Of a DNA stretch of 64,000 nt, positions 1 through 64,000 are shown one piece after another (the stretch's first letter is position 1; each line of letters opens with the position of its first letter). Origin of the DNA: Haloplanus sp. HW8-1 (lineage in GTDB: Archaea; Halobacteriota; Halobacteria; Halobacteriales; Haloferacaceae); contig NZ_CP098518.1 in assembly GCF_023703795.1 (NCBI RefSeq), positions 2,170,001-2,234,000 on the forward strand, given 5' to 3'. Made by a program: the position numbers and the translations under genes. The notes under the pieces are model-generated. The model had not been told where the DNA came from and did not search any database. It was given only the letters and a program-made list of their open reading frames with translations.

Positions 1-2
1 TG

Positions 3-404
3 GAGGACCAGGCAGAACAAACCAACACCGGACTGCCTTCTGGCCGGACGCAAATCGAGACGAGCCTTCGACGCCAGAAGCTACAGCGTATAGCCGACGA
101 GGACATCTCCAATGCAGTGGAGGAAGGGGAGCGGAAGATCCAAGACGTGGAGTCCTCGATCAACTGGCTAACCTTCTCCGAAGACGACCCTGATCTCTGG
201 GATGGGTTCACAGCGGTAGCTCGTCTCTATCCTTATCAACCGGACTTCGGCATGGAGGATTACAACACCACGGTCAAACAGGTGATCCGTGACGGCGTGC
301 CAGTTGCTCAAGCTATCTATCAGGAGCTAGAAGAACTCGGTGAAGAGGCTATTCCGGATGTGAGTGACTCCGGCGAGCAACGACACGACCGAACGTACCA
401 GTAA
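3..404 (+). CDS. Hypothetical protein, 3' part only
   Basis: This frame is open from the window edge to a TAA at 402-404, so the true start lies outside the window. The visible 133 residues are acidic and mostly helical in character, beginning around EDQAEQTNTGLPSGRTQ and ending GEQRHDRTYQ. I see no motif that identifies a family. A GTG at 117 could give a shorter 95-residue product, but the reading frame and haloarchaeal composition continue upstream of it, so a truncated longer gene is more likely. Its neighbours downstream are toxin-antitoxin and recombinase relics, so it may be accessory DNA. Confidence 0.6.
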   Translation, partial: EDQAEQTNTGLPSGRTQIETSLRRQKLQRIADEDISNAVEEGERKIQDVESSINWLTFSEDDPDLWDGFTAVARLYPYQPDFGMEDYNTTVKQVIRDGVPVAQAIYQELEELGEEAIPDVSDSGEQRHDRTYQ

Positions 405-448
405 CGAGTTGTGGGTCAGGCGTGACCGACGCTACTCGGATGGCGCGG

Positions 449-709
449 TCAGCGATGACCGTCGATCCAGCGACACCATGTGTCGAAGTCGCCGGTCCCA
501 CACTGTTCGGCGATGGACTGGAACGTCCCAATCTTCACCCGGTCGTGGAACAGGACGCGTCGCCGTTCGACTTCCGCGGTATCGAGATCGGTATCCTTCA
601 GAGTCGTCTGGATCCCGCGCTGGCGGTCCTTGTACCCCCACGATGTGAGGACACCGACGATCTCGTGTCCGGAGAAATCACCCGACGAGCCGCTCGTCCC
701 TCGAACCAC
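449..709 (-). CDS. HicA-like mRNA interferase toxin
   Basis: The 86-residue product from a GTG at 709 carries the HicA layout: DFSGHEIVGVLTSWGY near the N-terminus, a central strand region, then HDRVKIGTFQSIAEQCG and a C-terminal DFDTWCRWID. HicA proteins are small dsRBD-like ribonucleases that cut mRNA and are neutralised by HicB. The histidine normally found after the WGY segment (as in a GSH motif) is not obvious here; the sequence reads KDRQRGIQTT, so the enzyme may be inactive. An upstream HicB remnant lies in the same strand (710-841). The gene overlaps nothing else real. The family call is from pattern recognition only. Confidence 0.5.
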   Translation of the reverse strand: MVRGTSGSSGDFSGHEIVGVLTSWGYKDRQRGIQTTLKDTDLDTAEVERRRVLFHDRVKIGTFQSIAEQCGTGDFDTWCRWIDGHR

Positions 710-841
710 GGGGTGTCGGTGTCGGCGTCGTGGGGCCTCTTTCGCTAGCTCGACGGCCTCGTCGAGGTTGGCAAGCGTCAGTCGTGAGTACGATCTCGAA
801 CCGCAGTCGCCGACACCGCGACGGAACTCTACCTCGGCCAC
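710..841 (-). pseudogene. HicB antitoxin remnant
   Basis: Directly upstream of and in frame with the HicA-like gene is a segment with LANLDEAVELAKEA, the typical HicB helix (compare the EALENLDAVVDAL helix of the HicB at 7186). The preceding strands that should form the HicB core are scrambled (MAEVEFRRGVGDCGSRSYS). After the helix the frame turns basic, while the +2 frame reads DADTDTPWFEG, which looks like a normal acidic HicB tail. I read this as a hicB gene damaged by a frameshift and an N-terminal deletion. Confidence 0.4.
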
Positions 842-1110
842 TGGAGGGAGGGGTTCGGACTAGACGCTCCTCACCGCTACCGGCTGGAGTCGTTCGCCGA
901 GTGGTGTGAGGCAAACGATCGTCGGACTCTGAGCGACCGCACCGAACGCGACCTCCATGCCTACCGCGTCTATCGCCGGTGAGAGGGCCACCTGACCCCC
1001 GTCAAGCCCCGGGAACGGCTCTCCACGCCCGGGGCGCTCCTCGAAATCTGCTCGCCCGTCGGCGTCGGTTCAGAAATTCCCCTATCGAATGTCTTCCTCA
1101 CGACGGTCAG
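788..1110 (+). pseudogene. Tyrosine recombinase relic (N-terminal core-binding region)
   Basis: From 788 the frame encodes ATELYLGHWREG and then RYRLESFAEWCEAND, followed by a LSDRTERDLHAYRVYRR segment. This matches the SAM-like N-terminal domain of the two intact recombinases in this window (for example FVAWCEENDVDNLNDLTGRDLQ). An in-frame TGA at 980 interrupts it. The frame after the stop still shows a degraded continuation to about 1070. No catalytic domain (box I Arg, HxxR, Tyr) is left. It is a decayed integrase of the same haloarchaeal family, pointing towards the tRNA gene. Confidence 0.5.
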
Positions 1111-1252
1111 CGACGAAGGGCGGGCTAAACGACGTTCGACCACGAACGCGTGGTGAGGCCGTCGAGAAGACGACCCCGACCTCTACCGAGTTTGGAAGAT
1201 CCCATGCCCTGACCCCACAAGAGATATATTTGTCGTCCGCGTTTGGTCATAT

Positions 1253-1510
1253 ATGAACAAGCACTTCGAAGACGCGCTGTACTACATGGGACGGGCCGGC
1301 GAACACGCGAAGGAAGGCGTGATGGAAGAACTCGATCCGCTCGAAGAGCGGTTCCGGGAACTCACCGGTAAGGAGGAGGAACCGGAGCCGTCGCGACTGG
1401 AGACACTGGAGGACGACCTCCGAACCTTGGAGGCGCGGGCTGAAGGGGAGGCGAAGACCGCTATCGCAGATGCCCGTGAACGGATCGACCGGTACCGGTC
1501 GTCGGAGTAA
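1253..1510 (+). CDS. Small conserved haloarchaeal protein, unknown function
   Basis: An 85-residue, acidic, almost entirely helical protein beginning MNKHFEDALYYMGRAGEHAKEG and ending in a helix with DARERIDRYRSSE. The length and sequence resemble a small haloarchaeal family of unknown function that is often found beside tRNA genes. The start is supported by a TATA-like stretch (gagatatatttg, about 1221-1232) roughly 25 nt upstream, giving a nearly leaderless transcript. It lies 42 nt upstream of tRNA-Val in the same direction. I see no catalytic residues or membrane segment. Confidence 0.75.
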   Translation: MNKHFEDALYYMGRAGEHAKEGVMEELDPLEERFRELTGKEEEPEPSRLETLEDDLRTLEARAEGEAKTAIADARERIDRYRSSE

Positions 1511-1552
1511 GACAACCCTTAAGTCGGCGTCCCCAGTATCGGCGTACCACGC

Positions 1553-1627
1553 GGGTTGGTGGTCTAGTCCGGTTATGACGGCTCCTTCACACGGAGCAGG
1601 CCGGCGGTTCGAATCCGCCCCAACCCA
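1553..1627 (+). tRNA. tRNA-Val (anticodon CAC)
   Basis: The 75-nt cloverleaf has acceptor strands GGGTTGG (1553-1559) and CCAACCC (1620-1626) with discriminator A1627, an anticodon stem GCTCC/GGAGC with loop TTCACAC (anticodon CAC, decoding GUG), and a T arm with GGTTCGAATCC. There is no intron and no encoded CCA. The last 14 nt (1614-1627) recur at 12660-12673 and mark the likely attachment site of the adjoining island. Confidence 0.93.
1614..1627 (+). repeat. attL: 3' end of tRNA-Val
   Basis: The 14-nt sequence tccgccccaaccca is the 3' end of tRNA-Val. It recurs exactly at 12660-12673, beside a tyrosine-recombinase gene. This is the usual signature of tRNA-targeted integration, in which the element restores the tRNA end. 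Confidence 0.6.
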
Positions 1628-1671
1628 TTCACTCTCCTCCGGTGTGATGCAGCAGTCCCGTTATCTGACTC

Positions 1672-4521
1672 TCAAGTTCGTCCCGTTTCAGTCACGAGGC
1701 CTCTAAGTTCGTCGATGGACAACGGTTCGATCTCCTGACGGCCACCCGTCTCCGTATACAGAATGCTGGCCGAGATATCCCGATCCGGGTAGACGTCCTC
1801 GGCCACGTGGTAGTAGACACTCAGTTGCTTGCGATACTCCGCTTCGGCGTGCCGCCCACGATCCGTCTTGTAATCGACGATTTCGATTCGATCCGGCAGC
1901 ACGTGGACGAGATCAACGACTCCCGAGATCGTCACTTGTTCGCCGTCGATTGAGAGCGGGAGGTACACATCCTCTTCGACCAGTAGCTTGCCGTCGAGCC
2001 CATCGATGAATCGCTCGACCGTCTCCTCGTCGTCGCTGGCGGGGTCGACGTCCTCCCCGAGCGCATACGCCTCGGCAAAGTCGTGCACACGGGTTCCGAA
2101 CTCGGTCCCGCGACCCTCCTCCACACCCTCGAACGCGTCGTCGCGCATGAGCGTATGCGGCGTGTGGCTCCGTGGCCCGGCTGAAACCGGCATCTCGACC
2201 CGAAGCGTGCTCCCGTCGGTGTCCTCGCGACCGATTTCGGTCAATTCGGGATCGACCGACTCCACCTCGACCGGGAGTTCGTCGATGAAGGTGTTCGGAT
2301 CCTCGCCCGCCGAGAAGACGACGTGACTCTGGGCTCGCGTGATCGCGACGTAGAGGAGGCGACGCTCCTCGTCGTACTCCCGAGGGAGACAGTTCTTGAG
2401 GACGTCTGCCCGCCAGTTGTCGTAGACGTGGGGCAGTTCGTTGGCGTCCGCCGAGTACACCTTCCGCTGACGCAGGCCGATCGGATCCTCGTAGGAGATG
2501 ACGTCGCTCCCACCGCCGCTGGGCGGGAAGCGCCCGCTGTTCATGTTCGCGAGGATGACGATCGGATACTCCAGCCCCTTCGTCGCGTGAATCGTCTGTA
2601 CTGTCACGGAGTTCGTTCCGGCACCTGTGTGGACGTCGTGTGTGCTTCCCGATTCGATGCCACGCTCGATGAACCGGATGAGGTCGCCGCGGGTGAGCGT
2701 CGTCGAGTCGTGGACCGACTGGATGGTGTGGAGCACGACGTCGGCACGCGGTCCGTCGTACCCGTACCGGGCAAACACGCGCCGTGCAACGCCGCCGAGC
2801 GTCTCCAAGTCGTGGAGTTTCTCCCGGAACGCCACCATGTCCGTCGGGTACTCTTCGGTGTCGAGCAGATGGTCGATCTCGTCGAGCGTGTAGCCGGCCC
2901 GTTCGAGCACGGTCGCCCAGCCGCGATCGGCATTCGTGTCGAGGATCCGCAGCCACGCGAGCAGGAGCTTCGCCTGGTCGGTTCTGAAGAGTTCGATCCC
3001 ACCCTCGTAGGCCATCGGCAGCCCGCACTCCTCGGCCGTGCCGAGTAGCTCGCGCCCGAAATCACGCGTCCGTGTCAAGACCGTGATATCCCCGTACTCC
3101 GGCTGGCGAAGGTCGCCGTTCTCGGCCTCGACGCGGTAGCCCTCGCCGGTCACGATTTCCTGGATCTTCGCTAGAACCGCGACCTGCTCTTCGTCGCTCT
3201 GGATCGCTTCGATGGTAGTGTTCTCGTGGTCGGCGTTCGACTGCAGCGAGACGAGTCGGTCGTCGATTGCCTCGGTATCGACGTCGTCGCGGGATGCGGC
3301 GGGGACGCGAAGCGCGTGCTCCGAGAAATCGAGGATCTCCTGCGTCGACCGGTAGTTCTCGACGAGTTCGATGGTGGTGATGGGTCGGGACGGGAACGAG
3401 ACGCGTTCGTGGTCGTCATTCAACTGCTCGATGAAGCGGTCCAGACGGGTTTCGAATTCGACGACGTTGTCGACGTCGGCGTACTGGAAGCTGTAGATAC
3501 TCTGCTTCCAGTCTCCGACGACGCAGATGTTGTTGGTGCCCGCGAGCAGGAGCGCGAGTTTGAACTGGATCTCGCTGGAGTCCTGGAATTCGTCGATCAT
3601 CACGTACTCGAACGCCACCTCGTCTCGCAGCTGGTGGTTCTCACAGAGTACCACGAACGCGAACAGCTGCAGGAACCCGAAGTTCAGGTAGTTCCGCCGG
3701 AGCGCGAAGGTGAGATACGCGTGGTAGACGTCGTGGACGAACGCCTTCAGGTCCGTCCGCTCCTCCTCGAAGGCCCAGCGGGCGAGGTCCTCCGGGACGT
3801 GCTTCCCGCTGCCCCGCACCGCCGGCTTCTTGGGCGCTTCCGGAAGGTAGCATTTGTTCCGCCCGTATCGACCGAGTTTCGACCGGAGCAGCGACTGCTT
3901 GTGCCCGCCGTTTCGGGGCTCGTTCATCGCCTCGAAGTATCGTTCGAACGCGTCGAAGTCGCCATCGAGGTGTCGCTCGCCGTCCCGGTACCAGCCGTCT
4001 TCGGTCGGGAAGACCCCCTTCGCCGCGAGTTGGTTGATCAGGTCGAGGAGTTCGCTGGGATCCGAGAGCGCCCGGAAGAACTCGTCGTACTCCGGATGGG
4101 TGTCGCTGAATCGCCCGATGAATTCGCGGAACAGGGCGCCTTCGACGAGCTCGTCTTCGATGAGACGCGTCGACCCCGTGATTCGATCTTCGATGTCAAG
4201 GTGGGTCGGGGCGGCGTGGCCGTGTTCTTCGAGGATATCGTGACACAGCGAGTGGAACGTCTGAATCGGTGCGTCGGCGAATTCGCGCATCCCGTAGCGA
4301 CAGTTACCGACGATGCGCTCTTTCATTTCGGCGGCCGCGTTGTTCGTGAACGTCACGAGGAGGACGTCTTCCGGGGTGACGTCGGACTGCTCGACGATGT
4401 TCGCGTAGCGGCGCGTCACGGTGAACGTCTTCCCCGTTCCGGCGCCAGCGTCGACGAGGTGGAGTCCGTCGGTGCTGTCGATGAGTTGCTGTTGTCGCTC
4501 GTTCGGTTCGAACTCGGTCAT
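1672..4521 (-). CDS. UvrD/RecB-like superfamily I helicase with C-terminal PD-(D/E)XK nuclease (AddA-like)
   Basis: The 949-residue product has all the main SF1A helicase motifs: Walker A DAGAGTGKT (24-32), motif II MIDEFQDSSE (about 307), motif III VGDWKQSIYSFQ, motif IV VENYRST, motif V TIHATKGLEYP and motif VI RRLLYVAITRA (about 720). The C-terminus adds a RecB-type nuclease: GTRVHDFAE (about 808), VVDLV, then IVDYKT and QLSVYY, which supply the acidic, lysine and Q-x3-Y residues. This is the AddA architecture, used for processing double-strand DNA ends. It overlaps the AddB-like gene upstream by 4 nt (ATGA), so the two are translationally coupled. Its stop lies 45 nt from tRNA-Val, just inside the island. 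A role in repair or in defence against phage DNA is inference. Confidence 0.88.
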   Translation of the reverse strand: MTEFEPNERQQQLIDSTDGLHLVDAGAGTGKTFTVTRRYANIVEQSDVTPEDVLLVTFTNNAAAEMKERIVGNCRYGMREFADAPIQTFHSLCHDILEEHGHAAPTHLDIEDRITGSTRLIEDELVEGALFREFIGRFSDTHPEYDEFFRALSDPSELLDLINQLAAKGVFPTEDGWYRDGERHLDGDFDAFERYFEAMNEPRNGGHKQSLLRSKLGRYGRNKCYLPEAPKKPAVRGSGKHVPEDLARWAFEEERTDLKAFVHDVYHAYLTFALRRNYLNFGFLQLFAFVVLCENHQLRDEVAFEYVMIDEFQDSSEIQFKLALLLAGTNNICVVGDWKQSIYSFQYADVDNVVEFETRLDRFIEQLNDDHERVSFPSRPITTIELVENYRSTQEILDFSEHALRVPAASRDDVDTEAIDDRLVSLQSNADHENTTIEAIQSDEEQVAVLAKIQEIVTGEGYRVEAENGDLRQPEYGDITVLTRTRDFGRELLGTAEECGLPMAYEGGIELFRTDQAKLLLAWLRILDTNADRGWATVLERAGYTLDEIDHLLDTEEYPTDMVAFREKLHDLETLGGVARRVFARYGYDGPRADVVLHTIQSVHDSTTLTRGDLIRFIERGIESGSTHDVHTGAGTNSVTVQTIHATKGLEYPIVILANMNSGRFPPSGGGSDVISYEDPIGLRQRKVYSADANELPHVYDNWRADVLKNCLPREYDEERRLLYVAITRAQSHVVFSAGEDPNTFIDELPVEVESVDPELTEIGREDTDGSTLRVEMPVSAGPRSHTPHTLMRDDAFEGVEEGRGTEFGTRVHDFAEAYALGEDVDPASDDEETVERFIDGLDGKLLVEEDVYLPLSIDGEQVTISGVVDLVHVLPDRIEIVDYKTDRGRHAEAEYRKQLSVYYHVAEDVYPDRDISASILYTETGGRQEIEPLSIDELRGLVTETGRT

Positions 4522-7103
4522 CGGTTGCCCTCCAGGAGCAGGTCGCGGTTGTCCACGTAGCGGTAGTTCGGTTCGCCGCCGAGTCCATCGACTGGGAAGC
4601 GTTCCACCCCGGCACGTCGCTGGTTCAACTCGTCGAGTCGCTCGTCGACGAACGCCTCGAACGAATCGAGGTCGTCCTCGAAGAACGTCCGTCCGCGAAC
4701 GCGAGCCATCTGCCGCATCGCCTGTTCACAGCCCTGTGTGACGTACTTGTAGTCCCCCACGGCCGTTTTCATTCGCTTGATAAATCCCTGCCCGAACGTC
4801 GACTCGATGAGTTCGTCACTGTCGCTCGTGTCCGGCACGGACGCGTCGTCGAACGCTGCTGTGTACGTTTCGTAGTCGACCTGCGAGAGGGTCTTTTGAC
4901 ACTTGTTCGCGCCCTCCTCGACCAGTTCGTCGAAGAACGTCTCCGAGCGAACGTGCGCGTCGAAGGGTATCGGGTAGTACGAGACCGTCGTCAGGGTGTC
5001 GTCGAGATCGACCTCCCCGGCGACGACGTCGTCGAGCGTTTCGAGGAAGTGGAAGAAGGTGAACTCCAGCGGCCGATCCGGATACTGCGCCCGCCAGTGG
5101 GTCAGATACAGCAGTGCCTGGAAATTCGGGGAATCGATCGGGAGGTCGATCGCGGAATTGGTCACGACCGTGGACGCACTTTTGCGACTTCCGCTCTTGT
5201 GGTCGACCAGCCGAGTGGGCGCGTGGACCAGATCGATCTTCCCTTTCAGCCCGAGGTCGTCGTTTTCGAACCAGCGCTCGGTGACCGGTGAGTCGACGGG
5301 GCGGTCGAAGCGATCGGCGAACACGTTGTCCCCCCGGCTGCTCGTGGGGGTCAGGAATGCCTCGTCCGATGGGGGGTTCGTGTCGAAGAACGCGACGATC
5401 GTTTCTACCCCGGCACGGTACTTCGTTCGCCGCGTCGCCTCGTCGACGGATCGCACGAACGGTCGCGTCTCCGCGAGCATGTGCTCGACCACGTTATCGA
5501 CGACGTCTTCGTCGACGAAGTCGGGATGATTGACGTAGAATTCGGCGAAGTCGTGGAAGAGGTTCCCCTCTTTGAAGTAGTCCTCTTCCGGACTGTCGAC
5601 CAGCCTGCCGAAGAGGTAGTCCCGGGGACAGTTGACGTAGGTTCCGAGACTCGATTGACTGATGGTCGTCATCTCGGTAGGAGTCATGTCGACTGACTCC
5701 CTCTCGAACCCCTCGCCACGACGGTCGAACTGCGGCGTGTGGACGTGCGAATCGAGGTCGCTGAAGCGCTCGAACTCCTCGTCGAACAACTCCGAGAAGT
5801 AGAGACACGGCGTCACCGGTGACCCGCCCTTCGCATCCTGAACGAGGTAGTACTGCCTCGCTCCACTCTGGAGGAGCAGCTGGAACTGCTGGATGTTGCG
5901 CGTGTACTGGGCGTCTCGATCGACCCACGGACGTCGTGGGGCGGAGTGCGTCCAGTCTTCGTCCAGCCCGAGATAGAAGACCACGGGCCGGTCGACGTAG
6001 GCCGCGGACTTCGCGTCCGCAAGCAGGACGCCGTCGTTCTCCCTATCCACCGGAACTTCGTAGGTCTGAAGGTAGAACACCAGTTGATCCACCGCTCGCT
6101 CGGTGGCACGCGTCTCGGCAATGCCGAGTGTCTCCAGTTCCTCGGCGAACGCATCGAGCCGATGACCAACGCGCCGCTCGAACGCGCTGAGGGCCTCGGC
6201 GAAGGTTCGAGTCTCGATAGTCTCACAAAAGGAGACGAGCCACTCGATTGCCTCGTCGTCCAGTTCGTACAGCCGTTTCGCGTCGTGTTCGACGTCCAGC
6301 GAGATGCCGAGTCTGGCGAGGAGTGGTCTGCATTCGCTGATGCGGGTGTCCGTGCCGCCGTGTGCGGCGCGCAGCAACTGGACGAACGTGCGATGGTCTG
6401 GGTCGTCTACGAACCCCGGACCGCCGTAGAACGGGATGTCGGCCGCTTCGAGGGCCGACTCGACGAGCGCGGAGAATTCGCTTCCCTGGTCGAGCACGAC
6501 CGCCACCTCATCGGCGTTCGCTTCGGTGACCGCATCGACGACAGTGTCGACGATTGCCGTCGACGAATCGAAGACGTGGAACGGGGGACAGTCGAACTCG
6601 TCGTCGCTGAAGGGGCTGTACGTATCGTACGTTGAAGGAAGAATCGACCGTTCGAGCTGGGTCAACTGGTCGTCCCCGACGACGGCGACATCGCGGTCCC
6701 CGCTGATTCGGTAGTCGGTGAGCTGTTTCGACGTCGTGGGGAGTTCGCCAATATGCTCTACGGCCCGGCGTGTGGCATCGTCGACGTAGGCGTCGTAGTC
6801 GAGGATCGCGTCCACGCGACCCTGATGTTCCCAGCATTGCAGGATGTTCCCGATCGCGTACGCACCGCGCTTCCAGTCGAAGTCTTCGTGCTCGATGAGT
6901 TCGAGGAATGCAACCCTGTCTTCAGATTCCTCGCGTCGGCCTGCGGCGAGCCGACGAGGGGTGATTGCGAAAGCTCCGAGATGGGGCGTATCGAGACGGC
7001 GATTCAACGCGCTGGCCAGTGGTGCGTCCGGTACAACGACGAGATCGTACGTCGAGACAGCATCGTAGAGGTCGGAAATCGGTTTGGCCCGCGGAAATGA
7101 CAC
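4518..7103 (-). CDS. AddB-like protein with C-terminal PD-(D/E)XK nuclease
   Basis: The 861-residue product partners the AddA-like helicase. The N-terminal two thirds resembles an inactive SF1 helicase fold with no Walker A (DLVVVPDAPLASALNRRL near the start, VFYLGLDEDWTH in the middle). The C-terminal nuclease shows SSLGTYVNCPRDYLFGRLV (about 490), GNLFHDFAEFY, KIDLVHAPTRLVDHKSGS and NFQALLYLTHW, giving D, D/E and K active-site candidates. Classical AddB uses four cysteines for an iron-sulfur staple; here the CPRDYLF cysteine is present but the expected C-terminal CxxC-x5-C set is not. I chose the GTG at 7103 because a TATA box (7126-7133) sits about 26 nt upstream; a TTG at 7109 is possible. 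Confidence 0.8.
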   Translation of the reverse strand: MSFPRAKPISDLYDAVSTYDLVVVPDAPLASALNRRLDTPHLGAFAITPRRLAAGRREESEDRVAFLELIEHEDFDWKRGAYAIGNILQCWEHQGRVDAILDYDAYVDDATRRAVEHIGELPTTSKQLTDYRISGDRDVAVVGDDQLTQLERSILPSTYDTYSPFSDDEFDCPPFHVFDSSTAIVDTVVDAVTEANADEVAVVLDQGSEFSALVESALEAADIPFYGGPGFVDDPDHRTFVQLLRAAHGGTDTRISECRPLLARLGISLDVEHDAKRLYELDDEAIEWLVSFCETIETRTFAEALSAFERRVGHRLDAFAEELETLGIAETRATERAVDQLVFYLQTYEVPVDRENDGVLLADAKSAAYVDRPVVFYLGLDEDWTHSAPRRPWVDRDAQYTRNIQQFQLLLQSGARQYYLVQDAKGGSPVTPCLYFSELFDEEFERFSDLDSHVHTPQFDRRGEGFERESVDMTPTEMTTISQSSLGTYVNCPRDYLFGRLVDSPEEDYFKEGNLFHDFAEFYVNHPDFVDEDVVDNVVEHMLAETRPFVRSVDEATRRTKYRAGVETIVAFFDTNPPSDEAFLTPTSSRGDNVFADRFDRPVDSPVTERWFENDDLGLKGKIDLVHAPTRLVDHKSGSRKSASTVVTNSAIDLPIDSPNFQALLYLTHWRAQYPDRPLEFTFFHFLETLDDVVAGEVDLDDTLTTVSYYPIPFDAHVRSETFFDELVEEGANKCQKTLSQVDYETYTAAFDDASVPDTSDSDELIESTFGQGFIKRMKTAVGDYKYVTQGCEQAMRQMARVRGRTFFEDDLDSFEAFVDERLDELNQRRAGVERFPVDGLGGEPNYRYVDNRDLLLEGNR

Positions 7104-7125
7104 GGCCAAACGAGTTCACGTCGAG

Positions 7126-7133
7126 TAATAAAA
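7126..7133 (-). promoter_or_regulatory. TATA box of the AddB/AddA-like operon
   Basis: On the minus strand this reads TTTTATTA, centred about 26 nt upstream of the GTG at 7103. That is the normal spacing for a haloarchaeal leaderless transcript. Confidence 0.45.
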
Positions 7134-7185
7134 CTTCACTGCGACGGACAGGGAAGGGGAATTTATCCGTTTTTCACATCTATCT

Positions 7186-7464
7186 ATGCGCATGAGTATC
7201 GATTCCGGGCACGGATCCGGCCGGGAACCACGGATCACCCTGACCCACAACGAGGATGGGACCTGGACCGCCCGAGACCGCGAAGTCGAGGTGTCCGCTC
7301 AAGGAGAAACGCGAGACGAGGCCCTCGAAAATCTTGATGCTGTCGTTGACGCGCTCGAAAACAACGGTGGGCGTGAACCCACCGAGGAGGAGCTGCAAGA
7401 ACTCGGAATCGATCCCGACGAGAACACACCGGCGCGGGGCGAACTGCCGGACGTTCTCAAGTAA
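7186..7464 (+). CDS. HicB-family antitoxin-like protein (orphan)
   Basis: A 92-residue acidic protein with the HicB/UPF0150 pattern: RITLTHNEDGTWTARDREVEV, then SAQGETRDEALENLDAVVDAL, and a tail with TEEELQELGIDPDE. HicB proteins bind and inhibit HicA ribonucleases and often repress their own operon. No hicA follows; the next frames are unrelated, so this is an orphan unless it pairs with the HicA-like gene at 449-709. A TATA-like atttatcc (7161-7168) lies 25 nt before the ATG, so the transcript is probably leaderless. The gene is divergent from the AddAB-like operon, with an intergenic gap of about 80 nt. Confidence 0.75.
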   Translation: MRMSIDSGHGSGREPRITLTHNEDGTWTARDREVEVSAQGETRDEALENLDAVVDALENNGGREPTEEELQELGIDPDENTPARGELPDVLK

Positions 7465-7512
7465 TTCGCATCTCCAGTTGAGGATATCAGCAAGCCCTGG
7501 ATTCGTTCGGAT

Positions 7513-7905
7513 TCAAGCCCTGTTCAGATAGGAATCCGGAGCGATCCCCTGCTCCGTGAGGAGCATTCGCGCGTCTCGACGCACTGTCTGGTTCTCCGGG
7601 CGGTCCTCGTGAGTTCGAATGTGCTCTTTGATGGACTCTGCAACCTGATCTACCAATTCATCATTCCCACAGTTAGCGACACTCCGGAGTGTTTTTTGAT
7701 AGCCACTCACCGACATCGGCAGCCCCTGTTCCGACCCGAGCACCTCCTCGTTGACTTCCGTAATCTCGTAGAGATGGCCTTTAATTCGCAGCTCCAAATC
7801 CCGATTCACATGGTGAACGCCAATCCGAGTCCGTATATAATCGCGGACTACCAATATTAGCAGTCCCGCGTTTGCCATCACCAGCAATCCCGGGATTGCC
7901 AACAT
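7513..7905 (-). CDS. Hypothetical membrane-anchored protein
   Basis: The 130-residue product has one N-terminal transmembrane helix (GLLVMANAGLLILVVRDYI) followed by a soluble, mostly helical domain ending in TEQGIAPDSYLNRA. The gene is more AT-rich than the flanking helicase genes, consistent with acquired DNA. I recognise no family. The start at 7905 is uncertain because the upstream region contains short repeats (cgggattgccaa at 7891-7902 and 7937-7948). One of these repeats lies inside the first codons. Confidence 0.5.
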   Translation of the reverse strand: MLAIPGLLVMANAGLLILVVRDYIRTRIGVHHVNRDLELRIKGHLYEITEVNEEVLGSEQGLPMSVSGYQKTLRSVANCGNDELVDQVAESIKEHIRTHEDRPENQTVRRDARMLLTEQGIAPDSYLNRA

Positions 7906-8200
7906 CCGAGTTCCGAGATTGCTATTGGACGATATTCGGGATTGCCAATTACTGAATGGTCGGGATCACCTTAGCAAGCAAAGTCGTAACTCTCGCGGAC
8001 GACACAGTAGCGGATTACGACTGATTGGCACCTCACTATCATGCGCTGGATACAGACGGGGAAACTAAAGAGAGCATTCTGCCGGAGAAGTTGAAGCTCC
8101 AGAATCGGATCACCAATTATTCTACTCAGCCACCAACCCCGCCAATTCCACCAATCCCAATTAATTGGACCGTATTTATCACCGGGGTGTATCGGGGCGG
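7906..8200. other. AT-rich intergenic region with short repeats
   Basis: Nearly 300 nt without a convincing gene. The 12-mer cgggattgccaa occurs at 7891-7902 and 7937-7948, with a related agattgct between. On the plus strand from 8026 a short open frame reads LAPHYHALDTDGETKESILPE, which looks like the tail of a lost protein, and then runs into a Pro-rich stretch (8130-8160). The promoter of the following recombinase lies at the right end (tatttatc, about 8170-8177). Confidence 0.4.
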
Positions 8201-9289
8201 ATGATGGCCGGCAGAGACCTGGAACCGATCACCCCGGAAGACGCGATCGACTGGTACCTCGAACACCGTCGCGACGAACTCCGGACGGCGACCCGACGCA
8301 CGCATCGCTCCGCGCTCAACATCTTTCACAGCTGGACGGAAGAAGAGGATATCACCGATTTGAACGACCTCCGTGGGCGAGGTCTCGTGGCGTTCAAGAC
8401 TTGGCGCAAGTCCGAGACGGATATCAACACGGTCAGTCTGAACGGGACGCTCGCAGTCATCCAACGCTTCCTCCGGTTCTGTGAGACGATCGACGCCGTC
8501 GAGGAGGATCTGGCCGACCGCGTCCCACTGCCCAACGTACCTCCCAACGAGGAAGTCCGCACTGACGTCCCCGAGGACGAAGCCGTCGAAGGCATCCGAT
8601 CTTTCTACCACCGCTTCGAATACGCCTCTCGGCGCCACGCACAGTTCGAACTCGTGGCCGAGGTCGGCATCCGACTCGGGGCGCTTCGAGCGGTCGACCT
8701 TGACGACTTAGAGATGGACGAAGCCGTCATCCACCTCCAGCATCGCCCAGAATCGTCAGATGCGTACGGGACGCCGCTGAAGAACGGCGCGGACGGCGAG
8801 CGAATCATCAATATCCCGCCGGAGTTGGTGGATCTGCTTCAGGCCTACATCGACCACCATCGGCACGACGTGACTGACAAGTTCGACCGCGACCCGCTCT
8901 TCACGACGACGAACGGACGCATCTCGACGACCACCATTCGACGGGATTTCTACAAACTGAGTCGGCCATGTGAGTACGCGTCAGAGTGCCCCCACGATCG
9001 GGAGATTGCCGACTGCGACGCAGCACAGAACGCCGAGGCTGCCAATTGTCCTTCCTCGTTCAGTACGCATCCGCTTCGGAAGTGGGCTATCATGTCCCAG
9101 CTCGACGCCGGCCTGCCGAAGGAACTGCTTAGTGACCGTGTCGACGTGTCCGTGGCTGTGTTGGACAAGCACTACGACCAGCGAACCGAGGAACGGAAAT
9201 CACGGCGTCGGCGGGAAGCACTTGAAGCGAACATGTCGCAGTACGCTATGACGGATGGTGGTCAACTGCCGGACGACGGTGATAGCTGA
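8201..9289 (+). CDS. Tyrosine recombinase / XerC-D-like site-specific integrase
   Basis: The 362-residue product has an N-terminal SAM-like core-binding domain (about 10-110, with ITDLNDLRGRGLVAFKTWRK) and a catalytic domain. Box I is VGIRLGALRAVDL (about 155-167), HxxR is HPLRKW (290-293) and the nucleophile is in LDKHYDQ (Tyr about 325). A Cys-rich insert precedes HxxR (CEYASECPHDREIADCD...NCP), probably a zinc site common in haloarchaeal integrases. The histidine or tryptophan usual between HxxR and Tyr is replaced by LSDRVDVS. I chose the ATG at 8201 because a TATA-like tatttatc lies about 27 nt upstream; an in-frame TTG at 8165 would precede this signal. It is internal to the island, so it may belong to a nested element. 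Confidence 0.85.
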   Translation: MMAGRDLEPITPEDAIDWYLEHRRDELRTATRRTHRSALNIFHSWTEEEDITDLNDLRGRGLVAFKTWRKSETDINTVSLNGTLAVIQRFLRFCETIDAVEEDLADRVPLPNVPPNEEVRTDVPEDEAVEGIRSFYHRFEYASRRHAQFELVAEVGIRLGALRAVDLDDLEMDEAVIHLQHRPESSDAYGTPLKNGADGERIINIPPELVDLLQAYIDHHRHDVTDKFDRDPLFTTTNGRISTTTIRRDFYKLSRPCEYASECPHDREIADCDAAQNAEAANCPSSFSTHPLRKWAIMSQLDAGLPKELLSDRVDVSVAVLDKHYDQRTEERKSRRRREALEANMSQYAMTDGGQLPDDGDS

Positions 9290-9334
9290 TGTGATTTGCA
9301 TACTGGATGTAGAAGCGAAACGGCTTGGTGGTAT

Positions 9335-9875
9335 TTCATAATCGGTCTAGCAGCGTGAGGACGGCGCACACGGTGGCTCGAACGGATAGCGCCGACTATT
9401 GATTGTTCATAATCGGTCTGTACGCCCGCAAGAACAGGTCTACTTCCGAAATCAGCCTGCGTGTCTACCGGATCTGTGTTTCTGTGTGCGCATCCCAGAT
9501 GTTCAGCGAGCGGCGCGTAGCGCCCCGATTTCGGCCGTGTCGTCAACGCTTTTGAGGCCAGTCCGTTCGCGGTCCCGTCGGCTTTCCCATCGAATCGCCT
9601 GACAGCAACCGATTATGAAGCTCACACCGACTGTCTGGATGGTCGGTATCGTCTTGTTCGTTCCTCGCCACCCCCTGCTTTGCGGCCGTCTTATTCCGCA
9701 TACTGCTGCTTGGGAGCTTGCTGTGGCTGTTGGTCTCGTGGACCCATATTGGCGAGTTCTGGTCTGTGTGATTCTTTCTTACGGCGTCGGGCTCCGATTA
9801 TGATGGCTGTGAAACGGATCGATACGTGTTCAAATACTGTATTATAGGTTCTTACGCCCCAAATCCGATTATGAA
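9335..9875. repeat. Five-copy short repeat ttcataatcgg / ccgattatgaa
   Basis: Two forward copies of ttcataatcggtct (9335-9348, 9416-9429) are followed by three copies of the reverse complement: ccgattatgaa at 9609-9619, ccgattatga at 9794-9803 and ccgattatgaa at 9865-9875. The copies span about 540 nt in an otherwise gene-poor part of the island (9290-10135). The arrangement, two in one orientation and three in the other, could be terminal or regulatory repeats, or iterons. Confidence 0.6.
9615..9803 (+). pseudogene. Small membrane protein, probably frame-disrupted
   Basis: From the ATG at 9615, which lies inside one of the repeat copies, the frame begins MKLTPTVWMVGIVLFV, a good transmembrane start. 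It then turns less hydrophobic. The +1 frame from about 9664 continues LATPCFAAVLFRILLLGSLLWLL and ends at a TGA (9769-9771). Joining the two gives a plausible two-helix membrane protein, so a single frameshift is likely. The function is unknown. Confidence 0.3.
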
Positions 9876-9888
9876 AATTCAGTAAGAG

Positions 9889-10050
9889 CGATACTCTCGC
9901 AGCCTGTCTACGACTCAGCTGGGCTGCGAAGAATATCCAGTGTTCTCCGTCCTCTTCAGACGGCTGGAAGTCCCACTCATCAGTGACGGTGAAGCCAGCG
10001 TTCTGCAGATGCCTGCGTGTTGCATCCGCTCCGGCGATGCGCCACTGCTC
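9889..10050 (-). pseudogene. Remnant of an acidic protein-coding frame
   Basis: Reading from 10050 leftwards the minus strand encodes EQWRIAGADATRRHLQNAGF and then TVTDEWDFQPSEEDGEHWIF. This has the composition and regularity of a real haloarchaeal protein. There is a stop directly upstream (10051-10053) and no start codon in reach, and further downstream the frame loses coding character. It is probably the surviving fragment of a gene. Confidence 0.3.
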
Positions 10051-10135
10051 TCACGATACACCCGTTGTTCAGATTTTAGCTTATTTTTCAAGTAGAGAAC
10101 GAAGCACGTATACCCGGCCCTCACATATGTAAATC

Positions 10136-10465
10136 GTGGATAAAATCAACGTCACTGACATAGCGGATCAACTGGCCGAGGACGGGGAGATGGAAACCGA
10201 GGCAATGCGTGCAGTGTCGTTCAGCCTCCAAGTGATGCGGTTCGAGCCGGGCGACGAGGACCCGATGCACGCGCACGCTGAGGAAGAGATTTACCGTATC
10301 GACACGGGCGAGGCGACGCTCGTGACCGACGACGAGTCGGTGGAGGTGGAGCCGGGTGACGTTGTCCATCTCCGTCCTGGGACAGACCACCAGTTCACCG
10401 ATTTCGAGGGCGAGTTCGTGGTCACGGTTATGTACGCACCCGCCGAAGGCTCTCAGGCAACGTAA
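10136..10465 (+). CDS. Small single-domain cupin protein
   Basis: The 109-residue protein starts at a GTG and folds as a cupin_2 barrel. The metal-site motif 1 is EDPMHAHAEEEIYRIDTGEA, providing two His and a Glu, and motif 2 is PGDVVHLRPGTDHQF, providing the last His. Such single cupins bind a divalent metal and act as small isomerases, dioxygenases or sensors; the substrate cannot be told from the sequence. An AT-rich upstream segment (agcttatttttcaag, about 10078-10092) could hold the promoter. It is a stand-alone gene within the island. Confidence 0.8.
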   Translation: MDKINVTDIADQLAEDGEMETEAMRAVSFSLQVMRFEPGDEDPMHAHAEEEIYRIDTGEATLVTDDESVEVEPGDVVHLRPGTDHQFTDFEGEFVVTVMYAPAEGSQAT

Positions 10466-10710
10466 CAACAGGTCGCAGCTATACCTGTAGCCCCATTGAG
10501 TACGTCCCTCCAGCGTCGTCCCTAACGGCCAGTTCGATCCTATCTACCGAACCAGATCCAACGGTCTGCTGAGTACACCCTCTATACGCAGCACGGCAAG
10601 CGTGCCAAATAGCGTGAATTTCAACGGGTCTGCCTACTCCGATCGGTTGGAAACGGGGGTGAACTTGAGACCAACCTTGATATGTACACAAACCCATACA
10701 CAAAACACGG
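10466..10710. other. Intergenic region upstream of the VapBC pair
   Basis: I see no convincing gene. On the minus strand a frame ending just after 10479 reads SVDRIELAVRDDAGGTYSMG, which looks like the tail of a lost gene. Near the right end a TATA-like tgatatgt (10678-10685) lies about 29 nt before the VapB start. Confidence 0.4.
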
Positions 10711-10971
10711 ATGGCTTCGAAAAATATCGGTATCAAGGAGGAGGTCTACGAGCGGCTGAAAGCGCACAAACGCGGCGACGAGAGCTTCAGTGAGACGCTC
10801 GACCGCCTCCTCCACGAACTCGATTCCGATTGGCGGACCAACGCCGGGTTTCTCTCTCGTCAAGCGGCTGCCGACCTCGAAGCAGAGGTTGAGCGAGGCT
10901 TCGAGGACCTCGATGATGCGTTCGATGAACGCAGCGACGGCATCGACGAGCAGCTTTCAGGGGAATCGTGA
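10711..10971 (+). CDS. vapB: VapB-type antitoxin
   Basis: The 86-residue protein begins with a DNA-binding segment of RHH type (NIGIKEEVYERLKAHKRGDE SFSETLDRLL), typical of haloarchaeal VapB antitoxins. It ends in an acidic helical tail that would wrap around the toxin. Its stop overlaps the GTG start of vapC by 4 nt, so the two are translationally coupled. A TATA-like element 29 nt upstream suggests a leaderless message. Antitoxins of this kind usually repress their own operon together with the toxin. Confidence 0.82.
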   Translation: MASKNIGIKEEVYERLKAHKRGDESFSETLDRLLHELDSDWRTNAGFLSRQAAADLEAEVERGFEDLDDAFDERSDGIDEQLSGES

Positions 10972-11354
10972 AGCTCGTCGACGCGTCGTTTCTCATCGAC
11001 TACGCCCGAGGTGACGACGCCGCAATCGCGTATTTAGCTGCCCACGACGAGGAAGAGATCGGTGCATCGACCGTCGTCCTCTCCGAACTCTATCGCGGGT
11101 TGATGATCACCCAAGATATGACACAGGAGGAGGCGATGTCGAAGTACGAGTGGGTAGAGCCGGTACCGTTCACGAACGAAACGGCTGCAGAAGCCGCCGA
11201 AATCTACGTCGAACTCCGTGCCGACGGCGAACTGATCAACCGGAGCGACATCTACATCGCTGGAACTGCTCGCTCGCTCGGTGTGTCGCTGGTCGTGAAC
11301 GACAATCATTTCACTGCTATCGAGGACCTAGAAGTCGAGATGTACCGGGAATAA
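10968..11354 (+). CDS. vapC: VapC-type PIN-domain ribonuclease toxin
   Basis: The 128-residue PIN domain shows the acidic active-site set: Asp in MKLVDASFLIDYARGD, Glu in TVVLSELYRG, Asp in INRSDIYIAGTA and Asp in LVVNDNHF. VapC toxins are Mg-dependent RNases that cut tRNA or rRNA and are held inactive by VapB. It starts with a GTG that overlaps the end of vapB. The pair probably stabilises the island by post-segregational killing, which is an inference from location. Confidence 0.88.
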   Translation: MKLVDASFLIDYARGDDAAIAYLAAHDEEEIGASTVVLSELYRGLMITQDMTQEEAMSKYEWVEPVPFTNETAAEAAEIYVELRADGELINRSDIYIAGTARSLGVSLVVNDNHFTAIEDLEVEMYRE

Positions 11355-11495
11355 CCTCTTTTGATAGCATCTGGCTTCGTTGATTTCCCTGGTTGCTGAT
11401 AGTTCTCAGACGGTGTGCTACAGACGAGGGGTATCGTATTGTATTATTAGTGTATTCTAGTTTACACTCCACGATGACCGAGTGCTGCATCCGGG

Positions 11496-11532
11496 CTCTG
11501 TATTCAGCACGCGGGTCCTACCAGATACAGAG
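11496..11532. repeat. Inverted repeat in the vapC-integrase intergenic region
   Basis: An 8-bp perfect inverted repeat, ctctgtat (11496-11503) and atacagag (11525-11532), encloses a 21-nt loop. It lies between the convergent vapC and integrase genes (11355-11582, no gene seen). It could be a bidirectional terminator or the end of a decayed insertion sequence. Confidence 0.35.
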
Positions 11533-11582
11533 TGCCTCCGTACCACATACTAGCAAAAAATGGACCAGCTGCGCCGAGCGCC

Positions 11583-12581
11583 TCAGATATTTTCGAGATA
11601 CCCCCGTCGCTGCTCTAGTTTCACCTGCTCAGTCCGCTGGTCGTAATGCTTATCCAGCACGTCCCGACTCACGTTCATCCGGTCGCTCACTACCTCGACA
11701 GGAATATCCTGAGTCAGATAGTGGGTGATACTCCCCCGCCGAACCGCATGCGGATTCACGGCTTCGGGACACCGCTCCGAGAGACTCCCGGTACAGTCCG
11801 GGCAGGATTCGTTCCGGAAACACGGTGAGGTTACTTTGTACACGGTCCGGCGTATCGAAGCCCGGGACATTCGGCCATGAGAGGTCGTGAATAGCGGGTC
11901 ACGCCCGTGGTCGTCGGGGACATCCTTCCGGATTCTCTCGATGTAGGCGCCAAGAGCGTCGGCGAAATCGGCGGTGATGGCGATGGGCCGCTCACCACCG
12001 GACCCGTTTTTCAGCGTCGCCCCTTCGCTGGGCCTGTGGACGAGTTGTAACTGCTCTTCGGCGAGGTCGACGTCGTCGACGTCAAGTCCGTGAGCCGCGC
12101 CGATCCGCATTCCGGACTCCCAGAGGAGCCCCAGCATCGCGTGCTCGACTGAGGCGTAGTGGAAGGTCGACAGGTACTCTAGGATCTCCTTGGCCGTCTC
12201 GGCGTCGAGCGTCTCGTCGGCCTGCTGGTCGTCGGGTGAGACCCGCGGCACCATCACCTTGTCGTAGAGATTCTCCGGCACGGCTTCGATGGAGCCACAC
12301 CACTTGATGAAGACGCGCAACGAGCACATGTAGTTGTTGAGCGTCATGAGATTGATGTCGCCACTCTCCTTCCGCCAGAGCCGGAGGGCCTGGAGGTCAC
12401 GCCCCGTGAGGTCGTTCAGATTGTCGACGTCGTTCTCCTCGCACCACGCGACGAATTCGTTCGTGTGGTACCGATGATTGCGCACCGTCGACTCGGTGCA
12501 TTCGGTCTCCTTGTGGTCGAGGAACAGTTGCTGCGCGGTTCGAGGGTCGATCGGTTCTAGCTCGCTCTTTCGGGATTCCAT
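11583..12581 (-). CDS. Tyrosine recombinase, probable integrase of the tRNA-Val island
   Basis: From the ATG at 12581 the product has 332 residues. It has an N-terminal core-binding domain (NEFVAWCEENDVDNLNDLTG at about 41) and a catalytic domain with box I Arg in ESGMRIGAAHGLDVDD (159), HxxR as HAVRRG (278-281) and Tyr in LDKHYDQRTE (about 313). A Cys cluster (CFRNESCPDCTGSLSERCP) precedes HxxR, as in the 8201 recombinase, and may bind zinc. The gene lies at the right border of the island, 79 nt from attR. The frame stays open further upstream through attR to a GTG at 12674, but that extension would read the tRNA fragment, so I reject it. Confidence 0.87.
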   Translation of the reverse strand: MESRKSELEPIDPRTAQQLFLDHKETECTESTVRNHRYHTNEFVAWCEENDVDNLNDLTGRDLQALRLWRKESGDINLMTLNNYMCSLRVFIKWCGSIEAVPENLYDKVMVPRVSPDDQQADETLDAETAKEILEYLSTFHYASVEHAMLGLLWESGMRIGAAHGLDVDDVDLAEEQLQLVHRPSEGATLKNGSGGERPIAITADFADALGAYIERIRKDVPDDHGRDPLFTTSHGRMSRASIRRTVYKVTSPCFRNESCPDCTGSLSERCPEAVNPHAVRRGSITHYLTQDIPVEVVSDRMNVSRDVLDKHYDQRTEQVKLEQRRGYLENI

Positions 12582-12659
12582 GGTTATTCTGGAGTCCCGG
12601 TAGAAGGCTCGAAACGTCTGGAATCGGGCGCGAAGGGAACCAGCGAGGTCGGATCTCTT

Positions 12660-12673
12660 TCCGCCCCAACCCA
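12660..12673 (+). repeat. attR: copy of the tRNA-Val 3' end
   Basis: Exact 14-nt copy (tccgccccaaccca) of the tRNA-Val 3' terminus at 1614-1627, in the same orientation, with no other part of the tRNA present. Flanking bases differ on both sides. It marks the probable right end of the island. Confidence 0.6.
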
Positions 12674-12828
12674 CTCAGTTGCGTAACGCTCCTGAGTGAT
12701 AAGTGGGGTGTGAAGTGACCACACACTCGGACACCTCCCCTCTCTCCACGTACCTCCCTCCGAAGGTGTCGCTGTTCGTTCGACAGACATTTGGGCACTT
12801 ACTTGTCGCCGCCGTGAGTCGATCCGGT

Positions 12829-13629
12829 ATGGACCGTCGCTACGTGGTCGGCCTCGCCGTTGCACTCGTAGCAACCGGTATCGGCGCGCTCGCTTTCACG
12901 GCCGTCTGGTCTCCACACGCAACCGTGCCCGATTCCGACCGGCCGTATCCCGCAGGGGCAGGCCCACACCACATCAACTTCTCCGCGCTCGGGACGGACG
13001 ATACGAACGTTTCGCACACTCCTCGTGAGTACTGGGACTCGTACGCCATCGTCTACACCGCACCTCCCGAACGACGACTCGTGGAAGGGGATTATTACAT
13101 CGATTCCGCCACGGGGGCGATCATCGCCCAGCGCTGGCAGAACGCCACCGTGTATATCAACGGAACGACCTACGCGTTCGTCCAACCTGCCGACAGCATC
13201 CCGGAGCACCAACGCGAACAGTTCGCGTCGGATCCACAGTTCGTCTACGACGACACCACCGACGCGTACTACAGATACGATCCACACTACGGACAGATTG
13301 CCCCCACGAACATCGGTCGGCATACGATGATACTCGAAGCGTACGCGTGGGAGGCGACCGATACGACGACCCACCACGGCGTACCGGTTATCACGTACAG
13401 AGCAACCGGAACGCGTCCAGACTCCCAAGTCCCACCGACGATCGACGGAACGCTCCGACTCGGTGTCGAGGACGGCGTGGTATACGCGTTCGATCTCACG
13501 CTGGACGCGGGCGAGGAGACGTATCACTACACCTACGACGTGGCGCCCGCTCCATTCCCGGAGCATGAGTGGGTCGATACGGCACGGAATCTCGCTGCAA
13601 ACGCCACCGACAGCCGTTCCGAACAGTAA
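12829..13629 (+). CDS. Secreted or membrane-anchored haloarchaeal protein, unknown function
   Basis: The 266-residue product starts with a basic residue pair and one hydrophobic helix (MDRRYVVGLAVALVATGIGALAF), then a long extracellular, Asn/Thr/Tyr-rich domain (NATVYINGTTYAFVQPAD, HEWVDTARNLAAN) with probable beta structure and N-glycosylation sequons. It resembles the haloarchaeal membrane-anchored proteins that measure charge or bind polymers on the cell surface, but I cannot name the family. The ATG at 12829 is chosen because the signal helix starts there; the frame is open further upstream without coding character. It is the first chromosomal gene to the right of the island. Confidence 0.72.
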   Translation: MDRRYVVGLAVALVATGIGALAFTAVWSPHATVPDSDRPYPAGAGPHHINFSALGTDDTNVSHTPREYWDSYAIVYTAPPERRLVEGDYYIDSATGAIIAQRWQNATVYINGTTYAFVQPADSIPEHQREQFASDPQFVYDDTTDAYYRYDPHYGQIAPTNIGRHTMILEAYAWEATDTTTHHGVPVITYRATGTRPDSQVPPTIDGTLRLGVEDGVVYAFDLTLDAGEETYHYTYDVAPAPFPEHEWVDTARNLAANATDSRSEQ

Positions 13630-13716
13630 CACTCCGACCGACTTGATGGCACCGTGCCACGTCCGCGGGAGCGTCTCTTCCCCCCGGAGCGGTTCTCCGA
13701 CCGTCCGCCGGGGCCC

Positions 13717-14598
13717 TTACCGATTCGTGATCCGAGACCGGAACTGCGGTCGTCCTTCGACTCCCAAATCCGTCGCCAGTAGTGCGCCTGCGGCGCGTCC
13801 CAGTTCGGCCTTCGAACGTCGCTCGTAGTAGCCGAGCCCCGTCGTAACGTACGCGGTCTCGTAGTTCTCACCGCCGAAGGTCAGGCTGGCAACCGTCTCT
13901 GCGGGACAGGAAACTTTCTCGACGACCGTGCCCGAGTCGTCGTATCGGACCAGTTGTCCACCGTTCCACTCCGCCGACCAGACGTGTCCGGTCGTGTCGA
14001 CGGCGAGCCCATCCGGAAGGCCATCACCGTGGTCGACTTCGGCGAACACGGTTCGATCGGAGAGTTGCCCGGACGTCTCCTCGTAGGCGTACCGTCGGAT
14101 GCGATTCGCCTTCGATTCCGTGAGATACAGCGCGTCCCGTTCGGTCGTGAACCCAAGTCCATTCGGGAGGGCCAGATCGTCGATCAGGCGGTGATACGTC
14201 CCATCGGGGTCGAGACGGTAGAGCCGGCCCGGATGACGGTCCGTCGGCATCGTCCCGGCGAACACGCGCCCGGCGGGATCGGCGATGACGTCATTGAAGC
14301 GGGTGTCGGCCTCCTCGGTGATGTCGAGGACGGGGGTGGCGTCCCACGTCTCCGTGTCGAGGCGACGAACGACGCCACCGTCTTCGAACAGTAACAGGCT
14401 GCCGTCCGCTTCCACCGTGATACCGGCGATGAGGTCGGACTCGAACACGTGAGCGTGTTCGTCCGTCTCCGGCCGATATCGAAACAACGAGCCTGCGGGG
14501 ACGTCGATCCAGTAAAGCGCCTCGTCGTCGGGGTGCCAGATCGGCCCCTCCGCTACCTGGCAGCCGTAGTCGGCGACGACCGTAATGTCGTGACTCAC
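13717..14598 (-). CDS. SMP-30/gluconolactonase/LRE family protein
   Basis: The 293-residue six-bladed beta-propeller has the SMP-30 signature: the metal-binding Glu in QVAEGPIWHPDD, Asn in DTRFNDVIADPAGR, then LPNGLGFTTERDALYLTES, and Asp in LPDGLAVDTTGHVW. Family members are Ca/Zn-dependent lactonases that open sugar lactones such as gluconolactone or arabinonolactone. It lies downstream of, and in the same direction as, a double cupin and an HpcH-type aldolase, which suggests a sugar-acid or related catabolic pathway. The substrate is not known. Confidence 0.85.
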   Translation of the reverse strand: MSHDITVVADYGCQVAEGPIWHPDDEALYWIDVPAGSLFRYRPETDEHAHVFESDLIAGITVEADGSLLLFEDGGVVRRLDTETWDATPVLDITEEADTRFNDVIADPAGRVFAGTMPTDRHPGRLYRLDPDGTYHRLIDDLALPNGLGFTTERDALYLTESKANRIRRYAYEETSGQLSDRTVFAEVDHGDGLPDGLAVDTTGHVWSAEWNGGQLVRYDDSGTVVEKVSCPAETVASLTFGGENYETAYVTTGLGYYERRSKAELGRAAGALLATDLGVEGRPQFRSRITNR

Positions 14599-14761
14599 GC
14601 TTGGAACCGCATATCGCCACGGTGTTGAATCTCCTGCACGGCCTTCCGGCGATGGACGCCGTCGTCGGCCCGGGGTCGGGGCCGTCGAGTCCCCGAGGAG
14701 GGTTCACAGGCGGACCGTCGCCACCGCTCCGTTCCTGTCGGTCGGCGCGGTCATCCGATCG

Positions 14762-15853
14762 CTATTCGAGGGAGACCTCGATGTCGGGTGGCAGCGGCAG
14801 TCCGCGTTGCTTGCGTGCTGCCATCGCTCGACGGAACTCCTCTCGGATCCGGGGTCGCTCCGACGTCTCCAGTTCGTCGATGTCGAACTCGCCTTCCTTG
14901 CCTCCCTTCGACACCCACGCGGCCATCCAGACCCGCTCGGTGCCGGTGTTTCCGACCGTGTGCATACAGCCGGTCGGGAAGAACGCACAGTCGAACTGAC
15001 GCATCGTGACGTCTCGGTACTCGGTCTGAAGGCGGGCCTCGCCGTTCAATACCCAGTAGATCTCCTCCGTCGGCCCCTCGTTCTCGAAGTGGCCGTGAAA
15101 CCCGATGTACGACCCCGGGTCCAGTCGGATGACGACGCTCTGTGAGATCCAGTTGCTGTCCGGAAACGCGTAAATCCAATCCGGACGATCGTCGGTGGCG
15201 GCGATCTCCGGCGTCGCGATGAACATCTTGGGCCGGGTCTCGGCGAATCGCGAAATCGACGGCTCCGGACGTCCGTCGTCGGGGTCGCCCTCGTACGCGC
15301 CGCGGTCAGGCGGCGTCGCGAGACCGCGTTCCGACCGGGCGGCGTGTATCCGCTCGTACTCCTCCCGGGCGCCCGGTCGGTCCACGGGTTCGAGGGCCGA
15401 AGCCTCGGCGAGTTCGTGGTCGCCGACGGACGCCCACCAGCCGAGCCACAGCGTGTCCGTCCCGGTGTTACCCAACTGGTACGCCGTACTCGGAGGCAGG
15501 AGGACGGAGTCGAACCGCTCCAGTGGCTCGTCGGCGCGTTCCGTCCGGAGGACACCTCGCCCCGAAAAGACGGTCAGACACTTCTCGTACGGACCCTCGA
15601 CGGACTCCCGGTGTGACTGGAAGTCGGTGTACTCGCCCGGTTCCAGCTTCAACAGCCCGCCGTCGTCGAACCACCGCGAGGAGTCGTACCCGTACTCCCA
15701 CGACAGGTAGTCGGTGTCCGCGCCGATCGGTGAGGCCTCGTGTCTCGTGGGACGCAGATCCTCGAACCGGACGACGGTTGCCTCCGGGGACTGATTCTCG
15801 AAGGGATCGCCGCTGAACTCGATATCCATATGATACCGTTCAGACACATCCAC
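14762..15853 (-). CDS. Double cupin-domain protein
   Basis: The 363-residue protein contains two related cupin barrels, about residues 50-150 and 215-320. The second has GSYIGFHGHFENEGPTEEIYWVLNGEA and CAFFPTGCMHTVGN, which give the usual metal-binding His/Glu/His set. The first barrel has GEYTDFQSHRESVEGPYEKC and SVLLPPSTAYQLGN, where the final His is replaced, so it is probably structural. A TATA-like taatac is centred about 27 nt upstream of a GTG at 15853; an ATG at 15829 is the alternative start. The position between a lactonase and an aldolase suggests a role as isomerase or dioxygenase of the same pathway. Confidence 0.75.
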   Translation of the reverse strand: MDVSERYHMDIEFSGDPFENQSPEATVVRFEDLRPTRHEASPIGADTDYLSWEYGYDSSRWFDDGGLLKLEPGEYTDFQSHRESVEGPYEKCLTVFSGRGVLRTERADEPLERFDSVLLPPSTAYQLGNTGTDTLWLGWWASVGDHELAEASALEPVDRPGAREEYERIHAARSERGLATPPDRGAYEGDPDDGRPEPSISRFAETRPKMFIATPEIAATDDRPDWIYAFPDSNWISQSVVIRLDPGSYIGFHGHFENEGPTEEIYWVLNGEARLQTEYRDVTMRQFDCAFFPTGCMHTVGNTGTERVWMAAWVSKGGKEGEFDIDELETSERPRIREEFRRAMAARKQRGLPLPPDIEVSLE

Positions 15854-15937
15854 GGTAACAATCTACTGGAACCGTTCGTATTACTGTCACTACGGGTCGT
15901 CCGGCGACGGTGACTCCGAGACTGGACGGATGCAGCG

Positions 15938-16792
15938 TCACGATAGCCTTGTGGAGAGGTTCCGGAGGAGCCGTCCCCCGGCCAGTTGGAAGATCAGCGG
16001 TGCTGACTGTACCATAATCATGTCTACGCCGCGGTCGTGGAGTTGGACCACCCGGTCTTCGAGCGTGTCCAACGAGTACGTGAACTCCTCTCCGGTGCCG
16101 TGGAAACTCGGGTTCGCTCCGATGACGGTGTTCGTCGATTCGCCGAGTCTGACGACTTCGTCGACGAACTCCCAGACTCGCGGGTCGTTCCAGTCGGGAC
16201 GGTCCTCCCCGGTCAACACCTGCATCGCGTCGTTGAGAGCGACGAAGCAGTAGTTCACCTCCGGATTGTCCATCACCGCTTCGAGGTCTTCGATCGCCCC
16301 CTCGGATTCGACGTGGGGGATGATGTTGGCCTGCATCCCCTCCCTGTCCGCCGACCTCTCGGTGTCGAACGGCAGCAACTCGTCGTACGGGAAGATATGG
16401 GACTCCTTCTTGTAGTCTTCGTGCGCGAGTGGGAGTACCTGCTCGATCTCCTCTTTCCCCGAGTGGGAGAGCATCACGTAGTTGGCCCCCATCCCGATGT
16501 TACGGCTCACGTTCGCGACGACGTGTGGATCGTATCCGGCCCACGGATACGAGTGGGCGCGAACGATCGGCGTGATGCCGGCAGCCTTCGCCGTCCGGAT
16601 GAGCGTCTCGGTTTTCTCCCAGCCGTGATTGGTGAACATCTGGTCGAGCATGAACCAGTCGAAGCCCACGTGGGCGGCGAGTTCGACCGTCTTCGGATCG
16701 TTGATGTAGACGCCGAGCGCGGGTTCGTCGTTCTCGATGCTCGCTTCGAGCGGATCTTCGAACGCTCCGGTTACCGGCGACCGTTCGGACAT
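15938..16792 (-). CDS. HpcH/HpaI aldolase/citrate lyase family protein
   Basis: The 284-residue protein has the TIM-barrel class II pyruvate aldolase pattern: FDWFMLDQMFTNHGW, then ITPIVRAHSYPWAGYDPHVV with the expected Arg, GANYVMLSHSGKEEIEQVL, NIIPHVESEGAIEDLEAVM with the metal-binding Glu, and VNYCFVALND with the Asp. Enzymes of the family cleave 2-keto-3-deoxy acids or related compounds to pyruvate plus an aldehyde, using a divalent metal. The lactonase and cupin genes lie downstream in the same direction. The short tail differs from bacterial HpcH. Confidence 0.78.
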   Translation of the reverse strand: MSERSPVTGAFEDPLEASIENDEPALGVYINDPKTVELAAHVGFDWFMLDQMFTNHGWEKTETLIRTAKAAGITPIVRAHSYPWAGYDPHVVANVSRNIGMGANYVMLSHSGKEEIEQVLPLAHEDYKKESHIFPYDELLPFDTERSADREGMQANIIPHVESEGAIEDLEAVMDNPEVNYCFVALNDAMQVLTGEDRPDWNDPRVWEFVDEVVRLGESTNTVIGANPSFHGTGEEFTYSLDTLEDRVVQLHDRGVDMIMVQSAPLIFQLAGGRLLRNLSTRLS

Positions 16793-16858
16793 GACCAGCC
16801 GTGACGTCCACCCGAAATACCATAAGCATTTGTTAGAAAATCGACTGGTCCTGGCGCC

Positions 16859-17494
16859 TCAGCCCGCCCGCCGCCAGAGGTCCCGGCCGACGATCACCAC
16901 GGCGGCCGCGACTGGGGCCACCACGGGGAGGGAGCCGGCAGTGCTCTCGCCGACGTCGAGGGCGATGCTCGCCGCCACGACGAGGACGGGAACCACCGGG
17001 CCACCGACCAGCGCAGCACCGAGGACCGGCCGATCGCCACGGAGGTAGCCGCCCCCCCACGCGAGGAGTCCCGGAACCAGGAGGAGGAACGCGAGAACGG
17101 CGAGCACGGCGCCGAGGAGCGCGTTCAGCGTGCCGGTCGGATCCCCGTTGGCGCCCCGGCCGGCCGATACGAGGAGGATGGTTGCGAGCGTCCCGACCGC
17201 CGCACCGATCAGCGCCACGATGGCGGTCCAGTGCTGCCATCGTGCCATCCGTTCTCGGTCGCGCCGGAACAGGGAGAGCAGGCCCACGAGCATCAACAGC
17301 ACCGCGGCCAGCGCCACGGCGGGGACGATCGTCCGCTCGATCCAGAGCGCGCTGAACCGCGGCGGATCGAAGACGTAGGAGTCGGTAGGCATCGGGCCGA
17401 ACCATCGTGTTGGGATCGCGGCGACGATGACGAACACGCCACTGAGGGCGGTCATGCCGCCGACGAACCGGCGGCCTGGCGTCCACACGGTCAC
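16859..17494 (-). CDS. Integral membrane protein, unknown function
   Basis: The 211-residue product has about six hydrophobic segments (for example IVPAVALAAVLLMLVGLLSLF and LLGAVLAVLAFLLLVPGLLAW) and no soluble domain. Its GTG start overlaps the stop of the PQQ-repeat lipoprotein gene by 4 nt (GTGA), so the two genes are co-translated and probably form a functional unit at the membrane. I recognise no family motif. Confidence 0.7.
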   Translation of the reverse strand: MTVWTPGRRFVGGMTALSGVFVIVAAIPTRWFGPMPTDSYVFDPPRFSALWIERTIVPAVALAAVLLMLVGLLSLFRRDRERMARWQHWTAIVALIGAAVGTLATILLVSAGRGANGDPTGTLNALLGAVLAVLAFLLLVPGLLAWGGGYLRGDRPVLGAALVGGPVVPVLVVAASIALDVGESTAGSLPVVAPVAAAVVIVGRDLWRRAG

Positions 17495-18741
17495 TCACCC
17501 CCAACGGCGACGACGGTGCCGCGTCGCGTCGCCGTCACGACGCCGCCGTCGAGGAGCGCCGGTGACACGAGGGGTTCGGCGCTCCGGTAGCCCCACGCCG
17601 CCTCGCCGAAGCGTTCGGTGAACGCGAGCAAACGAGGGGGTTTGCGGTCCTCGCCGGGGCCGGACTGGAGAGCGAAGGCGTGTCCACTCGCGGCGGCGGT
17701 GACCGCCCCCTCGCCGACGTACGAACACCAGCGAGGATCGGGCGAACCCTCCGTCCGGTCGAGTGCGAACGTCGCGTCGCCGGCCTCACCCGGACGCTCG
17801 ACGGCGTAGACGGTCTCCGGCGTAACGACCGGTGTCGAGTAAGTACGGCCTCCCCCCCGATCGACGGTCCAGCGTTCCGTTCCGTCGTCGAGATCGACTC
17901 CGACGACCCCCTCGTAGGTGCCGAGGTGGACGGTCCCGTCGGCGACGACGGGGTGTGACTCGGGCCCGACGGACGACGACCAGAGCCGGTCGCCGGTCGC
18001 GGCGTCCAGGCCGAGTAGTTCCTCGCCGGCGACGACGACGACCCCCCCGGTTACGGCCGGGAGCGATCCGCCACTCGTCGCGGCCGCCCACCGTCGCCGG
18101 CCGGCGGCGACATCGAGTGCGACCAGTTCGTCGCCGGTCGGTACGAACACCACGCCGTCAGCGACGACCGGCGTCCCCGTCGGCGTGACGTCGGTGGTAC
18201 GCCACCGCTCCGTCCCGTCGTCGACGCGGAGGGCGACGACGCCGTCCGCGGCGGGGACGTACGCGGTGTCGCCGTTGAGGACCGGCGGCGCGAGCGACCG
18301 GCCGTAGCTGCCGGCTGAGTCGACCGTTGCCGGCGAGAGGTCGCCGTACCGCCATCGCTCCCGGCCCTCACGGAGCGAGAGGCCGAACGCACCCTCGCCC
18401 GTGGTGACGAAGACGCGGTCGCCGGCTACTGTCGGCGGGCTCACGTCCGTCGTGGCGTCGTCCACGGGCGGCGCGGGGAGTGTCGTTCGCCAGCGGAGCG
18501 CCGGCGCGGTGGTCGGCGGGCGTCGAGACGGGGCAAAGCCCGTGTTGGCGGTGTCAAAGCGGGGCGTGGGCCAGCTCCCGCCGGGGAGCGTATCGAATCC
18601 GCGGTCGGCCTCGCCCGTCCCAAGCGTCGTCGCCGGCTCGGGGGGGTCGCTGTCGGGACACGACGACGAACAGCCGCCGAGCCCGGCGACCACCCCGGCC
18701 GCGACCGTCCCGAGAAACGTCCTGCGTTCGATGGAGGGCAT
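17491..18741 (-). CDS. Tat-exported lipoprotein with PQQ-like beta-propeller
   Basis: The 416-residue protein begins with a twin-arginine signal and lipobox (ERRTFLGTVAAGVVAGLGGC). The mature part is built from repeated units of the pattern DGTERWRTT, GRRRWAAAT, GDRLWSSSV and DGTERWTVD, each with a preceding GVVFV or GDTAYVP strand. This is the PQQ-binding-like (Pyrrolo-quinoline quinone repeat) beta-propeller. In haloarchaea these are extracellular scaffold or ligand-binding proteins; no catalytic residues can be assigned. It overlaps the membrane protein gene downstream. Confidence 0.85.
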   Translation of the reverse strand: MPSIERRTFLGTVAAGVVAGLGGCSSSCPDSDPPEPATTLGTGEADRGFDTLPGGSWPTPRFDTANTGFAPSRRPPTTAPALRWRTTLPAPPVDDATTDVSPPTVAGDRVFVTTGEGAFGLSLREGRERWRYGDLSPATVDSAGSYGRSLAPPVLNGDTAYVPAADGVVALRVDDGTERWRTTDVTPTGTPVVADGVVFVPTGDELVALDVAAGRRRWAAATSGGSLPAVTGGVVVVAGEELLGLDAATGDRLWSSSVGPESHPVVADGTVHLGTYEGVVGVDLDDGTERWTVDRGGGRTYSTPVVTPETVYAVERPGEAGDATFALDRTEGSPDPRWCSYVGEGAVTAAASGHAFALQSGPGEDRKPPRLLAFTERFGEAAWGYRSAEPLVSPALLDGGVVTATRRGTVVAVGGE

Positions 18742-18853
18742 CGATCACCCCTTGTGACACCTCCGTGAAAGGTGTCCCGGATCGGGGCTAGTCCCACGCT
18801 GAACGAGGGACGGTCTCGACGGCTGGTTCGGGATACGGTCCGACCCGCGTCCG

Positions 18854-19009
18854 GGTCACAGGTTCTCGACGCGGGAGGACGGGACCGGCTACGGGTTGTC
18901 CGTCGTCCGGTCGATCATCGGCGCACGCGGCTGGCACCTCGCGGTGACTGACGCCGATTCCGGTGGGGCTCGGTTCGAAGTCACGGGGATCGAGTTCGTA
19001 AGCGACTAG
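18854..19009 (+). pseudogene. 3' remnant of a sensor histidine kinase
   Basis: The frame ending at a TAG (19007-19009) reads FSTREDGTGYGLSVVRSIIG, then GWHLAVTDADSGGARFEVTG. This is the G2 box and last strands of a HATPase_c domain, typical of haloarchaeal histidine kinases. Upstream the coding character is lost within a few codons and no H box or N box is present. It is the tail of a deleted kinase gene. Confidence 0.6.
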
Positions 19010-19377
19010 CGGGGCTCCGGCGCCGTCGATTCACCGCTCGCCGACGGTAGTCGAGGTTCGGAATGACTTGTGACATCGGCCCACTCGCTGTCGGCCTCCC
19101 GGTCGTCGGTCTGCGGGACGACCCCGCCACCGACCTCCTCGTCCCGCTTGTTTCGATGTGGTATTTCACATCGTGGCCTCCCTTCCGAACCTGCCACGCG
19201 AGGTCGGTGATCTTCGCGGTGTCGGCGGAAACGGTCGGACGTCGTGAGTACGCTTCGCTCGGCGAGCACTCGACTCTCGGGAACCGTCGTCGACCGCACC
19301 GCCCCGAGGGTGTCACAACCGCCGACGGCGGCCGAACGGCCGACACAGCCGGCAGCGAGGAATCCGCGTCGGTCCAT
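19006..19377 (-). pseudogene. Decayed Tat lipoprotein gene
   Basis: The start at 19377 reads MDRRGFLAAGCVGRSAAVGGCD, a twin-arginine signal with a lipobox. After about 45 codons the composition becomes Arg-rich and wrong. In the overlapping minus frame the sequence VSADTAKITDLAWQVRKGGH DVKYHIETSGT looks native, after which the first frame again looks native (DEEVGGGVVPQTDDREADSE WADVT). Two compensating frameshifts would explain this. No family can be named. Confidence 0.4.
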
Positions 19378-19457
19378 ACGGCCAGGCCCCTCCGGGAACG
19401 CCCCTTCGGGACGTGAGACACCGAGGACGACATCTCGACGAGCGCCGTGGGGCTCGT

Positions 19458-20312
19458 CTAGAGGACGTCACGCTCGAACGCGACGACCTCGCGCCACGCG
19501 TCCGACCGCACCTCGACGACGAGCGCGAGACGACCGTCGGCCCGTTCGACCGCGCGGACGGCAGCGTATCCGACCCCAATGTGCTGAGTCGTCGTATACG
19601 ACTCGTTTGCCGAGAGGTTCCCGACCCGTTCGCTCCCGCTCCAGAAGACGGTCTTGCCCGCCCGGAGCCGAACGTGCACCGAGACGTCTGTCGCCGTGGT
19701 GTTCTCACCCGTCGAGACCGTCCCGACGGCGTCCCGGCACGTCCAGCCACACCGATCGAGCCCCCCGTAGACGAACGTGAAGTGGTCGGTCTCCCGCGTC
19801 GTGCCGGGATGCGGGAGTCCCTGGGACGGCTCCACACTCGTCGCGTTCGGGTCCCGATCGGCGGCCGGCGACTCGACGGCCGTCTCGAACGTCGTCGCGT
19901 CGATCCGTTCCCGACCGACGGGGTCGCGATCGTATAGCGTCACCGTGATCGAGGCAGTGTCGCGCTCGACGGTGTCGGTCAGCGTCGTCAGGTACCGACG
20001 GACCGTGTAGTTCGCGGTCGGAGCGGCGTCGATCGTCACCGTCGTCCCGTCCTCGCTCGTGAGCGTGATCACCGGTTCGAGTTCCGGATCCTCGAGCAGC
20101 GTGTCCGAGTCATAACAGCCGGGACACGTCGTGTTCGCCGTGACGACGAGTTCGCCCGCCGACACGTGTCCGTCGCCGTCCGCATCGGCGCTCGCAACCA
20201 GTTCGACCGACGTGATCTCCGCCCGTTCGGCCGACGTGGTCGCTGCCGGCACACCGACGGCACACGCGGCGCCAGTCAGGAGGATGGCACAGCAGAGTGG
20301 GAGCCACCGCAT
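19458..20312 (-). CDS. Secreted protein with an EF-hand-like calcium loop
   Basis: The 284-residue protein has a Sec signal peptide (MRWLPLCCAILLTGAACAVG). Near residue 45 is DADGDGHVSAGEL, an EF-hand/dockerin-type calcium loop. Two pairs of cysteines follow (CPGC and CGWTC), which could form disulfides. The rest is Thr/Asp-rich beta structure with several N-glycosylation sequons. A GTG at 20333 extends the frame, but a TATA-like element (about 20336-20345) lies 28 nt from the ATG at 20312, so I prefer the latter. Function unknown. Confidence 0.65.
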   Translation of the reverse strand: MRWLPLCCAILLTGAACAVGVPAATTSAERAEITSVELVASADADGDGHVSAGELVVTANTTCPGCYDSDTLLEDPELEPVITLTSEDGTTVTIDAAPTANYTVRRYLTTLTDTVERDTASITVTLYDRDPVGRERIDATTFETAVESPAADRDPNATSVEPSQGLPHPGTTRETDHFTFVYGGLDRCGWTCRDAVGTVSTGENTTATDVSVHVRLRAGKTVFWSGSERVGNLSANESYTTTQHIGVGYAAVRAVERADGRLALVVEVRSDAWREVVAFERDVL

Positions 20313-20658
20313 ACGTCCGTCATCGGAGCTCACACAGTTATAGTATTGGTGTCACTTTCGACGGAGGATCGGTGTCCCGAACGGGAGACGGCCGCCGTGG
20401 CCGGCGCTCGACGGCCACAAAATTCTTGTTATGATGTGTCATACCACGATACTGCGAGGTGATGGCACAGTCTCTCGACCCCTCCCTACCCACGACATGC
20501 CAGCCGACGACCAGCCAGCAACCACGTAGGCCGACTCGCTTTCGCGACCGTTTTCGACTCCCGACGACGGGCCGAGGACCCACGAACCGTCGCGTTCTCC
20601 CCCCGTCGGTCCGTCCGATGCGAACCCCGAACGATTAACTCGGGCGGGCAGAACCGAG
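20313..20658. other. Intergenic region without a convincing gene
   Basis: A frame of 58 codons (20462-20638, plus) exists but is rich in Pro, Arg and Thr, unlike real haloarchaeal proteins. An AT-rich stretch aaaattcttgttatgatg (20418-20435) could be a promoter for it or for a small RNA. The left end carries the promoter of the gene at 19458. Confidence 0.4.
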
Positions 20659-21414
20659 ATGACGATGGGCACGGTACTGACCAGTGTCGTCGCCGACGTC
20701 ACCTACGACCTCAGGCGCCTGCACGGCCTCTGGATGGCTCTTGCCTTCCCACGGCTTCGTGACTCGCATCCGGTCGTCGATCGGTGGACGCCGACGACTA
20801 CGCGGGAGCGCGCGACGTATCGGATCTGGGCGCTTCTCGGGGGTGTCGGATTGTTCGTCGGCTACCCGCTCGCGGTACTGGGCCTGCTGGTCCGGTTTCA
20901 CGTCAGGCGGATCGACCGGACGACGACGCGGTTGGGTGCCGTCGGTACCGTCCTCCTCGCGGTCGTTGTCTGGGGGTTGCTGACGGCTCTCGCCCGCGTC
21001 AGGTTCTCGGCCGACGGCTTTCTCGCCGTCGCCGCTGCCGGCACCGTAGCCGTGGTTTCGACGGTCCTCGCGCTCCTTTTTCGGCGGCTCGGGGGCCGGC
21101 TGACGACCGTGGTGGTCGCCTACCCGTTTGCGGTGGTCGCCGTCTTCCTGCCGCCGGTGGTGGCCGCGCTCTACTCGCCGTCGCTCGCCGCGGCGGTCTT
21201 CCCCCGGAGCGAGACGCTAGCGGTGTGGATTCTCGATACCGTCCTCACCTACCGCGGGGTAAACACTCTGCTTCGCCAGCGGTTCGAACTCGTCGGCATC
21301 GCGTACGTCGGCATGTGGGGAGCGCTCGCAGTCCCCGTCGGATGGGGGCTCGGACTCCTCGTAACGCTCGCGAATCTCGTACGCCCGACTTCGGACACCG
21401 ACGACGAATCGTGA
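20659..21414 (+). CDS. Multi-pass membrane protein, unknown function
   Basis: The 251-residue product has an amphipathic N-terminal region (VTYDLRRLHGLWMALAFPRL) followed by about five or six hydrophobic helices (IWALLGGVGLFVGYPLAVLG, FAVVAVFLPPVVAALYSPSL, YVGMWGALAVPVGWGLGLLV). It has a short charged C-terminus (RPTSDTDDES). I see no transport or enzyme signature. It is followed at 68 nt by a small zinc-ribbon gene in the same direction. Confidence 0.65.
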   Translation: MTMGTVLTSVVADVTYDLRRLHGLWMALAFPRLRDSHPVVDRWTPTTTRERATYRIWALLGGVGLFVGYPLAVLGLLVRFHVRRIDRTTTRLGAVGTVLLAVVVWGLLTALARVRFSADGFLAVAAAGTVAVVSTVLALLFRRLGGRLTTVVVAYPFAVVAVFLPPVVAALYSPSLAAAVFPRSETLAVWILDTVLTYRGVNTLLRQRFELVGIAYVGMWGALAVPVGWGLGLLVTLANLVRPTSDTDDES

Positions 21415-21481
21415 CTACACCCGCGTCGAAAATGGACACCTCCAAGGGACCGCGGCGACTGGGCCGTGTGTGGTCATCATC

Positions 21482-21619
21482 GTGACCTGTGCGGAGTGTG
21501 GCCGGGGGTACTCGCGGACCCGATTCCTGGGTGACCCCGACCGACACGGCGCGCGGCCCATCCAGTGTCCGAACTGTTATGCGTATCTCGGGCGCACGGA
21601 ACAGGGTTCGGAGGCGTGA
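21482..21619 (+). CDS. Small zinc-ribbon protein
   Basis: A 45-residue product from a GTG, too short for most gene finders. It contains two knuckles, CAECGRGY and CPNCYAY, separated by about 22 residues, which makes a single four-Cys zinc site. The sequence between (SRTRFLGDPDRHGARPIQ) is basic and could contact nucleic acid or protein. Haloarchaea carry many such very small zinc proteins. The start is uncertain. Confidence 0.5.
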   Translation: MTCAECGRGYSRTRFLGDPDRHGARPIQCPNCYAYLGRTEQGSEA

Positions 21620-21714
21620 GCCGTCGGCCCGGGAGCCCCCGCTCCACCCCTTCGGTCGTTGCTCCGGCACGTGACCTGTCTCGGTGACCGGTGGTCCGAT
21701 AGCGCCCCGTCCGC

Positions 21715-22122
21715 CTACGGCCAGTCGTCTCGCGTCTCCCCCTCGAAGGGGTCCTCTTCCGGCTTCTCGCCGAGGTCCCACTCGGCGAACTCCGCGGCCT
21801 CCTCGACGGAGAGGTACTCCCAGCCCATCTCCTCGGCGACGGCACGGTCCCCGTCGGTCGTGCCGACGAAGACGTGGCGGTCGGTGTCGAACTGATCGGC
21901 CACGTTCTCGAGGCTCTCGCGGACGCCCCGCGGTCCCGAAAAGAAGTCCTGTCGGATGCGACGCTTGCGCGTGAAGTTGGTGACGACGTACGTCGGCTGG
22001 TCGCTGAGGACGCCCACGTACTCGGTCCACTGCCGGGCGTCGTCGAAGACTGCGTTCGGATCGGCGAGTGCCTTGAGCGCCTCCAGTTCGAACGCGAGGG
22101 TCATCGTCCCGCCGCTGTCCAT
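21715..22122 (-). CDS. Conserved haloarchaeal protein, unknown function
   Basis: The 135-residue soluble acidic protein begins MTLAFELEALKALADPNAVF (from the second ATG at 22104) and contains YVGVLSDQPTYVVTNFTRKR and a C-terminal EEDPFEGETRDDWP. The alternating strand/helix pattern suggests a compact alpha/beta fold. I recognise it as a type of protein widespread in haloarchaea without assigned function. Confidence 0.7.
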   Translation of the reverse strand: MDSGGTMTLAFELEALKALADPNAVFDDARQWTEYVGVLSDQPTYVVTNFTRKRRIRQDFFSGPRGVRESLENVADQFDTDRHVFVGTTDGDRAVAEEMGWEYLSVEEAAEFAEWDLGEKPEEDPFEGETRDDWP

Positions 22123-22170
22123 GGGCGAGTTATCGCGGCACCGGGCAAAACGGCTTCGGTCCGCTCTCCG

Positions 22171-22383
22171 CTACTGGATGTGGTAGTAGTCGGTGAACAC
22201 GACGACGTCGCCCTCGCTCAACCCCGAGAGGTTGTTCGGGTCCTGCGGTGATTTCCCCTCGGTGACGTGAACGAGATAGTCCTGAACCGAGTCGTCGAGT
22301 TCGTCGAAGTGACGAACCCTCGCACTCTCCGGGACGGAGTCGGTTCGGTTCACGTCGTACTCGGAATCGACGGCGTGTGCCAT
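22171..22383 (-). CDS. Small conserved haloarchaeal protein
   Basis: The 70-residue product starts MAHAVDSEYDVNRTD and ends GDVVVFTDYYHIQ. It contains FDELDDSVQDYLVHVTEG, which looks like a helix leading to a beta hairpin. The AT-rich stretch gataaagg just upstream of the start (22409-22416) could hold the TATA box. No function known. Confidence 0.65.
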   Translation of the reverse strand: MAHAVDSEYDVNRTDSVPESARVRHFDELDDSVQDYLVHVTEGKSPQDPNNLSGLSEGDVVVFTDYYHIQ

Positions 22384-22490
22384 GTGACAACACTCGACAT
22401 TAACGATGATAAAGGTTTCGTCGGCGTAACGGCGCAGGCCGGTCGTTTGCCGCGGTGAGGGTCACCGCCGGGGCCGTCCTCACGCGACCG

Positions 22491-23933
22491 TCACTCGTGG
22501 CTCTCCTTGTAGACGTTCACCAGTTCCTGCATCATCTCCTTGCCGTCGCCGAACAGCATGTTCGTGTTGTCCTGTGCGAACAGCGGGTTGGGAACGCCCG
22601 AGAAGCCGGGACTGAGGCTCCGCTTGTTGACGATGACCGTCCGCGCTTCGCCGACGTTGAGGACGGGCATCCCTGCGAGTGGGCCCGAGTCGGCCTCGTT
22701 GGCCGACGGGTTCACGACGTCGTTGGCGCCGGTGACGAGGACCACGTCCGTCTGGGAGAAGGTCGGATTGATCTCCTCTAAGTCCCGCAGTTTCTCGTAG
22801 GGCACGTCCGCCTCCGCGAGGAGGACGTTCATGTGGCCGGGCATCCGGCCGGCGACCGGGTGGATGCCGAACTCCACGTCGACGTCGTTCGCCTCGAGCA
22901 GCTCGGCGAGTTCCGCGACGGCGTGTTGGGCTTGGGCGACCGCCATGCCGTATCCGGGCACGATCACGACGCGGTCGGCCACGTCGAGGATCATCTCCAC
23001 CTCCTCCGGCGAGGTGGTGGTGATGTTGCCCTCGTAGATGTCCTCCATCTCGTCGTCGCTCTCGCTCTCTTCGCCGATGCCGCCGAAGAAGACGTTCGTC
23101 AGCGAGCGGTTCATCGACTCACACATGATGACCGTGAGGATCAGTCCGGAGGCGCCGACGAGCGTCCCCGCGATGATCAACACGGAGTTGTCGAGGACGA
23201 ACCCGGTCGTGGCCGCTGCGAGCCCGGAGTAGGAGTTGAGCAGGGCGATGACGACCGGCATGTCCGCGCCGCCGATGGGGATCACCAGCAACACCCCGAG
23301 GACCGAGGCGGCGACGACCAACACCCAGTACGAGGGGACCCACCCGGCCAGCGGGACCGAGCCGAGCAGGTCCGGCCGAGCGATCAGATGGAGGCCGGCG
23401 AGGACCGCCACCACCAGGAAGACTGCCTTGACGATCTGTTCGCCATCGTATCGGACCGCCGAGTCGTCGATCACGCCGTGGAGTTTGCCGGCGGCCACCA
23501 CGCTCCCCCAGAAGGTGACCGAGCCGATGATGCCCGCGAGGGCGGCCGTCGCCGTCACGCCGACGGCGAAGGTTCCCTCGCCGAACATCCCGATCAGCTC
23601 CGCGCCGGCCACGAGTGCCGAGGCGCCGCCGCCGAACCCGTTGAACAGCCCAACGAGCTGGGGCATCTCCGTCGTCTCGACCGTCGTCGCCAGCCAGACG
23701 CCGACGCCGGCGCCGACGATCAGCCCCGCGAACAACACGACCGGCGAGAGGATGTCGGTCACGAGCACCGTCACTCCTACCGCGAGCGCCATTCCGCTCG
23801 CCGAGATGAGGTTGCCCCGCGGTGCCGTCCGCGGGTGGGTCATGTCGCGCAGGCCCTGGATGAACAGCACGCCCGCGACGAGGTAGACGAACGCGAGCAC
23901 CGACTCCGAGAGGCCGCCAAGGATGGCTACCAT
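22491..23933 (-). CDS. pntB: NAD(P) transhydrogenase subunit beta
   Basis: The 480-residue protein is the beta subunit of the proton-translocating transhydrogenase, which couples hydride transfer between NADH and NADP+ to proton flow. The N-terminal half has about nine membrane helices. The C-terminal soluble domain III binds NADP(H): VIVPGYGMAVAQAQHAV is the nucleotide fold and GRMPGHMNVLLAEA and GANDVVNPSA are characteristic. It is the last gene of a three-gene operon; only 3 nt separate it from the alpha2 gene. The split alpha organisation (three genes) is the usual haloarchaeal one. Confidence 0.95.
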   Translation of the reverse strand: MVAILGGLSESVLAFVYLVAGVLFIQGLRDMTHPRTAPRGNLISASGMALAVGVTVLVTDILSPVVLFAGLIVGAGVGVWLATTVETTEMPQLVGLFNGFGGGASALVAGAELIGMFGEGTFAVGVTATAALAGIIGSVTFWGSVVAAGKLHGVIDDSAVRYDGEQIVKAVFLVVAVLAGLHLIARPDLLGSVPLAGWVPSYWVLVVAASVLGVLLVIPIGGADMPVVIALLNSYSGLAAATTGFVLDNSVLIIAGTLVGASGLILTVIMCESMNRSLTNVFFGGIGEESESDDEMEDIYEGNITTTSPEEVEMILDVADRVVIVPGYGMAVAQAQHAVAELAELLEANDVDVEFGIHPVAGRMPGHMNVLLAEADVPYEKLRDLEEINPTFSQTDVVLVTGANDVVNPSANEADSGPLAGMPVLNVGEARTVIVNKRSLSPGFSGVPNPLFAQDNTNMLFGDGKEMMQELVNVYKESHE

Positions 23934-23936
23934 GGG

Positions 23937-24287
23937 TCAGTCGCGCCCCCCGTCGCTGCTTCGGAACTGGTCGAGCATGCTGTTGGTCACGAGATAGCCC
24001 CCGACGACGTTGACCGTCGCCATGACGACGGCGACGAAGCCGAGTATCGTCGCGAGCGTCGACGATTGAGTCGCCATCCCAGCCGACCCCGCGACGACGA
24101 CCGACCCGATGAGCGTGATCCCCGAGATGGCGTTGGCTCCCGACATCAGCGGCGTATGGAGGTTGGTCGGGATCTTCGTGATGATCTCGTAGCCCACGAA
24201 CGCCGCCAGGACGAACAGCGTCAGGTTCCGGACGAACGCTGCGGCGCCCACGGCGAGGACGAACGCCGTCGAGTCGATACCCGTCAT
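23937..24287 (-). CDS. pntAB: NAD(P) transhydrogenase subunit alpha2 (membrane part)
   Basis: The 116-residue protein has four membrane helices and corresponds to the C-terminal membrane part of bacterial PntA. Typical is FVGYEIITKIPTNLHTPLMS GANAISG, followed by GSVVVAG and a last helix with VVMATVNVVGGYLVTNSML. It forms part of the proton channel with PntB. The gene lies between alpha1 and beta with gaps of 12 and 3 nt, so translation is probably coupled. Confidence 0.93.
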   Translation of the reverse strand: MTGIDSTAFVLAVGAAAFVRNLTLFVLAAFVGYEIITKIPTNLHTPLMSGANAISGITLIGSVVVAGSAGMATQSSTLATILGFVAVVMATVNVVGGYLVTNSMLDQFRSSDGGRD

Positions 24288-24299
24288 GGTGTCCTCCGT

Positions 24300-25490
24300 T
24301 CACGCATCGGCTTCGTCCTCCAGCGACTCGTCGGCCGACTCGTCTTCGTCCGTGCCGTCCGCCCCGTCGTCCTCGTGCGGTCGTCGTATCTCTCCATCGT
24401 GTGTGAGTAGCGTCGAAGCGATCACCTCGTCGTCGAGGTCGACGTCGAGTTCGCCGTCCTCGACGAGCAGGTCCAAGAAGTTGTGCAGGTTGTTGGCGAA
24501 CAGTTGGCTTGCGGTGTGCGAGACGGTCGACGGGAGGTTCGTCGGGCCGAGAACGGTCACTCCGTCGATTTCGACCGTCTCGTCGGCCACCGTCGGCTCG
24601 CAGTTCCCGCCCGTCGAGGCCGAGAGGTCGACGACGACCGATCCCGCCGCCATCTCCTCGATCATCTCCGTCGTCACGAGTTCGGGTGCGGGTGCCCCCG
24701 GAATGGCCGCGGTGGTGATCACCACGTCCGACTCCGGGACGACTCGCCCCAGTTCCTTGCGCTGCTGGCGGTAGAACTCCTCGCCCATCTCGATGGCGTA
24801 CCCCTCGTCGTCGCCCGACCCCTCGGTTTCGAGGTCGAGTTCGACGAAGTCCGCGCCGAGGCTCTCGACTTCCTGTTTCACCTCCAGCCGGATGTCGTAG
24901 GCCTTCACCGAGGCGCCGAGTCGCTCGGCCGTCGCGACGGCTTTCAGCCCCGCGACCCCCGCCCCGATGACGAACACGTCCGCCGGACGGACCGTCCCCG
25001 CGGCCGTCATCTCCAGTGGGAACAGCTGTGGGAGCCGTTCGGCCGCCACCAGCACCGCCTTGTAGCCGCCGATGCTCGCCATCGAGGACAGGACGTCCAT
25101 ACTCTGGGCGCGGCTGATCCGGGGCATCAGTTCCAGCGCGAAGGCGCTGACCCGCCGCTCGGCGAGTTCGTCCCACGCGTCGAGGTCGTAGGGGCCGAGC
25201 GTCCCGACCACGACCTGTCCCTCCCGGTACGGATCCATCGGCGCGTCCGCGTTCGCCCCGAGACCACGAACCTGACAGATCACGTCCGCACGTTCGAACA
25301 CCGCCGTCCGCTCGTCGACCACCTCACAGCCCACCGCCCGGTACGCCTCGTCCGTCCAGTCCGATCCGGTCCCCGCACCGCTGGCGACACAGACGTCCAG
25401 CCCGCCCTCGATCAGTTGCTCCGCCACCGGCGGTGTGAGCGCGACCCGCCGCTCCTCCGGCGCCGTCTCAGTCGGCACGCCGACGATCAT
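24300..25490 (-). CDS. pntAA: NAD(P) transhydrogenase subunit alpha1 (NAD(H)-binding)
   Basis: The 396-residue soluble domain belongs to the alanine dehydrogenase/PNT family. It shows ETAPEERRVALTP at the N-terminus, LMPRISRAQSMDVLSSMASI GGYKAV, the Rossmann motif VIGAGVAGLKAVATAERLGA for NAD(H), and the mobile-loop region YAIEMGEEFYRQQ. It ends in a long acidic tail (DEDESADESLEDEADA), a haloadaptation. It is the first gene of the pnt operon. A TATA-like atttatgtg (minus strand, about 25636-25644) lies some 145 nt upstream and may be its promoter. Confidence 0.94.
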   Translation of the reverse strand: MIVGVPTETAPEERRVALTPPVAEQLIEGGLDVCVASGAGTGSDWTDEAYRAVGCEVVDERTAVFERADVICQVRGLGANADAPMDPYREGQVVVGTLGPYDLDAWDELAERRVSAFALELMPRISRAQSMDVLSSMASIGGYKAVLVAAERLPQLFPLEMTAAGTVRPADVFVIGAGVAGLKAVATAERLGASVKAYDIRLEVKQEVESLGADFVELDLETEGSGDDEGYAIEMGEEFYRQQRKELGRVVPESDVVITTAAIPGAPAPELVTTEMIEEMAAGSVVVDLSASTGGNCEPTVADETVEIDGVTVLGPTNLPSTVSHTASQLFANNLHNFLDLLVEDGELDVDLDDEVIASTLLTHDGEIRRPHEDDGADGTDEDESADESLEDEADA

Positions 25491-25735
25491 GACACGATTC
25501 CCCGATCCGTGACGGTCGAACCGCCGGGGCGACGTCCCCTCGCCCCCGCGGTGCCGTCCTGCTCCCGATTCGTTCGTCGCATGGTTACACGATTCGTGGG
25601 TTCTGTTGCCACACTACGTACGGATTTCGGACTGTTCACATAAATTCTCGGGACGGTTCGGGGCCCTGGCAGGCCAGCGGGAGGGCGTGTGACGGGAGAC
25701 GGAGAACGAACGGGTACGGGGTCGGTCCGGTCGGA

Positions 25736-26971
25736 CTACTGTTCCTGTGTCGGGGCGAGGTCGTCGAGGTCGACCGATTTCTGCAGGAGAGCCTCCTTCT
25801 GGTCCGCGACGACCCGCTCTTCTTTCATCAGGCGCTTGTAAGCGCTCTGTGGCGAGAGGTCGCCGATCAGGACGCCACCGACGATCTTGCCGTCCTTGAA
25901 CGCTAGCCGCCGCCACTCCGTGTCGGCGTACTTGCGTTCACACTCGTCGTCCCCGATGGTCGGGTGACCGAAAGAGAGGAAGGGGAAATCGAAGTGGGTG
26001 ATCGAGTACGAGGAGACGAATCGAAAGGGCTCGGACCCGGGCTCGATCATGTTTTTCGCGGCGACGGTTCCCTGGGATTTGGCGCTGTCCCACGACCCGT
26101 TCTGGGCGCGTTCCCCGAGGATGGTGTCGTGATAGCGGGTGATGTCGCCCGCGGCGTAGACGTCGTCGACGGTCGTCCGCATGTACTCGTCGACGAGGAT
26201 GCCGTCGTCACACTCCACGCCCGTCCCCTGGAGGATCTCGGTGTTGAAGTTCAGACCGATGGCGATGCTCACGAAGTCGCCCTCGTAGCGGTCGCCGTTG
26301 GGGTCGACCGCCGCCGTGACGTGGCCGTCGTCTGTCTCGAAGTGGTCCACCCCACTCCCGAAGACGGGTTCGACCCCGCGTTCCCGCATGGCCTCGTGGA
26401 GGATCTCCGCCCCTTCTCCCGAGAGCGCGTAGCGCCACCAACAGTCGCCACGCATGAGGTAGTGGGCTTCGACGTCCTGTTCGCCGCAGATGGCCGCGAG
26501 GTCGATTCCCAGTAGCCCCGCACCGACGATGATACCGGTGTCGGCCGCCTCGGCGTGGTCACGGATCGCCCGCGCGTCTTGGAACGTCCAGAAGTGATGG
26601 ATGCCGTCGGCGTCGCTGTTCTCGACAGGCAACTGGGCCGGTGTCCCGCCCGTGGCGACGAGGAGTTTGTCGTACTCGATGACCTCGTCCTCGTGTGTCC
26701 GCAGACAGTGGCCGTCGGGATCGACGTTCGTGACCAGCGTGTCTAGGCGGAGGTCGATGTCACGCTCCGCGTACCACGAGGGCTCGTGGATCGAGATGGG
26801 CATCTCGGGGAGTTTGCCCTTGGCGAACTCCTTGATGAGAATCCGGTTGTAGAGGGCCTCCCCCTCATCGGTGATGACGGTGATGTCGGCGTCCGGCGCT
26901 TCGTCGCGAAGCGTCTCGGCGGCCGAACTCCCCGCGATTCCGTCACCGATGATCACATACGACTGGCTCAT
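25736..26971 (-). CDS. FAD-dependent NAD(P)-linked oxidoreductase (pyridine nucleotide-disulfide family)
   Basis: The 411-residue flavoprotein has an FAD-binding GDGIAGSSAAETLRDEAPDA at the N-terminus, the ATGG loop (LLVATGGTPAQLP), a second Rossmann motif GIIVGAGLLGIDLAAICGE for NAD(P)H, and the C-terminal FAD motif VYAAGDITRY. No CxxC redox centre is present, so it resembles rubredoxin/ferredoxin reductases or the NirB-type FAD domain rather than thiol reductases. It stands alone between the pnt operon and the divergent gene at 27088. The electron acceptor is unknown. Confidence 0.88.
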   Translation of the reverse strand: MSQSYVIIGDGIAGSSAAETLRDEAPDADITVITDEGEALYNRILIKEFAKGKLPEMPISIHEPSWYAERDIDLRLDTLVTNVDPDGHCLRTHEDEVIEYDKLLVATGGTPAQLPVENSDADGIHHFWTFQDARAIRDHAEAADTGIIVGAGLLGIDLAAICGEQDVEAHYLMRGDCWWRYALSGEGAEILHEAMRERGVEPVFGSGVDHFETDDGHVTAAVDPNGDRYEGDFVSIAIGLNFNTEILQGTGVECDDGILVDEYMRTTVDDVYAAGDITRYHDTILGERAQNGSWDSAKSQGTVAAKNMIEPGSEPFRFVSSYSITHFDFPFLSFGHPTIGDDECERKYADTEWRRLAFKDGKIVGGVLIGDLSPQSAYKRLMKEERVVADQKEALLQKSVDLDDLAPTQEQ

Positions 26972-27087
26972 ACCCCGACGTTTGGGGATACGGGTTAATG
27001 TCGATTGCTATCCGCGAAATTCGCCTCGACCCCGAGCGTGGGACACCGACCGTTGGCTTGAAGACCGAACGATCCCAACCTGCGACG

Positions 27088-27705
27088 ATGAAGATCAGTC
27101 AGAACGTCAGGCATTTCGCGTCCCGAAAGGCGCTCACGCTCCCCGTAGTCGGGTCGCTGGTCAACGGCAAACTGGTCGATCTCCACACCCGGGTCTTCCT
27201 CGAGAAAGCCGACGAGGGCTCGAGGGAGGAGCGTCGCGACCACCTCGACGACTTCTTCGACACGACGATGGACACGTATCTCGAGGCGTTACAGGAGGGG
27301 TTCACCGAGGCGAAGGCTCGCGAAATCACCCACATCCAGGCGAACTTCGACTTCTACAACCACGGGTGGGTGGAGATGATGGAGTTCCCCACCGACGAGG
27401 TGGAGGCCCACTACGAGCGGTACGCGGACTTCTTCGAGCGACACGGAATCACGATCGACGACCCACTCGGCGAGTATCGTCCGACTGGCGGCGTGGCCGC
27501 CGCGCCCTCGACGCCGGAGAAACTGGACGATCCGGAGCATCCCCACGCCGAGGGCGGGTTCGCGGACGACGTGTACGTCGACACCGGTGAAGAGGTCGTC
27601 ACGGGTGGGGTCGAGGAGCCGTCGGACGTGGACCTGACCGAGGCACCGGGTGTCACCCCCGACGACGTACAGGACCGGGAAGGCGAGGTCTCTCGTAGCG
27701 ACTGA
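27088..27705 (+). CDS. Conserved haloarchaeal protein (DUF6149-like)
   Basis: The 205-residue product starts MKISQNVRHFASRKALTLPV and has a helical N-terminal domain (RDHLDDFFDTTMDTYLEALQ, AREITHIQANFDFYNHGWVE). The C-terminus is a low-complexity acidic tail. It resembles a protein conserved through haloarchaea with no known role. The ATG at 27088 is preferred because the upstream extension lacks coding character. It is divergent from the FAD oxidoreductase. Confidence 0.72.
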   Translation: MKISQNVRHFASRKALTLPVVGSLVNGKLVDLHTRVFLEKADEGSREERRDHLDDFFDTTMDTYLEALQEGFTEAKAREITHIQANFDFYNHGWVEMMEFPTDEVEAHYERYADFFERHGITIDDPLGEYRPTGGVAAAPSTPEKLDDPEHPHAEGGFADDVYVDTGEEVVTGGVEEPSDVDLTEAPGVTPDDVQDREGEVSRSD

Positions 27706-27759
27706 CACTGGTTGCACGGCCGGTGGGACGACGCACCGCGTTCAGCCGTGTACCGACGT

Positions 27760-29094
27760 TCAATCGCTACTATCCTCGCGTCCGGCCGCGTCGACGAGTC
27801 GATCCGCACACTCGAACCCCGCGACGACACCGCCGTTCAGACTCCGCTCGGGATACTGCGCCCGACTCGCCATCCCCGCGTAGTACACGCCCTCGGCGAC
27901 GTCCGCGCCGAGGTCGTACGGCACCACCATGTCGAGATACCCCCGCTCGTACACCGGCGCAGCCCGGGGGTTCCGCGCCACCCGGAACTCGCTGACGGCC
28001 GACCGGTCGAACGCGGGGAACATCTCCCCGACGTGATCCAGCCACGTCGCCTTCAGTTCTCCGTCGTCCATCCGCCAGACGTCCTCCTCACGGGACTGGA
28101 CGTAACTCGCGACGTAGCACAGGTGGTCGCCGCCGTACCGCTCCGGGGGGACGAAGTTCGTATGCTCGATCAGCGCCCCGAAGGGGGCGTCGTGAGCGAC
28201 GTTGAGCCAGTACGTCTCCGTGAGCGGTTCGTCCATCGTCACCACGGCACAGACGGCCCCCTGGAAGTCGATGTCACAGGCGTAGCCCGTCAGCGATTCG
28301 AGGACGTTCGGCATCGTCGCGACGACGACGCCGTCGGTCCCACGGGTCTCGACGCCCGCGTCGGTCTCGACGGTGAGCGACTCGACGCCCCCGTCCGCCG
28401 TCCCCAGGTCGATCGCACGCGCGCCGGTCTCGATCCGTTCCCGTCCCACCGCGTCGACGAGCGCGTCGATCAGGACGGCGAAGCCGCCCTCGAAGTAGCC
28501 GAGGATCTCCCCCCGACGCAGGTCGCGCTCCCCGCGGAACTTGATCCGCCCCAGCAGCCACGCGGCGCTCACGTCCTCCTTCCGGTCGCCGAACTTGGCG
28601 TCGAGCAAGGGCTCGAAGAAGTTCTCGTAGACGCCGCGCGTCGTGTGTTCGAGGAGGAACTCCTTGATCGGCACCTCCTCGAAGGCTTCGAGGTCGTCGT
28701 ACGTGTCGAACCGGGGGCGCCCGCCGCGCACGTCGACTTCGAGGGTCAGCATCCCCAGCCGAAACGTGTCGTAGAGGCTCAGATGCGGATACGCAGCGAT
28801 CTGTGGCAGGGTGTCGAGGGGGTGGACGACCCCGTCGACGTAGTAGGCGTTCTTGCCAACCAGCCACTCCACCCGGTCGCCGAGGCCGAGTTCCTCGGCC
28901 AACTCGACGATGGTCTCCTCCGATTTCGAGAGATGGTGGTAGAACTGCTCGACGTCGTCGCCGGCGGTCGAGTACGTGGCCGCCAGCCCGCCGAGGTCGT
29001 CGCTCGCCTCCAGCACCGTCACGTCGTGGCCGCGCTGCTGGAGACGGTACGCGGCGGCCAGTCCGGCGATGCCGCCGCCGACGACGTGGATCAT
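27760..29094 (-). CDS. FAD-dependent amine oxidase/protoporphyrinogen-oxidase-like protein
   Basis: The 444-residue flavoprotein begins with the dinucleotide motif VVGGGIAGLAAAYRLQQRGH DVTVLEA and the LGGLAATY segment of the NAD(P)/FAD-dependent amine-oxidoreductase family. The C-terminal FAD-binding region includes GVYYAGMASRAQYPERSLNG. Members oxidise amines, porphyrinogens or carotenoid precursors, or act as UDP-galactopyranose-mutase-like enzymes. The HLSKSEETIVELAEELGLGD segment is close to proteins annotated in polysaccharide clusters. The ATG at 29094 starts exactly at the FAD motif. Substrate unknown. Confidence 0.82.
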   Translation of the reverse strand: MIHVVGGGIAGLAAAYRLQQRGHDVTVLEASDDLGGLAATYSTAGDDVEQFYHHLSKSEETIVELAEELGLGDRVEWLVGKNAYYVDGVVHPLDTLPQIAAYPHLSLYDTFRLGMLTLEVDVRGGRPRFDTYDDLEAFEEVPIKEFLLEHTTRGVYENFFEPLLDAKFGDRKEDVSAAWLLGRIKFRGERDLRRGEILGYFEGGFAVLIDALVDAVGRERIETGARAIDLGTADGGVESLTVETDAGVETRGTDGVVVATMPNVLESLTGYACDIDFQGAVCAVVTMDEPLTETYWLNVAHDAPFGALIEHTNFVPPERYGGDHLCYVASYVQSREEDVWRMDDGELKATWLDHVGEMFPAFDRSAVSEFRVARNPRAAPVYERGYLDMVVPYDLGADVAEGVYYAGMASRAQYPERSLNGGVVAGFECADRLVDAAGREDSSD

Positions 29095-29132
29095 ACCGAC
29101 TCTGTGTCGGGCGAGGGTAAGGGAGTTGCGGA

Positions 29133-30035
29133 TCAGGTACCGATATCCGGATCGGTCAGGTCCGTCGCGAGCACGAAATCGGGGTCGCCGCTCACGTCCG
29201 CCCGCGCCGCTGCGGCGTCGGTGACAAAGCGGGCCGTCTCCGGGATCAACAGTCGCGCCCGGTCGGCGTCGAGGCGGGCGGCGTCCCGTGCCGCGGCGTC
29301 GATCAGCGCCCGCGCCGCGTCGAGGTCCGCCCACGCCCCGACGGCGTGCTCCGTCCAGCGGTCGCCGTCAGCCTCGAAGGCACGGTTCCGGAGCCCCAGT
29401 CCCCGCGTGCCCCTCTCCCCGACGACGAACAGGCCGTCGGCCTCGGCTGCCCGCGCCAGGTCGGCCGGCCGGAGTTCCGACAGCGTCCACGCCCGCGAGG
29501 GGTGAATGGCGAGTCCGCGCAGATGCTTGCGCGCGTCGCAGTCGGTCCAGAATGCCCATCCTGCGTCCGGGTCGGCGGTCACGGACAGCACCGGATCGGC
29601 GTCCGCGTCCGCCTCGACGGTCGCCCATCGGAACTCCGTGGCCGGCTCGAACCCCCGGTCGCGAGCGAGGCCGAGACTGGCGACGTTCCACGAGAAGACG
29701 AGGTTGCGACAGACCGTCGCGCCGCGGGACCGCGCCCATGTCAGGACGTCGTCGGTGAGCCGGCGGGCCAGCCCCCGGTCCCGGTAGTCGGGGTGGACGC
29801 GTAACCCTTGTACCCACGACTCCCAGTTCGAGAGTTCGACGCCCTGGATTACGCCCACCGCCCGCCCGCCGTCGTCGGCGACGAGCGTTCGTCGGGCGTC
29901 GTCGTCGCTCGCCGCCCACTCCCGGAACGTGCCGGGTAGGTAGTCGTCCATCTCCCGGTCGGGCCACGTCTCGCGTGTGAACGCGGCGACGGCCTCGTGG
30001 TCGTCGATCCGCGCCGGTCGGATCGTCAGGTCCAC
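29133..30035 (-). CDS. GNAT family N-acetyltransferase
   Basis: The 300-residue protein has an N-terminal GNAT domain: VDLTIRPARIDDHEAVAAFT at the start, then SWVQGLRVHPDYRDRGLARR LTDDV, the acetyl-CoA pyrophosphate-binding motif A, and ARDRGFEPA. The C-terminal half looks like a second, degenerate GNAT fold. The GTG at 30035 starts at the domain and overlaps the end of gatD by 10 nt, so the two are coupled. The substrate is unknown; linkage to gatD is common in haloarchaea as far as I recall. Confidence 0.85.
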   Translation of the reverse strand: MDLTIRPARIDDHEAVAAFTRETWPDREMDDYLPGTFREWAASDDDARRTLVADDGGRAVGVIQGVELSNWESWVQGLRVHPDYRDRGLARRLTDDVLTWARSRGATVCRNLVFSWNVASLGLARDRGFEPATEFRWATVEADADADPVLSVTADPDAGWAFWTDCDARKHLRGLAIHPSRAWTLSELRPADLARAAEADGLFVVGERGTRGLGLRNRAFEADGDRWTEHAVGAWADLDAARALIDAAARDAARLDADRARLLIPETARFVTDAAAARADVSGDPDFVLATDLTDPDIGT

Positions 30036-31270
30036 GGGACCGACCGCGGCTGGAGTTCGCCGACGAGCGATTCGCCCATCGCGGCGGCCGGATCCGCGCG
30101 GTTCGCCAGCACCCACATCAGTTTCGCCGTCGCCGTCTCCGGGAGCGTATCGCCCGCCTCGACGACGCCCGCGTCCAGCAGGTCGCGGCCGGTGTCGTAC
30201 ACTCGGTCACAGACCCGGCCCTCCAGACACTGACTCGTCATGGCGACGACCGTTCCCGCCTCGACCAGGTCCTCGATCCGGTCGATCCAGTCGGTGGCCA
30301 CGTGGCCCAGCCCCGTCCCCTCGATCACGACGCCGGCGGCGTCGTCGAGGTGGTCGAGCGCCGCGGGGTTCATCCCCGGCGTGAACTTGACGAGTTCGAC
30401 GCTCGTCTCCAGGTCGGGCGAGAGGTCGAGTTCCGTCTCGCCGCGGCCGGGGCCGTCACGCCGGAACTCGACGGTCTCGGTGTCGTAGTCGACTCGGCCG
30501 ATCGGCTTCGCCCCGACCGTCTCGAAGGCGTCCCGACGCGAGGTGTGGTTCTTGCGCACGCGGGTGGCGCGGTGGAGCGCGCAGGCGTCGTCGCTCGACG
30601 ATCCGTGCATGCAGACCAACACCTCCGCGCGGTCGCTGGTGGCCGCCTCGACGGCACACACCGCGTTCATGACGTTGTCGCTGGAGGGTCGATCGGCCGA
30701 CCGCTGGCTCCCCGTGAAGACGACGGGGACCGGCGTATCCAGCATGAACGACAGCGCGGACGCGGTGTACTGCATCGTGTCGGTGCCGTGCATGACGACG
30801 ACCCCGTCCGCACCCGCTTCGATCTCCTCGTGGACGGCGTGTGCGAGTTCCTGCCACACCGACGGCGTCATGTTCTCGGAGAGGATGTTGGCGACGACTC
30901 GGCCGCGGTAGTTCGCTCGCCCCGCGAGGTCGGGCACCGCCCGGAGGACGTCCTCGGCGTCGAACTGGGCCGTCACCGCCCCGGTCCGGTAGTCGACCGT
31001 CGACGCGATGGTTCCGCCGGTCGAGATGAGCGAGACGGTGGACAGGTCGTCGTCGAACGCCACCGTCGACCCGCTCTCGTCGTCGTCCGAACCGGCGACG
31101 TCGTAGACGTCGCGTTCCAACACCTCGACGGCGGCGTCCGCGCGGTCGATGCCGACGTTGTACCCCCCCGGAAGTTTCACGACGAGGTGGTCGGCCGTCG
31201 TGGAGGGCATGAGGACGCCCTCGTTCGTGACGCTCCCGCGTTCGACACGGACGCGATCCCCTGGGTTCAT
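30026..31270 (-). CDS. gatD: Glutamyl-tRNA(Gln) amidotransferase subunit D
   Basis: The 414-residue protein is the archaeal GatD, which with GatE converts Glu-tRNA(Gln) to Gln-tRNA(Gln). GatD is the asparaginase-type amidase that releases ammonia from glutamine. An N-terminal barrel (MNPGDRVRVERGSVTNEGVL MPS) precedes the asparaginase domain with the catalytic Thr motifs STGGTIASTVDYRTG and VVMHGTDTMQYTASAL and the Lys in RVRKNHTSRRDAF. gatE is not in this window. The start at 31270 matches the family start. It heads a two-gene transcript with the acetyltransferase. Confidence 0.95.
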   Translation of the reverse strand: MNPGDRVRVERGSVTNEGVLMPSTTADHLVVKLPGGYNVGIDRADAAVEVLERDVYDVAGSDDDESGSTVAFDDDLSTVSLISTGGTIASTVDYRTGAVTAQFDAEDVLRAVPDLAGRANYRGRVVANILSENMTPSVWQELAHAVHEEIEAGADGVVVMHGTDTMQYTASALSFMLDTPVPVVFTGSQRSADRPSSDNVMNAVCAVEAATSDRAEVLVCMHGSSSDDACALHRATRVRKNHTSRRDAFETVGAKPIGRVDYDTETVEFRRDGPGRGETELDLSPDLETSVELVKFTPGMNPAALDHLDDAAGVVIEGTGLGHVATDWIDRIEDLVEAGTVVAMTSQCLEGRVCDRVYDTGRDLLDAGVVEAGDTLPETATAKLMWVLANRADPAAAMGESLVGELQPRSVPWT

Positions 31271-31350
31271 ACTCCGCGGTACCGGCCGGGTGGACTTGAA
31301 TCCACTCGTCTCGGCGCAAGCCACTTGTCGTTCGACCTCCGAGTCGTCGT

Positions 31351-31797
31351 ATGCGCCGTCCCGAATTCCGACGTGCCACCGGCGAGGACGACAGCACGGA
31401 GTCGACCGGGCGTCTCGGCGGCCTCCGCCGTCGACTGGGTGGGATCTTCGCCCTCAAACCCTTCCTCCTCGTGTTCGTTCTCTCGGTTGTCGGCCTCGTC
31501 GTCGGCGGGAGCGTCCCCGTCGTCGGCGTCGTCGGTCGCTTCCTCGGCATCGCGCTCGCCGGGTTCGTCCTCGCGTTCGTCGTGGCCGGTCGCCGATACG
31601 TCGAGGCGGGCCTCGCCGGCGCGCTCACGGCTGGCGTCGGCGTCGTTCTCTCCGCCGTCGACGTCGCCTTCCTGCCGATCGTCGCGGACTACGGTCTCCA
31701 AATCGCCGGCGTCGGCACGACCGTCGGTCTGCTCGCGGCGCTGCTCGGCCACTATCTCGGGCGCGACCTCCGGGCGGGACTGACCCGTGAACTGTAG
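31351..31797 (+). CDS. Small membrane protein (DUF456-like), unknown function
   Basis: The 148-residue product has a charged N-terminus and three or four transmembrane helices rich in Gly and Val (PFLLVFVLSVVGLVVGGSVP, VGTTVGLLAALLGHYLG). The glycine pattern resembles the DUF456/Gly-zipper type of membrane proteins. It is divergent from gatD with 80 nt between the starts. Confidence 0.62.
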   Translation: MRRPEFRRATGEDDSTESTGRLGGLRRRLGGIFALKPFLLVFVLSVVGLVVGGSVPVVGVVGRFLGIALAGFVLAFVVAGRRYVEAGLAGALTAGVGVVLSAVDVAFLPIVADYGLQIAGVGTTVGLLAALLGHYLGRDLRAGLTREL

Positions 31798-31818
31798 TCG
31801 CGTGACTGCCCCCGATCC

Positions 31819-32478
31819 CTACGAGCGGGCGACCCGCCACTCGTCGCCGCGGCGGGTGATCACGCCCCGGTCGGCGAGCGTGTTGAGCGCGCCCCGCACC
31901 GCGTCGCTCGGGGCGTCGACCGCCTCGTCCACCTCGTCGGTCGTGGTCGCGCCCGTCGCCACGGCCGCCAGCACCTCGGCGTGAAAGCGACTGTCGGCGT
32001 CGACACCGAGGTGGTCGTCGAGTCGCTCCAGCACCTCCGTGATCCGGCCGTACACCCACCGCTGGGCCAGGGAGAGTTCGTTCTCGAGTGCCTGCAACCG
32101 ATCGAAGGCCGCCGCGAGGTCCCGGACGTCGTCGTCGGCTTCGTCCGGCGTGTCGAGCGAGACGTGACGACAGCGGCCGTTCATATCGAGGCTCGGGCTC
32201 GCGGGGTAGGCGCTCTTGGCGCCGAATCCGTACGGCGAGACGCTCACCTCCAGCCGGAGGTTTCGCGAGATGTGAAAGTACTTCCGTCGCTGGTCGTCGG
32301 TGTGGCTCTCGACCAGCCCCGCCTCGTCCAGTTTCCGGAGGTGGTCGATCACGGCCTTCGGACTCACGCCCAGATACTCGCTGATCTCGGTGACATAACA
32401 GGGTTTTCGCGCCAGAAGTCGCAGGATCCGCCGGCGGTTCTCGTTGCCGAGGAGATCGAGTAGTACCGCCGAGTCCAT
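31819..32478 (-). CDS. ArsR-type winged-helix transcriptional regulator
   Basis: The 219-residue protein has an N-terminal winged helix: LLDLLGNENRRRILRLLARK, YVTEISEYLGVSPKAVIDHL as the recognition helix, and the wing VESHTDDQRRKYFHISRNLR. A central helical linker (LENELSLAQRWVYGRITEVL) probably mediates dimerisation. A second HTH-like region lies at the C-terminus (TTTDEVDEAVDAPSDAVRGA). No metal-binding Cys pair typical of ArsR sensors is present. Target genes are unknown; the neighbouring cupin and UspA genes are possible. Confidence 0.85.
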   Translation of the reverse strand: MDSAVLLDLLGNENRRRILRLLARKPCYVTEISEYLGVSPKAVIDHLRKLDEAGLVESHTDDQRRKYFHISRNLRLEVSVSPYGFGAKSAYPASPSLDMNGRCRHVSLDTPDEADDDVRDLAAAFDRLQALENELSLAQRWVYGRITEVLERLDDHLGVDADSRFHAEVLAAVATGATTTDEVDEAVDAPSDAVRGALNTLADRGVITRRGDEWRVARS

Positions 32479-32510
32479 GACGTCAGGTAAGCGTCGACAG
32501 TTGAAAAGGG

Positions 32511-32828
32511 CTACGTGTCGGAGTCCGCCTCCGGTGCCGGCGCGAACACGATCAGCGCCGTGCTGTCCTTGACCGCGGCCGGAGACACCTCCCGACTCCC
32601 GTCGAAGCGGATCACCTCCCCCGCGTCGAGGGCGTACGTCTCGTCGTCGAGGGTGAGATTCAGTCGACCGGTCAGCAGGTGGAAGACGACGTTCGTCCCC
32701 GCGTGGGTGTGCCGGGGAATGTCCTCGCCAGCGTCGAGTTCGAGTCGCACGGTCCGGGGGCGCCGCGTCTCGAACACCTCTGCGTGGGGGTGATCGTCCA
32801 GCGCCGCGAGTGTGGTGCGTTCGGGCAT
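32511..32828 (-). CDS. Small cupin-domain protein
   Basis: The 105-residue cupin has motif 1 AGEDIPRHTHAGTNVVFHLL with His-x-His and motif 2 LDAGEVIRFDGSREVSPAAV, in which the final His is missing. The ATG at 32828 precedes MPERTTLAALDDHPHAEVFE and fits the domain. It is divergent from uspA. Such proteins can bind a metal or small ligand, and with the lost His a binding rather than catalytic role is plausible. Confidence 0.75.
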   Translation of the reverse strand: MPERTTLAALDDHPHAEVFETRRPRTVRLELDAGEDIPRHTHAGTNVVFHLLTGRLNLTLDDETYALDAGEVIRFDGSREVSPAAVKDSTALIVFAPAPEADSDT

Positions 32829-32922
32829 CGACGGCACGTCGGCCGCCGACGCCCTAACCGACGCCCCGATCACGTTCGCTCCCCGGGCACCGTTTTTGTA
32901 CTCGCCTCGCGTACGGGCCGGT

Positions 32923-33339
32923 ATGACCGACCATGTCCTCGTTCCGTTCGACGGCACGCCCCAGTCGGAGGCGGCACTGCGGTTCGTACTAGCGGAGTGG
33001 CCCGACGCCGACGTCACCCTGCTTTACGTCGTCGACCCGGTCACGTCCGGCTTCACGCAGCGCGCCCTTCCCGGTAGTTCGGAGGCGTGGTACGAGCACG
33101 CTCGCGACACCGCCCAAGAGCAGTTGGACGCGGCCCGCGAACTCGCCGGCCGGCCGATCGACACTCGGATCGAGGTCGGCAGTCCCGCCCGTGTCGCCGT
33201 CGAGGTGGCGGGCGACGGACCGTTCGATCACATCGTCGTCGGCAGCCACGGCCGCGAGGGGGTCTCCCGTATCCTCCTCGGGAGCGTCGCCGAGGACGTG
33301 GTTCGGCGGTCGCCGGTACCGGTGACGGTCGTCCGGTGA
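32923..33339 (+). CDS. Universal stress protein UspA family
   Basis: The 138-residue protein begins MTDHVLVPFDGTPQSEAAL and ends with VVGSHGREGVSRILLGSVAEDVVRRSPVPV, of which the GxxG-x9-G(S/T) element binds ATP in the UspA fold. The length is standard for single-domain Usp. Haloarchaea have many paralogues, thought to sense ATP or stress. The ATG at 32923 matches the family start exactly. Divergent from the cupin gene at 32511. Confidence 0.93.
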   Translation: MTDHVLVPFDGTPQSEAALRFVLAEWPDADVTLLYVVDPVTSGFTQRALPGSSEAWYEHARDTAQEQLDAARELAGRPIDTRIEVGSPARVAVEVAGDGPFDHIVVGSHGREGVSRILLGSVAEDVVRRSPVPVTVVR

Positions 33340-33420
33340 GCGTCCACCGGTACCGATTCACACCCGGAGAGTTCGGCCGCCTCCCACCGATTCTTGCCCG
33401 TCGCAGCCCTACGGGTAGCG

Positions 33421-34086
33421 ATGGAGTTCGACGACGTCATTCACACGAGACGGTCCGTTCACCAGTATTCGGACGCCGACATCGACGACGAGACGCTGTA
33501 CGACCTCTTCGAGGACGTACGGTTCACCCCCTCCTCGTTCAACCTCCAGCCCTGGGAGTTCCTCGTCGTCCGGGGCGAGGACCTCGAACGACTCCAGTCG
33601 GTCGCCTACGGCCAGAAACACGTCACCGACGCCGCCGCCGCGGTGGTCGTCCTCGGGACCCTCGACCCGGGTGATCACGCCGAACGCGTCACCCGTGACC
33701 TCTTGGAGAAGGGGTATCTCCCCGACGAGGAGGCCGCCGAGGTCCGTCTCGATACGGTAGACGGCCTCGCGGACGCCGATACGGAGACGCGCCGCGTCTG
33801 GACGGTCCAGAGCTGTACCCTCGCCGCCATGTCCCGCATGTACGCCGCCTGGGGTCGCGACGTCGCGTCCTGTCCCATGGGCGGATTCGACGCCGACGCC
33901 CTCCACGAGGCGTTCGACGTGCCCGCCGACTACGAACCCGTCGTCATCGTCACGCTCGGTTATCCCGCGGACGGGGCCGCCGACCTCGAACGCCCGCGGA
34001 AGTTCCGACGGCCGACCGAGGAGTTCGTCCACTTCGACGACTTCGATCCGGTCGCCCGGGAGTCGCCCACTCCCGCGGACGACTGA
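33421..34086 (+). CDS. Nitroreductase family protein
   Basis: The 221-residue protein has the FMN-binding motif HTRRSVHQYSDADID near the N-terminus, PSSFNLQPWEFLVV in the FMN-contact region, and YPADGAADLERPRKFRRPTE EF at the C-terminus. The central AAMSRMYAAWGRDVASCPMGGF is typical of the family. These enzymes use FMN and NAD(P)H to reduce nitro compounds or quinones. The ATG at 33421 begins at the domain. It is 81 nt downstream of the uspA-like gene and may share its transcript. Confidence 0.9.
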   Translation: MEFDDVIHTRRSVHQYSDADIDDETLYDLFEDVRFTPSSFNLQPWEFLVVRGEDLERLQSVAYGQKHVTDAAAAVVVLGTLDPGDHAERVTRDLLEKGYLPDEEAAEVRLDTVDGLADADTETRRVWTVQSCTLAAMSRMYAAWGRDVASCPMGGFDADALHEAFDVPADYEPVVIVTLGYPADGAADLERPRKFRRPTEEFVHFDDFDPVARESPTPADD

Positions 34087-34169
34087 CCGGTCCACCGCGG
34101 ACCGTTCGGCTGCAGTCTGGTCATTATCGGAACTGTTATTAGTCCTAATTCGCCTCTATCGGAGGGCTA

Positions 34170-37100
34170 GTGAACTGGCTCCCTGCGTTGTGGTCCACCA
34201 CGTCACAGTTCGTTCAGTCCGCGGTTGAGATCTGGCCCCGGCGGATCGCGATCGGATTCATCGTCTTGGTGACGGTCGTTCTGGGGATGGTCTGGACGCT
34301 GATCAACTTCTACAACTACTATCCGCTGGCCCAGCGGTGGCTCGATCAGGGAATCCGCCGACTCCGTCTCGCCCTGCCCGCCGTCGGCACACCGGGAACC
34401 GACGGCCCGGCACCCCCTCCCGACGGGACGGTGTCCGACGACGCGTCGCTCCCGGTCGTCGACGTTCTCGTTCCGGCATACCACGAGGCGGAGGTCCTCT
34501 CGAACTCGATCCGATCGATCTACGATTCATCGTATCCCGCCGACCGTCTCAATGTCGTCGTCCTCCTCGAACCAGACGACACCGAGACCCGCACGGTGGC
34601 GACCGAACTGGCTGAGCGATTCCCCTTCGACGTCCTGACGGTTCACCCGGAGTACCCCGGTTCGCCGAACAAACCGCGTGCACTCAACTACGGCTTCGAA
34701 CACACGGACGGCGACCTCGTGGGGATCGTCGACGCCGAGGTCATCGTCGGTTCGGCCACGTTCCACGAGGCGGCGACGGTCGTCCGTGAGGGTGCAGACT
34801 TCGTCCTCAGTCGACTCGACATGGTGAACGAGGACGACGGCTGGCTGAACCTCCTCTTTCGGGCGGAGTACGGCTACTGGTACGAGGAGGTCATCCCCGC
34901 GTTCGCTCACGTCGACTACCCCATCCCGCTCGGCGGCACTTCGTGTTTCTTCCGCCGATCCGTCCTCGAAGCGGCGTCCGAGTTCCGCTACGAACGACAC
35001 GGCGACCCGTGGTCGGATGCCGATCTGGAGTGGCTCGCCGCGAACGATCTCTCCGGGGCGATTCCGTGGGATCCGGAGAACATCACCGAGGATTTCGAAC
35101 TCGGACTGCTCCTCTGGGTTGCGGACTACGACTTCGCGTACCTGTCCGAGCGGACACGCGAGGAGTCGCCGCTCGACCTTGACGGGTGGATTAGCCAGCG
35201 AACCCGTTGGAAGCAGGGCAAACTCTACACGTTCCTTCAGTACGTCGAGTATCCGCCCGGGACGCTCCGTCAGCGGTTCCATCTCTACTGGCAGTCGTTG
35301 CTCCCTCACCTCGGCCCGATCAACATCGCCGGCCTGGTGTTCGTCTTCTGGCTGGCGAACATGGCCGGCGCCGCGCCGTCGGTGCTGGTTCGGGGCGTCC
35401 TCTCCCTGGGATTGGCGTTCATGATCATGGTGTCCGTGCTCTACGCGCGGGGATACTGGCTCGTCTCCGACCGGCCGGCTCTCACGAAGCTCCGGCGGGC
35501 ACTGATCGTGGTACTGACGCTGTATCTCTACTGGTTCCTCCAGTGGATCGCCGACGTCCGTGCGATCCTCAGAACGTACCGCGGCAGGTTCGACTGGGAG
35601 AAGACGACCCATATCGGACGGAACTTGGTGGGTGACGAGTCGGGCGTGCTCTCTTCGCACAGCGCCCTCTTCACCACCGGCGGGGAGGCTGACGGTGGTT
35701 CGGGCGGGTGGGCCGACGGGTCGGGCGACACTCGCGTCGTCCCGACGACGAGCGATACGAGCGTGTCGCTCACTCGCCGCCGCCGGCTGGTGCTTCTCGC
35801 GGGGATCGTCGCCATCGGCGCCGCGCTCCGGCTCTACGGTCTCACGCGGTGGAGCCTCTGGGTCGACGAGATCTACACGATTGCGAACCGAACGGCGATG
35901 TCGATCCCCGATCTGCTCGTCGTCCCACAGGATCCCCATCCGCCGCTGTACTTCCTCTTGCTCAAACTCTGGTTTCACCTCGCGGGTGACACGCGCGTCG
36001 CCGCTGGCCTCCTCTCGGTCGCGTTCTCTCTGCTGTCGATCCTGCTGCTCTATCTGTTCGCCCGAAAACTGTACGACGACGCGACCGGCCTCGTCGCGGC
36101 CGGCATCCTTTCTGTATCGACGCTGCACATCCACTTCGGCCGCAACATCCGGATGTACAGCCTCCTCACGGCGTTGGCGCTGGCGTCGTGGTACGCGTAC
36201 GTTCGGCTCCCCGAGCCGGGACGGCGGACCGACCTCCTCTATGTCCTGACGACGGTCGGAATGCTGTACACACACGTCTATGCTGTCTTCGTTCTCGCGG
36301 CACAGCACGTCTATACGATCATCACCGGGACGGACGCGGCGTTTCGCCGCCGATGGCTCCGGGTCCAGGTCGTCCTCGCCGTACTGTACAGTCCGTGGGC
36401 GGCGATCCTCGGCCAGCAGGTCGTCGGTAGCCTCGTCGGTGGGGCTGGTGGGGCGGCGATCACCTGGCTCCCCGATCCCTCGCCCGCGCTGCTCCGGGAC
36501 ACGCTGTTGATGTACGCCGGCTTTCCTTCCCTCTACCCGATCCTCAGCGGTTCGACGGTTACCTGGATCGCCGCGATTCTCGTGCTCTTGACGTTCAACG
36601 TCACGCTGTTTCTGTCGTGTATTGTCCACAGGGTCGACGACGACGGCGCAGGCTACGAGTACCAGATGGACGACCTCGGCCAATCGAGCTTCCTCGTCGT
36701 GGGATTCGTCGTACCAATCATCGTCCCCTTCGTCGTCTCCTACTTCGTCGTTCCCATCTACTTCCCCCGTTACACGCTCGCGGCCAGCCTGCCACTGTAC
36801 GTTCTCTCGGCCCGCGGCCTCGTCAACCTCCGGTGGCATCGTTCGTGGCAGATCGTCTTCGGCGTCGTCATCCTCTTGGGAGCGGCCACGACCGGCCTCG
36901 GCTACTACACCGGCGAGAGCGTCGAGGACTGGCGCGGACTGACCGACCACGTGGAAGACGACATCGACCAGACGGATCTGCTCGTGATCCAGCCCACTTG
37001 GATCGAGAACAGCGTCATGTACTACTACGACGGGCCGGACACCGAGGTGGTGTTGGTCCGCGAGAGCCCCCAGGTGACGGATCGGGCACTGACACAGCTC

Positions 37101-37262
37101 TCGGACCGGGCGACCGACCACGACACCGTCTGGATCGTCCGGCACCAGACCGACGACGACGACGTCCTCGCGGCGGTGAACGACACGCACCGCCGGACCC
37201 AGGTTCGTGTAACCGGTTCGACCCGACTCTATCGCTTCGACAACCGTACCGCGACCGGTTAG
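34170..37262 (+). CDS. GT2 glycosyltransferase fused to GT-C (GT39/PMT-like) membrane glycosyltransferase
   Basis: The 1030-residue protein joins two transferases. After one transmembrane helix (residues about 25-50) comes a GT2 domain with VDVLVPAYHEAEV, the metal site as VGIVDAEVIV, GGTSCFFRR, ENITEDFELG and the processive-type QRTRWKQG (about 345). Two to four membrane helices follow. From about residue 540 a GT-C domain begins with ALRLYGLTRWSLWVDEIYTI, the luminal acidic pair of the PMT/ArnT type, and HPPLYFLLLKLW, then about ten helices and a C-terminal extracellular domain. The first part would make a lipid-linked sugar and the second transfer it outside the cell. The GTG start is about 30 nt from a TATA-like ttattag (34136-34142). 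Confidence 0.82.
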   Translation: MNWLPALWSTTSQFVQSAVEIWPRRIAIGFIVLVTVVLGMVWTLINFYNYYPLAQRWLDQGIRRLRLALPAVGTPGTDGPAPPPDGTVSDDASLPVVDVLVPAYHEAEVLSNSIRSIYDSSYPADRLNVVVLLEPDDTETRTVATELAERFPFDVLTVHPEYPGSPNKPRALNYGFEHTDGDLVGIVDAEVIVGSATFHEAATVVREGADFVLSRLDMVNEDDGWLNLLFRAEYGYWYEEVIPAFAHVDYPIPLGGTSCFFRRSVLEAASEFRYERHGDPWSDADLEWLAANDLSGAIPWDPENITEDFELGLLLWVADYDFAYLSERTREESPLDLDGWISQRTRWKQGKLYTFLQYVEYPPGTLRQRFHLYWQSLLPHLGPINIAGLVFVFWLANMAGAAPSVLVRGVLSLGLAFMIMVSVLYARGYWLVSDRPALTKLRRALIVVLTLYLYWFLQWIADVRAILRTYRGRFDWEKTTHIGRNLVGDESGVLSSHSALFTTGGEADGGSGGWADGSGDTRVVPTTSDTSVSLTRRRRLVLLAGIVAIGAALRLYGLTRWSLWVDEIYTIANRTAMSIPDLLVVPQDPHPPLYFLLLKLWFHLAGDTRVAAGLLSVAFSLLSILLLYLFARKLYDDATGLVAAGILSVSTLHIHFGRNIRMYSLLTALALASWYAYVRLPEPGRRTDLLYVLTTVGMLYTHVYAVFVLAAQHVYTIITGTDAAFRRRWLRVQVVLAVLYSPWAAILGQQVVGSLVGGAGGAAITWLPDPSPALLRDTLLMYAGFPSLYPILSGSTVTWIAAILVLLTFNVTLFLSCIVHRVDDDGAGYEYQMDDLGQSSFLVVGFVVPIIVPFVVSYFVVPIYFPRYTLAASLPLYVLSARGLVNLRWHRSWQIVFGVVILLGAATTGLGYYTGESVEDWRGLTDHVEDDIDQTDLLVIQPTWIENSVMYYYDGPDTEVVLVRESPQVTDRALTQLSDRATDHDTVWIVRHQTDDDDVLAAVNDTHRRTQVRVTGSTRLYRFDNRTATG

Positions 37263-37264
37263 CG

Positions 37265-38419
37265 TCAGAAGATGTTCGCCTGCCGGTAGACCGACAGTCC
37301 CTCGTCGGTGATCTCGTACGGTTTGGTCTCCCGGGAGTGGTTCGCGTCGCGGATCTTCTGAATCTCGACGGCCAGTCGCGTCTCCTGGAAGTCCGACGGG
37401 CGGACGTACTGGAGGACGAACACTGCGTCCGCGAGATATTCGATGATGCCGTATCGTGAGCTGTAGGGATCGTCGCCGCTCGCCTCGCTGGTCACGAGCG
37501 TCGTCACGCCGGCCTCCTTGAGCGACCGGGTGAACTGGTACACCTCGCTACGGCGGTCGGAGGGGTGGTCGTACATCATCTCCAGCAGCGACACCGAATC
37601 GAGGACGAGGCGGTCCGCGCCGAAATCCTTGACCAGTTCCGGCAGATCGCTCCGGATGCTCGCCAGACTGTTCGCCATCTCCACCGGGTCGAGGTGGACG
37701 ATAGCGAGTCGACCCTCGTCCGCGTACTCCGCGAACGACCAGCCTTTCTCCCTGGCAGTGTCGAAGATGCGGTCGGTGCTCTCCTCCAAGGTCACGTAGA
37801 CGCCGCGCTTGCCCTCGGTCAGCGCCCGATTGAGGAACTGGAGGCCGAAGGTGGTCTTCCCGGTCCCCGCCGATCCGATGACCGAGATGAGCGAGCGTTT
37901 TGGGACGCCGCCGAGGATCATGTCGTCGAGTCCCTCGATGCCGAGGTCGATCCGCTCGATAGCCGACTCGAACTCGTCCTCGTCGAACGGCTCGGTGCCG
38001 GCGCCACCCCCTGGGCCGCCCGGCCCGCCGCCGAACGCCGCCCCCGCGCCCTCGTCGCCGCCGACGCCACCCTGCGGGTCCGGCGCGTTCTGGAAGGCGC
38101 TCGCGAAGTCCTCGTCGAACGGTGACCCCCCGTCGCCGCCGTCGACCTCGCCACCGTCGCCGCCGGCCTCGCCGCCGTCGTCGACCTCGTCGCCGAGATC
38201 AGCGAACGCGTCCGCCGCGTCGCCGGGGCGCTCGACCGGGGACTCCGAGTCCGACTCCGGGGACGGAACGGTGTCGTCGTGCCCCGTCTCTGTCCGGACG
38301 TCGCCGTCGCCCGCGTCCCCCGTCCGCGAGGGCTCCTCCTCCGGTACCTCGGATTCCTCGGAGCCATCGGCGTCGTCGTCTTGGCCGATGGCCCGTTCGA
38401 ACCAGTCGTCGTCGCTCAT
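37265..38419 (-). CDS. KaiC/RAD55-like RecA-superfamily ATPase with acidic N-terminal tail
   Basis: The C-terminal 240 residues form a RecA-like ATPase: Walker A SVIGSAGTGKTTFGLQFLNR, Walker B region DRLVLDSVSLLEMM, and TTLVTSEASGDDPYSSRYGI. Such KaiC-like single-domain proteins are common in haloarchaea, where some act with sensory transducers. The first 145 residues are a low-complexity acidic, Gly-rich region (EESEVPEEEPSRTGD) with no fold, an unusually long tail. The gene ends 2 nt from the end of the fusion glycosyltransferase gene, convergently. The function is regulatory by inference. Confidence 0.85.
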   Translation of the reverse strand: MSDDDWFERAIGQDDDADGSEESEVPEEEPSRTGDAGDGDVRTETGHDDTVPSPESDSESPVERPGDAADAFADLGDEVDDGGEAGGDGGEVDGGDGGSPFDEDFASAFQNAPDPQGGVGGDEGAGAAFGGGPGGPGGGAGTEPFDEDEFESAIERIDLGIEGLDDMILGGVPKRSLISVIGSAGTGKTTFGLQFLNRALTEGKRGVYVTLEESTDRIFDTAREKGWSFAEYADEGRLAIVHLDPVEMANSLASIRSDLPELVKDFGADRLVLDSVSLLEMMYDHPSDRRSEVYQFTRSLKEAGVTTLVTSEASGDDPYSSRYGIIEYLADAVFVLQYVRPSDFQETRLAVEIQKIRDANHSRETKPYEITDEGLSVYRQANIF

Positions 38420-38619
38420 GGGGCCACGTGATCTCTCCGCTGGGTTCGGTGGCAGCGGCCACTCTGATGATTCTGGTGGCGGCGGCTACCCACTCCTCTC
38501 CGGTGGCTCATCCAAACACCCGCCCCCACGTGCTGTCCCATCGGGGTGCACTCCGGTCGCGGGTGTGATGAATGTTGCCCGTTCGGTGGGCTTTTTTTCT
38601 CACGGGGCGAGGGCGGGGT

Positions 38620-39441
38620 ATGGACGTCGGTCTCGTCGCACAGAAGGACAACAGCCGGGCAGCGTTCCTCGCGGCCGAGTTGCGCCGGCGGCTTCACGAG
38701 GAGGACGTGTCGGTGGCCGTCGACACCACGACCGCCGAGACGCTCGACATCGACGGAACGCCCATCGAGGCGTTCGACGCCTGCGACCTCGTGGTGAGTA
38801 TCGGTGGCGACGGTACCTTCCTCTTTGCCGCTCGCGGCGCCGACGGTACGCCCATCCTCGGGGTCAACCTCGGCGAGGTCGGCTTTCTCAACGCCGTCGG
38901 CCCGGCGGAGGCGGTCGACGCCGTCCTCGACGAGGTGGCGGCCTTTCGCGCCGGCGAGTTGACGGTGCGCGAGACGCCGCGATTGGCCGCCAGCGGCGAC
39001 GGCTGGACCGCGCCGCCGACGACCAACGAGGTGGTCGTTCAGGGGTCGATCAGGGGGCCCGGCGGCGGCATCGACGTCGACGTTCGTGTCGACGGGTCGC
39101 GGTACTCTGAGAGCCGTGCCGACGGCGTCCTCGTCGCGACGCCGACCGGTAGCACGGCGTACAACCTCAGCGAGTCCGGTCCGCTGGTCCATCCCGGCGT
39201 CGACGCCGTCGTGGTCAACGAGATGTGTGCGAGCGACGGGATGCCACCGCTCGTGGTCGGCCCGGACAGCACGATCACTGTGACCGTCGGGGGCGCCGAT
39301 CGGGCGATCGTGGTCGGCGACGGACGGGTGCTCCGCGAACTCGACACACCCGCGGAGGTCCAGGTCGCGCGGGCCGACTCGCCGATGCGCGTCGCCGGCC
39401 CCACCTCGGATTTCTTCGAGGCGCTCGGGAAACTCGAGTAG
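38620..39441 (+). CDS. nadK: NAD kinase
   Basis: The 273-residue protein is an ATP-NAD kinase, phosphorylating NAD+ to NADP+. It has the diagnostic [44 protein letters not shown] and the [20 protein letters not shown] motif. The C-terminal [18 protein letters not shown] also fits. The ATG at 38620 ([20 protein letters not shown]) is the family start; the frame extends further upstream without coding support. It converges with carB, the stop codons 5 nt apart. Confidence 0.95.
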
Positions 39442-39445
39442 GTCC

Positions 39446-42400
39446 CTACTCGCCGCCCCACTTCGTCCGGCGCTTGGGGCGGTCCGAGGTGGCCTGCACG
39501 TCGATTGGGTCGTCGTGGTGGCGCAGGCCTTCGAGGACGGCCGTGGCGGAGGCGTGCGTCGAGAAGTAGGTCACGTCCTCCTCGACGGCGACTTCGAGCG
39601 CCTCGCGGTTCCGCGAGACGATCACGTCCACCTCGCCGGCGCGGATCGCCCCGCGCAGGTCGTCGAACTCCCGGACGTCGAAGAAGTCCGCGAAGCCATC
39701 GAGCAGAGCCTGCCCCGCCTCGCTGTCGGGGTCGGGGAACTCCGCGGCCGACAGGTCGACGACGGCGACGCCCTCGGTGGGGATGGCCTTGCCCGTTGCC
39801 GACTGTGCTTTCTCGTAGGCCTTGCCGAAGTGCTCGGCCGTCCCCATCACTTCGCCCGTCGACTTCATCTCCGGCCCGAGGCGCGGATCGCTCCCCTCCA
39901 GGCGGTCGAAGGGCAGGACGACCTCCTTGACGCTCACCTGCTCGGGGATCTGCTCGTGGGCGTCGAGGTCGTCGAGAGCGTCCCCCGCCATCACCTTCGC
40001 CGCGAGTTTCGCGATGGGGACGCCCGTCGCCTTCGAGACGAAGGGAACCGTCCGCGAGGACCGCGGGTTGGCCTCGAGGACGTACACCGTGTCGTCCTTG
40101 ACGGCCAACTGGACGTTCAACAGGCCGACCGTGCCGAGTTCGCGTGCGATCTCGACGGTCACCTCGCGCACGCGGTCCATCACGTCGCGGACCGCGTCGG
40201 CCTGCGGCGGGATCATACACGCCGAATCGCCGGAGTGGACGCCCGCGGACTCGACGTGTTCCATCACGCCGCCGATGATGACGTCCTCGCCGTCGGCGAC
40301 GGCGTCCACGTCGAGTTCCACCGCGTCGTCGAGGAACTCGTCGATGAGGATCGGCTTGTCCGGCGAGACCCGGACCGCCTCCTCGATGTACTCCTTCAGC
40401 TCCTCGTCGTCGTACACCACGTCCATCGCGCGCCCGCCGAGGACGTAGGAGGGGCGGACGAGGACGGGGTAGCCGATGTCGGCGGCGAGTTCGAGCGCTT
40501 CGGCCTCGCTGGTCGCGGAGCCACCTTCGGGCTGGGCGATCCCGCGTTCGTCCATCAGGCGGTTGAACCGATCGCGATCCTCCGCCAGGTCCATAGCGTC
40601 GACGCTCGTCCCGAGGATCTCACAGTCGAGGTCGCGACGCTGGATCTCCGCTTCGAGCGGGTGCCCGATGTTGACCGACGTCTGGCCGCCGAACTGCACC
40701 ATCACGCCGTCGGCGTCGGCCGCCTCGATCACGTCCGCGACCTCCTCGGCGGTGATCGGCTCGAAGAAGAGGCCGTCGGAGGTGTCGTAGTCCGTCGACA
40801 CCGTCTCGGGGTTGTTGTTGACCACGTGGGCGTCGATCCCCTCCTCGCGGAGCGCCTGGATGGCGTGGACCGAGCAGTAGTCGAACTCGACGCCCTGACC
40901 GATACGGATCGGGCCGCCGCCGACGACCACCACGCTCTCGACGTCGCGGTCGACGCGGAGTTCGCCCGCGGCCGCGTCGCCCTCGAACGGTCCGGTGACG
41001 AACTCCGGCTTGCGCGAGGAGTAGTAGTACGGCGTCTGGGCGGCGAACTCCCCGGCGCAGGTGTCGACCTGTTTGTAGGTGCGACCGGGCACCGCCGTCT
41101 CGACGCTTCCCACGTCGGCGCCGGCGGTCGCCGCGATCTCGGCGTTGGTGACGCCCTTGACCGCGGCCTCGGTAAAGTCGCCCTCGGCGGCGGCCGTCAC
41201 GGCGTCGGAGACGCGCTTGAACCGCTCGACGTACCACTCCTTGATGTCCGTCAGGTCGACGACCTCGTCGACGGCGTAGCCGCGGTCGAACGCCTCGAAG
41301 ATGGCGTAGGGACGGTCCGGGCTCGGCCGGGTCAGATACTCGCGTTCGAGGGTACCGTCGTCGACGTCCGCCCAGTCGACCGCGGGATCGTACTCCGAGG
41401 AGCGCAACGCCTTCAGGAGCGACTCCTCGAAGGTGCGCCCGATCGACATGGCCTCGCCCGTCGACTTCATCGCCGGCCCGAGCGTGAAGTCCACGTCGTC
41501 GAACTTGTCGATCGGCCACCGCGGCACCTTCGTCACCACGTAGTCGATGGCGGGTTCGAACGCCGCCGTCGTCTCGCCGGTGATCTCGTTTTCGATCTCG
41601 TGGAGCCGCTTGCCGAGCGCGACCTTCGCGGTGACGCGGGCGATGGGGTACCCCGTCGCCTTCGAGGCGAGCGCCGAGGAGCGGGAGACACGCGGGTTCA
41701 CCTCGACGACCCGGTACTCGCCGCCGGGCGTGCCGTCGTCGTGCCACGCGAACTGGATGTTACAGCCGCCCTGGATGCCGAGTTCGCGGATGACTTCGAG
41801 CGCGGCGTCGCGCATCTCCTGGTGGCCCTCGTCCGGGATCACCTGCGACGGCGTGACGACGACCGACTCGCCGGTGTGGATGCCCATCGGGTCGATGTTC
41901 TCCATGTTGCAGATGATGATCGTCGAGTCGTCGGCGTCGCGCATCACCTCGTACTCCAGTTCGACCCAGCCGGCGATGGACTCCGTGATGAGCACCTCGT
42001 CGTTCCGGGAGAGGCGAAGTCCCTTCCGGACGCGCTCTATGAGCTGATCCATGTCGTCGACGACGCCCGATCCGGAGCCCCCGAGGGTGTACGTCGTCCG
42101 CGCGATGACGGGAAGTCCACCCACCTCGTCGACGGCGGTCTCGACACGGTCGCGGAGGGCGGCCTCGCTCATCGCCTCCGCGGACTCCTCCGCTTCCAGC
42201 GAGATGACCGTGGACGCGGGGACCGGTTGGCCGATGTTCTCCATCCGCTGGCGGAAGAGGTCGCGATCCTCGGTCGCGTAGATGGTGTCGAGGGGGGTGC
42301 CCATGATCTCCACGTCGTATTCCTCCAGAACGCCCTCCTCGGCGAGTTCGGCGGTGACGTTCAGCCCGGTCTGGCCGCCGAGACCGGCGATCACGCCGTC

Positions 42401-42679
42401 GGGCTGTTCCTGCCGGATGATCTCGGAGATGGCCTCGGTCGTGATGGGTTCGATGTACACCCGGTCGGCCATCTCCGGATCGGTCATGATCGTCGCGGGA
42501 TTCGAGTTGACGAGGACGACCCGAGCGCCTTCCTCCTGCAGGGCTCGGCAGGCCTGCGCGCCCGAGTAGTCGAACTCGGCGGCCTGTCCGATCTGGATCG
42601 GGCCGCTTCCGATCAACAGTATCGTCCGGTTCTCGGATTCGGTGGCGGGGGTCTCCGCCACGGTGGCCTCGTCGGTCAT
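39446..42679 (-). CDS. carB: Carbamoyl-phosphate synthase large subunit
   Basis: The 1077-residue protein is a full-length CarB. It contains two homologous ATP-grasp synthetase halves, each beginning with GSGPIQIGQAAEFDYSGAQA and GGGPIRIGQGVEFDYCSVHA, the GLGGQTGLN and FGGQTSVN loops, the EVNPRVSRSS and EANPRSSRTV metal sites, and a C-terminal MGS-like regulatory domain (YFSTHASATAVLEGL). With CarA, which is not in this window, it makes carbamoyl phosphate for arginine and pyrimidine synthesis. It has an ATG start at 42679 with an AT-rich region upstream (42700-42760). Confidence 0.97.
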   Translation of the reverse strand: MTDEATVAETPATESENRTILLIGSGPIQIGQAAEFDYSGAQACRALQEEGARVVLVNSNPATIMTDPEMADRVYIEPITTEAISEIIRQEQPDGVIAGLGGQTGLNVTAELAEEGVLEEYDVEIMGTPLDTIYATEDRDLFRQRMENIGQPVPASTVISLEAEESAEAMSEAALRDRVETAVDEVGGLPVIARTTYTLGGSGSGVVDDMDQLIERVRKGLRLSRNDEVLITESIAGWVELEYEVMRDADDSTIIICNMENIDPMGIHTGESVVVTPSQVIPDEGHQEMRDAALEVIRELGIQGGCNIQFAWHDDGTPGGEYRVVEVNPRVSRSSALASKATGYPIARVTAKVALGKRLHEIENEITGETTAAFEPAIDYVVTKVPRWPIDKFDDVDFTLGPAMKSTGEAMSIGRTFEESLLKALRSSEYDPAVDWADVDDGTLEREYLTRPSPDRPYAIFEAFDRGYAVDEVVDLTDIKEWYVERFKRVSDAVTAAAEGDFTEAAVKGVTNAEIAATAGADVGSVETAVPGRTYKQVDTCAGEFAAQTPYYYSSRKPEFVTGPFEGDAAAGELRVDRDVESVVVVGGGPIRIGQGVEFDYCSVHAIQALREEGIDAHVVNNNPETVSTDYDTSDGLFFEPITAEEVADVIEAADADGVMVQFGGQTSVNIGHPLEAEIQRRDLDCEILGTSVDAMDLAEDRDRFNRLMDERGIAQPEGGSATSEAEALELAADIGYPVLVRPSYVLGGRAMDVVYDDEELKEYIEEAVRVSPDKPILIDEFLDDAVELDVDAVADGEDVIIGGVMEHVESAGVHSGDSACMIPPQADAVRDVMDRVREVTVEIARELGTVGLLNVQLAVKDDTVYVLEANPRSSRTVPFVSKATGVPIAKLAAKVMAGDALDDLDAHEQIPEQVSVKEVVLPFDRLEGSDPRLGPEMKSTGEVMGTAEHFGKAYEKAQSATGKAIPTEGVAVVDLSAAEFPDPDSEAGQALLDGFADFFDVREFDDLRGAIRAGEVDVIVSRNREALEVAVEEDVTYFSTHASATAVLEGLRHHDDPIDVQATSDRPKRRTKWGGE

Positions 42680-42822
42680 CGTCGAATCGAAGTCCGCACA
42701 TCGTAATAAGCCCGACGAAACAGTACGAGATACGAAACGAAATTACGGATTTCGAAATCGTCGTCACGTGACGACGGGCGTCGCCGGGGAGCGACCGCGT
42801 GCCGGCCGATACCGGCGGCCGG

Positions 42823-43035
42823 TCAGGTGTTCAGGCGATAGCGGTACGGACTTCCCTGTAACACTTCGACGTCACCCTCCTCCGCCCAGCGGCCGAGGAT
42901 CGTCGCGACGCGGTGGGCGCTTTCGAACTCCTCGTGCTCTTCCAACAGCGACAGGATCTCGCGTGCGGTCAACGGTTCGTCGGCCTCGGAGAGCACGCCC
43001 CGAAGTTGCTCGTACTGCGTCGACTGGGGGCGCAT
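42823..43035 (-). CDS. Small winged-helix-like DNA-binding protein
   Basis: The 70-residue product is a single winged-helix-like domain: YEQLRGVLSEADEPLTAREI LSLLEEHEEF as helices 1-2, ESAHRVATILGRWAEEGDVE as the recognition helix and VLQGSPYRYRL as the wing. It is conserved in haloarchaea next to unrelated genes, probably as a transcription regulator. The ATG at 43035 gives the compact domain; the frame upstream is not coding. Confidence 0.75.
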   Translation of the reverse strand: MRPQSTQYEQLRGVLSEADEPLTAREILSLLEEHEEFESAHRVATILGRWAEEGDVEVLQGSPYRYRLNT

Positions 43036-43093
43036 ACGTCTCACAACGGCCGGGAACGTCTTAGTGTTCAGTGAGACGGCCGTCCGACGATCG

Positions 43094-43624
43094 TCAGACG
43101 TACACGTCCTCGGCGTCCAGGTCCCGCTCCGCACGGTACTGCTCGACGAACGCCCCCACGTCGAAATCGAGCATCTGCCGTTCGAACTCCTGGATCGTCG
43201 CGTCGTCCTCGGCGTGGCTGACCGCGTGTTCCATCAGTTCGATCACGAGTTCGACGACGACCTCGTGGAGACGACGGGCGTCGAACCCGGTCACCCAAAG
43301 CAGGGCATAGCCCACGTCGCCGTCCTCGCTCAGGTCCGCCGTCGCCACCTGTGCCGGGAACTCCTCCAGCACGACGCCCAGCAGGTGGGGCGTGTCGAAC
43401 TCGGGCATCTCCTCGCTCGTCGTCTCGACGGTTTCGCGCAACACGTCGACCAGAAACTCCGGCAGGAACCGCTCCGGCGGGTGGACGTCCACCACGACGG
43501 CGTGTGCGTCGCCACAGGGACACTCGAACTCCCGCATCCCCAGGTCGAACTCCGTGACGGGCACCGCCTCCCCACAGGGGAGGTCGATCGCACGCGTCTC
43601 GCCCGGGACACCCGGTTTCGTCAT
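43094..43624 (-). CDS. DUF5815-like conserved haloarchaeal protein
   Basis: The 176-residue acidic protein begins with MTKPGVPGETRAIDLPCGEA and a Cys pair region (FECPCGDAHAVVVDVHPPERF), which may bind a metal. The rest is helical (FLVDVLRETVETTSEEMPEF, VVELVIELMEHAVSHAEDDA) and ends DLDAEDVYV. The family is known only from haloarchaea and has no assigned role. Confidence 0.75.
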   Translation of the reverse strand: MTKPGVPGETRAIDLPCGEAVPVTEFDLGMREFECPCGDAHAVVVDVHPPERFLPEFLVDVLRETVETTSEEMPEFDTPHLLGVVLEEFPAQVATADLSEDGDVGYALLWVTGFDARRLHEVVVELVIELMEHAVSHAEDDATIQEFERQMLDFDVGAFVEQYRAERDLDAEDVYV

Positions 43625-43664
43625 ACAACCGATTGCATCCTCGTCCGCTTAAACGTCGCGCTCC

Positions 43665-43916
43665 TCACCGCTCGGCCGTCACCCACAGCACTGGCCCGAC
43701 GACCAGCAGGACGATGCCGAGAAACAGGTAGTGGACCGGCGCCAGCGACTGCGGCGTCATGATGAACACGAGGCCGAACACGGTCGCGTTCGCGGCGATG
43801 ATCCGTCGCGACTTCAGCGGCAGCGCCCCGACCGTGGCGAGGACGAAGACCAACAGCAGCGCCTGCCCGACGTTGTAGTTGAGCAGGAAACTGTCGATGA
43901 CCTGTAACGGGAGCAT
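43665..43916 (-). CDS. Small membrane protein, unknown function
   Basis: An 83-residue protein with three hydrophobic segments (ALLLVFVLATVGALPLKSR, TVFGLVFIMTPQS, YLFLGIVLLVVGPVLWVTAE). It is a conserved-looking haloarchaeal membrane protein with no functional motif. The short spacing and identical strand suggest it could share a transcript with the membrane protein at 43981. Confidence 0.7.
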   Translation of the reverse strand: MLPLQVIDSFLLNYNVGQALLLVFVLATVGALPLKSRRIIAANATVFGLVFIMTPQSLAPVHYLFLGIVLLVVGPVLWVTAER

Positions 43917-43980
43917 TCGTACTCACAACTCGCCCGGAATCGGGCATTAAAGTTCCGTTTACCGACGCGGGTCGACGCCG

Positions 43981-44205
43981 CTACTCCTCTCGACCGTTCG
44001 GGCCGGTGATGTCGAGCGGCCTGAGCCACCCCCACCACAACAGCACGACCATCGTTCCGTAGCCGAGTACGAACACGGCGGACGCGAGTGCGTCGTATCC
44101 CCGTTCGTGGAGCAGTCCGCGGGCGATTCCCGACCCGCCGATGCCGACCACGAGGAGGACGACCACCAGCAGGGTATCCCGAGTCGGGAGGGCGTCGATG
44201 TCCAT
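43981..44205 (-). CDS. Small two-helix membrane protein
   Basis: A 74-residue product with two transmembrane helices (TLLVVVLLVVGIGGSGIARG and ASAVFVLGYGTMVVLLWWGW) and a short polar tail. No family motif seen. It lies upstream of the other small membrane protein, 64 nt apart and in the same direction. Confidence 0.68.
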   Translation of the reverse strand: MDIDALPTRDTLLVVVLLVVGIGGSGIARGLLHERGYDALASAVFVLGYGTMVVLLWWGWLRPLDITGPNGREE

Positions 44206-44281
44206 ACGGGTCGTAGGAACCGACCGCTACTGAGGGTGACGGTCCCGTTTCGAGCCGACGATCGAAAGTCCGGAGCGCGCC

Positions 44282-44737
44282 TTACTGTGGCGCGGTGGCG
44301 CGGGCGATGGTGTTGGTGCTACCGCCGTTCGGGTTGGTCCAGACGACGCGGATCGTCTCGCCGCTGTTGACCTTCTCGAAGGAGATCCGGTCCCCCGCCG
44401 AGACCACGTCGTCGTCGCCCCAGTTCGAATCGTTGGCGACGTACGACAGGGAGTTGGTGCCGTCGCCGCTGACGGACAGCGTCGAGTTCTCGATCGTCTC
44501 GCCACCCTCGTGGGTGATGTTGACGACGTCGTTCGCGTTCCCGCCGAATCCGTCGCCGCCGTCGGCGAAGTCGAAGCTGAAGCTGGCTTGCGGTGCGCTG
44601 TCACTGACCTGATCGCCCAGACCGAGGACGAAGGTGCCGATGACGGCGGCCAGAATGACGGTGATGGCTACCATCAGGATGACGCCGATGACCGGACTGA
44701 CGGCACGGTCGTCCGTGAGCAGTTGGTTGAAGTTCAT
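44282..44737 (-). CDS. Type IV pilin, paralogue 1
   Basis: The 151-residue protein begins [19 protein letters not shown] and continues [20 protein letters not shown], an archaeal class III prepilin signal: cleavage by the prepilin peptidase after DDR would leave AVSPVIG at the start of the mature hydrophobic helix. The C-terminal domain is a beta sandwich of the archaeal pilin/DUF1628 type. It shares its N-terminus and the C-terminal [13 protein letters not shown] with two paralogues upstream, but the middle differs (SGDGTNSLSYVANDSNWGDD). The promoter block lies 96 nt upstream. It serves adhesion or biofilm pili by family knowledge. Confidence 0.92.
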   Translation of the reverse strand: MNFNQLLTDDRAVSPVIGVILMVAITVILAAVIGTFVLGLGDQVSDSAPQASFSFDFADGGDGFGGNANDVVNITHEGGETIENSTLSVSGDGTNSLSYVANDSNWGDDDVVSAGDRISFEKVNSGETIRVVWTNPNGGSTNTIARATAPQ

Positions 44738-44832
44738 GGTTGCGTGGCACGCCGAGCCGGAGCCGGGGGGATCGCTGCTCCCGCACGGGCACACATCGAC
44801 GTGTCGTGGTCGTGAATCGAACCGGCGCCGAA

Positions 44833-44855
44833 ATAAATCAATCGGCCAATTATCA
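44833..44855 (-). promoter_or_regulatory. Conserved promoter block of pilin 1
   Basis: On the minus strand this 23-nt block contains TGATAATTGG and TTGATTTAT. The TATA-like ATTTAT would put the transcript start about 70 nt before the ATG. The same block stands 94-96 nt before all three pilin genes. Confidence 0.6.
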
Positions 44856-44939
44856 TGGGAGATACTCTATTCGGCCGTCACGTCGAAGACTGGCGTATCC
44901 ACTCGCCGTCGGCCGGGCAAAAAACGAGTCGCGGACGGA

Positions 44940-45365
44940 TTACTGCGGTGCGGTGGCGCGGGCGATGGTGTTGGTGCTGCCGCCGGCGGGGTTGGTCCAG
45001 ATGACGCGGATCGTCTCGCCGCCGTCGACCCCGCTGTACTCGGCCGTGCTGCCCGCGTCGATGGGATCACTGAACGGAGTCGTGGCGCTCACGCCGTTCG
45101 GACCCCCGGTTGCGGTGTCGTCACCGGAGACGTTGATGTTCCCACTTTCGAGCGTTTCGCCGCCCTCGTGGGTGAGGGTCACGTTGCCACTGTCGAAGTC
45201 GAAACTGAAGCTAGCTTGCGGTGCGCTCTCGCTGACCTGATCGCCCAGACCGAGGACGAAGGTGCCGATGACGGCGGCCAGAATGACGGTGATGGCTACC
45301 ATCAGGATGACGCCGATGACCGGACTGACGGCACGGTCGTCCGTGAGCAGTTGGTTGAAGTTCAT
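44940..45365 (-). CDS. Type IV pilin, paralogue 2
   Basis: The 141-residue protein has the same N-terminus as paralogue 1 ([19 protein letters not shown]) up to residue about 55 and the same C-terminus, but a different centre ([20 protein letters not shown]). The gene is a tandem copy with its own promoter block at 45460-45482. The 5' leader is nearly identical to that of paralogue 1 for about 55 nt before the ATG. Confidence 0.92.
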
Positions 45366-45459
45366 GGTTGCGTGGCACGCCGAGCCGGAGCCGGGGGGAT
45401 CGCTGCTCCCGCACGGACACGCGTCGACGTGTGTGATCGTCGATGGGGTGGGAATAGGG

Positions 45460-45482
45460 ATAAATCAACTGGCCAGTTATCA
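45460..45482 (-). promoter_or_regulatory. Conserved promoter block of pilin 2
   Basis: The minus strand contains TGATAACTGG and TTGATTTAT, 95 nt upstream of the ATG; spacing and sequence match the other two copies. Confidence 0.6.
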
Positions 45483-45561
45483 CACAAGATATTTTATTCG
45501 GATGTCACTCCGAAGTCTCTCGGTTCGGTGTTCGAAAAAACGAACCGCGAAGCGCGGTGGT

Positions 45562-45981
45562 TTACTGCGGTGCGGTGGCGCGGGCGATGGTGTTGGTGCT
45601 GCCACCGGCGGGGTTGGTCCAGATGACGCGGATCGTCTCGCCGTTCTGGACGTCACCGTACGTGGCTGAATCCCCTGCTTGGATCGTGGATGTGAAGCCG
45701 GTCCCCGTCAGTCCGGAGCCCTCGTCACCGGTCGCGTTGATGTTCCCGCTTTCGAGCGTCTCACCACCTTCGTGGGTGATGGTGACGTTGCCCGGACTGT
45801 TCGTCATGTTGAAGTCGAAGCTGAAGCTAGCTTGCGGTGCGCTCTCGCTGACCTGGTCGCCCAGGCCGAGGACGAAGGTGCCGATGACGGCGGCGAGGAT
45901 GACGGTGATGGCCACCATCAGGATGACGCCGATGACCGGGCTGACCGCCCGGTCGTCCGTCAGTAGTTGTTTGACGTTCAT
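45562..45981 (-). CDS. Type IV pilin, paralogue 3
   Basis: The 139-residue protein starts [19 protein letters not shown] with the same class III signal and ends in the same [17 protein letters not shown] tail. The middle is different again ([20 protein letters not shown]). Its leader before the ATG is diverged compared with copies 1 and 2, and the second codon differs (MNVKQ rather than MNFNQ), so it is the most distant copy. Confidence 0.92.
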
Positions 45982-46074
45982 GATTGTGGTGACACGCCGG
46001 GCCGGAGCCGGGGGGAAGCCGCTCCCGCACGGACACGCGTCGACGTGCTCGGTGGAGAGTCGGAGCCGCGACTG

Positions 46075-46097
46075 ATAAATCAACCGCCCAATTATCA
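46075..46097 (-). promoter_or_regulatory. Conserved promoter block of pilin 3
   Basis: The minus strand contains TGATAATTGG and TTGATTTAT, 94 nt upstream of the ATG at 45981. Confidence 0.6.
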
Positions 46098-46171
46098 ACC
46101 AATATAATCGAACGCGGATGACGGCGTCGGCCACCGCCCGCAGTGACGCCGATCACGCCGCACTCGGCCGA

Positions 46172-48007
46172 TCAGTAGCTCCGCTCTTTCGGCTCGTAGG
46201 TCTGGTTCTCGCCGTCCAGCACGACCGGCTTGTACCAGAGTTCGGGCGAGCCGTCCGACCAGGACACCATCGTGTGTTTGAGCCACTCCTCGTCCCGCCG
46301 CTCCTGATACTGTTTGCGCCAGTGGGCGCCGCGGAACTCCTCGCGGGCGAGGGCACCGACGGTGATCATCTCGGCGATGTCCAACAGGTTCCGCGTCTCG
46401 ATGGTCTGGATCAGGTCCGTGTTGTAGGTGCTCGACGGATCGGCGACGGACACGTCGCGGTAGCGCTGGCGTGCGGCGTGGATGTCGACCAGCGCCTCCT
46501 TCAGCGCGCTCTCCTCGCGGAAGACGTTGACGTTCTCCGTCATCGTCCGCTGGACCGCCGCGCGGATGTCGGAGTGTTTGGTCCCCTCGTCGCGTTCGAG
46601 CAGGCGTTCGACTCGCTCGCGCTCGCGTTCGAGCGTCCGCTTGACGACGGCCGCCGCCGCGTCGGCGGTCGCCCCGCCGTCGGCCACCGCGTCGGCGTTC
46701 GTCTCCCACGGCTCGCCCAGTTCGACCGGCACCTCGACGTCACCCGGGTCGACCTCGTCCGTCTTGCCGACCGTCACTCGCGGCTCGCCCAGGTCCTCGT
46801 CCGCGGCGTGTCGCCCGGCGCGCTTGCCGAACACGATGAGTTCCGGCAGAGCGTTGCCACCGAGGCGGTTCGACCCGTGGACGCTCGCACAGGCACACTC
46901 ACCGACCGCGTACAGCCCGTCGACGCAGGTCTGACCGAACTCGTCGGTCTCGATGCCGCCCATCGCGTAGTGTTGGCCCGGTTTGACCGGCATCGGCTCT
47001 TCGAGGCCGTCGACACCCTCGAAGTCCTCCGCGAGATGGAGGATGTTCTCCAGTCGGTCGACGATGCGCTCCTCGCCGAGGTGACGCATGTCGAGGTGGA
47101 CGTACTCGTCTTCGATGCCGCGACCCTCGTTGACCTCGGTCAGTTCGGCCCGCGAGACCACGTCCCTGGAGGCGAGTTCGCCGTCGTTGTTCGCGTAGCC
47201 GTGTTCGAACATGAACCGCTCGCCCTCCTCGTTGTAGAGGATACCGCCCTCGCCGCGGACCCCCTCCGAGATCAGGACGCCCGTCGAGGGGAGGGTCGTC
47301 GGGTGGAACTGGATCATCTCCATGTCCTCCGCGGGGACGCCCGCCCGGTAGGCCATCGCGACGCCGTCGCCCGTGTTCGCGACGGCGTTCGTGGTGTGGT
47401 CGTACACCTGACCCAGGCCGCCGGTGGCGAGGATCACGCCGTCCCGGGCGGTGAACGCCTCCACGTTCCCCGTCGCCGTCTCGTAGGCGACCACGCCGTG
47501 ACACGACCGGTCCTCCGGTCGTTCCTCGTCGGAGACGGCGAGGTTCAGGACGTACCATTCGTCGAACACCTCGATGCCCCGTTTGACCACCTGTTCGTAC
47601 AGCGTATGCAGGAGGTGATGCCCCGTCTCCGCGCCCGCGTAGGTCGTCCGCGGGAAGGAGAGCCCACCGAAGGGCCGCTGGGAGACGCGGCCGTCGTCGT
47701 CGCGGGAGAACGCCATCCCCCAGTGTTCGAGTTGGATGACCTCCTCGGGGCTCTCCTGGGTCAGCGCCTCCGCTGCCGGGGCGTCGGCGAGGTAGTCCGC
47801 GCCCTTCATCGTGTCGTAGGCGTGGAGTTCCCAGTCGTCGCCCTCGCGGAGCGCGGCGTTGATCCCGCCCTCCGCCGCGCCCGTGTGACTCCGGACGGGG
47901 TGGAGTTTCGTGACCATCGCCACGTCCGCGCCCGCTTCCTGTGCCGCGATGGCCGCGCGCAGGCCTGCTCCGCCCGCGCCGACCACGATGACGTCGTATT
48001 CGTGCAT
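46172..48007 (-). CDS. sdhA: Succinate dehydrogenase flavoprotein subunit
   Basis: The 611-residue FAD subunit oxidises succinate to fumarate. It begins MHEYDVIVVGAGGAGLRAAI; the covalent FAD site is the His in VRSHTGAAEGGINAAL; catalytic features include FHPTTLPSTGVLISEGVRGE GG, HYAMGGIETD and GSNRLGGNALPELIVFG. The three other subunits are at 52168-53866 on the same strand, but a 4.2-kb mobile element now lies between sdhB and sdhA. The original junction is still visible: ctggtaaccATG, where TAA would be the ancestral sdhB stop. sdhA must now be expressed from within the element end or by readthrough. Confidence 0.97.
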   Translation of the reverse strand: MHEYDVIVVGAGGAGLRAAIAAQEAGADVAMVTKLHPVRSHTGAAEGGINAALREGDDWELHAYDTMKGADYLADAPAAEALTQESPEEVIQLEHWGMAFSRDDDGRVSQRPFGGLSFPRTTYAGAETGHHLLHTLYEQVVKRGIEVFDEWYVLNLAVSDEERPEDRSCHGVVAYETATGNVEAFTARDGVILATGGLGQVYDHTTNAVANTGDGVAMAYRAGVPAEDMEMIQFHPTTLPSTGVLISEGVRGEGGILYNEEGERFMFEHGYANNDGELASRDVVSRAELTEVNEGRGIEDEYVHLDMRHLGEERIVDRLENILHLAEDFEGVDGLEEPMPVKPGQHYAMGGIETDEFGQTCVDGLYAVGECACASVHGSNRLGGNALPELIVFGKRAGRHAADEDLGEPRVTVGKTDEVDPGDVEVPVELGEPWETNADAVADGGATADAAAAVVKRTLERERERVERLLERDEGTKHSDIRAAVQRTMTENVNVFREESALKEALVDIHAARQRYRDVSVADPSSTYNTDLIQTIETRNLLDIAEMITVGALAREEFRGAHWRKQYQERRDEEWLKHTMVSWSDGSPELWYKPVVLDGENQTYEPKERSY

Positions 48008-48011
48008 GGTT

Positions 48012-48027
48012 ACCAGAACTTCAGGTT
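48012..48027 (+). repeat. Left attachment site of the sdh element
   Basis: accagaacttcaggtt, the remnant of the sdhB 3' end next to the sdhA start. It matches 52170-52185 at 15 of 16 positions, with the last 11 nt identical. Confidence 0.75.
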
Positions 48028-48044
48028 TTGAGCTGCTGAACTTT

Positions 48045-48055
48045 GCATAACATCT
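48045..48055 (+). repeat. Left subterminal inverted repeat
   Basis: gcataacatct, the inverted partner of agacgttatgc at 52147-52157 (10 of 11 bases pair). It lies 17 nt inside the attachment core and overlaps the presumed divergent promoters of the integrase and sdhA. Confidence 0.5.
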
Positions 48056-48081
48056 TTCCTATTATCCCGTGAAGGGCAATC

Positions 48082-49380
48082 ATGGCCCGACGCGGGGACG
48101 ATCCGTCTCACAAGTACGCGAAAGAACGGGAACGGATTAAAGACTCGGAATTGTCGGACTCCGACACACAGGCAATATTACGGTTCTTGTCAGCGTTTGA
48201 CGACAATGACCTATCACAGTCGTACACAAATGAACGGGGTGAGACTGAAACTCTGTCGTACAACTCGCTCGAAAGCTACGGGCGATCTATGCGATTGATT
48301 GCCAAAGAGTCCGACCGTGATCTACTCGATCATAGTCTCAATTCCCTTGGGTCGGTCTTTAGCACCTTCTTGGATAATTTGGCCGTCGAGACGGTGCGAC
48401 AGCGTCAGGCAGGTGCGACGAAATTCTATAGATTTCACGATACCGAGATTGACCCAGATGAAATCCCCCTGCAAAAGCGTGAGAATGATACTTCCGTTGA
48501 TGAACGGGATATGTTCACCCGTGAAGAAGTCCAACGGATGCGGGATGCCTGTGATAATGCACGGGACAGGTGCCTGATTGAACTTCTACTGTATACGGGA
48601 CAACGTATCCGTGCTATTCAGACGCTCCGACTGAAGGATATTGATCTTGAAGAAAACGTTTACTACCTCAATACTGACGAATTAGGGCTGAAAGGTGCGG
48701 ATAAGACGGGAAAGAAGCGTCCATTACTTGGTGCGACGAACGCTGTTCGAGATTGGGTCAACAAACATCCGACTGGGGAACGAGACGACTATCTGATTAC
48801 GTCGCTCCCCTCAGCAAGCAATACCGAGGGTGACGGCGAATATCTCTCTGCCCCCGCTATCCGATACCGACTCAAGAAGATTGTAGAGCGGGCGGAAGTG
48901 GACAAGCCCTTTCATGCCCACAATTGGCGGCATTATTTTGTCACGGTTTGTATCAGGGATTACGACATGGACCCGTCGGTTGTGAAGTTCCTAATCGGGC
49001 ATGATGAAGACTCGTCCGTGATGGAAACGACATACCAGCATTTGACTGACGAGGATTACATTGACGCTGCCCGCCGATCCGCTGACGCGGGGCGTGACCC
49101 CCAACAACGAGAAAGCGCCCTGACGCCCGACACCTGCCCGACTTGCGACGAGCCTCAGCCACCAAATGCAAAGGCGTGTTCAAACTGTGGGACTGTCTTC
49201 ACCCCCGATGCACAGCAGGCGAAACAGCAAGTTGAGGATGTCGTCCACGAGGGAGCGAAGCAAGCCGACTCCGATGCGGAACGTGAGGCTATTGATGCTA
49301 TTCGTGAGTATGTGAAAGAGAATCCAGAGGTGGCCGTCGAGAACCCCGAGTTAGTCGACAAACTCCTTGGTGACGAGTAA
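48082..49380 (+). CDS. Tyrosine recombinase with C-terminal zinc ribbon (element integrase)
   Basis: The 432-residue protein has an N-terminal core-binding domain (SYNSLESYGRSMRLIAKESD), then the catalytic domain: box I Arg in LYTGQRIRAIQTLRLKDIDL (about 175), HNWR (280-283), a conserved His in FLIGHDEDSS (307) and the nucleophile Tyr in METTYQHLTDEDY (318). A four-Cys zinc ribbon follows (CPTCDEPQPPNAKACSNCG, 352-369) and then a helical acidic tail. This class is common in haloarchaeal viruses and integrative plasmids. It is unlike the 8201 and 12581 recombinases, which lack the ribbon. Codon use is less GC-biased than in the flanking sdh genes. Confidence 0.93.
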   Translation: MARRGDDPSHKYAKERERIKDSELSDSDTQAILRFLSAFDDNDLSQSYTNERGETETLSYNSLESYGRSMRLIAKESDRDLLDHSLNSLGSVFSTFLDNLAVETVRQRQAGATKFYRFHDTEIDPDEIPLQKRENDTSVDERDMFTREEVQRMRDACDNARDRCLIELLLYTGQRIRAIQTLRLKDIDLEENVYYLNTDELGLKGADKTGKKRPLLGATNAVRDWVNKHPTGERDDYLITSLPSASNTEGDGEYLSAPAIRYRLKKIVERAEVDKPFHAHNWRHYFVTVCIRDYDMDPSVVKFLIGHDEDSSVMETTYQHLTDEDYIDAARRSADAGRDPQQRESALTPDTCPTCDEPQPPNAKACSNCGTVFTPDAQQAKQQVEDVVHEGAKQADSDAEREAIDAIREYVKENPEVAVENPELVDKLLGDE

Positions 49381-49400
49381 CCTCGATCACCGAAACCCCC

Positions 49401-49541
49401 TCAATCGGCAACGACGCCGTCCGTCGTTTCGTCCGCCACGGGAAACTCCCCCTCGTGGCGGAGGATCAGACGGGCAACGTCGGCGGCGGGGTTGTCGGCA
49501 TTGTCGAGGATTCGCAAGTGGTAGTGTGTTACCTTAGTCAT
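49401..49541 (-). CDS. Small element-encoded protein
   Basis: A 46-residue frame from ATG at 49541: MTKVTHYHLRILDNADNPAA, then a helix with DVARLILRHEGEFPVADETT. The composition and acidity are typical of haloarchaeal proteins and the codons are GC3-rich, in contrast to the surrounding AT-rich DNA. It lies convergent with the integrase, 20 nt from its stop. Function unknown. Confidence 0.55.
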   Translation of the reverse strand: MTKVTHYHLRILDNADNPAADVARLILRHEGEFPVADETTDGVVAD

Positions 49542-50195
49542 GGTTTTCGCTCGGTGCGGCGGCGTGACCCGCTCGCCCGAGAAATGCTTTCCACTTGCGT
49601 CTGTGAATTTGGCTGTCCAGTATAAAAATATCAGGGACGGGACGGAGATTCACGGATCGAAACCCCAAGGATCGACGCGGGGATAGCCCATACGCACGTG
49701 CGTAAAATGAAACGGCGGTAAACATATAATAATAATACTCTGGTTAATGTGAGCATCATCACTTCGGAGTCATTTGTTTTCAAATATATCTTCTCCTCCA
49801 GATGAACAGGTGTAGAGTGTAATATGGAAGTGGGAGTATATTATTAACCCGGCACAGCGCGGGCGGGCGCACATGCACGATAGGGGCAGATTCCTTAGAG
49901 GGTCTCCGACTCTCTTTCACCAGACGATACGAAAGCACACAGTCCGTCTGTAATGGTACGACGTTGCCCAACATATACCAATTTCAGAGCCTTGAGGCCA
50001 TAGATGATGTTTCCCCCTTCCTCCACTCGTTGAGGTTCTGAAAATGCATATGAGGGCCGCTGTGAAATCACACGTACCATATTCAGACACTCAGACACTG
50101 ACCGCAAGTGGCGAGTGGGAGGAACGGCGAGAGAAAGGTCAGAGATACAGGACATGAAGCAAAATCATACGTGACTGGACTATTATATCCTGCAT
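49542..50195. other. AT-rich spacer of the sdh element
   Basis: About 650 nt with low GC and no convincing gene. Short minus-strand frames (for example 49534-49725 and 49895-50155) exist, but their composition is rich in Ser, Arg and His and unlike haloarchaeal proteins. tataaaaatatcagg (49622-49636) and taatataataa-like runs (49727-49738) may be promoters. The region could include an origin or small RNA. Confidence 0.4.
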
Positions 50196-50732
50196 ATGGT
50201 CCCAATAACACGAGAAGGGAGAATCGAGTGGATTCGGAGGAATCTAATCCCTTTACTTGATTCTCAACTCAGTGATCACCCCGACAAAGAACTTGACGAA
50301 GAGAGTATTAATACGAGTGAAAAAATATTAGCTGAAGAATATTTGGACGAAGGTAGTGGTATCTTTAAGACATTTGGCAAAGTGACACTACCGATGATAA
50401 TTATAGATTCCGTCTCTTATATGCCCCCTCAAGTCTATGGTCTCGTATTCAGTACGTTGGGTACTTTCATAATGCTTGTAGAAGCGGACATTCTGGGAAG
50501 TGAACCAATCACCGCTCAGTCTATGGATACTGTGGGTGGGCCAACTGGTGGAAAAGAATACCTTGATGAAGAGAAGGTGAGACGGTTAGCGAATAATACA
50601 GTAATCACGAATATCGGCCTTGTTTGGCTATTTTTTGGATTCACCATGCAGATAATAGCTGTGTGGGCAATTTCGTCCGAAACATTAATACAACCAATCT
50701 GGTATATCAATCCTCTATTCTGGTTAAGTTAG
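50196..50732 (+). CDS. Element-encoded membrane protein
   Basis: The 178-residue protein has a soluble N-terminal part (REGRIEWIRRNLIPLLDSQL, ELDEESINTSEKILAEEYLD) followed by hydrophobic segments (TLPMIIIDSVSYMPPQVYGL, FSTLGTFIMLVEADI, IGLVWLFFGFTMQIIAVWAI). This makes two or three membrane helices with an acidic cytoplasmic domain. The AT-rich codon use sets it apart from the chromosome. No homologue comes to mind; it could be a membrane-acting accessory factor, which is inference. Confidence 0.65.
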   Translation: MVPITREGRIEWIRRNLIPLLDSQLSDHPDKELDEESINTSEKILAEEYLDEGSGIFKTFGKVTLPMIIIDSVSYMPPQVYGLVFSTLGTFIMLVEADILGSEPITAQSMDTVGGPTGGKEYLDEEKVRRLANNTVITNIGLVWLFFGFTMQIIAVWAISSETLIQPIWYINPLFWLS

Positions 50733-50748
50733 CAAGGGTCATCTCCAT

Positions 50749-51201
50749 TTAGCCGACATGTACTGTGAATTCGTCGTAGTTCCACAATCCCCGAATATAA
50801 TTACGCGTCTTTACAGCCTGTAATTTAGAAGCTTGATCGAAAGCCGTTTCGGAGGATAGAGGTAGCCCATGCAGTATCATGATTGGATTCGTCCAGATAT
50901 TTTTGGTATCAATCTCTACACCCTGATCCCCTCCCCCGTGTTCTGACACTTCCAATACGCCTCTAATCGTGATACCCCATGTCTCTACCCTTTGTTCGAC
51001 TTGGGGATATGAAAATACTATCAAATAATCGATATACGCCGTGAGGCCTGATATGAAGTGTGTGCCCGCCGTTTGGTCAATCGTGATGTCCGAAAGCACG
51101 GGCGCCACGAGCGAGACGCACGACTTCGCAACCGTCATTACCGACATAGACGCCGAGAGCAAGCACGTAATACGGAACAATGCACGTAGCCTTTCGCCCA
51201 C
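50749..51201 (-). CDS. Hypothetical protein of the sdh element, start uncertain
   Basis: The 3' two thirds (about 50749-51050) encodes a plausible protein: AYIDYLIVFSYPQVEQRVET, VEIDTKNIWTNPIMILHGLP and LQAVKTRNYIRGLWNYDEFT. The 5' third overlaps the opposite-strand gene at 51086 and has less coding character, so the real start may lie near 51050 or the gene may be 5'-truncated. No motif recognised. Confidence 0.4.
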   Translation of the reverse strand: MGERLRALFRITCLLSASMSVMTVAKSCVSLVAPVLSDITIDQTAGTHFISGLTAYIDYLIVFSYPQVEQRVETWGITIRGVLEVSEHGGGDQGVEIDTKNIWTNPIMILHGLPLSSETAFDQASKLQAVKTRNYIRGLWNYDEFTVHVG

Positions 51202-51442
51202 CGATGACGCCGTCGAGGATCACACAGGCGACTTGGCTACACTTACGGATACGTCACTGTCGTCAATGCTGTTCAACGCGACAGTCGACGACGTCCACGG
51301 TATCCCCGACGACACCGTCACTGTCGTGTTCTCCAAAGGAGTTGAGTTTCCCGAGGGCGACGGCTACATGACGTTCAAGGTGACGGCTGATACCGAGACG
51401 CGAGACGTGAAGTCGATGACGGTCAACGCGAGACTCTATTGA
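51086..51442 (+). CDS. Acidic hypothetical protein of the sdh element
   Basis: The 118-residue protein from ATG 51086 begins MSESTGATSETHDFATVITD and continues with SSMLFNATVDDVHGIPDDTV, GVEFPEGDGYMTFKVTADTE and a final VKSMTVNARLY. Its acidity and GC-rich codons point to a real haloarchaeal gene. The predicted strands suggest a small beta-rich domain. No family recognised. Confidence 0.6.
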   Translation: MSESTGATSETHDFATVITDIDAESKHVIRNNARSLSPTDDAVEDHTGDLATLTDTSLSSMLFNATVDDVHGIPDDTVTVVFSKGVEFPEGDGYMTFKVTADTETRDVKSMTVNARLY

Positions 51443-51814
51443 TCGATTAGTAACGAACCCGTCAGAGAAGTCTCAGAGCGGTTCGAGTGTTGGGACGATG
51501 TTTCCCCTTGGTTCCTTTCACGCATCGGAAATTGTGGTGAGAAGCTAACTTGCACAGTAATTTTCAGGGGACTCTGTCGGATGGGAGCCTTCGGGGTAGG
51601 TGATCCCGTATTTTGCCATCCTTCAGAAGGGACACTTTGTTTGGTTACAAGTTGTAGTACCAGATTCACAGATAACAATTTTTGTTTGGGTAAGTGATAC
51701 CAGAACTCCATTGGCCGCCCCATATTTCACGGTGGAATACACGGAATTTGGGAAACCTATCACATTTTCCGAGAGGAAATAGGGAGGAACTGCCGAGTAG
51801 CATCGTAAGAGACG
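51443..51814. other. Intergenic region with a possible short gene
   Basis: The region is AT-rich. A 60-codon plus-strand frame (51600-51782, GTG start) reads HFVWLQVVVPDSQITIFVWV and FTVEYTEFGKPITFSERK, which could be a fragment of a beta-rich protein. Nothing else is seen. Confidence 0.35.
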
Positions 51815-52078
51815 CTACGGTAGAAGGTCATGAACGGAGGGGCCGAGTCCTAACCCAAGTAGTAGTAGTGCGACAATCATCATTGTCACTAACTCCCGCC
51901 CAGGAAAGACACCGCTCAATGAGAGACTGTGGGGAAGGTTAGCCAAGATCATAACAAGTGTGACTGAGGCTATCGAAAAGACGCCAATCGCTTTCAGTAC
52001 CTCGTTACTCATACCTACTGGTAAGACCCGATGACTTGTCAGTGTAGCGCCGTCTTTAAACTCGGTCATGACAGTCAC
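51815..52078 (-). CDS. Small two-helix membrane protein of the sdh element
   Basis: The 87-residue frame contains two transmembrane helices: IGVFSIASVTLVMILANLPH and LVTMMIVALLLLGLGLGPSV. The first 22 residues (MTVMTEFKDGATLTSHRVLP) may be leader; an internal ATG at 52012 (MSNEVLKAIGVFSIASVT) with a preceding aggt is an equally good start. It lies at the right end of the element, 90 nt from the sdhB stop, reading the same way as sdhB. Confidence 0.55.
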   Translation of the reverse strand: MTVMTEFKDGATLTSHRVLPVGMSNEVLKAIGVFSIASVTLVMILANLPHSLSLSGVFPGRELVTMMIVALLLLGLGLGPSVHDLLP

Positions 52079-52146
52079 GTCACCCTGCGGCGTAGCCGTC
52101 GAAGCCTCTGACTGTCCATGTCACTCCTTCAGCCTAATAAAAGACG

Positions 52147-52157
52147 AGACGTTATGC
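52147..52157 (+). repeat. Right subterminal inverted repeat
   Basis: agacgttatgc, inverted relative to gcataacatct at 48045-48055. It lies 12 nt inside the right attachment core. Confidence 0.5.
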
Positions 52158-52167
52158 TAAGGCAGCC

Positions 52168-53061
52168 TCACCAAAACTTCAGGTTGCTCTTGACCGCTTC
52201 GCGTTTCAGTTCCTGGATGTGCTCGGTCAGGGGAATGTCCTTCGGACAGACCTCCGTACAGGAGAACTGGGTCTGACACCGCCAGACGCCGTGTTCCTGT
52301 TCGATGATCTCCAGGCGCCGCTGTTTCATGTCCTCGCCCTCCCGCTCGTCCATCGCGAAGCGGTAGGCCTTGTTGATTGCCGCCGGGCCGAGATACTCGT
52401 TGTCGCCCGCCGCGATGTTACAGGAGGACATACACGCGCCACACCAGATACACCGCGTCGAGGTCTTGATCTTCTCGCGGTTCTCCCGGCTCTGGCGCTG
52501 TTCTTCCAGTTCCCCGTCCGGGCGGTCGGTCGTCTGGAAGTACGGTTCGACCGACTCCATCTGGTCGTAGAAGTGCTCCATGTCCACGACTAGGTCTTTC
52601 ACCACCTCTTGGTGGGGGAGCGGTTCGATCCGGACCGGCCGATCGAGGTCCGAAAGTTGGGTCTGACAGCCGAGGCGCTGCCGACCGTTGATGAACAGCG
52701 CGTCCGAGCCACAGATCGCCTGTCGGCAGGAGTGTCGGAACGTGAGGCTGGCGTCGAACTCGTCGCGCGCGTAGATGAGCGCGTCCAGCACCGTCATCCC
52801 CGTCTCGTAGGGCACGTGGAAGTCGTCGAAGCGGGGCTCCTGTTTCCCCTCGACCTCGGGGTCGTAGCGGAACACTTTCAGATGGTAGCGCTCCGCGTCC
52901 GCCTCGGCGCGTTCGGCCTCCTCGATCCGCTTTCGCTCGCGCTCCTCGGCGCGCTGGCGTTTCTCGTCGAGGCGGCGGTCCCGTGACGATTCGGCCACTG
53001 CGTCGGCGTCGGTTTCCGTGCTCTGCGTCTCGGTCTCGGGTTCGGGTCGTTGCGTACTCAT
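52168..53061 (-). CDS. sdhB: Succinate dehydrogenase iron-sulfur subunit
   Basis: The 297-residue protein carries the three clusters: [2Fe-2S] with CRQAICGSDALFINGRQRLGC, where Asp replaces one Cys as in Escherichia coli; [4Fe-4S] with CIWCGACMSSC; and [3Fe-4S] with CQTQFSCTEVCPKDIP. An N-terminal highly charged extension (about 50 residues of Glu/Arg-rich coil) is a haloarchaeal feature. It overlaps sdhD by 4 nt. The C-terminal codons for NLKFW and the stop are supplied by the mobile element (see 52170-52185); TGA replaces the probable ancestral TAA. Confidence 0.97.
   Translation of the reverse strand: MSTQRPEPETETQSTETDADAVAESSRDRRLDEKRQRAEERERKRIEEAERAEADAERYHLKVFRYDPEVEGKQEPRFDDFHVPYETGMTVLDALIYARDEFDASLTFRHSCRQAICGSDALFINGRQRLGCQTQLSDLDRPVRIEPLPHQEVVKDLVVDMEHFYDQMESVEPYFQTTDRPDGELEEQRQSRENREKIKTSTRCIWCGACMSSCNIAAGDNEYLGPAAINKAYRFAMDEREGEDMKQRRLEIIEQEHGVWRCQTQFSCTEVCPKDIPLTEHIQELKREAVKSNLKFW
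52170..52185 (+). repeat. Right attachment site inside the sdhB 3' end
   Basis: accaaaacttcaggtt, which encodes the last residues NLKFW of SdhB on the minus strand. It matches 48012-48027 at 15 of 16 positions. Confidence 0.75.
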
Positions 53062-53438
53062 AGTATCGGGAGGAGGTCGATGCCCGCCCAGGCGTTCGCG
53101 GTCCGGAAGCCCTGCACGAGGAGAAGCAGGCTCGCGACGACGAGGACGGCCTTGACGACCTGTCGTTTGGTCCCCGTCAGCCCGGCGTTGATCAGGGCGT
53201 TGTAGACGCCGTTGACGCCGTGGAACGTCGCGGTCACCAGAAAGAGGACCATCAGCGAGTAGTAACTCCAAGTCTCCATCCGGTTGGCGCTCATGAGGAA
53301 GGTCACCTCGTCGGCGTGGTGGACGAAATGGAGGAGGAAAAAGTGGAAGGCGAGCACCACGATCAGGAAGGCGGCGGTGATCCGCTGCCAGAGCCACAGA
53401 CGCCCGCCTGCGGTAAAGGAGGAGTAGCGCTCGGCCAT
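53058..53438 (-). CDS. sdhD: Succinate dehydrogenase membrane anchor subunit D
   Basis: The 126-residue protein starts [25 protein letters not shown] and has three membrane helices. LHFVHHADEVTFL lies in the loop after helix I and TATFHGVNGVYNAL in helix II, providing candidate haem or quinone-site histidines. It overlaps sdhB (4 nt, ATGA) and sdhC (1 nt), so the subunits are translated together. Confidence 0.93.
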   Translation of the reverse strand: MAERYSSFTAGGRLWLWQRITAAFLIVVLAFHFFLLHFVHHADEVTFLMSANRMETWSYYSLMVLFLVTATFHGVNGVYNALINAGLTGTKRQVVKAVLVVASLLLLVQGFRTANAWAGIDLLPIL

Positions 53439-53866
53439 CAGAGCGACACCCCCGCGAGGAAGGTGGGGACGCTCGCGACGACGATGGCGCCCGTCAGGAT
53501 CAGCGACGCGTAGAAGGCTCGATCCTGTGATTCGAGGCCGATCCCCAGATCGACCAGCAGTAGCCGGCTCCCGTTGAGGATGTGGAACACGGCCACCGCC
53601 AGCAGTCCGACCTCGAGGATGCGAACCACCAGCAGGCTCTCCAGCGTCCGGATGGTCTGCGTGTAGAGATCCTGGTTCGCCGCGACCGTCGCGGGATCGG
53701 CGCTCGCAGACGTGAGTGCTGTACTCAGCACCGCCACGTGAGTGAACAGATATCCGACCAGCACCCACCCCGTGAACTTATGGAAGATCCAGGCCCACAT
53801 TCCCGCCGAGAACTCCCGCCACCGGCCGAAGTCCTCGATGAGGCCCCGATCATAGGACTGACTCAT
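53438..53866 (-). CDS. sdhC: Succinate dehydrogenase cytochrome b subunit C
   Basis: The 142-residue protein is the first gene of the operon. It contains [20 protein letters not shown] in helix I, with His candidates for haem, a helix [27 protein letters not shown], and a last helix [15 protein letters not shown]. It anchors SdhAB in the membrane and binds quinone. Upstream of its start is a short spacer to the next operon (53867-53964), which should hold the sdh promoter. Confidence 0.93.
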
Positions 53867-53964
53867 GCTCGTCCGGGAGTCGGGACCGGTGTGGTATAGA
53901 AGTTACGTACAGCGTCGCCCCGACCGACGCAGATGGTCCCGCCGTCGCCCCGCGATTTCGTCGA

Positions 53965-54966
53965 TCATCGATTAGAACGTCGTCGTTCGACGACTCTCGC
54001 TGTCTTCTCGTCGAGATCCGCCAGGTGACAGATGGGGTTGCCCGGGTAGACGACCGGGTTCTCGAGCACCCCGATCAACACGCCCGTGAACGGCGCTCGC
54101 ACCGGCGTCCCGTCGGCCTTGAACGGATCGGTGATGGTACAGATCCGTTCCCCCTCCCGCACCAGACTCCCGCGGTCGTGGTGCATGTCGACGATGCCGC
54201 CCGCGTCGGCCCGGATCCAGGTCTTCTCGGTCACGACCGTCCGCCATCCGGGCCACCGGACCCGGTCCGGGTCCCGGAGGTCGTACTCGGCGAAGACGCT
54301 CCTGACGCCGTCGAGGGCGTCGTCGATGAGCGATCGTTCGAAGCGGTGGGCTTGGCCCATCTCCACCGTCACCGTGGGCACGCCCGCCCGTGTGGCCTCG
54401 CCGCGGAGCGTCCCGTCGCTGCCCGCGCCGTCGACGATGACGCTCGCACCGAAGGCGTGCGCAAGTCGCGACACGGCCTGTCGACTCATGTCCGCCCGGA
54501 CGTGGAGCATGTTGGTCCGTCCTCGCGTCGAGGTGTGAAAGTCGACTCCCAGGTCACAGGGCTCGACGAAGTTCCGGAAAATGGCGTGAGCCATCCGTTT
54601 CGCGCTCGTCGAGGCGGGATTGCCCGGGAACGACCGGTTCAGGTCGCGGTCGTAGATCGGCAGGTACCGTTGCTGGGTGAGGAAGCCGGGCACGTTCAAC
54701 ACGGGAAGACAGACGATGGAACCTTCCAACTCCGAGAGGTCCCACTCGAAGGCCACCTCCCGGACCACCTCGATGCCGTTGAGTTCGTCCCCGTGGGCGG
54801 CCGCCGAGAGAAACACCGTCGGCCCTGGGCGTTCGCCGTTGACGATCGTGACGGGAATACGAACCGGATCGCCCAGATACGTCTCGCTGATGCCGTACCG
54901 GAGGTTCTGCCGCTCGCCGGGGGCGACCTTCCCGCCGTTGTACGTGAAGGCCGCGTCCGAAGTCAT
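53965..54966 (-). CDS. Succinylglutamate desuccinylase/aspartoacylase (AstE/AspA) family protein
   Basis: The 333-residue protein has the zinc peptidase-like motifs of the family: SAAAHGDELNGIEVV (His and Glu ligands), YDRDLNRSFPGN (Asp/Asn/Arg substrate contacts), CDLGVDFHTSTRGRTNM (second His) and TVTVEMGQAHRFE (catalytic Glu). The C-terminal beta domain (GGIVDMHHDRGSLVREGERI CTITD) is normal for the family. It deacylates N-acyl amino acids or related amides; the substrate is not evident. The ATG at 54966 fits the start; an upstream GTG at 54975 is possible. Confidence 0.87.
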   Translation of the reverse strand: MTSDAAFTYNGGKVAPGERQNLRYGISETYLGDPVRIPVTIVNGERPGPTVFLSAAAHGDELNGIEVVREVAFEWDLSELEGSIVCLPVLNVPGFLTQQRYLPIYDRDLNRSFPGNPASTSAKRMAHAIFRNFVEPCDLGVDFHTSTRGRTNMLHVRADMSRQAVSRLAHAFGASVIVDGAGSDGTLRGEATRAGVPTVTVEMGQAHRFERSLIDDALDGVRSVFAEYDLRDPDRVRWPGWRTVVTEKTWIRADAGGIVDMHHDRGSLVREGERICTITDPFKADGTPVRAPFTGVLIGVLENPVVYPGNPICHLADLDEKTARVVERRRSNR

Positions 54967-55063
54967 GCTCTCCACTCCGCGAGGCGCCTACTTAAATGGT
55001 TGAACGACGCGACGCGTGGCCGACGCGACAGTTTTTACCCCCAACCGTCCCTGTGACACATCG

Positions 55064-55747
55064 ATGGTCACGGTTTCGTTCGATGCCGGGCGATACGTCG
55101 AGTACTACCTCGGCAACGCGCCCAGCCTCTCGACGCTCCTGGTCGCCAACGGCGCCGCCTTCCTCGTCGGCGTCAGTTTCTACGTCCACTCCACGCCCCG
55201 TTCGCTCGCCGACGTCCCGACTTTCCTCTATCCGCTCTTCGCGGACTCTCCGACCGCGCTCGCGCTGGTGACGCTCTCGCTCGCGACACTCCTCCCGACC
55301 CTCGGCCGCCGTCGCGTCCGGGACGCCCCCTCCAATACCCCGCTCATCTATCTCCACACCTTCGCGTTCGTCTGGCTCGTCAAGTACGGCCTCTGGACCG
55401 TCGTCGCGCTCAACCTCCACCCCGACCAGTACCTCGGCTTCGCCGGCGCCGCGCTCTGGGACTACTGGGGCATCGTCCTCACGCACCTGCTTTTCGTCGC
55501 CGAGGCGCTCGTCATTCCCTACTACGGGCGGACGACCGATCGGGCGCTGAAGGTCGCCCTCGGGGCCCTCCTTCTCAACGACGTCTTCGACTACGCGCTC
55601 GGCTACCACCCGCCGCTCCGGTACGACCCCGGCATCCCGCTCGTCCTCGCGACCCTGCTCCTGTCGCTGGGTGCCGTGGCCGCCGCCCACCGGCTGTTCG
55701 ACCGCCCCGAGCGGTTCGACCCGCTGGCGCCCGGTGACCACGGATGA
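55064..55747 (+). CDS. DUF1405-like multi-pass membrane protein
   Basis: The 227-residue protein has about six membrane helices and begins MVTVSFDAGRYVEYYLGNAP. Typical DUF1405 features include YVHSTPRSLADVPTFLYPLF ADSP near the N-terminus, FAFVWLVKYGLWTVV and YWGIVLTHLLFVAEALVIPY. It overlaps the downstream alkA-like gene by 4 nt (ATGA) and is cotranslated with it. Function unknown. Confidence 0.78.
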   Translation: MVTVSFDAGRYVEYYLGNAPSLSTLLVANGAAFLVGVSFYVHSTPRSLADVPTFLYPLFADSPTALALVTLSLATLLPTLGRRRVRDAPSNTPLIYLHTFAFVWLVKYGLWTVVALNLHPDQYLGFAGAALWDYWGIVLTHLLFVAEALVIPYYGRTTDRALKVALGALLLNDVFDYALGYHPPLRYDPGIPLVLATLLLSLGAVAAAHRLFDRPERFDPLAPGDHG

Positions 55748-56325
55748 CCGACTGGAAGGCCGTCCTCCGTGCCGACCCCGTGATGGCCGACCTGATCGCG
55801 ACCTACGGCGATCGGCGGCTCCGTCCGGCCGAAAACCAGTTTCGCCGTCTCGTCGTGAGCATCGTCAATCAGCAGCTATCGACGGCGAGCGCCGCGGCGA
55901 TCCGCGAACGGGTCTTCGACCGGCTGGGCGAGGTGACGCCCGCGACGGTACTCGCCGCCGACCGCGACACGCTCCGGGACGCCGGGCTCTCGGGGACCAA
56001 GGTCGACTACCTCCGGAACGCCGCCACGGCCTTCCGCGAGCGTGACCTCACCCGCGAGGGCCTCGCCGACTACGACGACGAGGCCGTGATCGACGAACTC
56101 ACGACGATCACGGGTGTCGGGCGGTGGACCGCGGAGATGTACCTGCTCTTCGTCCTGGGGCGCGAGGACGTCCTTCCGCTCGGTGACCTCGCCGTCCGGC
56201 GGGGACTCGAGGACCTCTACGGCTGTGCATCGCGGCCGGCGATGCGGGCTGTCGCCGACGACTGGCGCCCGTATCGCTCCTACGGCACCCTGTACGTCTG
56301 GGCACACTACGAGGACTCACCGTAG
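55744..56325 (+). CDS. DNA-3-methyladenine glycosylase II-like HhH-GPD protein
   Basis: The 193-residue AlkA-type enzyme has the helix-hairpin-helix-GPD fold: LVVSIVNQQLSTASAAAIRE, then LSGTKVDYLRNAATAF, TITGVGRWTAEMYLLFVLGR as the HhH motif, and the catalytic Asp in DVLPLGDLAVRRGLEDLYG. The N-terminal AlkA beta domain is absent, so this is a short-form alkylated-base glycosylase. Its end overlaps the CNNM-like gene convergently by 19 nt. Confidence 0.9.
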   Translation: MTDWKAVLRADPVMADLIATYGDRRLRPAENQFRRLVVSIVNQQLSTASAAAIRERVFDRLGEVTPATVLAADRDTLRDAGLSGTKVDYLRNAATAFRERDLTREGLADYDDEAVIDELTTITGVGRWTAEMYLLFVLGREDVLPLGDLAVRRGLEDLYGCASRPAMRAVADDWRPYRSYGTLYVWAHYEDSP

Positions 56326-57371
56326 GCGCGGTCGAGGGGATCCTCCAGTTCGCCCATCACCGCCTCGAGCGCGTCCGTCGCGGTCAGGAGGCCGACGACG
56401 TCGCCGTCCCTGACGACCAGCGCGAGTTCCTGATCCTGGGTCTGGAACTGATCGAAGGCGTCGCTGACGTTCGTCTCCGCCGCGAGCGTCATCGGCGGCG
56501 CCGCGATGTCCTCGAAGCTCCGCTCGCCGCGTTCGAGCGCCGCCATGTGTGTCAGCACCGACGGCGTGTAGACGATCCCTCTGAAGTCCGTGGCGTCCTC
56601 GCCGACCAGCGGGAAGCGCGTGTGTGGCGTCTCCCGAATCGTCGCCAGGTTCTCCTCGACCGACGCCGCCGTCGACAGCGCGACCACCGCGTCCGCGTCG
56701 GTCATGATCTCCGCGACCGCCATCTCGTCGACCGCGAGCGCGTTGAGGACCTCCTCCCGTCGCTCGTCGGGGAGGTCGCCCTCGTCGAGTAGGGAGCCGA
56801 GGCGGTTCCGGAGGTCCGCACGCGACTCGATCACCTCCTCCTCGGTTTCGAGCCACGCCCCCGACATCTCGACCCCGAACAGGGACAGGGTCGCCTTTGC
56901 GACGCTGTCGCCCACCCGCATGATCGGCGAGATGAGCCACGCGAACCAGTACAGCGGTCGAGCGCCGTACCGACAGACGAACTTCGAGCGCTCGACGCCG
57001 AGATACGTCGGCGTCTGCTCGCCGTGGGTCAGATGCAGGAGGTTGATGATCGCGTACGCGATCAGCGCTCCCGCGCCGATGCCTGCGAGCGCGCTCCCGG
57101 CGAAGACGGGTTCGAACAGCGCCGCCAGCGCCGGTTCGGCGACGATCCCGACCGCGATGCTGGTGGCGGTGATCCCCACCTGACAGCTCGTGAGGTAGAT
57201 CTCGAGATCCTGGGTCATCTCCCACGCCCGGCGCAGGGCGGGCGTGTCGAACTCCGATTCGGGGTACTGGCGTACCCGGGTCAGCGCGAATTCGACGGCG
57301 ACGAAAAAGCCGTTCGCCAGGATGAGAAGCACGCCTGCGACGAGACGCAGGCCGACTTCGAACGGGGTCAT
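56307..57371 (-). CDS. CNNM/CorC-family membrane protein with CBS domains
   Basis: The 354-residue protein has an N-terminal DUF21 (CNNM) membrane domain of about four helices (LRLVAGVLLILANGFFVAVE FALTRVR, LTSCQVGITATSIAVGIVAE) and a cytoplasmic pair of CBS domains (NALAVDEMAVAEIMTDADAV, then LALVVRDGDVVGLLTATDAL EAVMGEL). The family is linked to magnesium or cobalt transport and to haemolysin-like annotations. The CorC/HlyC tail domain is missing, as is common in haloarchaea. Confidence 0.9.
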   Translation of the reverse strand: MTPFEVGLRLVAGVLLILANGFFVAVEFALTRVRQYPESEFDTPALRRAWEMTQDLEIYLTSCQVGITATSIAVGIVAEPALAALFEPVFAGSALAGIGAGALIAYAIINLLHLTHGEQTPTYLGVERSKFVCRYGARPLYWFAWLISPIMRVGDSVAKATLSLFGVEMSGAWLETEEEVIESRADLRNRLGSLLDEGDLPDERREEVLNALAVDEMAVAEIMTDADAVVALSTAASVEENLATIRETPHTRFPLVGEDATDFRGIVYTPSVLTHMAALERGERSFEDIAAPPMTLAAETNVSDAFDQFQTQDQELALVVRDGDVVGLLTATDALEAVMGELEDPLDRAYGESS

Positions 57372-57403
57372 CGCTCCCGACTTTCGGAACGAGCCGGAAA
57401 AGA

Positions 57404-58756
57404 CTACTCCTCCAGCAACTCGCCGTCGCCGCGTTCCTCGTCGTCCGACCGGCGGCGCACGTCGACGCGGTAGTGTTCCAGGACGTCACGCCCGAGCAAC
57501 AGGGGGTAGTCCATGTGGCTGCGGTCCTCGACGCTCGCGGTGACGGTGTGCTGGGTGCCGCCGATGCCGATGACCAGGTCGACCACCGGCCGGGCCTTTC
57601 CGGACTTGACGCTCCCCGACTTCACCCGGGTCATGCTCTTGATCGGTCCCGCGCCGATTTCGGCCGCGAGGCCGGTGTCGATGCTCGTCCGCGTCGCCCC
57701 GGTGTCGGATTTGGCCTTCACCTGCGTCGAGCCGCTCGTGCCGCTGACGATGACGTCCTCGATGTAGCCGATGACCGGGAGGTCCTCCTGTTCCGGGGGC
57801 GTGATCCGTGGCTTGCAGGCCGGCGTCGAGTCGTCGAGGGTAGCCGCCAGCGTCTCGACGCGCCCGTCGTCGACCTCCCCACCGGCGCGTTCGATGGCCA
57901 GTTTCGCCACGTACGGCGCGGGGCTCGTTCCCGTCGCCCGGTACAGTCCCTTGAACCCCGCCGTGGGGTTGACTTCGAGGACGAACCAGCCGTCCTCGCC
58001 TTCGATCAGGTCGACGCCGGCGTAATCGAGTCCCATCACCTCGGTCGTGTACAGTGCCGTCTCTGCCGCCGTCTCGGGCAGGTCGTCGCCCGCGTCGGCC
58101 ACGTCGCCCCCGAGAGCGACGTTCGTCCGCCAGTCCCCCTCCGGCGCGTAGCGGTACATGGCGCCGACGATCTCGTCGTCGACGACGTACACCCGGAGAT
58201 CGCGGTGGCTGCTCTCGTCGCGTTCCACGAGTTCCTGGAGGAACGCCTGCCTGTTGCCGACCCGCGGGTTGACGGGTTCGGTCAGGTCCACCTTCCAGGT
58301 GCCGCCGCCGTGGGTGCCGATGGCCGTCTTGTAGACGCCGATGTCGCCGAACCGGTCCCGACCGCCGTTGAGGCTGTCGTTCGACAGCGCCAGGAAGGCG
58401 TCCGGGACGCGGACGTTCCAGTCCGCGAGCGTCGCCGCCGTCGCGAACTTGTGTATCGCCGTCAGCACCGCGTCCGGTTCGTTCAGCATCGGCCGGATGC
58501 GGTTGAACGTCGTCGCCAGCCCCAGCAACTCGGCCGGGTCGCCCGTCGTCGAGAGCAGGAGGCGGTTCGCGACCACGTCCACGTCCGGTTCGACCGTCAC
58601 CTCGCTGTCCTCGATGGTGACGGTCGTGTTCTCCCGCCGCAGCCACACCGGGTCGTGGCCGAGGTCCTCGACCGCGTTCAGAATCGCCTTCGTCTCCTTG
58701 CTGTTGTGGAGCGATAACACCCCAACACTGACGCCGTCCTGCGTGTCGTCGGTCAT
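57404..58756 (-). CDS. RimK-type ATP-grasp fused to a retropepsin-like domain
   Basis: The 450-residue protein begins with a RimK-like preATP-grasp and ATP-grasp domain: LNEPDAVLTAIHKFATAATL, YKTAIGTHGGGTWKVDL, and the metal site GEDGWFVLEVNPTAGFKGLY. From about residue 315 a second domain reads DVIVSGTSGSTQVKAKSDTG ATRTSIDT, with the aspartic-protease DTGA triad, and MDYPLLLGRDVLEHYRVDVR, its usual exit. This is the RimK + RimB-like (ATP-dependent zinc protease) architecture. The ligase likely attaches an amino acid to a protein or peptide while the second domain removes it or binds it. Confidence 0.87.
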   Translation of the reverse strand: MTDDTQDGVSVGVLSLHNSKETKAILNAVEDLGHDPVWLRRENTTVTIEDSEVTVEPDVDVVANRLLLSTTGDPAELLGLATTFNRIRPMLNEPDAVLTAIHKFATAATLADWNVRVPDAFLALSNDSLNGGRDRFGDIGVYKTAIGTHGGGTWKVDLTEPVNPRVGNRQAFLQELVERDESSHRDLRVYVVDDEIVGAMYRYAPEGDWRTNVALGGDVADAGDDLPETAAETALYTTEVMGLDYAGVDLIEGEDGWFVLEVNPTAGFKGLYRATGTSPAPYVAKLAIERAGGEVDDGRVETLAATLDDSTPACKPRITPPEQEDLPVIGYIEDVIVSGTSGSTQVKAKSDTGATRTSIDTGLAAEIGAGPIKSMTRVKSGSVKSGKARPVVDLVIGIGGTQHTVTASVEDRSHMDYPLLLGRDVLEHYRVDVRRRSDDEERGDGELLEE

Positions 58757-58798
58757 GAATCGGTATTCCGGAGCGGCGGCAAAAGGCGTGCCGGTCGG

Positions 58799-59578
58799 CT
58801 ACTCGCGGAGGTAGAGCCGCTTGGTTCGGTCGGCGATCCGCTCGACCTGTGTCCGCCGCTGTTCGCCGAGTTCCGACTGGGCGTCGGCGACGACGCTCAA
58901 CTGGTCGACTAGCGACGACAACTCGTCGCGGACCTCCCCGTAGGCGTCGTCGTCGACCGGGTGGCGGTCGACGAAGTCGTGGAGTTCCTCCGCACGGGTG
59001 AGACACACGTCCGCCCCCTCGGTTCGTGCGGCCGAGAGGTGTTCGGTGAGCGAGACGGCGAGATAGGAGTCGCTCTCCTTCGACTCGCTGTCGGTCGATC
59101 CACCTCCGTCGCGGCCGGTCGCCCCGTCGTCGGGAAGTTCCGACAGTCCCCGACGGGCCGCCTCCCGTTCGGCGCTGTAGGTGGCCTCCTCGCTCACGGT
59201 CGCGAACGTGTCGGCGATCCGCTCGCGGAGGTCGGACGAGACGCCGCTCCGGCCGATCCGGCGGAGTCGGTCCAGGGCGGCCTCGCGCTCCCCCGAGTAG
59301 TCCGCCTCGGTGGCCAGCCAGCAGTAGGTGCCCACGACCGTCCCCGCCGCCGCCGAGTCCGTCTCGTAGAGGTCGGCCAGTCGGTCCCGTGCCAGTTCGC
59401 GCTCCGCCTCGTGGGTGGCGTCCCGGGCGACGTCTGCGAGCGTCTGGAGGATCTCGCGGCGTTCCGCCTCGTCGGCCCGGTCGTACCGTTCCGCCAGCCG
59501 TTCGATGGCGTCCCGTCTGTCGTCGCCGTACGTCGATTCGAGTGCCTGGGTTCGCAGTTCGGTGACGATGTCGGTCAT
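58799..59578 (-). CDS. Helical-repeat protein, last gene of a five-gene operon
   Basis: The 259-residue acidic protein consists of repeated helices of HEAT/ARM type: DDRRDAIERLAERYDRADEA ERREILQTLADVARDA, THEAERELARDRLADLYETD, and YSGEREAALDRLRRIGRSGV. The C-terminal third is a coiled-coil-like region (SLVDQLSVVADAQSELGEQRR TQVERIAD). It lies 78 nt downstream of the zinc-ribbon gene in the same direction. No family is recognised. A scaffold role in the operon's complex is inference. Confidence 0.65.
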   Translation of the reverse strand: MTDIVTELRTQALESTYGDDRRDAIERLAERYDRADEAERREILQTLADVARDATHEAERELARDRLADLYETDSAAAGTVVGTYCWLATEADYSGEREAALDRLRRIGRSGVSSDLRERIADTFATVSEEATYSAEREAARRGLSELPDDGATGRDGGGSTDSESKESDSYLAVSLTEHLSAARTEGADVCLTRAEELHDFVDRHPVDDDAYGEVRDELSSLVDQLSVVADAQSELGEQRRTQVERIADRTKRLYLRE

Positions 59579-59656
59579 GACAACTCCGTTCGGCTCTCGC
59601 CGGCGTTTCGGTGCTGTATCATCGCTGATGGATCCTAAGTGTCTTGTGGGCGTCGC

Positions 59657-60280
59657 TCACTGCTCTTCCCCGCAGGCGGGACAGAACCCCGCAGTCGCCG
59701 GAATCTCGGTCCCACAGTAGATGCAAAAGGCCGAGTCGTCGTCGGTTCCCGACGGGTCCGGGTTCGGCTCGGGCGCCGGATCGGGCTCCGTCGGTTCCGG
59801 ATCACCCACCGCCGACTCCACGTGTTCGCCGCCGACGGTCGCGTCGTCGAGGACGCTGTCCTCGATGTCGGTCTCCCCGCTCCCACCGACCTCGGAGTCC
59901 TTGACGACGCTGTCGTCGACGACGGTTCGCCCGCCTTCGCCCTCGCCGCCGGCACCGATCGTCGACCCGTCGACGATGCTGTCGTCGACCGTGGTGCTCC
60001 GGTCGTGTACCTCCGTGCTGTCGTCGACGACGGTGGTGCTCCGATCGACGTCCTTGCGCTGGTCTCCGACGACCACGTCGCCGTCCGATTCGACCGACTC
60101 GACGGCGTCCTCCGCGGCCGAGACGGCGTCGTCGACCAGGCCGCCGATGCCGTCGCCCCCGCCGTCGTCGGCCGACGTCGGGGTCGTCGCGCCGTCCCGT
60201 CCCTCGGCCGACGCTCCGTCGGCGCAGGCCGGACACTCCGCTCCGCTGTACACCTCGTTGTGTCGGTCGCAGTAGGGCAT
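59657..60280 (-). CDS. Two-zinc-ribbon protein with a repeated D/S/T-rich module
   Basis: The 207-residue protein has an N-terminal zinc knuckle (MPYCDRHNEVYSGAECPACA DG), a C-terminal zinc ribbon (CIYCGTEIPATAGFCPACGEE) and between them a repetitive region: VDRSTTVVDDSTEVHDRSTT VDDSIVDGS, VVDDSVVKDSEV and IEDSVLDDATV. These short periodic repeats resemble a left-handed or right-handed beta helix. The same module closes the neighbouring gene at 60284, whose end is 3 nt upstream of this start. The operon partners suggest a membrane-linked complex. Confidence 0.72.
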   Translation of the reverse strand: MPYCDRHNEVYSGAECPACADGASAEGRDGATTPTSADDGGGDGIGGLVDDAVSAAEDAVESVESDGDVVVGDQRKDVDRSTTVVDDSTEVHDRSTTVDDSIVDGSTIGAGGEGEGGRTVVDDSVVKDSEVGGSGETDIEDSVLDDATVGGEHVESAVGDPEPTEPDPAPEPNPDPSGTDDDSAFCIYCGTEIPATAGFCPACGEEQ

Positions 60281-60283
60281 CGG

Positions 60284-61429
60284 TCAGTCCTCCTCGCCTC
60301 CGCCGTCGATGTCGGAGCGGTTGACGACGCTGTCCTCGACGGTGGTGCTCTCGTCGTGGATCTCCGTACTCCGATCGACCGCCGTCGTGCTCTCGTCAAC
60401 GCGTTTCTCCTGGTCGCCGGCGACCACGTCACCCTCGACGGTGATCTCCGTTCCCCCGCCGATCGATCCGACCCCCGCGTACCGGAACTCCTCGACGTCC
60501 GGCGGTTGCTTGCGCGTCCGCTCGATCATCGACGTGAACGTCTGCCGGACTCCCTCCCGCTGTCCGGCCGGGTCCGCGACGGTCCGCCAGGCCCGGCTGG
60601 CGACCTGTCCCGATCCGTGGTCCGACACGTCCGCGGGCACCAGAGCCGATCGCTCCCAGACGGCGTCCACGTCGAACACCCACGGGCCGACGGCATCGAC
60701 GTCGTTGTTTGACCGGATGTGTTCGAGGAGGTCCGGCGTGAGAATCCCGACCCGGTCGGCGATCGTCAGCGACCCCTCGTCCGTGCGGATCTCGGGGTTG
60801 ACCACCGCGACGTTCCGGCCGAGAGTCACGTCGTCGCGTGCGCTCACCGAGAAGGCAAAGAGATCCGACGCCTCGAGGATCCCCTCCGAACGCACGTCCC
60901 CGATCACGACCAGCGGGGCGTTCGCCCGGAGCGTCGTCTCCGCGGTCACCGCCCCGTAGACGACGGTCGGTTCCTCGACCGTCACGTGATCCCCGATCAC
61001 GTCGCCGTACACCTGCACGGGTCGTGGCTCCCAGTCGTCCATCCGGGATCCCGGCGCCGTGACGTCGACTTGGCCCTCCGAGACGACCGATCCCACGATC
61101 CGTGCGCCGACCACTGGGGTCCCCTCCCCGTCGGCGCCCGAGTGGGCCGCCCCGCCGTGTTCGAGGCTCACGGCGCTGCGGCCGAACACGTCGCCGTGGA
61201 TCTGAACTCCGTACTTGCAGTCGACCTCGTCGGCGTAGATACCCACGTCCTCCTGGGGGTTGTAGATGGAGCCTTTCTCTAGGGTGACCTGCCAGTTGAG
61301 CTGACGGTACGCGTTCTCGCGGGGCACGAGCGCCTCTTCGCAGGTCTGGTCGGCCCTGACCGTCGCGAAGTTCGTGTTGTCGGTCTCGATCTTATCCGAG
61401 GTGATCGCCCCTTTGGCCTCCTCAGGCAT
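60284..61429 (-). CDS. Bactofilin-like polymer-forming beta-repeat protein
   Basis: The 381-residue protein is mostly a series of short strands with the bactofilin/polymer-forming pattern: VGIYADEVDCKYGVQIHGDV FGRSAVSLE, VVGARIVGSVVSEGQVDV, VYGDVIGDHVTVEEPTVVYG AVTAETTLRANAPLVVIGDV RSEG, and VTLGRNVAVVNPEIRTDEGS. Bactofilins form cytoskeleton-like filaments at the membrane. The C-terminal part (VDESTTAVDRSTEIHDESTT VEDSVVNRS) repeats the module of the next gene. Its start overlaps the upstream coiled-coil gene by 8 nt, so translation is coupled. Confidence 0.72.
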   Translation of the reverse strand: MPEEAKGAITSDKIETDNTNFATVRADQTCEEALVPRENAYRQLNWQVTLEKGSIYNPQEDVGIYADEVDCKYGVQIHGDVFGRSAVSLEHGGAAHSGADGEGTPVVGARIVGSVVSEGQVDVTAPGSRMDDWEPRPVQVYGDVIGDHVTVEEPTVVYGAVTAETTLRANAPLVVIGDVRSEGILEASDLFAFSVSARDDVTLGRNVAVVNPEIRTDEGSLTIADRVGILTPDLLEHIRSNNDVDAVGPWVFDVDAVWERSALVPADVSDHGSGQVASRAWRTVADPAGQREGVRQTFTSMIERTRKQPPDVEEFRYAGVGSIGGGTEITVEGDVVAGDQEKRVDESTTAVDRSTEIHDESTTVEDSVVNRSDIDGGGEED

Positions 61430-62408
61430 CCGCCGTCACCTCGCGTCGGTCCGTGGGTGTCTCGGAGCCCTCGTCTCTCTCCTGCCGACCGCCGTCGCGC
61501 AACTGGTACTCCTCCAGCGCGTCGACGAAGCGATCTAGCGTCTCGTCGCGCTGCCGGAGGACGTCCGGATCCGCGAACGCGCCATCCTGCCGGGCGAGTT
61601 GGTCGCGAACCTCGTCGCGTGTCACGTACTCCCTCACCGCGTCCGTCATGTCGCCGTACCGGTGGGTCGGATGCTCTTGGAGGTAGTTCACGTAGGGCTG
61701 GGTGCGACTGGGCGATCCGTTGGCGCTGTCCCGCGCCAGCACCGGGAGGACGCGAACCTCCTCCTGACCGTCTCGCTCGATGCCGACCACCCAGAACGGG
61801 ACCGACACCGTCGTCGCCCCCGAGATACCGGGGATGGGCGTCTGGAGCGAATCGATGGTGTTGGCGGTCTTCTCGCGGTCGTCGAGGAAGTCGTTGATCG
61901 CCGTCAGGAACCCGTTGCGGCTCTCGATCACCGCGTCCAGACGACGATCGTACGCCCTCGCCGGCCCGTCGCTCAGTCGACTCGCGGTCGATGCCGTCAC
62001 CGTCCGACGCTCCTCGACGCCGGCGAACTCCTCCTCCAACTGGTCGAACTGTTCGCGGTTGCCGGAGATGGCCCCAACGAAGCGGTCCTTCAGCCGGCGG
62101 ATGCTGTCGCGGTAGTCCTCCAATACGTCGTTCCGGCGCCGCTGGAACTCCGCACGTTTTCGATCGACCTGCTCTTTGAGGTCGTCGACCAGGTCCTCCA
62201 TCGCCTCGCGCTGGGCCGCCGCCTTCGTCTGTTCGATCCGCTCGAAGCCCTGTTCCAGTTGGTCGATGCGCTGTTCCAAGCTCCTGAGCTGTGCGTTCGT
62301 GTCCTCGATCGAACTCCGGAGACTGGAGATCTCCCCCTTGATACCGCTCGCGGCCGCCTCGCCGACCTCTCGTGCGCTCCGGCTGGTGAGCGAGACTTTC
62401 TCCGCCAT
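61422..62408 (-). CDS. Coiled-coil protein of the five-gene operon
   Basis: The 328-residue protein begins MAEKVSLTSRSAREVGEAA. It has a long coiled coil (SLRSSIEDTNAQLRSLEQRI DQLEQGFERIEQTKAAAQRE, about 30-120) and then a mixed domain including TIDSLQTPIPGISGATTVSV PFWVVG, which probably packs against the matching PFYL region of the upstream gene. It ends with an acidic tail. The ATG overlaps the stop of the 62408 gene by 1 nt (TAATG). Function unknown; an adaptor role is suggested by the coil and the context. Confidence 0.72.
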   Translation of the reverse strand: MAEKVSLTSRSAREVGEAAASGIKGEISSLRSSIEDTNAQLRSLEQRIDQLEQGFERIEQTKAAAQREAMEDLVDDLKEQVDRKRAEFQRRRNDVLEDYRDSIRRLKDRFVGAISGNREQFDQLEEEFAGVEERRTVTASTASRLSDGPARAYDRRLDAVIESRNGFLTAINDFLDDREKTANTIDSLQTPIPGISGATTVSVPFWVVGIERDGQEEVRVLPVLARDSANGSPSRTQPYVNYLQEHPTHRYGDMTDAVREYVTRDEVRDQLARQDGAFADPDVLRQRDETLDRFVDALEEYQLRDGGRQERDEGSETPTDRREVTADA

Positions 62409-63961
62409 TATCGCAGCCTCCGTTCGACCGTCCTGGCCGCCTCGTAGTCGGACCTGACCTGGTGGTAGTCGCGCTCGGCGCGTTCCTTGATCTGCTCGTA
62501 CTGTGTCATATCGATCATCTTCTGCTCTTTGTTCTGTCTGACTTCCTCGGCGTCGCGTTCCAGATCTTCGGCGCTCTCCATGATCGGCTCGCGGAAGGCA
62601 TAGTAGAGACTCCGCCACGTCTCTCCGAAGACGGCCCCGCTGTCCGGCACCCGCGCCGTCTCCACGTCGCCGTGGATCTCACAGTGCCCGCGTCCGGTCC
62701 CCAGATCGGGAAGGGTGTTGAACGCTCGTTTGAGCGACTCGGTGAGTTCGGGAATCTCCCGCTGGATGTCGTTACGGATCTTCTCCGTGAACTGCCCGTC
62801 GTACCCCTCGTCGAGGTCACGGTCGCTCAGCGCCGCGCCGAGACTCCCCGTCTCCGAACTGAGGATCTCGGACACCAGATCCAGCCGTCCGTCGATGTCC
62901 TCGACCCGCTCGGCGAGACACTCCGCACACACGTGTCGGTGGACGGCCGCCCCGACCGTCTCGCTGTACGCGTCGTAATGATCGGTCACCGCCTCCTCGT
63001 TCGTCTGAAGGCGTTCGGCGAACGCCGTCGCCTGCTCGTTGACGAACCGCCGCTGCTCGCGTGCCTGGGAGAGCAGGTCACCGCTCACCGCTTCTTGCTC
63101 GACGCCACGGATCTCGTCGACCGCCGCCTCGCTCTCGGCGGCCGACCGCCGGGTCGGCACGACCGGCAGGCCGTTCCCCTCCGTGAGGACGCCCCGCTCG
63201 GCGAACGTCCGAATGCTCTCGCTTTTCGCGTCGTTCGCGTGGACGTTCACCTCGACCACGTCGTGGGTGACGTCCGACGCGATGTCGGTCATCCCATCGA
63301 TTCGGTCGAGTAGCGGCCGTTCGAGTTGGCCGTGTTCGGCCACGTCCGGCGCGAACTGCTCCGCGAACGACGGCGAGACGACCGACTCGCCGCCGAGTTC
63401 CGCGTCGTAGGTGTCGATCAGTTCTTCGAGGCACTCGCCCTCGCTCGTCAGTGCGTCGCCGTCGATGTTCGCGAGTTCCAGGCGCGTCTCCGGCGCCTGG
63501 TTGAGGCCGTCGAAGATCATGAACCGCTCTTGGTACGGGATCAGATAGAACGGGACCGTCACCTGCGAGACGAACGACACCTCGCCGTCGGGCTCGTTGT
63601 CCCGAATGTTGCGGCGGTTGGTCTCGATCCGCTCGATCGCCTCCTGATACTGCATGTATGCGTATCCGCCGCTCCCCGCGGCGAGCAACACGCCGAGGCC
63701 GATCAGCGGGAGCGAGGGACTCTGCCCCCCGACTGCCCCGAACACGAGGAGGAGGAGTCCGACTCCGACACCCCCCGCGCCGAGTAGTTTCATCCGCCGT
63801 TTTCGATCCTCCGCCTCGTCGATGGCATCTTCGTACTGTTTTCTCCGCTCGAAGAACTCCCCTGCCGCGTCGGCAAATGCCCGGGCGAGTACCTCGGTCC
63901 TGGCGACCCGATCGTCCACCGGTCCGTCGTCCCCGAGCATCCCCGGTGCCTGATAACTCAT
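62408..63961 (-). CDS. Two-TM coiled-coil membrane protein, first gene of the operon
   Basis: The 517-residue protein has an N-terminal helix (FADAAGEFFERRKQYEDAID EAEDRKRR), then two transmembrane segments (LLGAGGVGVGLLLLVFGAVG and LPLIGLGVLLAAGSGGYAYM) in a hairpin. The remainder is cytoplasmic, with VSQVTVPFYLIPYQERFMIF, long helices and a Cys-His cluster (HRHVCAECLAERVEDIDGRL, and GRGHCEIHGDVE) that may bind zinc. A TATA box lies 29 nt upstream. It is probably the membrane anchor of the complex. Confidence 0.75.
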   Translation of the reverse strand: MSYQAPGMLGDDGPVDDRVARTEVLARAFADAAGEFFERRKQYEDAIDEAEDRKRRMKLLGAGGVGVGLLLLVFGAVGGQSPSLPLIGLGVLLAAGSGGYAYMQYQEAIERIETNRRNIRDNEPDGEVSFVSQVTVPFYLIPYQERFMIFDGLNQAPETRLELANIDGDALTSEGECLEELIDTYDAELGGESVVSPSFAEQFAPDVAEHGQLERPLLDRIDGMTDIASDVTHDVVEVNVHANDAKSESIRTFAERGVLTEGNGLPVVPTRRSAAESEAAVDEIRGVEQEAVSGDLLSQAREQRRFVNEQATAFAERLQTNEEAVTDHYDAYSETVGAAVHRHVCAECLAERVEDIDGRLDLVSEILSSETGSLGAALSDRDLDEGYDGQFTEKIRNDIQREIPELTESLKRAFNTLPDLGTGRGHCEIHGDVETARVPDSGAVFGETWRSLYYAFREPIMESAEDLERDAEEVRQNKEQKMIDMTQYEQIKERAERDYHQVRSDYEAARTVERRLR

Positions 63962-63985
63962 ACGGTCGGAAATACTCTACCCGCT

Positions 63986-63995
63986 ACATAAAATT
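63986..63995 (-). promoter_or_regulatory. TATA box of the five-gene operon
   Basis: On the minus strand AATTTTATGT is centred about 29 nt before the ATG at 63961, so the message is probably leaderless. The window ends just upstream of it. Confidence 0.55.
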
Positions 63996-64000
63996 GGGGC

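Follow-up and report, generated by a model that had tools for sequence, protein, structure and literature searches.

Which promoter serves sdhA when a mobile element lies between this gene and the rest of its operon? The question arises in a 64,000-nucleotide stretch of haloarchaeal DNA (the window) from a host genome of 3.84 Mb in 3 contigs. The initial annotation placed 74 nt between the divergent starts of sdhA (48007, minus strand) and an integrase gene (48082, plus strand), as the coordinates confirm, and proposed that sdhA is driven from this spacer, i.e. from the end of the element itself.

Aerobic growth requires succinate dehydrogenase. A genome search identified one match for sdhA, its own, and the reading frame of the gene is intact. 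As judged from dN/dS values of 0.08–0.14 relative to element-free congeners (0.07–0.10 for element-free pairs among themselves), sdhA is under purifying selection, although most of this signal could predate the insertion. Being single-copy, intact and under purifying selection, sdhA must therefore be expressed. Directly downstream of it, three tandem paralogous pilin-like ORFs are found (44282–46134, minus strand). The features of the locus are collected in Table 1.

Table 1. Features of the sdh locus and of the inserted element (window coordinates)
Feature	Position	Strand	Basis or score
sdhA, succinate dehydrogenase flavoprotein subunit, 611 aa	46172-48007	-	Pfam FAD_binding_2 + Succ_DH_flav_C, NCBIfam TIGR01812
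attL core, native sdhB 3' end, sense AACCTGAAGTTCTGGTAA, stop codon 2 nt from sdhA ATG	48010-48027	-	matches junction in 11/11 element-free congeners
Mini-ORF, 12 codons, in frame, MQSSAAQNLKFW then stop, from within arm repeat to old sdhB stop	48010-48048	-	read from sequence
Integrative element between the two core copies, ~4.14 kb, 50% G+C, integrase + small ORFs	48028-52167		
Candidate sdhA promoter GAAAGATGTTATGCA, BRE GAAA + TATA-like GTTATG	48044-48058	-	6.26 bits
Left arm of terminal inverted repeat, GCATAAC, probable integrase-binding site (predicted)	48045-48051	+	partner 52151-52157
Candidate leaderless integrase promoter ATAACATCTTTCCTA	48047-48061	+	6.29 bits
Tyrosine recombinase (integrase), 432 aa, C-terminal zinc ribbon	48082-49380	+	Pfam Phage_integrase PF00589, 5.8e-23
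Alternative candidate sdhA promoter CCGAGTCTTTAATCC, antisense in integrase 5' end, start ~105 nt before sdhA	48134-48148	-	7.13 bits
Right arm of terminal inverted repeat, GTTATGC	52151-52157	+	
attR core, element-supplied sdhB end, sense AACCTGAAGTTTTGGTGA, restores Lys-Phe-Trp-stop	52168-52185	-	
sdhB, iron-sulfur subunit, 301 aa, reading frame restored	52168-53073	-	Pfam Fer2_3 + Fer4, NF004616
sdhD + sdhC, membrane-anchor subunits, operon start	53058-53405 + 53438-53866	-	Pfam Sdh_cyt

The element and its insertion site

The element is absent from the sdhB–sdhA junction in the other sampled genomes of the genus (11/11), all of which have an sdhB gene ending in ...TTC/TTT-TGG-TAA, 2–3 nt before the sdhA ATG. 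The ancestral junction, sdhB-TAA-CC-ATG-sdhA, leaves no room for an intergenic promoter, which upholds the premise that the element cuts sdhA off from sdhCDB. Since the congeners carry the sdhB tail at this very place, the left core is native and the right core was brought by the element. The two cores form a direct repeat that is exact over 11 bp (48017–48027 and 52175–52185) and matches at 16 of 18 bp overall. The target gene is restored: sdhB regains its Lys-Phe-Trp-stop ending via TTTTGGTGA, which each of the four related elements (see below) carries at its sdhB side, while sdhA is displaced by ~4.16 kb from sdhB. Two marks of an archaeal integrative element were thus found: att direct repeats flanking it, and relatives in which the site is empty. 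From this comparison, the element separates sdhA from sdhCDB and splits the sdhCDBA operon; the locus is a precise, recurrent operon split with a proven empty site. The small ORFs that form the cargo (window positions 50196–52078) gave no informative family match in profile searches.

The ends of the element also bear on the inverted repeat that had been reported at 48045–48055 in the spacer. No internal repeat exists there: the longest perfect inverted match within the spacer is 5 nt, and the sequence in question is a single arm, GCATAAC (48045–48051), whose partner, GTTATGC, is found at the opposite end of the element. A match of this kind between the arms arises with P ~0.05 when the two ends are shuffled. 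The sdhA-side arm (GTTATGC/GCATAAC) is identical in the four elements, whereas the sdhB-side arm varies (TTAGCATAAC, TTAGAAAAAC, TTAGAATAAC and CTAACATAAC); this constancy at one side and not the other is a weak hint of an extra constraint on the sdhA side, in a sample of four elements of which two have near-identical left ends.

Note that, in each of the four elements, an ATG inside the GTTATGC arm opens a mini-ORF that extends in frame to the old sdhB stop. The attL core of one of them, G013, has lost 3 nt, a deletion that leaves the mini-ORF frame intact. Translational (stop–start) coupling of this mini-ORF to sdhA is possible, with the proviso that chance alone yields such shared frames fairly often.

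Relatives of the integrase

The integrase looks intact, as judged from its sequence: R175, H280, R283, H307 and Y318, the conserved catalytic residues, are invariant in the four-member alignment. Among the 170 family genomes searched, integrases of this clade occur in four only: the present one, G013, G095 and G099. They are 63–69% identical and form one clade with a support of 0.999. In the three relatives, the gene lies between sdhB and sdhA and is divergent from sdhA, the same layout as here, and the other integrase relatives (at most 52% identity) fall outside the clade, beside other genes. That the closest relatives occupy the same junction argues that the sdhB/sdhA junction is a site-specific, recurrent target. 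The hosts of the three relatives belong to two other genera, so that the four hosts represent three genera; the other sampled members of these genera lack the element, a distribution in keeping with repeated integration at a specific site. For G095, the junction could be read against the empty locus L066: its Lys codon (AAG) derives from the element and its Phe codon (TTC) from the host, so that the crossover falls at the TT between the two. The cargo differs between the relatives, with an IS5-type transposase in G013, a weakly nuclease-like ORF in G095 and nothing obvious beyond the integrase in G099.

In other sequence collections, an IMG/VR search with the integrase recovered no related elements, a plasmid search gave no match, genome contigs yielded distant matches only, and phage relatives did not exceed 34% identity. 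Two further haloarchaeal families (146 and 26 genomes) and an order-wide sample outside this family contained no integrase as close as those of the sdhB-site clade. The wider haloarchaeal integrase family (L002–L036 and L103) adjoins various protein-coding genes and, by eye, subclades of the integrase tree share a flanking gene, as if each had one target.

Separation of sdhA from sdhB also has other forms. The two genes are more than 700 nt apart, or unlinked (G009), in 13 of the ~145 sampled family genomes that have both. The detached sdhA genes of G033, G053, G035, G118, G031, three g24 genomes and G009 were not counted as cases of the same element because a repeated att core from the sdhB tail was not seen in the eight inspected ones with sdhB in the locus. 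The detached gene of G118 has a strong promoter-like site (8.7 bits) in front of it; in G031 (L092, ~1530–15160), the gap amounts to 13.8 kb and its ORFs resemble, by eye, a gas-vesicle (gvp) cluster. In L053, L054, L056, L063, L065 and L067, the sdhB tail is repeated imperfectly (e.g. AACCCTGAAGTTC) ~15 nt past the sdhB stop, possibly as the scar of an old integration.

Candidate promoters in the spacer

The spacer has a G+C content of 43%, compared to 68% for sdhA and 64% for the window. Both AT-rich strings singled out by the initial annotation as possible TATA signals are present, each one base away from the place given: TTATGCAAAG occupies 48041–48050 and ATAATAG 48059–48065 (both on the minus strand). 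Promoters were predicted with a model obtained by unsupervised training on 220 gene starts from intergenic regions of this genome, the training DNA consisting of 17 sampled 20-kb stretches and the window. The trained pattern (an A-rich BRE at -34/-33, TTTAT at -30 to -26 and AT at -11/-10) agrees with published haloarchaeal motifs (PMC4983044).

In the spacer, the model points to a candidate sdhA promoter with a predicted start at ~48021–48022 and a leader of ~15 nt. Its score of 6.26 bits corresponds to the 57th percentile of intergenic starts in this genome and exceeds 98% of operon-internal starts. It overlaps by 12 bp the candidate integrase promoter on the other strand as well as the integrase repeat; the idea that the same bases serve both directions is thus borne out at the level of predicted sites. 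Dinucleotide shuffles of the spacer reached the sdhA-strand score 48% of the time and the integrase-strand score (6.29 bits) 55% of the time, so that the base composition of an AT-rich spacer is enough to account for the TATA-like strings. The proposal that the spacer drives sdhA is therefore retained in part: a promoter-like site of typical strength is there, but it is no better than a shuffled spacer (P = 0.48) and an antisense candidate within the integrase gene scores higher (7.13 bits).

At the homologous position, the relatives score 5.7 bits (G013 and G095) and 7.3 bits (G099), giving a range of 5.7–7.3 bits over the four elements. A promoter conserved beyond the arm was considered and rejected: only GTTATGC is clearly common to the four left ends. 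Integrase binding, and not a role as TATA box, may be the reason for the conservation of this motif. Leaders of 6–20 nt are rare in Haloferax (PMC4983044), which counts against a ~15-nt sdhA leader.

Transcription of sdhA

We tentatively favor, as the most likely explanation of the locus and with somewhat less than even confidence, a start of sdhA transcription in the spacer, at the left end of the element, where the predicted promoter overlaps the integrase promoter and repeat. A deeper promoter of the element, antisense inside the integrase gene, could act instead of the spacer. The candidate found there exceeds the spacer site, and the site at the corresponding place in G099 reaches 9.8 bits; yet it is missing in G013 and G095, where the best score upstream of the arm is 2.3–2.7 bits, chance gives such a score in 14% of windows of the AT-rich element, and antisense transcription would oppose integrase expression. 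We regard this source as rather doubtful.

The operon could also still function as one unit, with transcripts initiated at the sdhC promoter crossing sdhB and the full length of the element before reaching sdhA. The sense strand has only two runs of at least five T over 4.1 kb and the element is short in two relatives (1.8 and 2.2 kb), both of which would ease read-through; here, however, it demands 4.2 kb of transcription (4.8 kb in G013), mostly as antisense RNA across the integrase gene, and a CTTTTATT stretch ~30 nt past the new sdhB stop could end transcripts, making read-through unlikely. A further reading, which we consider very improbable, is a reversible switch in which the integrated element keeps sdhA off and only excision allows its expression. 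SpyCIM1 and mutL provide a precedent for it (PMC3430984, PMC4689407), the integrase appears intact with its catalytic residues conserved, and the core repeats match at both ends. However, the 3-nt loss in the attL core of G013 would be expected to impede excision, and sdhA is nevertheless intact in that genome; moreover, the aerobic need for succinate dehydrogenase speaks against a silent sdhA.

Returning to the spacer start, we propose the following scheme. A tyrosine-recombinase element has integrated site-specifically into the last codons of sdhB and, as the comparison of loci shows, has rebuilt sdhB with its own synonymous tail while splitting the sdhCDBA operon. Cut from the operon promoter, sdhA would start in the 74-nt spacer at a weak-to-average BRE/TATA, with a short leader beginning within the old sdhB tail. 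As this site overlaps the likely promoter of the integrase as well as the integrase repeat, both promoters would be in competition, and integrase, once bound, could shut them both off; excision would return sdhA to the operon promoter. A broader version, which we hold to be quite unlikely, is that of a haloarchaeal element clade specialised on the sdhB/sdhA junction, in which one short stretch would bind integrase as an arm and would also hold the integrase promoter and an outward promoter for sdhA, tying together integrase level, excision and succinate dehydrogenase synthesis.

Integrases that target the 3' end of genes are usually thought harmless because the target is rebuilt. When the target lies inside a tight operon, the cost falls on the next gene, in this case sdhA, which encodes a single-copy subunit of a central respiratory enzyme. 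A spacer promoter that would meet this cost is plausible but unproven. Related species with and without the element form natural pairs for asking how archaea balance subunits after an operon has been cut, and whether outward promoters are the price that mobile elements pay for their site.

Comparison with known systems

No published report of sdhB as the target of an element was found in the open-licence literature searched, but the kind of element is already known. Thaumarchaeal NitEve-E2 resides in the 3'-distal part of a protein gene and provides a new frame end with a different stop codon (PMC6563490), and Halorubrum virus BJ1 is integrated in an HMG-CoA reductase gene (PMC8371274). Like them, the present element is of the integrase type and sits in a protein-coding gene, whose frame end it rebuilds as NitEve-E2 does; unlike them, it targets sdhB, and the downstream sdhA loses its operon promoter. 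Helper-embedded PICI satellites in lambda-like late genes also have one integrase clade with one gene target per subclade, and change the expression of the interrupted gene in cis (PMC10111431). The shared trait is an integrase clade that keeps to one gene target; the genes interrupted there are bacterial prophage genes, whereas the present element splits a respiratory operon of the cell and leaves its target gene intact.

The closest precedent is that of the SpyCI islands of S. pyogenes (SpyCIM1, SpyCIM5), which sit between mutS and mutL; in SpyCIM5 a promoter within int rescues mutL (PMC3430984). There as here, an integrase-bearing element splits a host operon and the downstream gene loses the operon promoter. 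The SpyCI islands, however, belong to bacteria, with unrelated hosts and genes, and insert at the 5' end of mutL, whereas the present element enters the 3' end of sdhB and leaves sdhA untouched; excision and rescue were measured for SpyCI, while in the sdh locus both are deduced.
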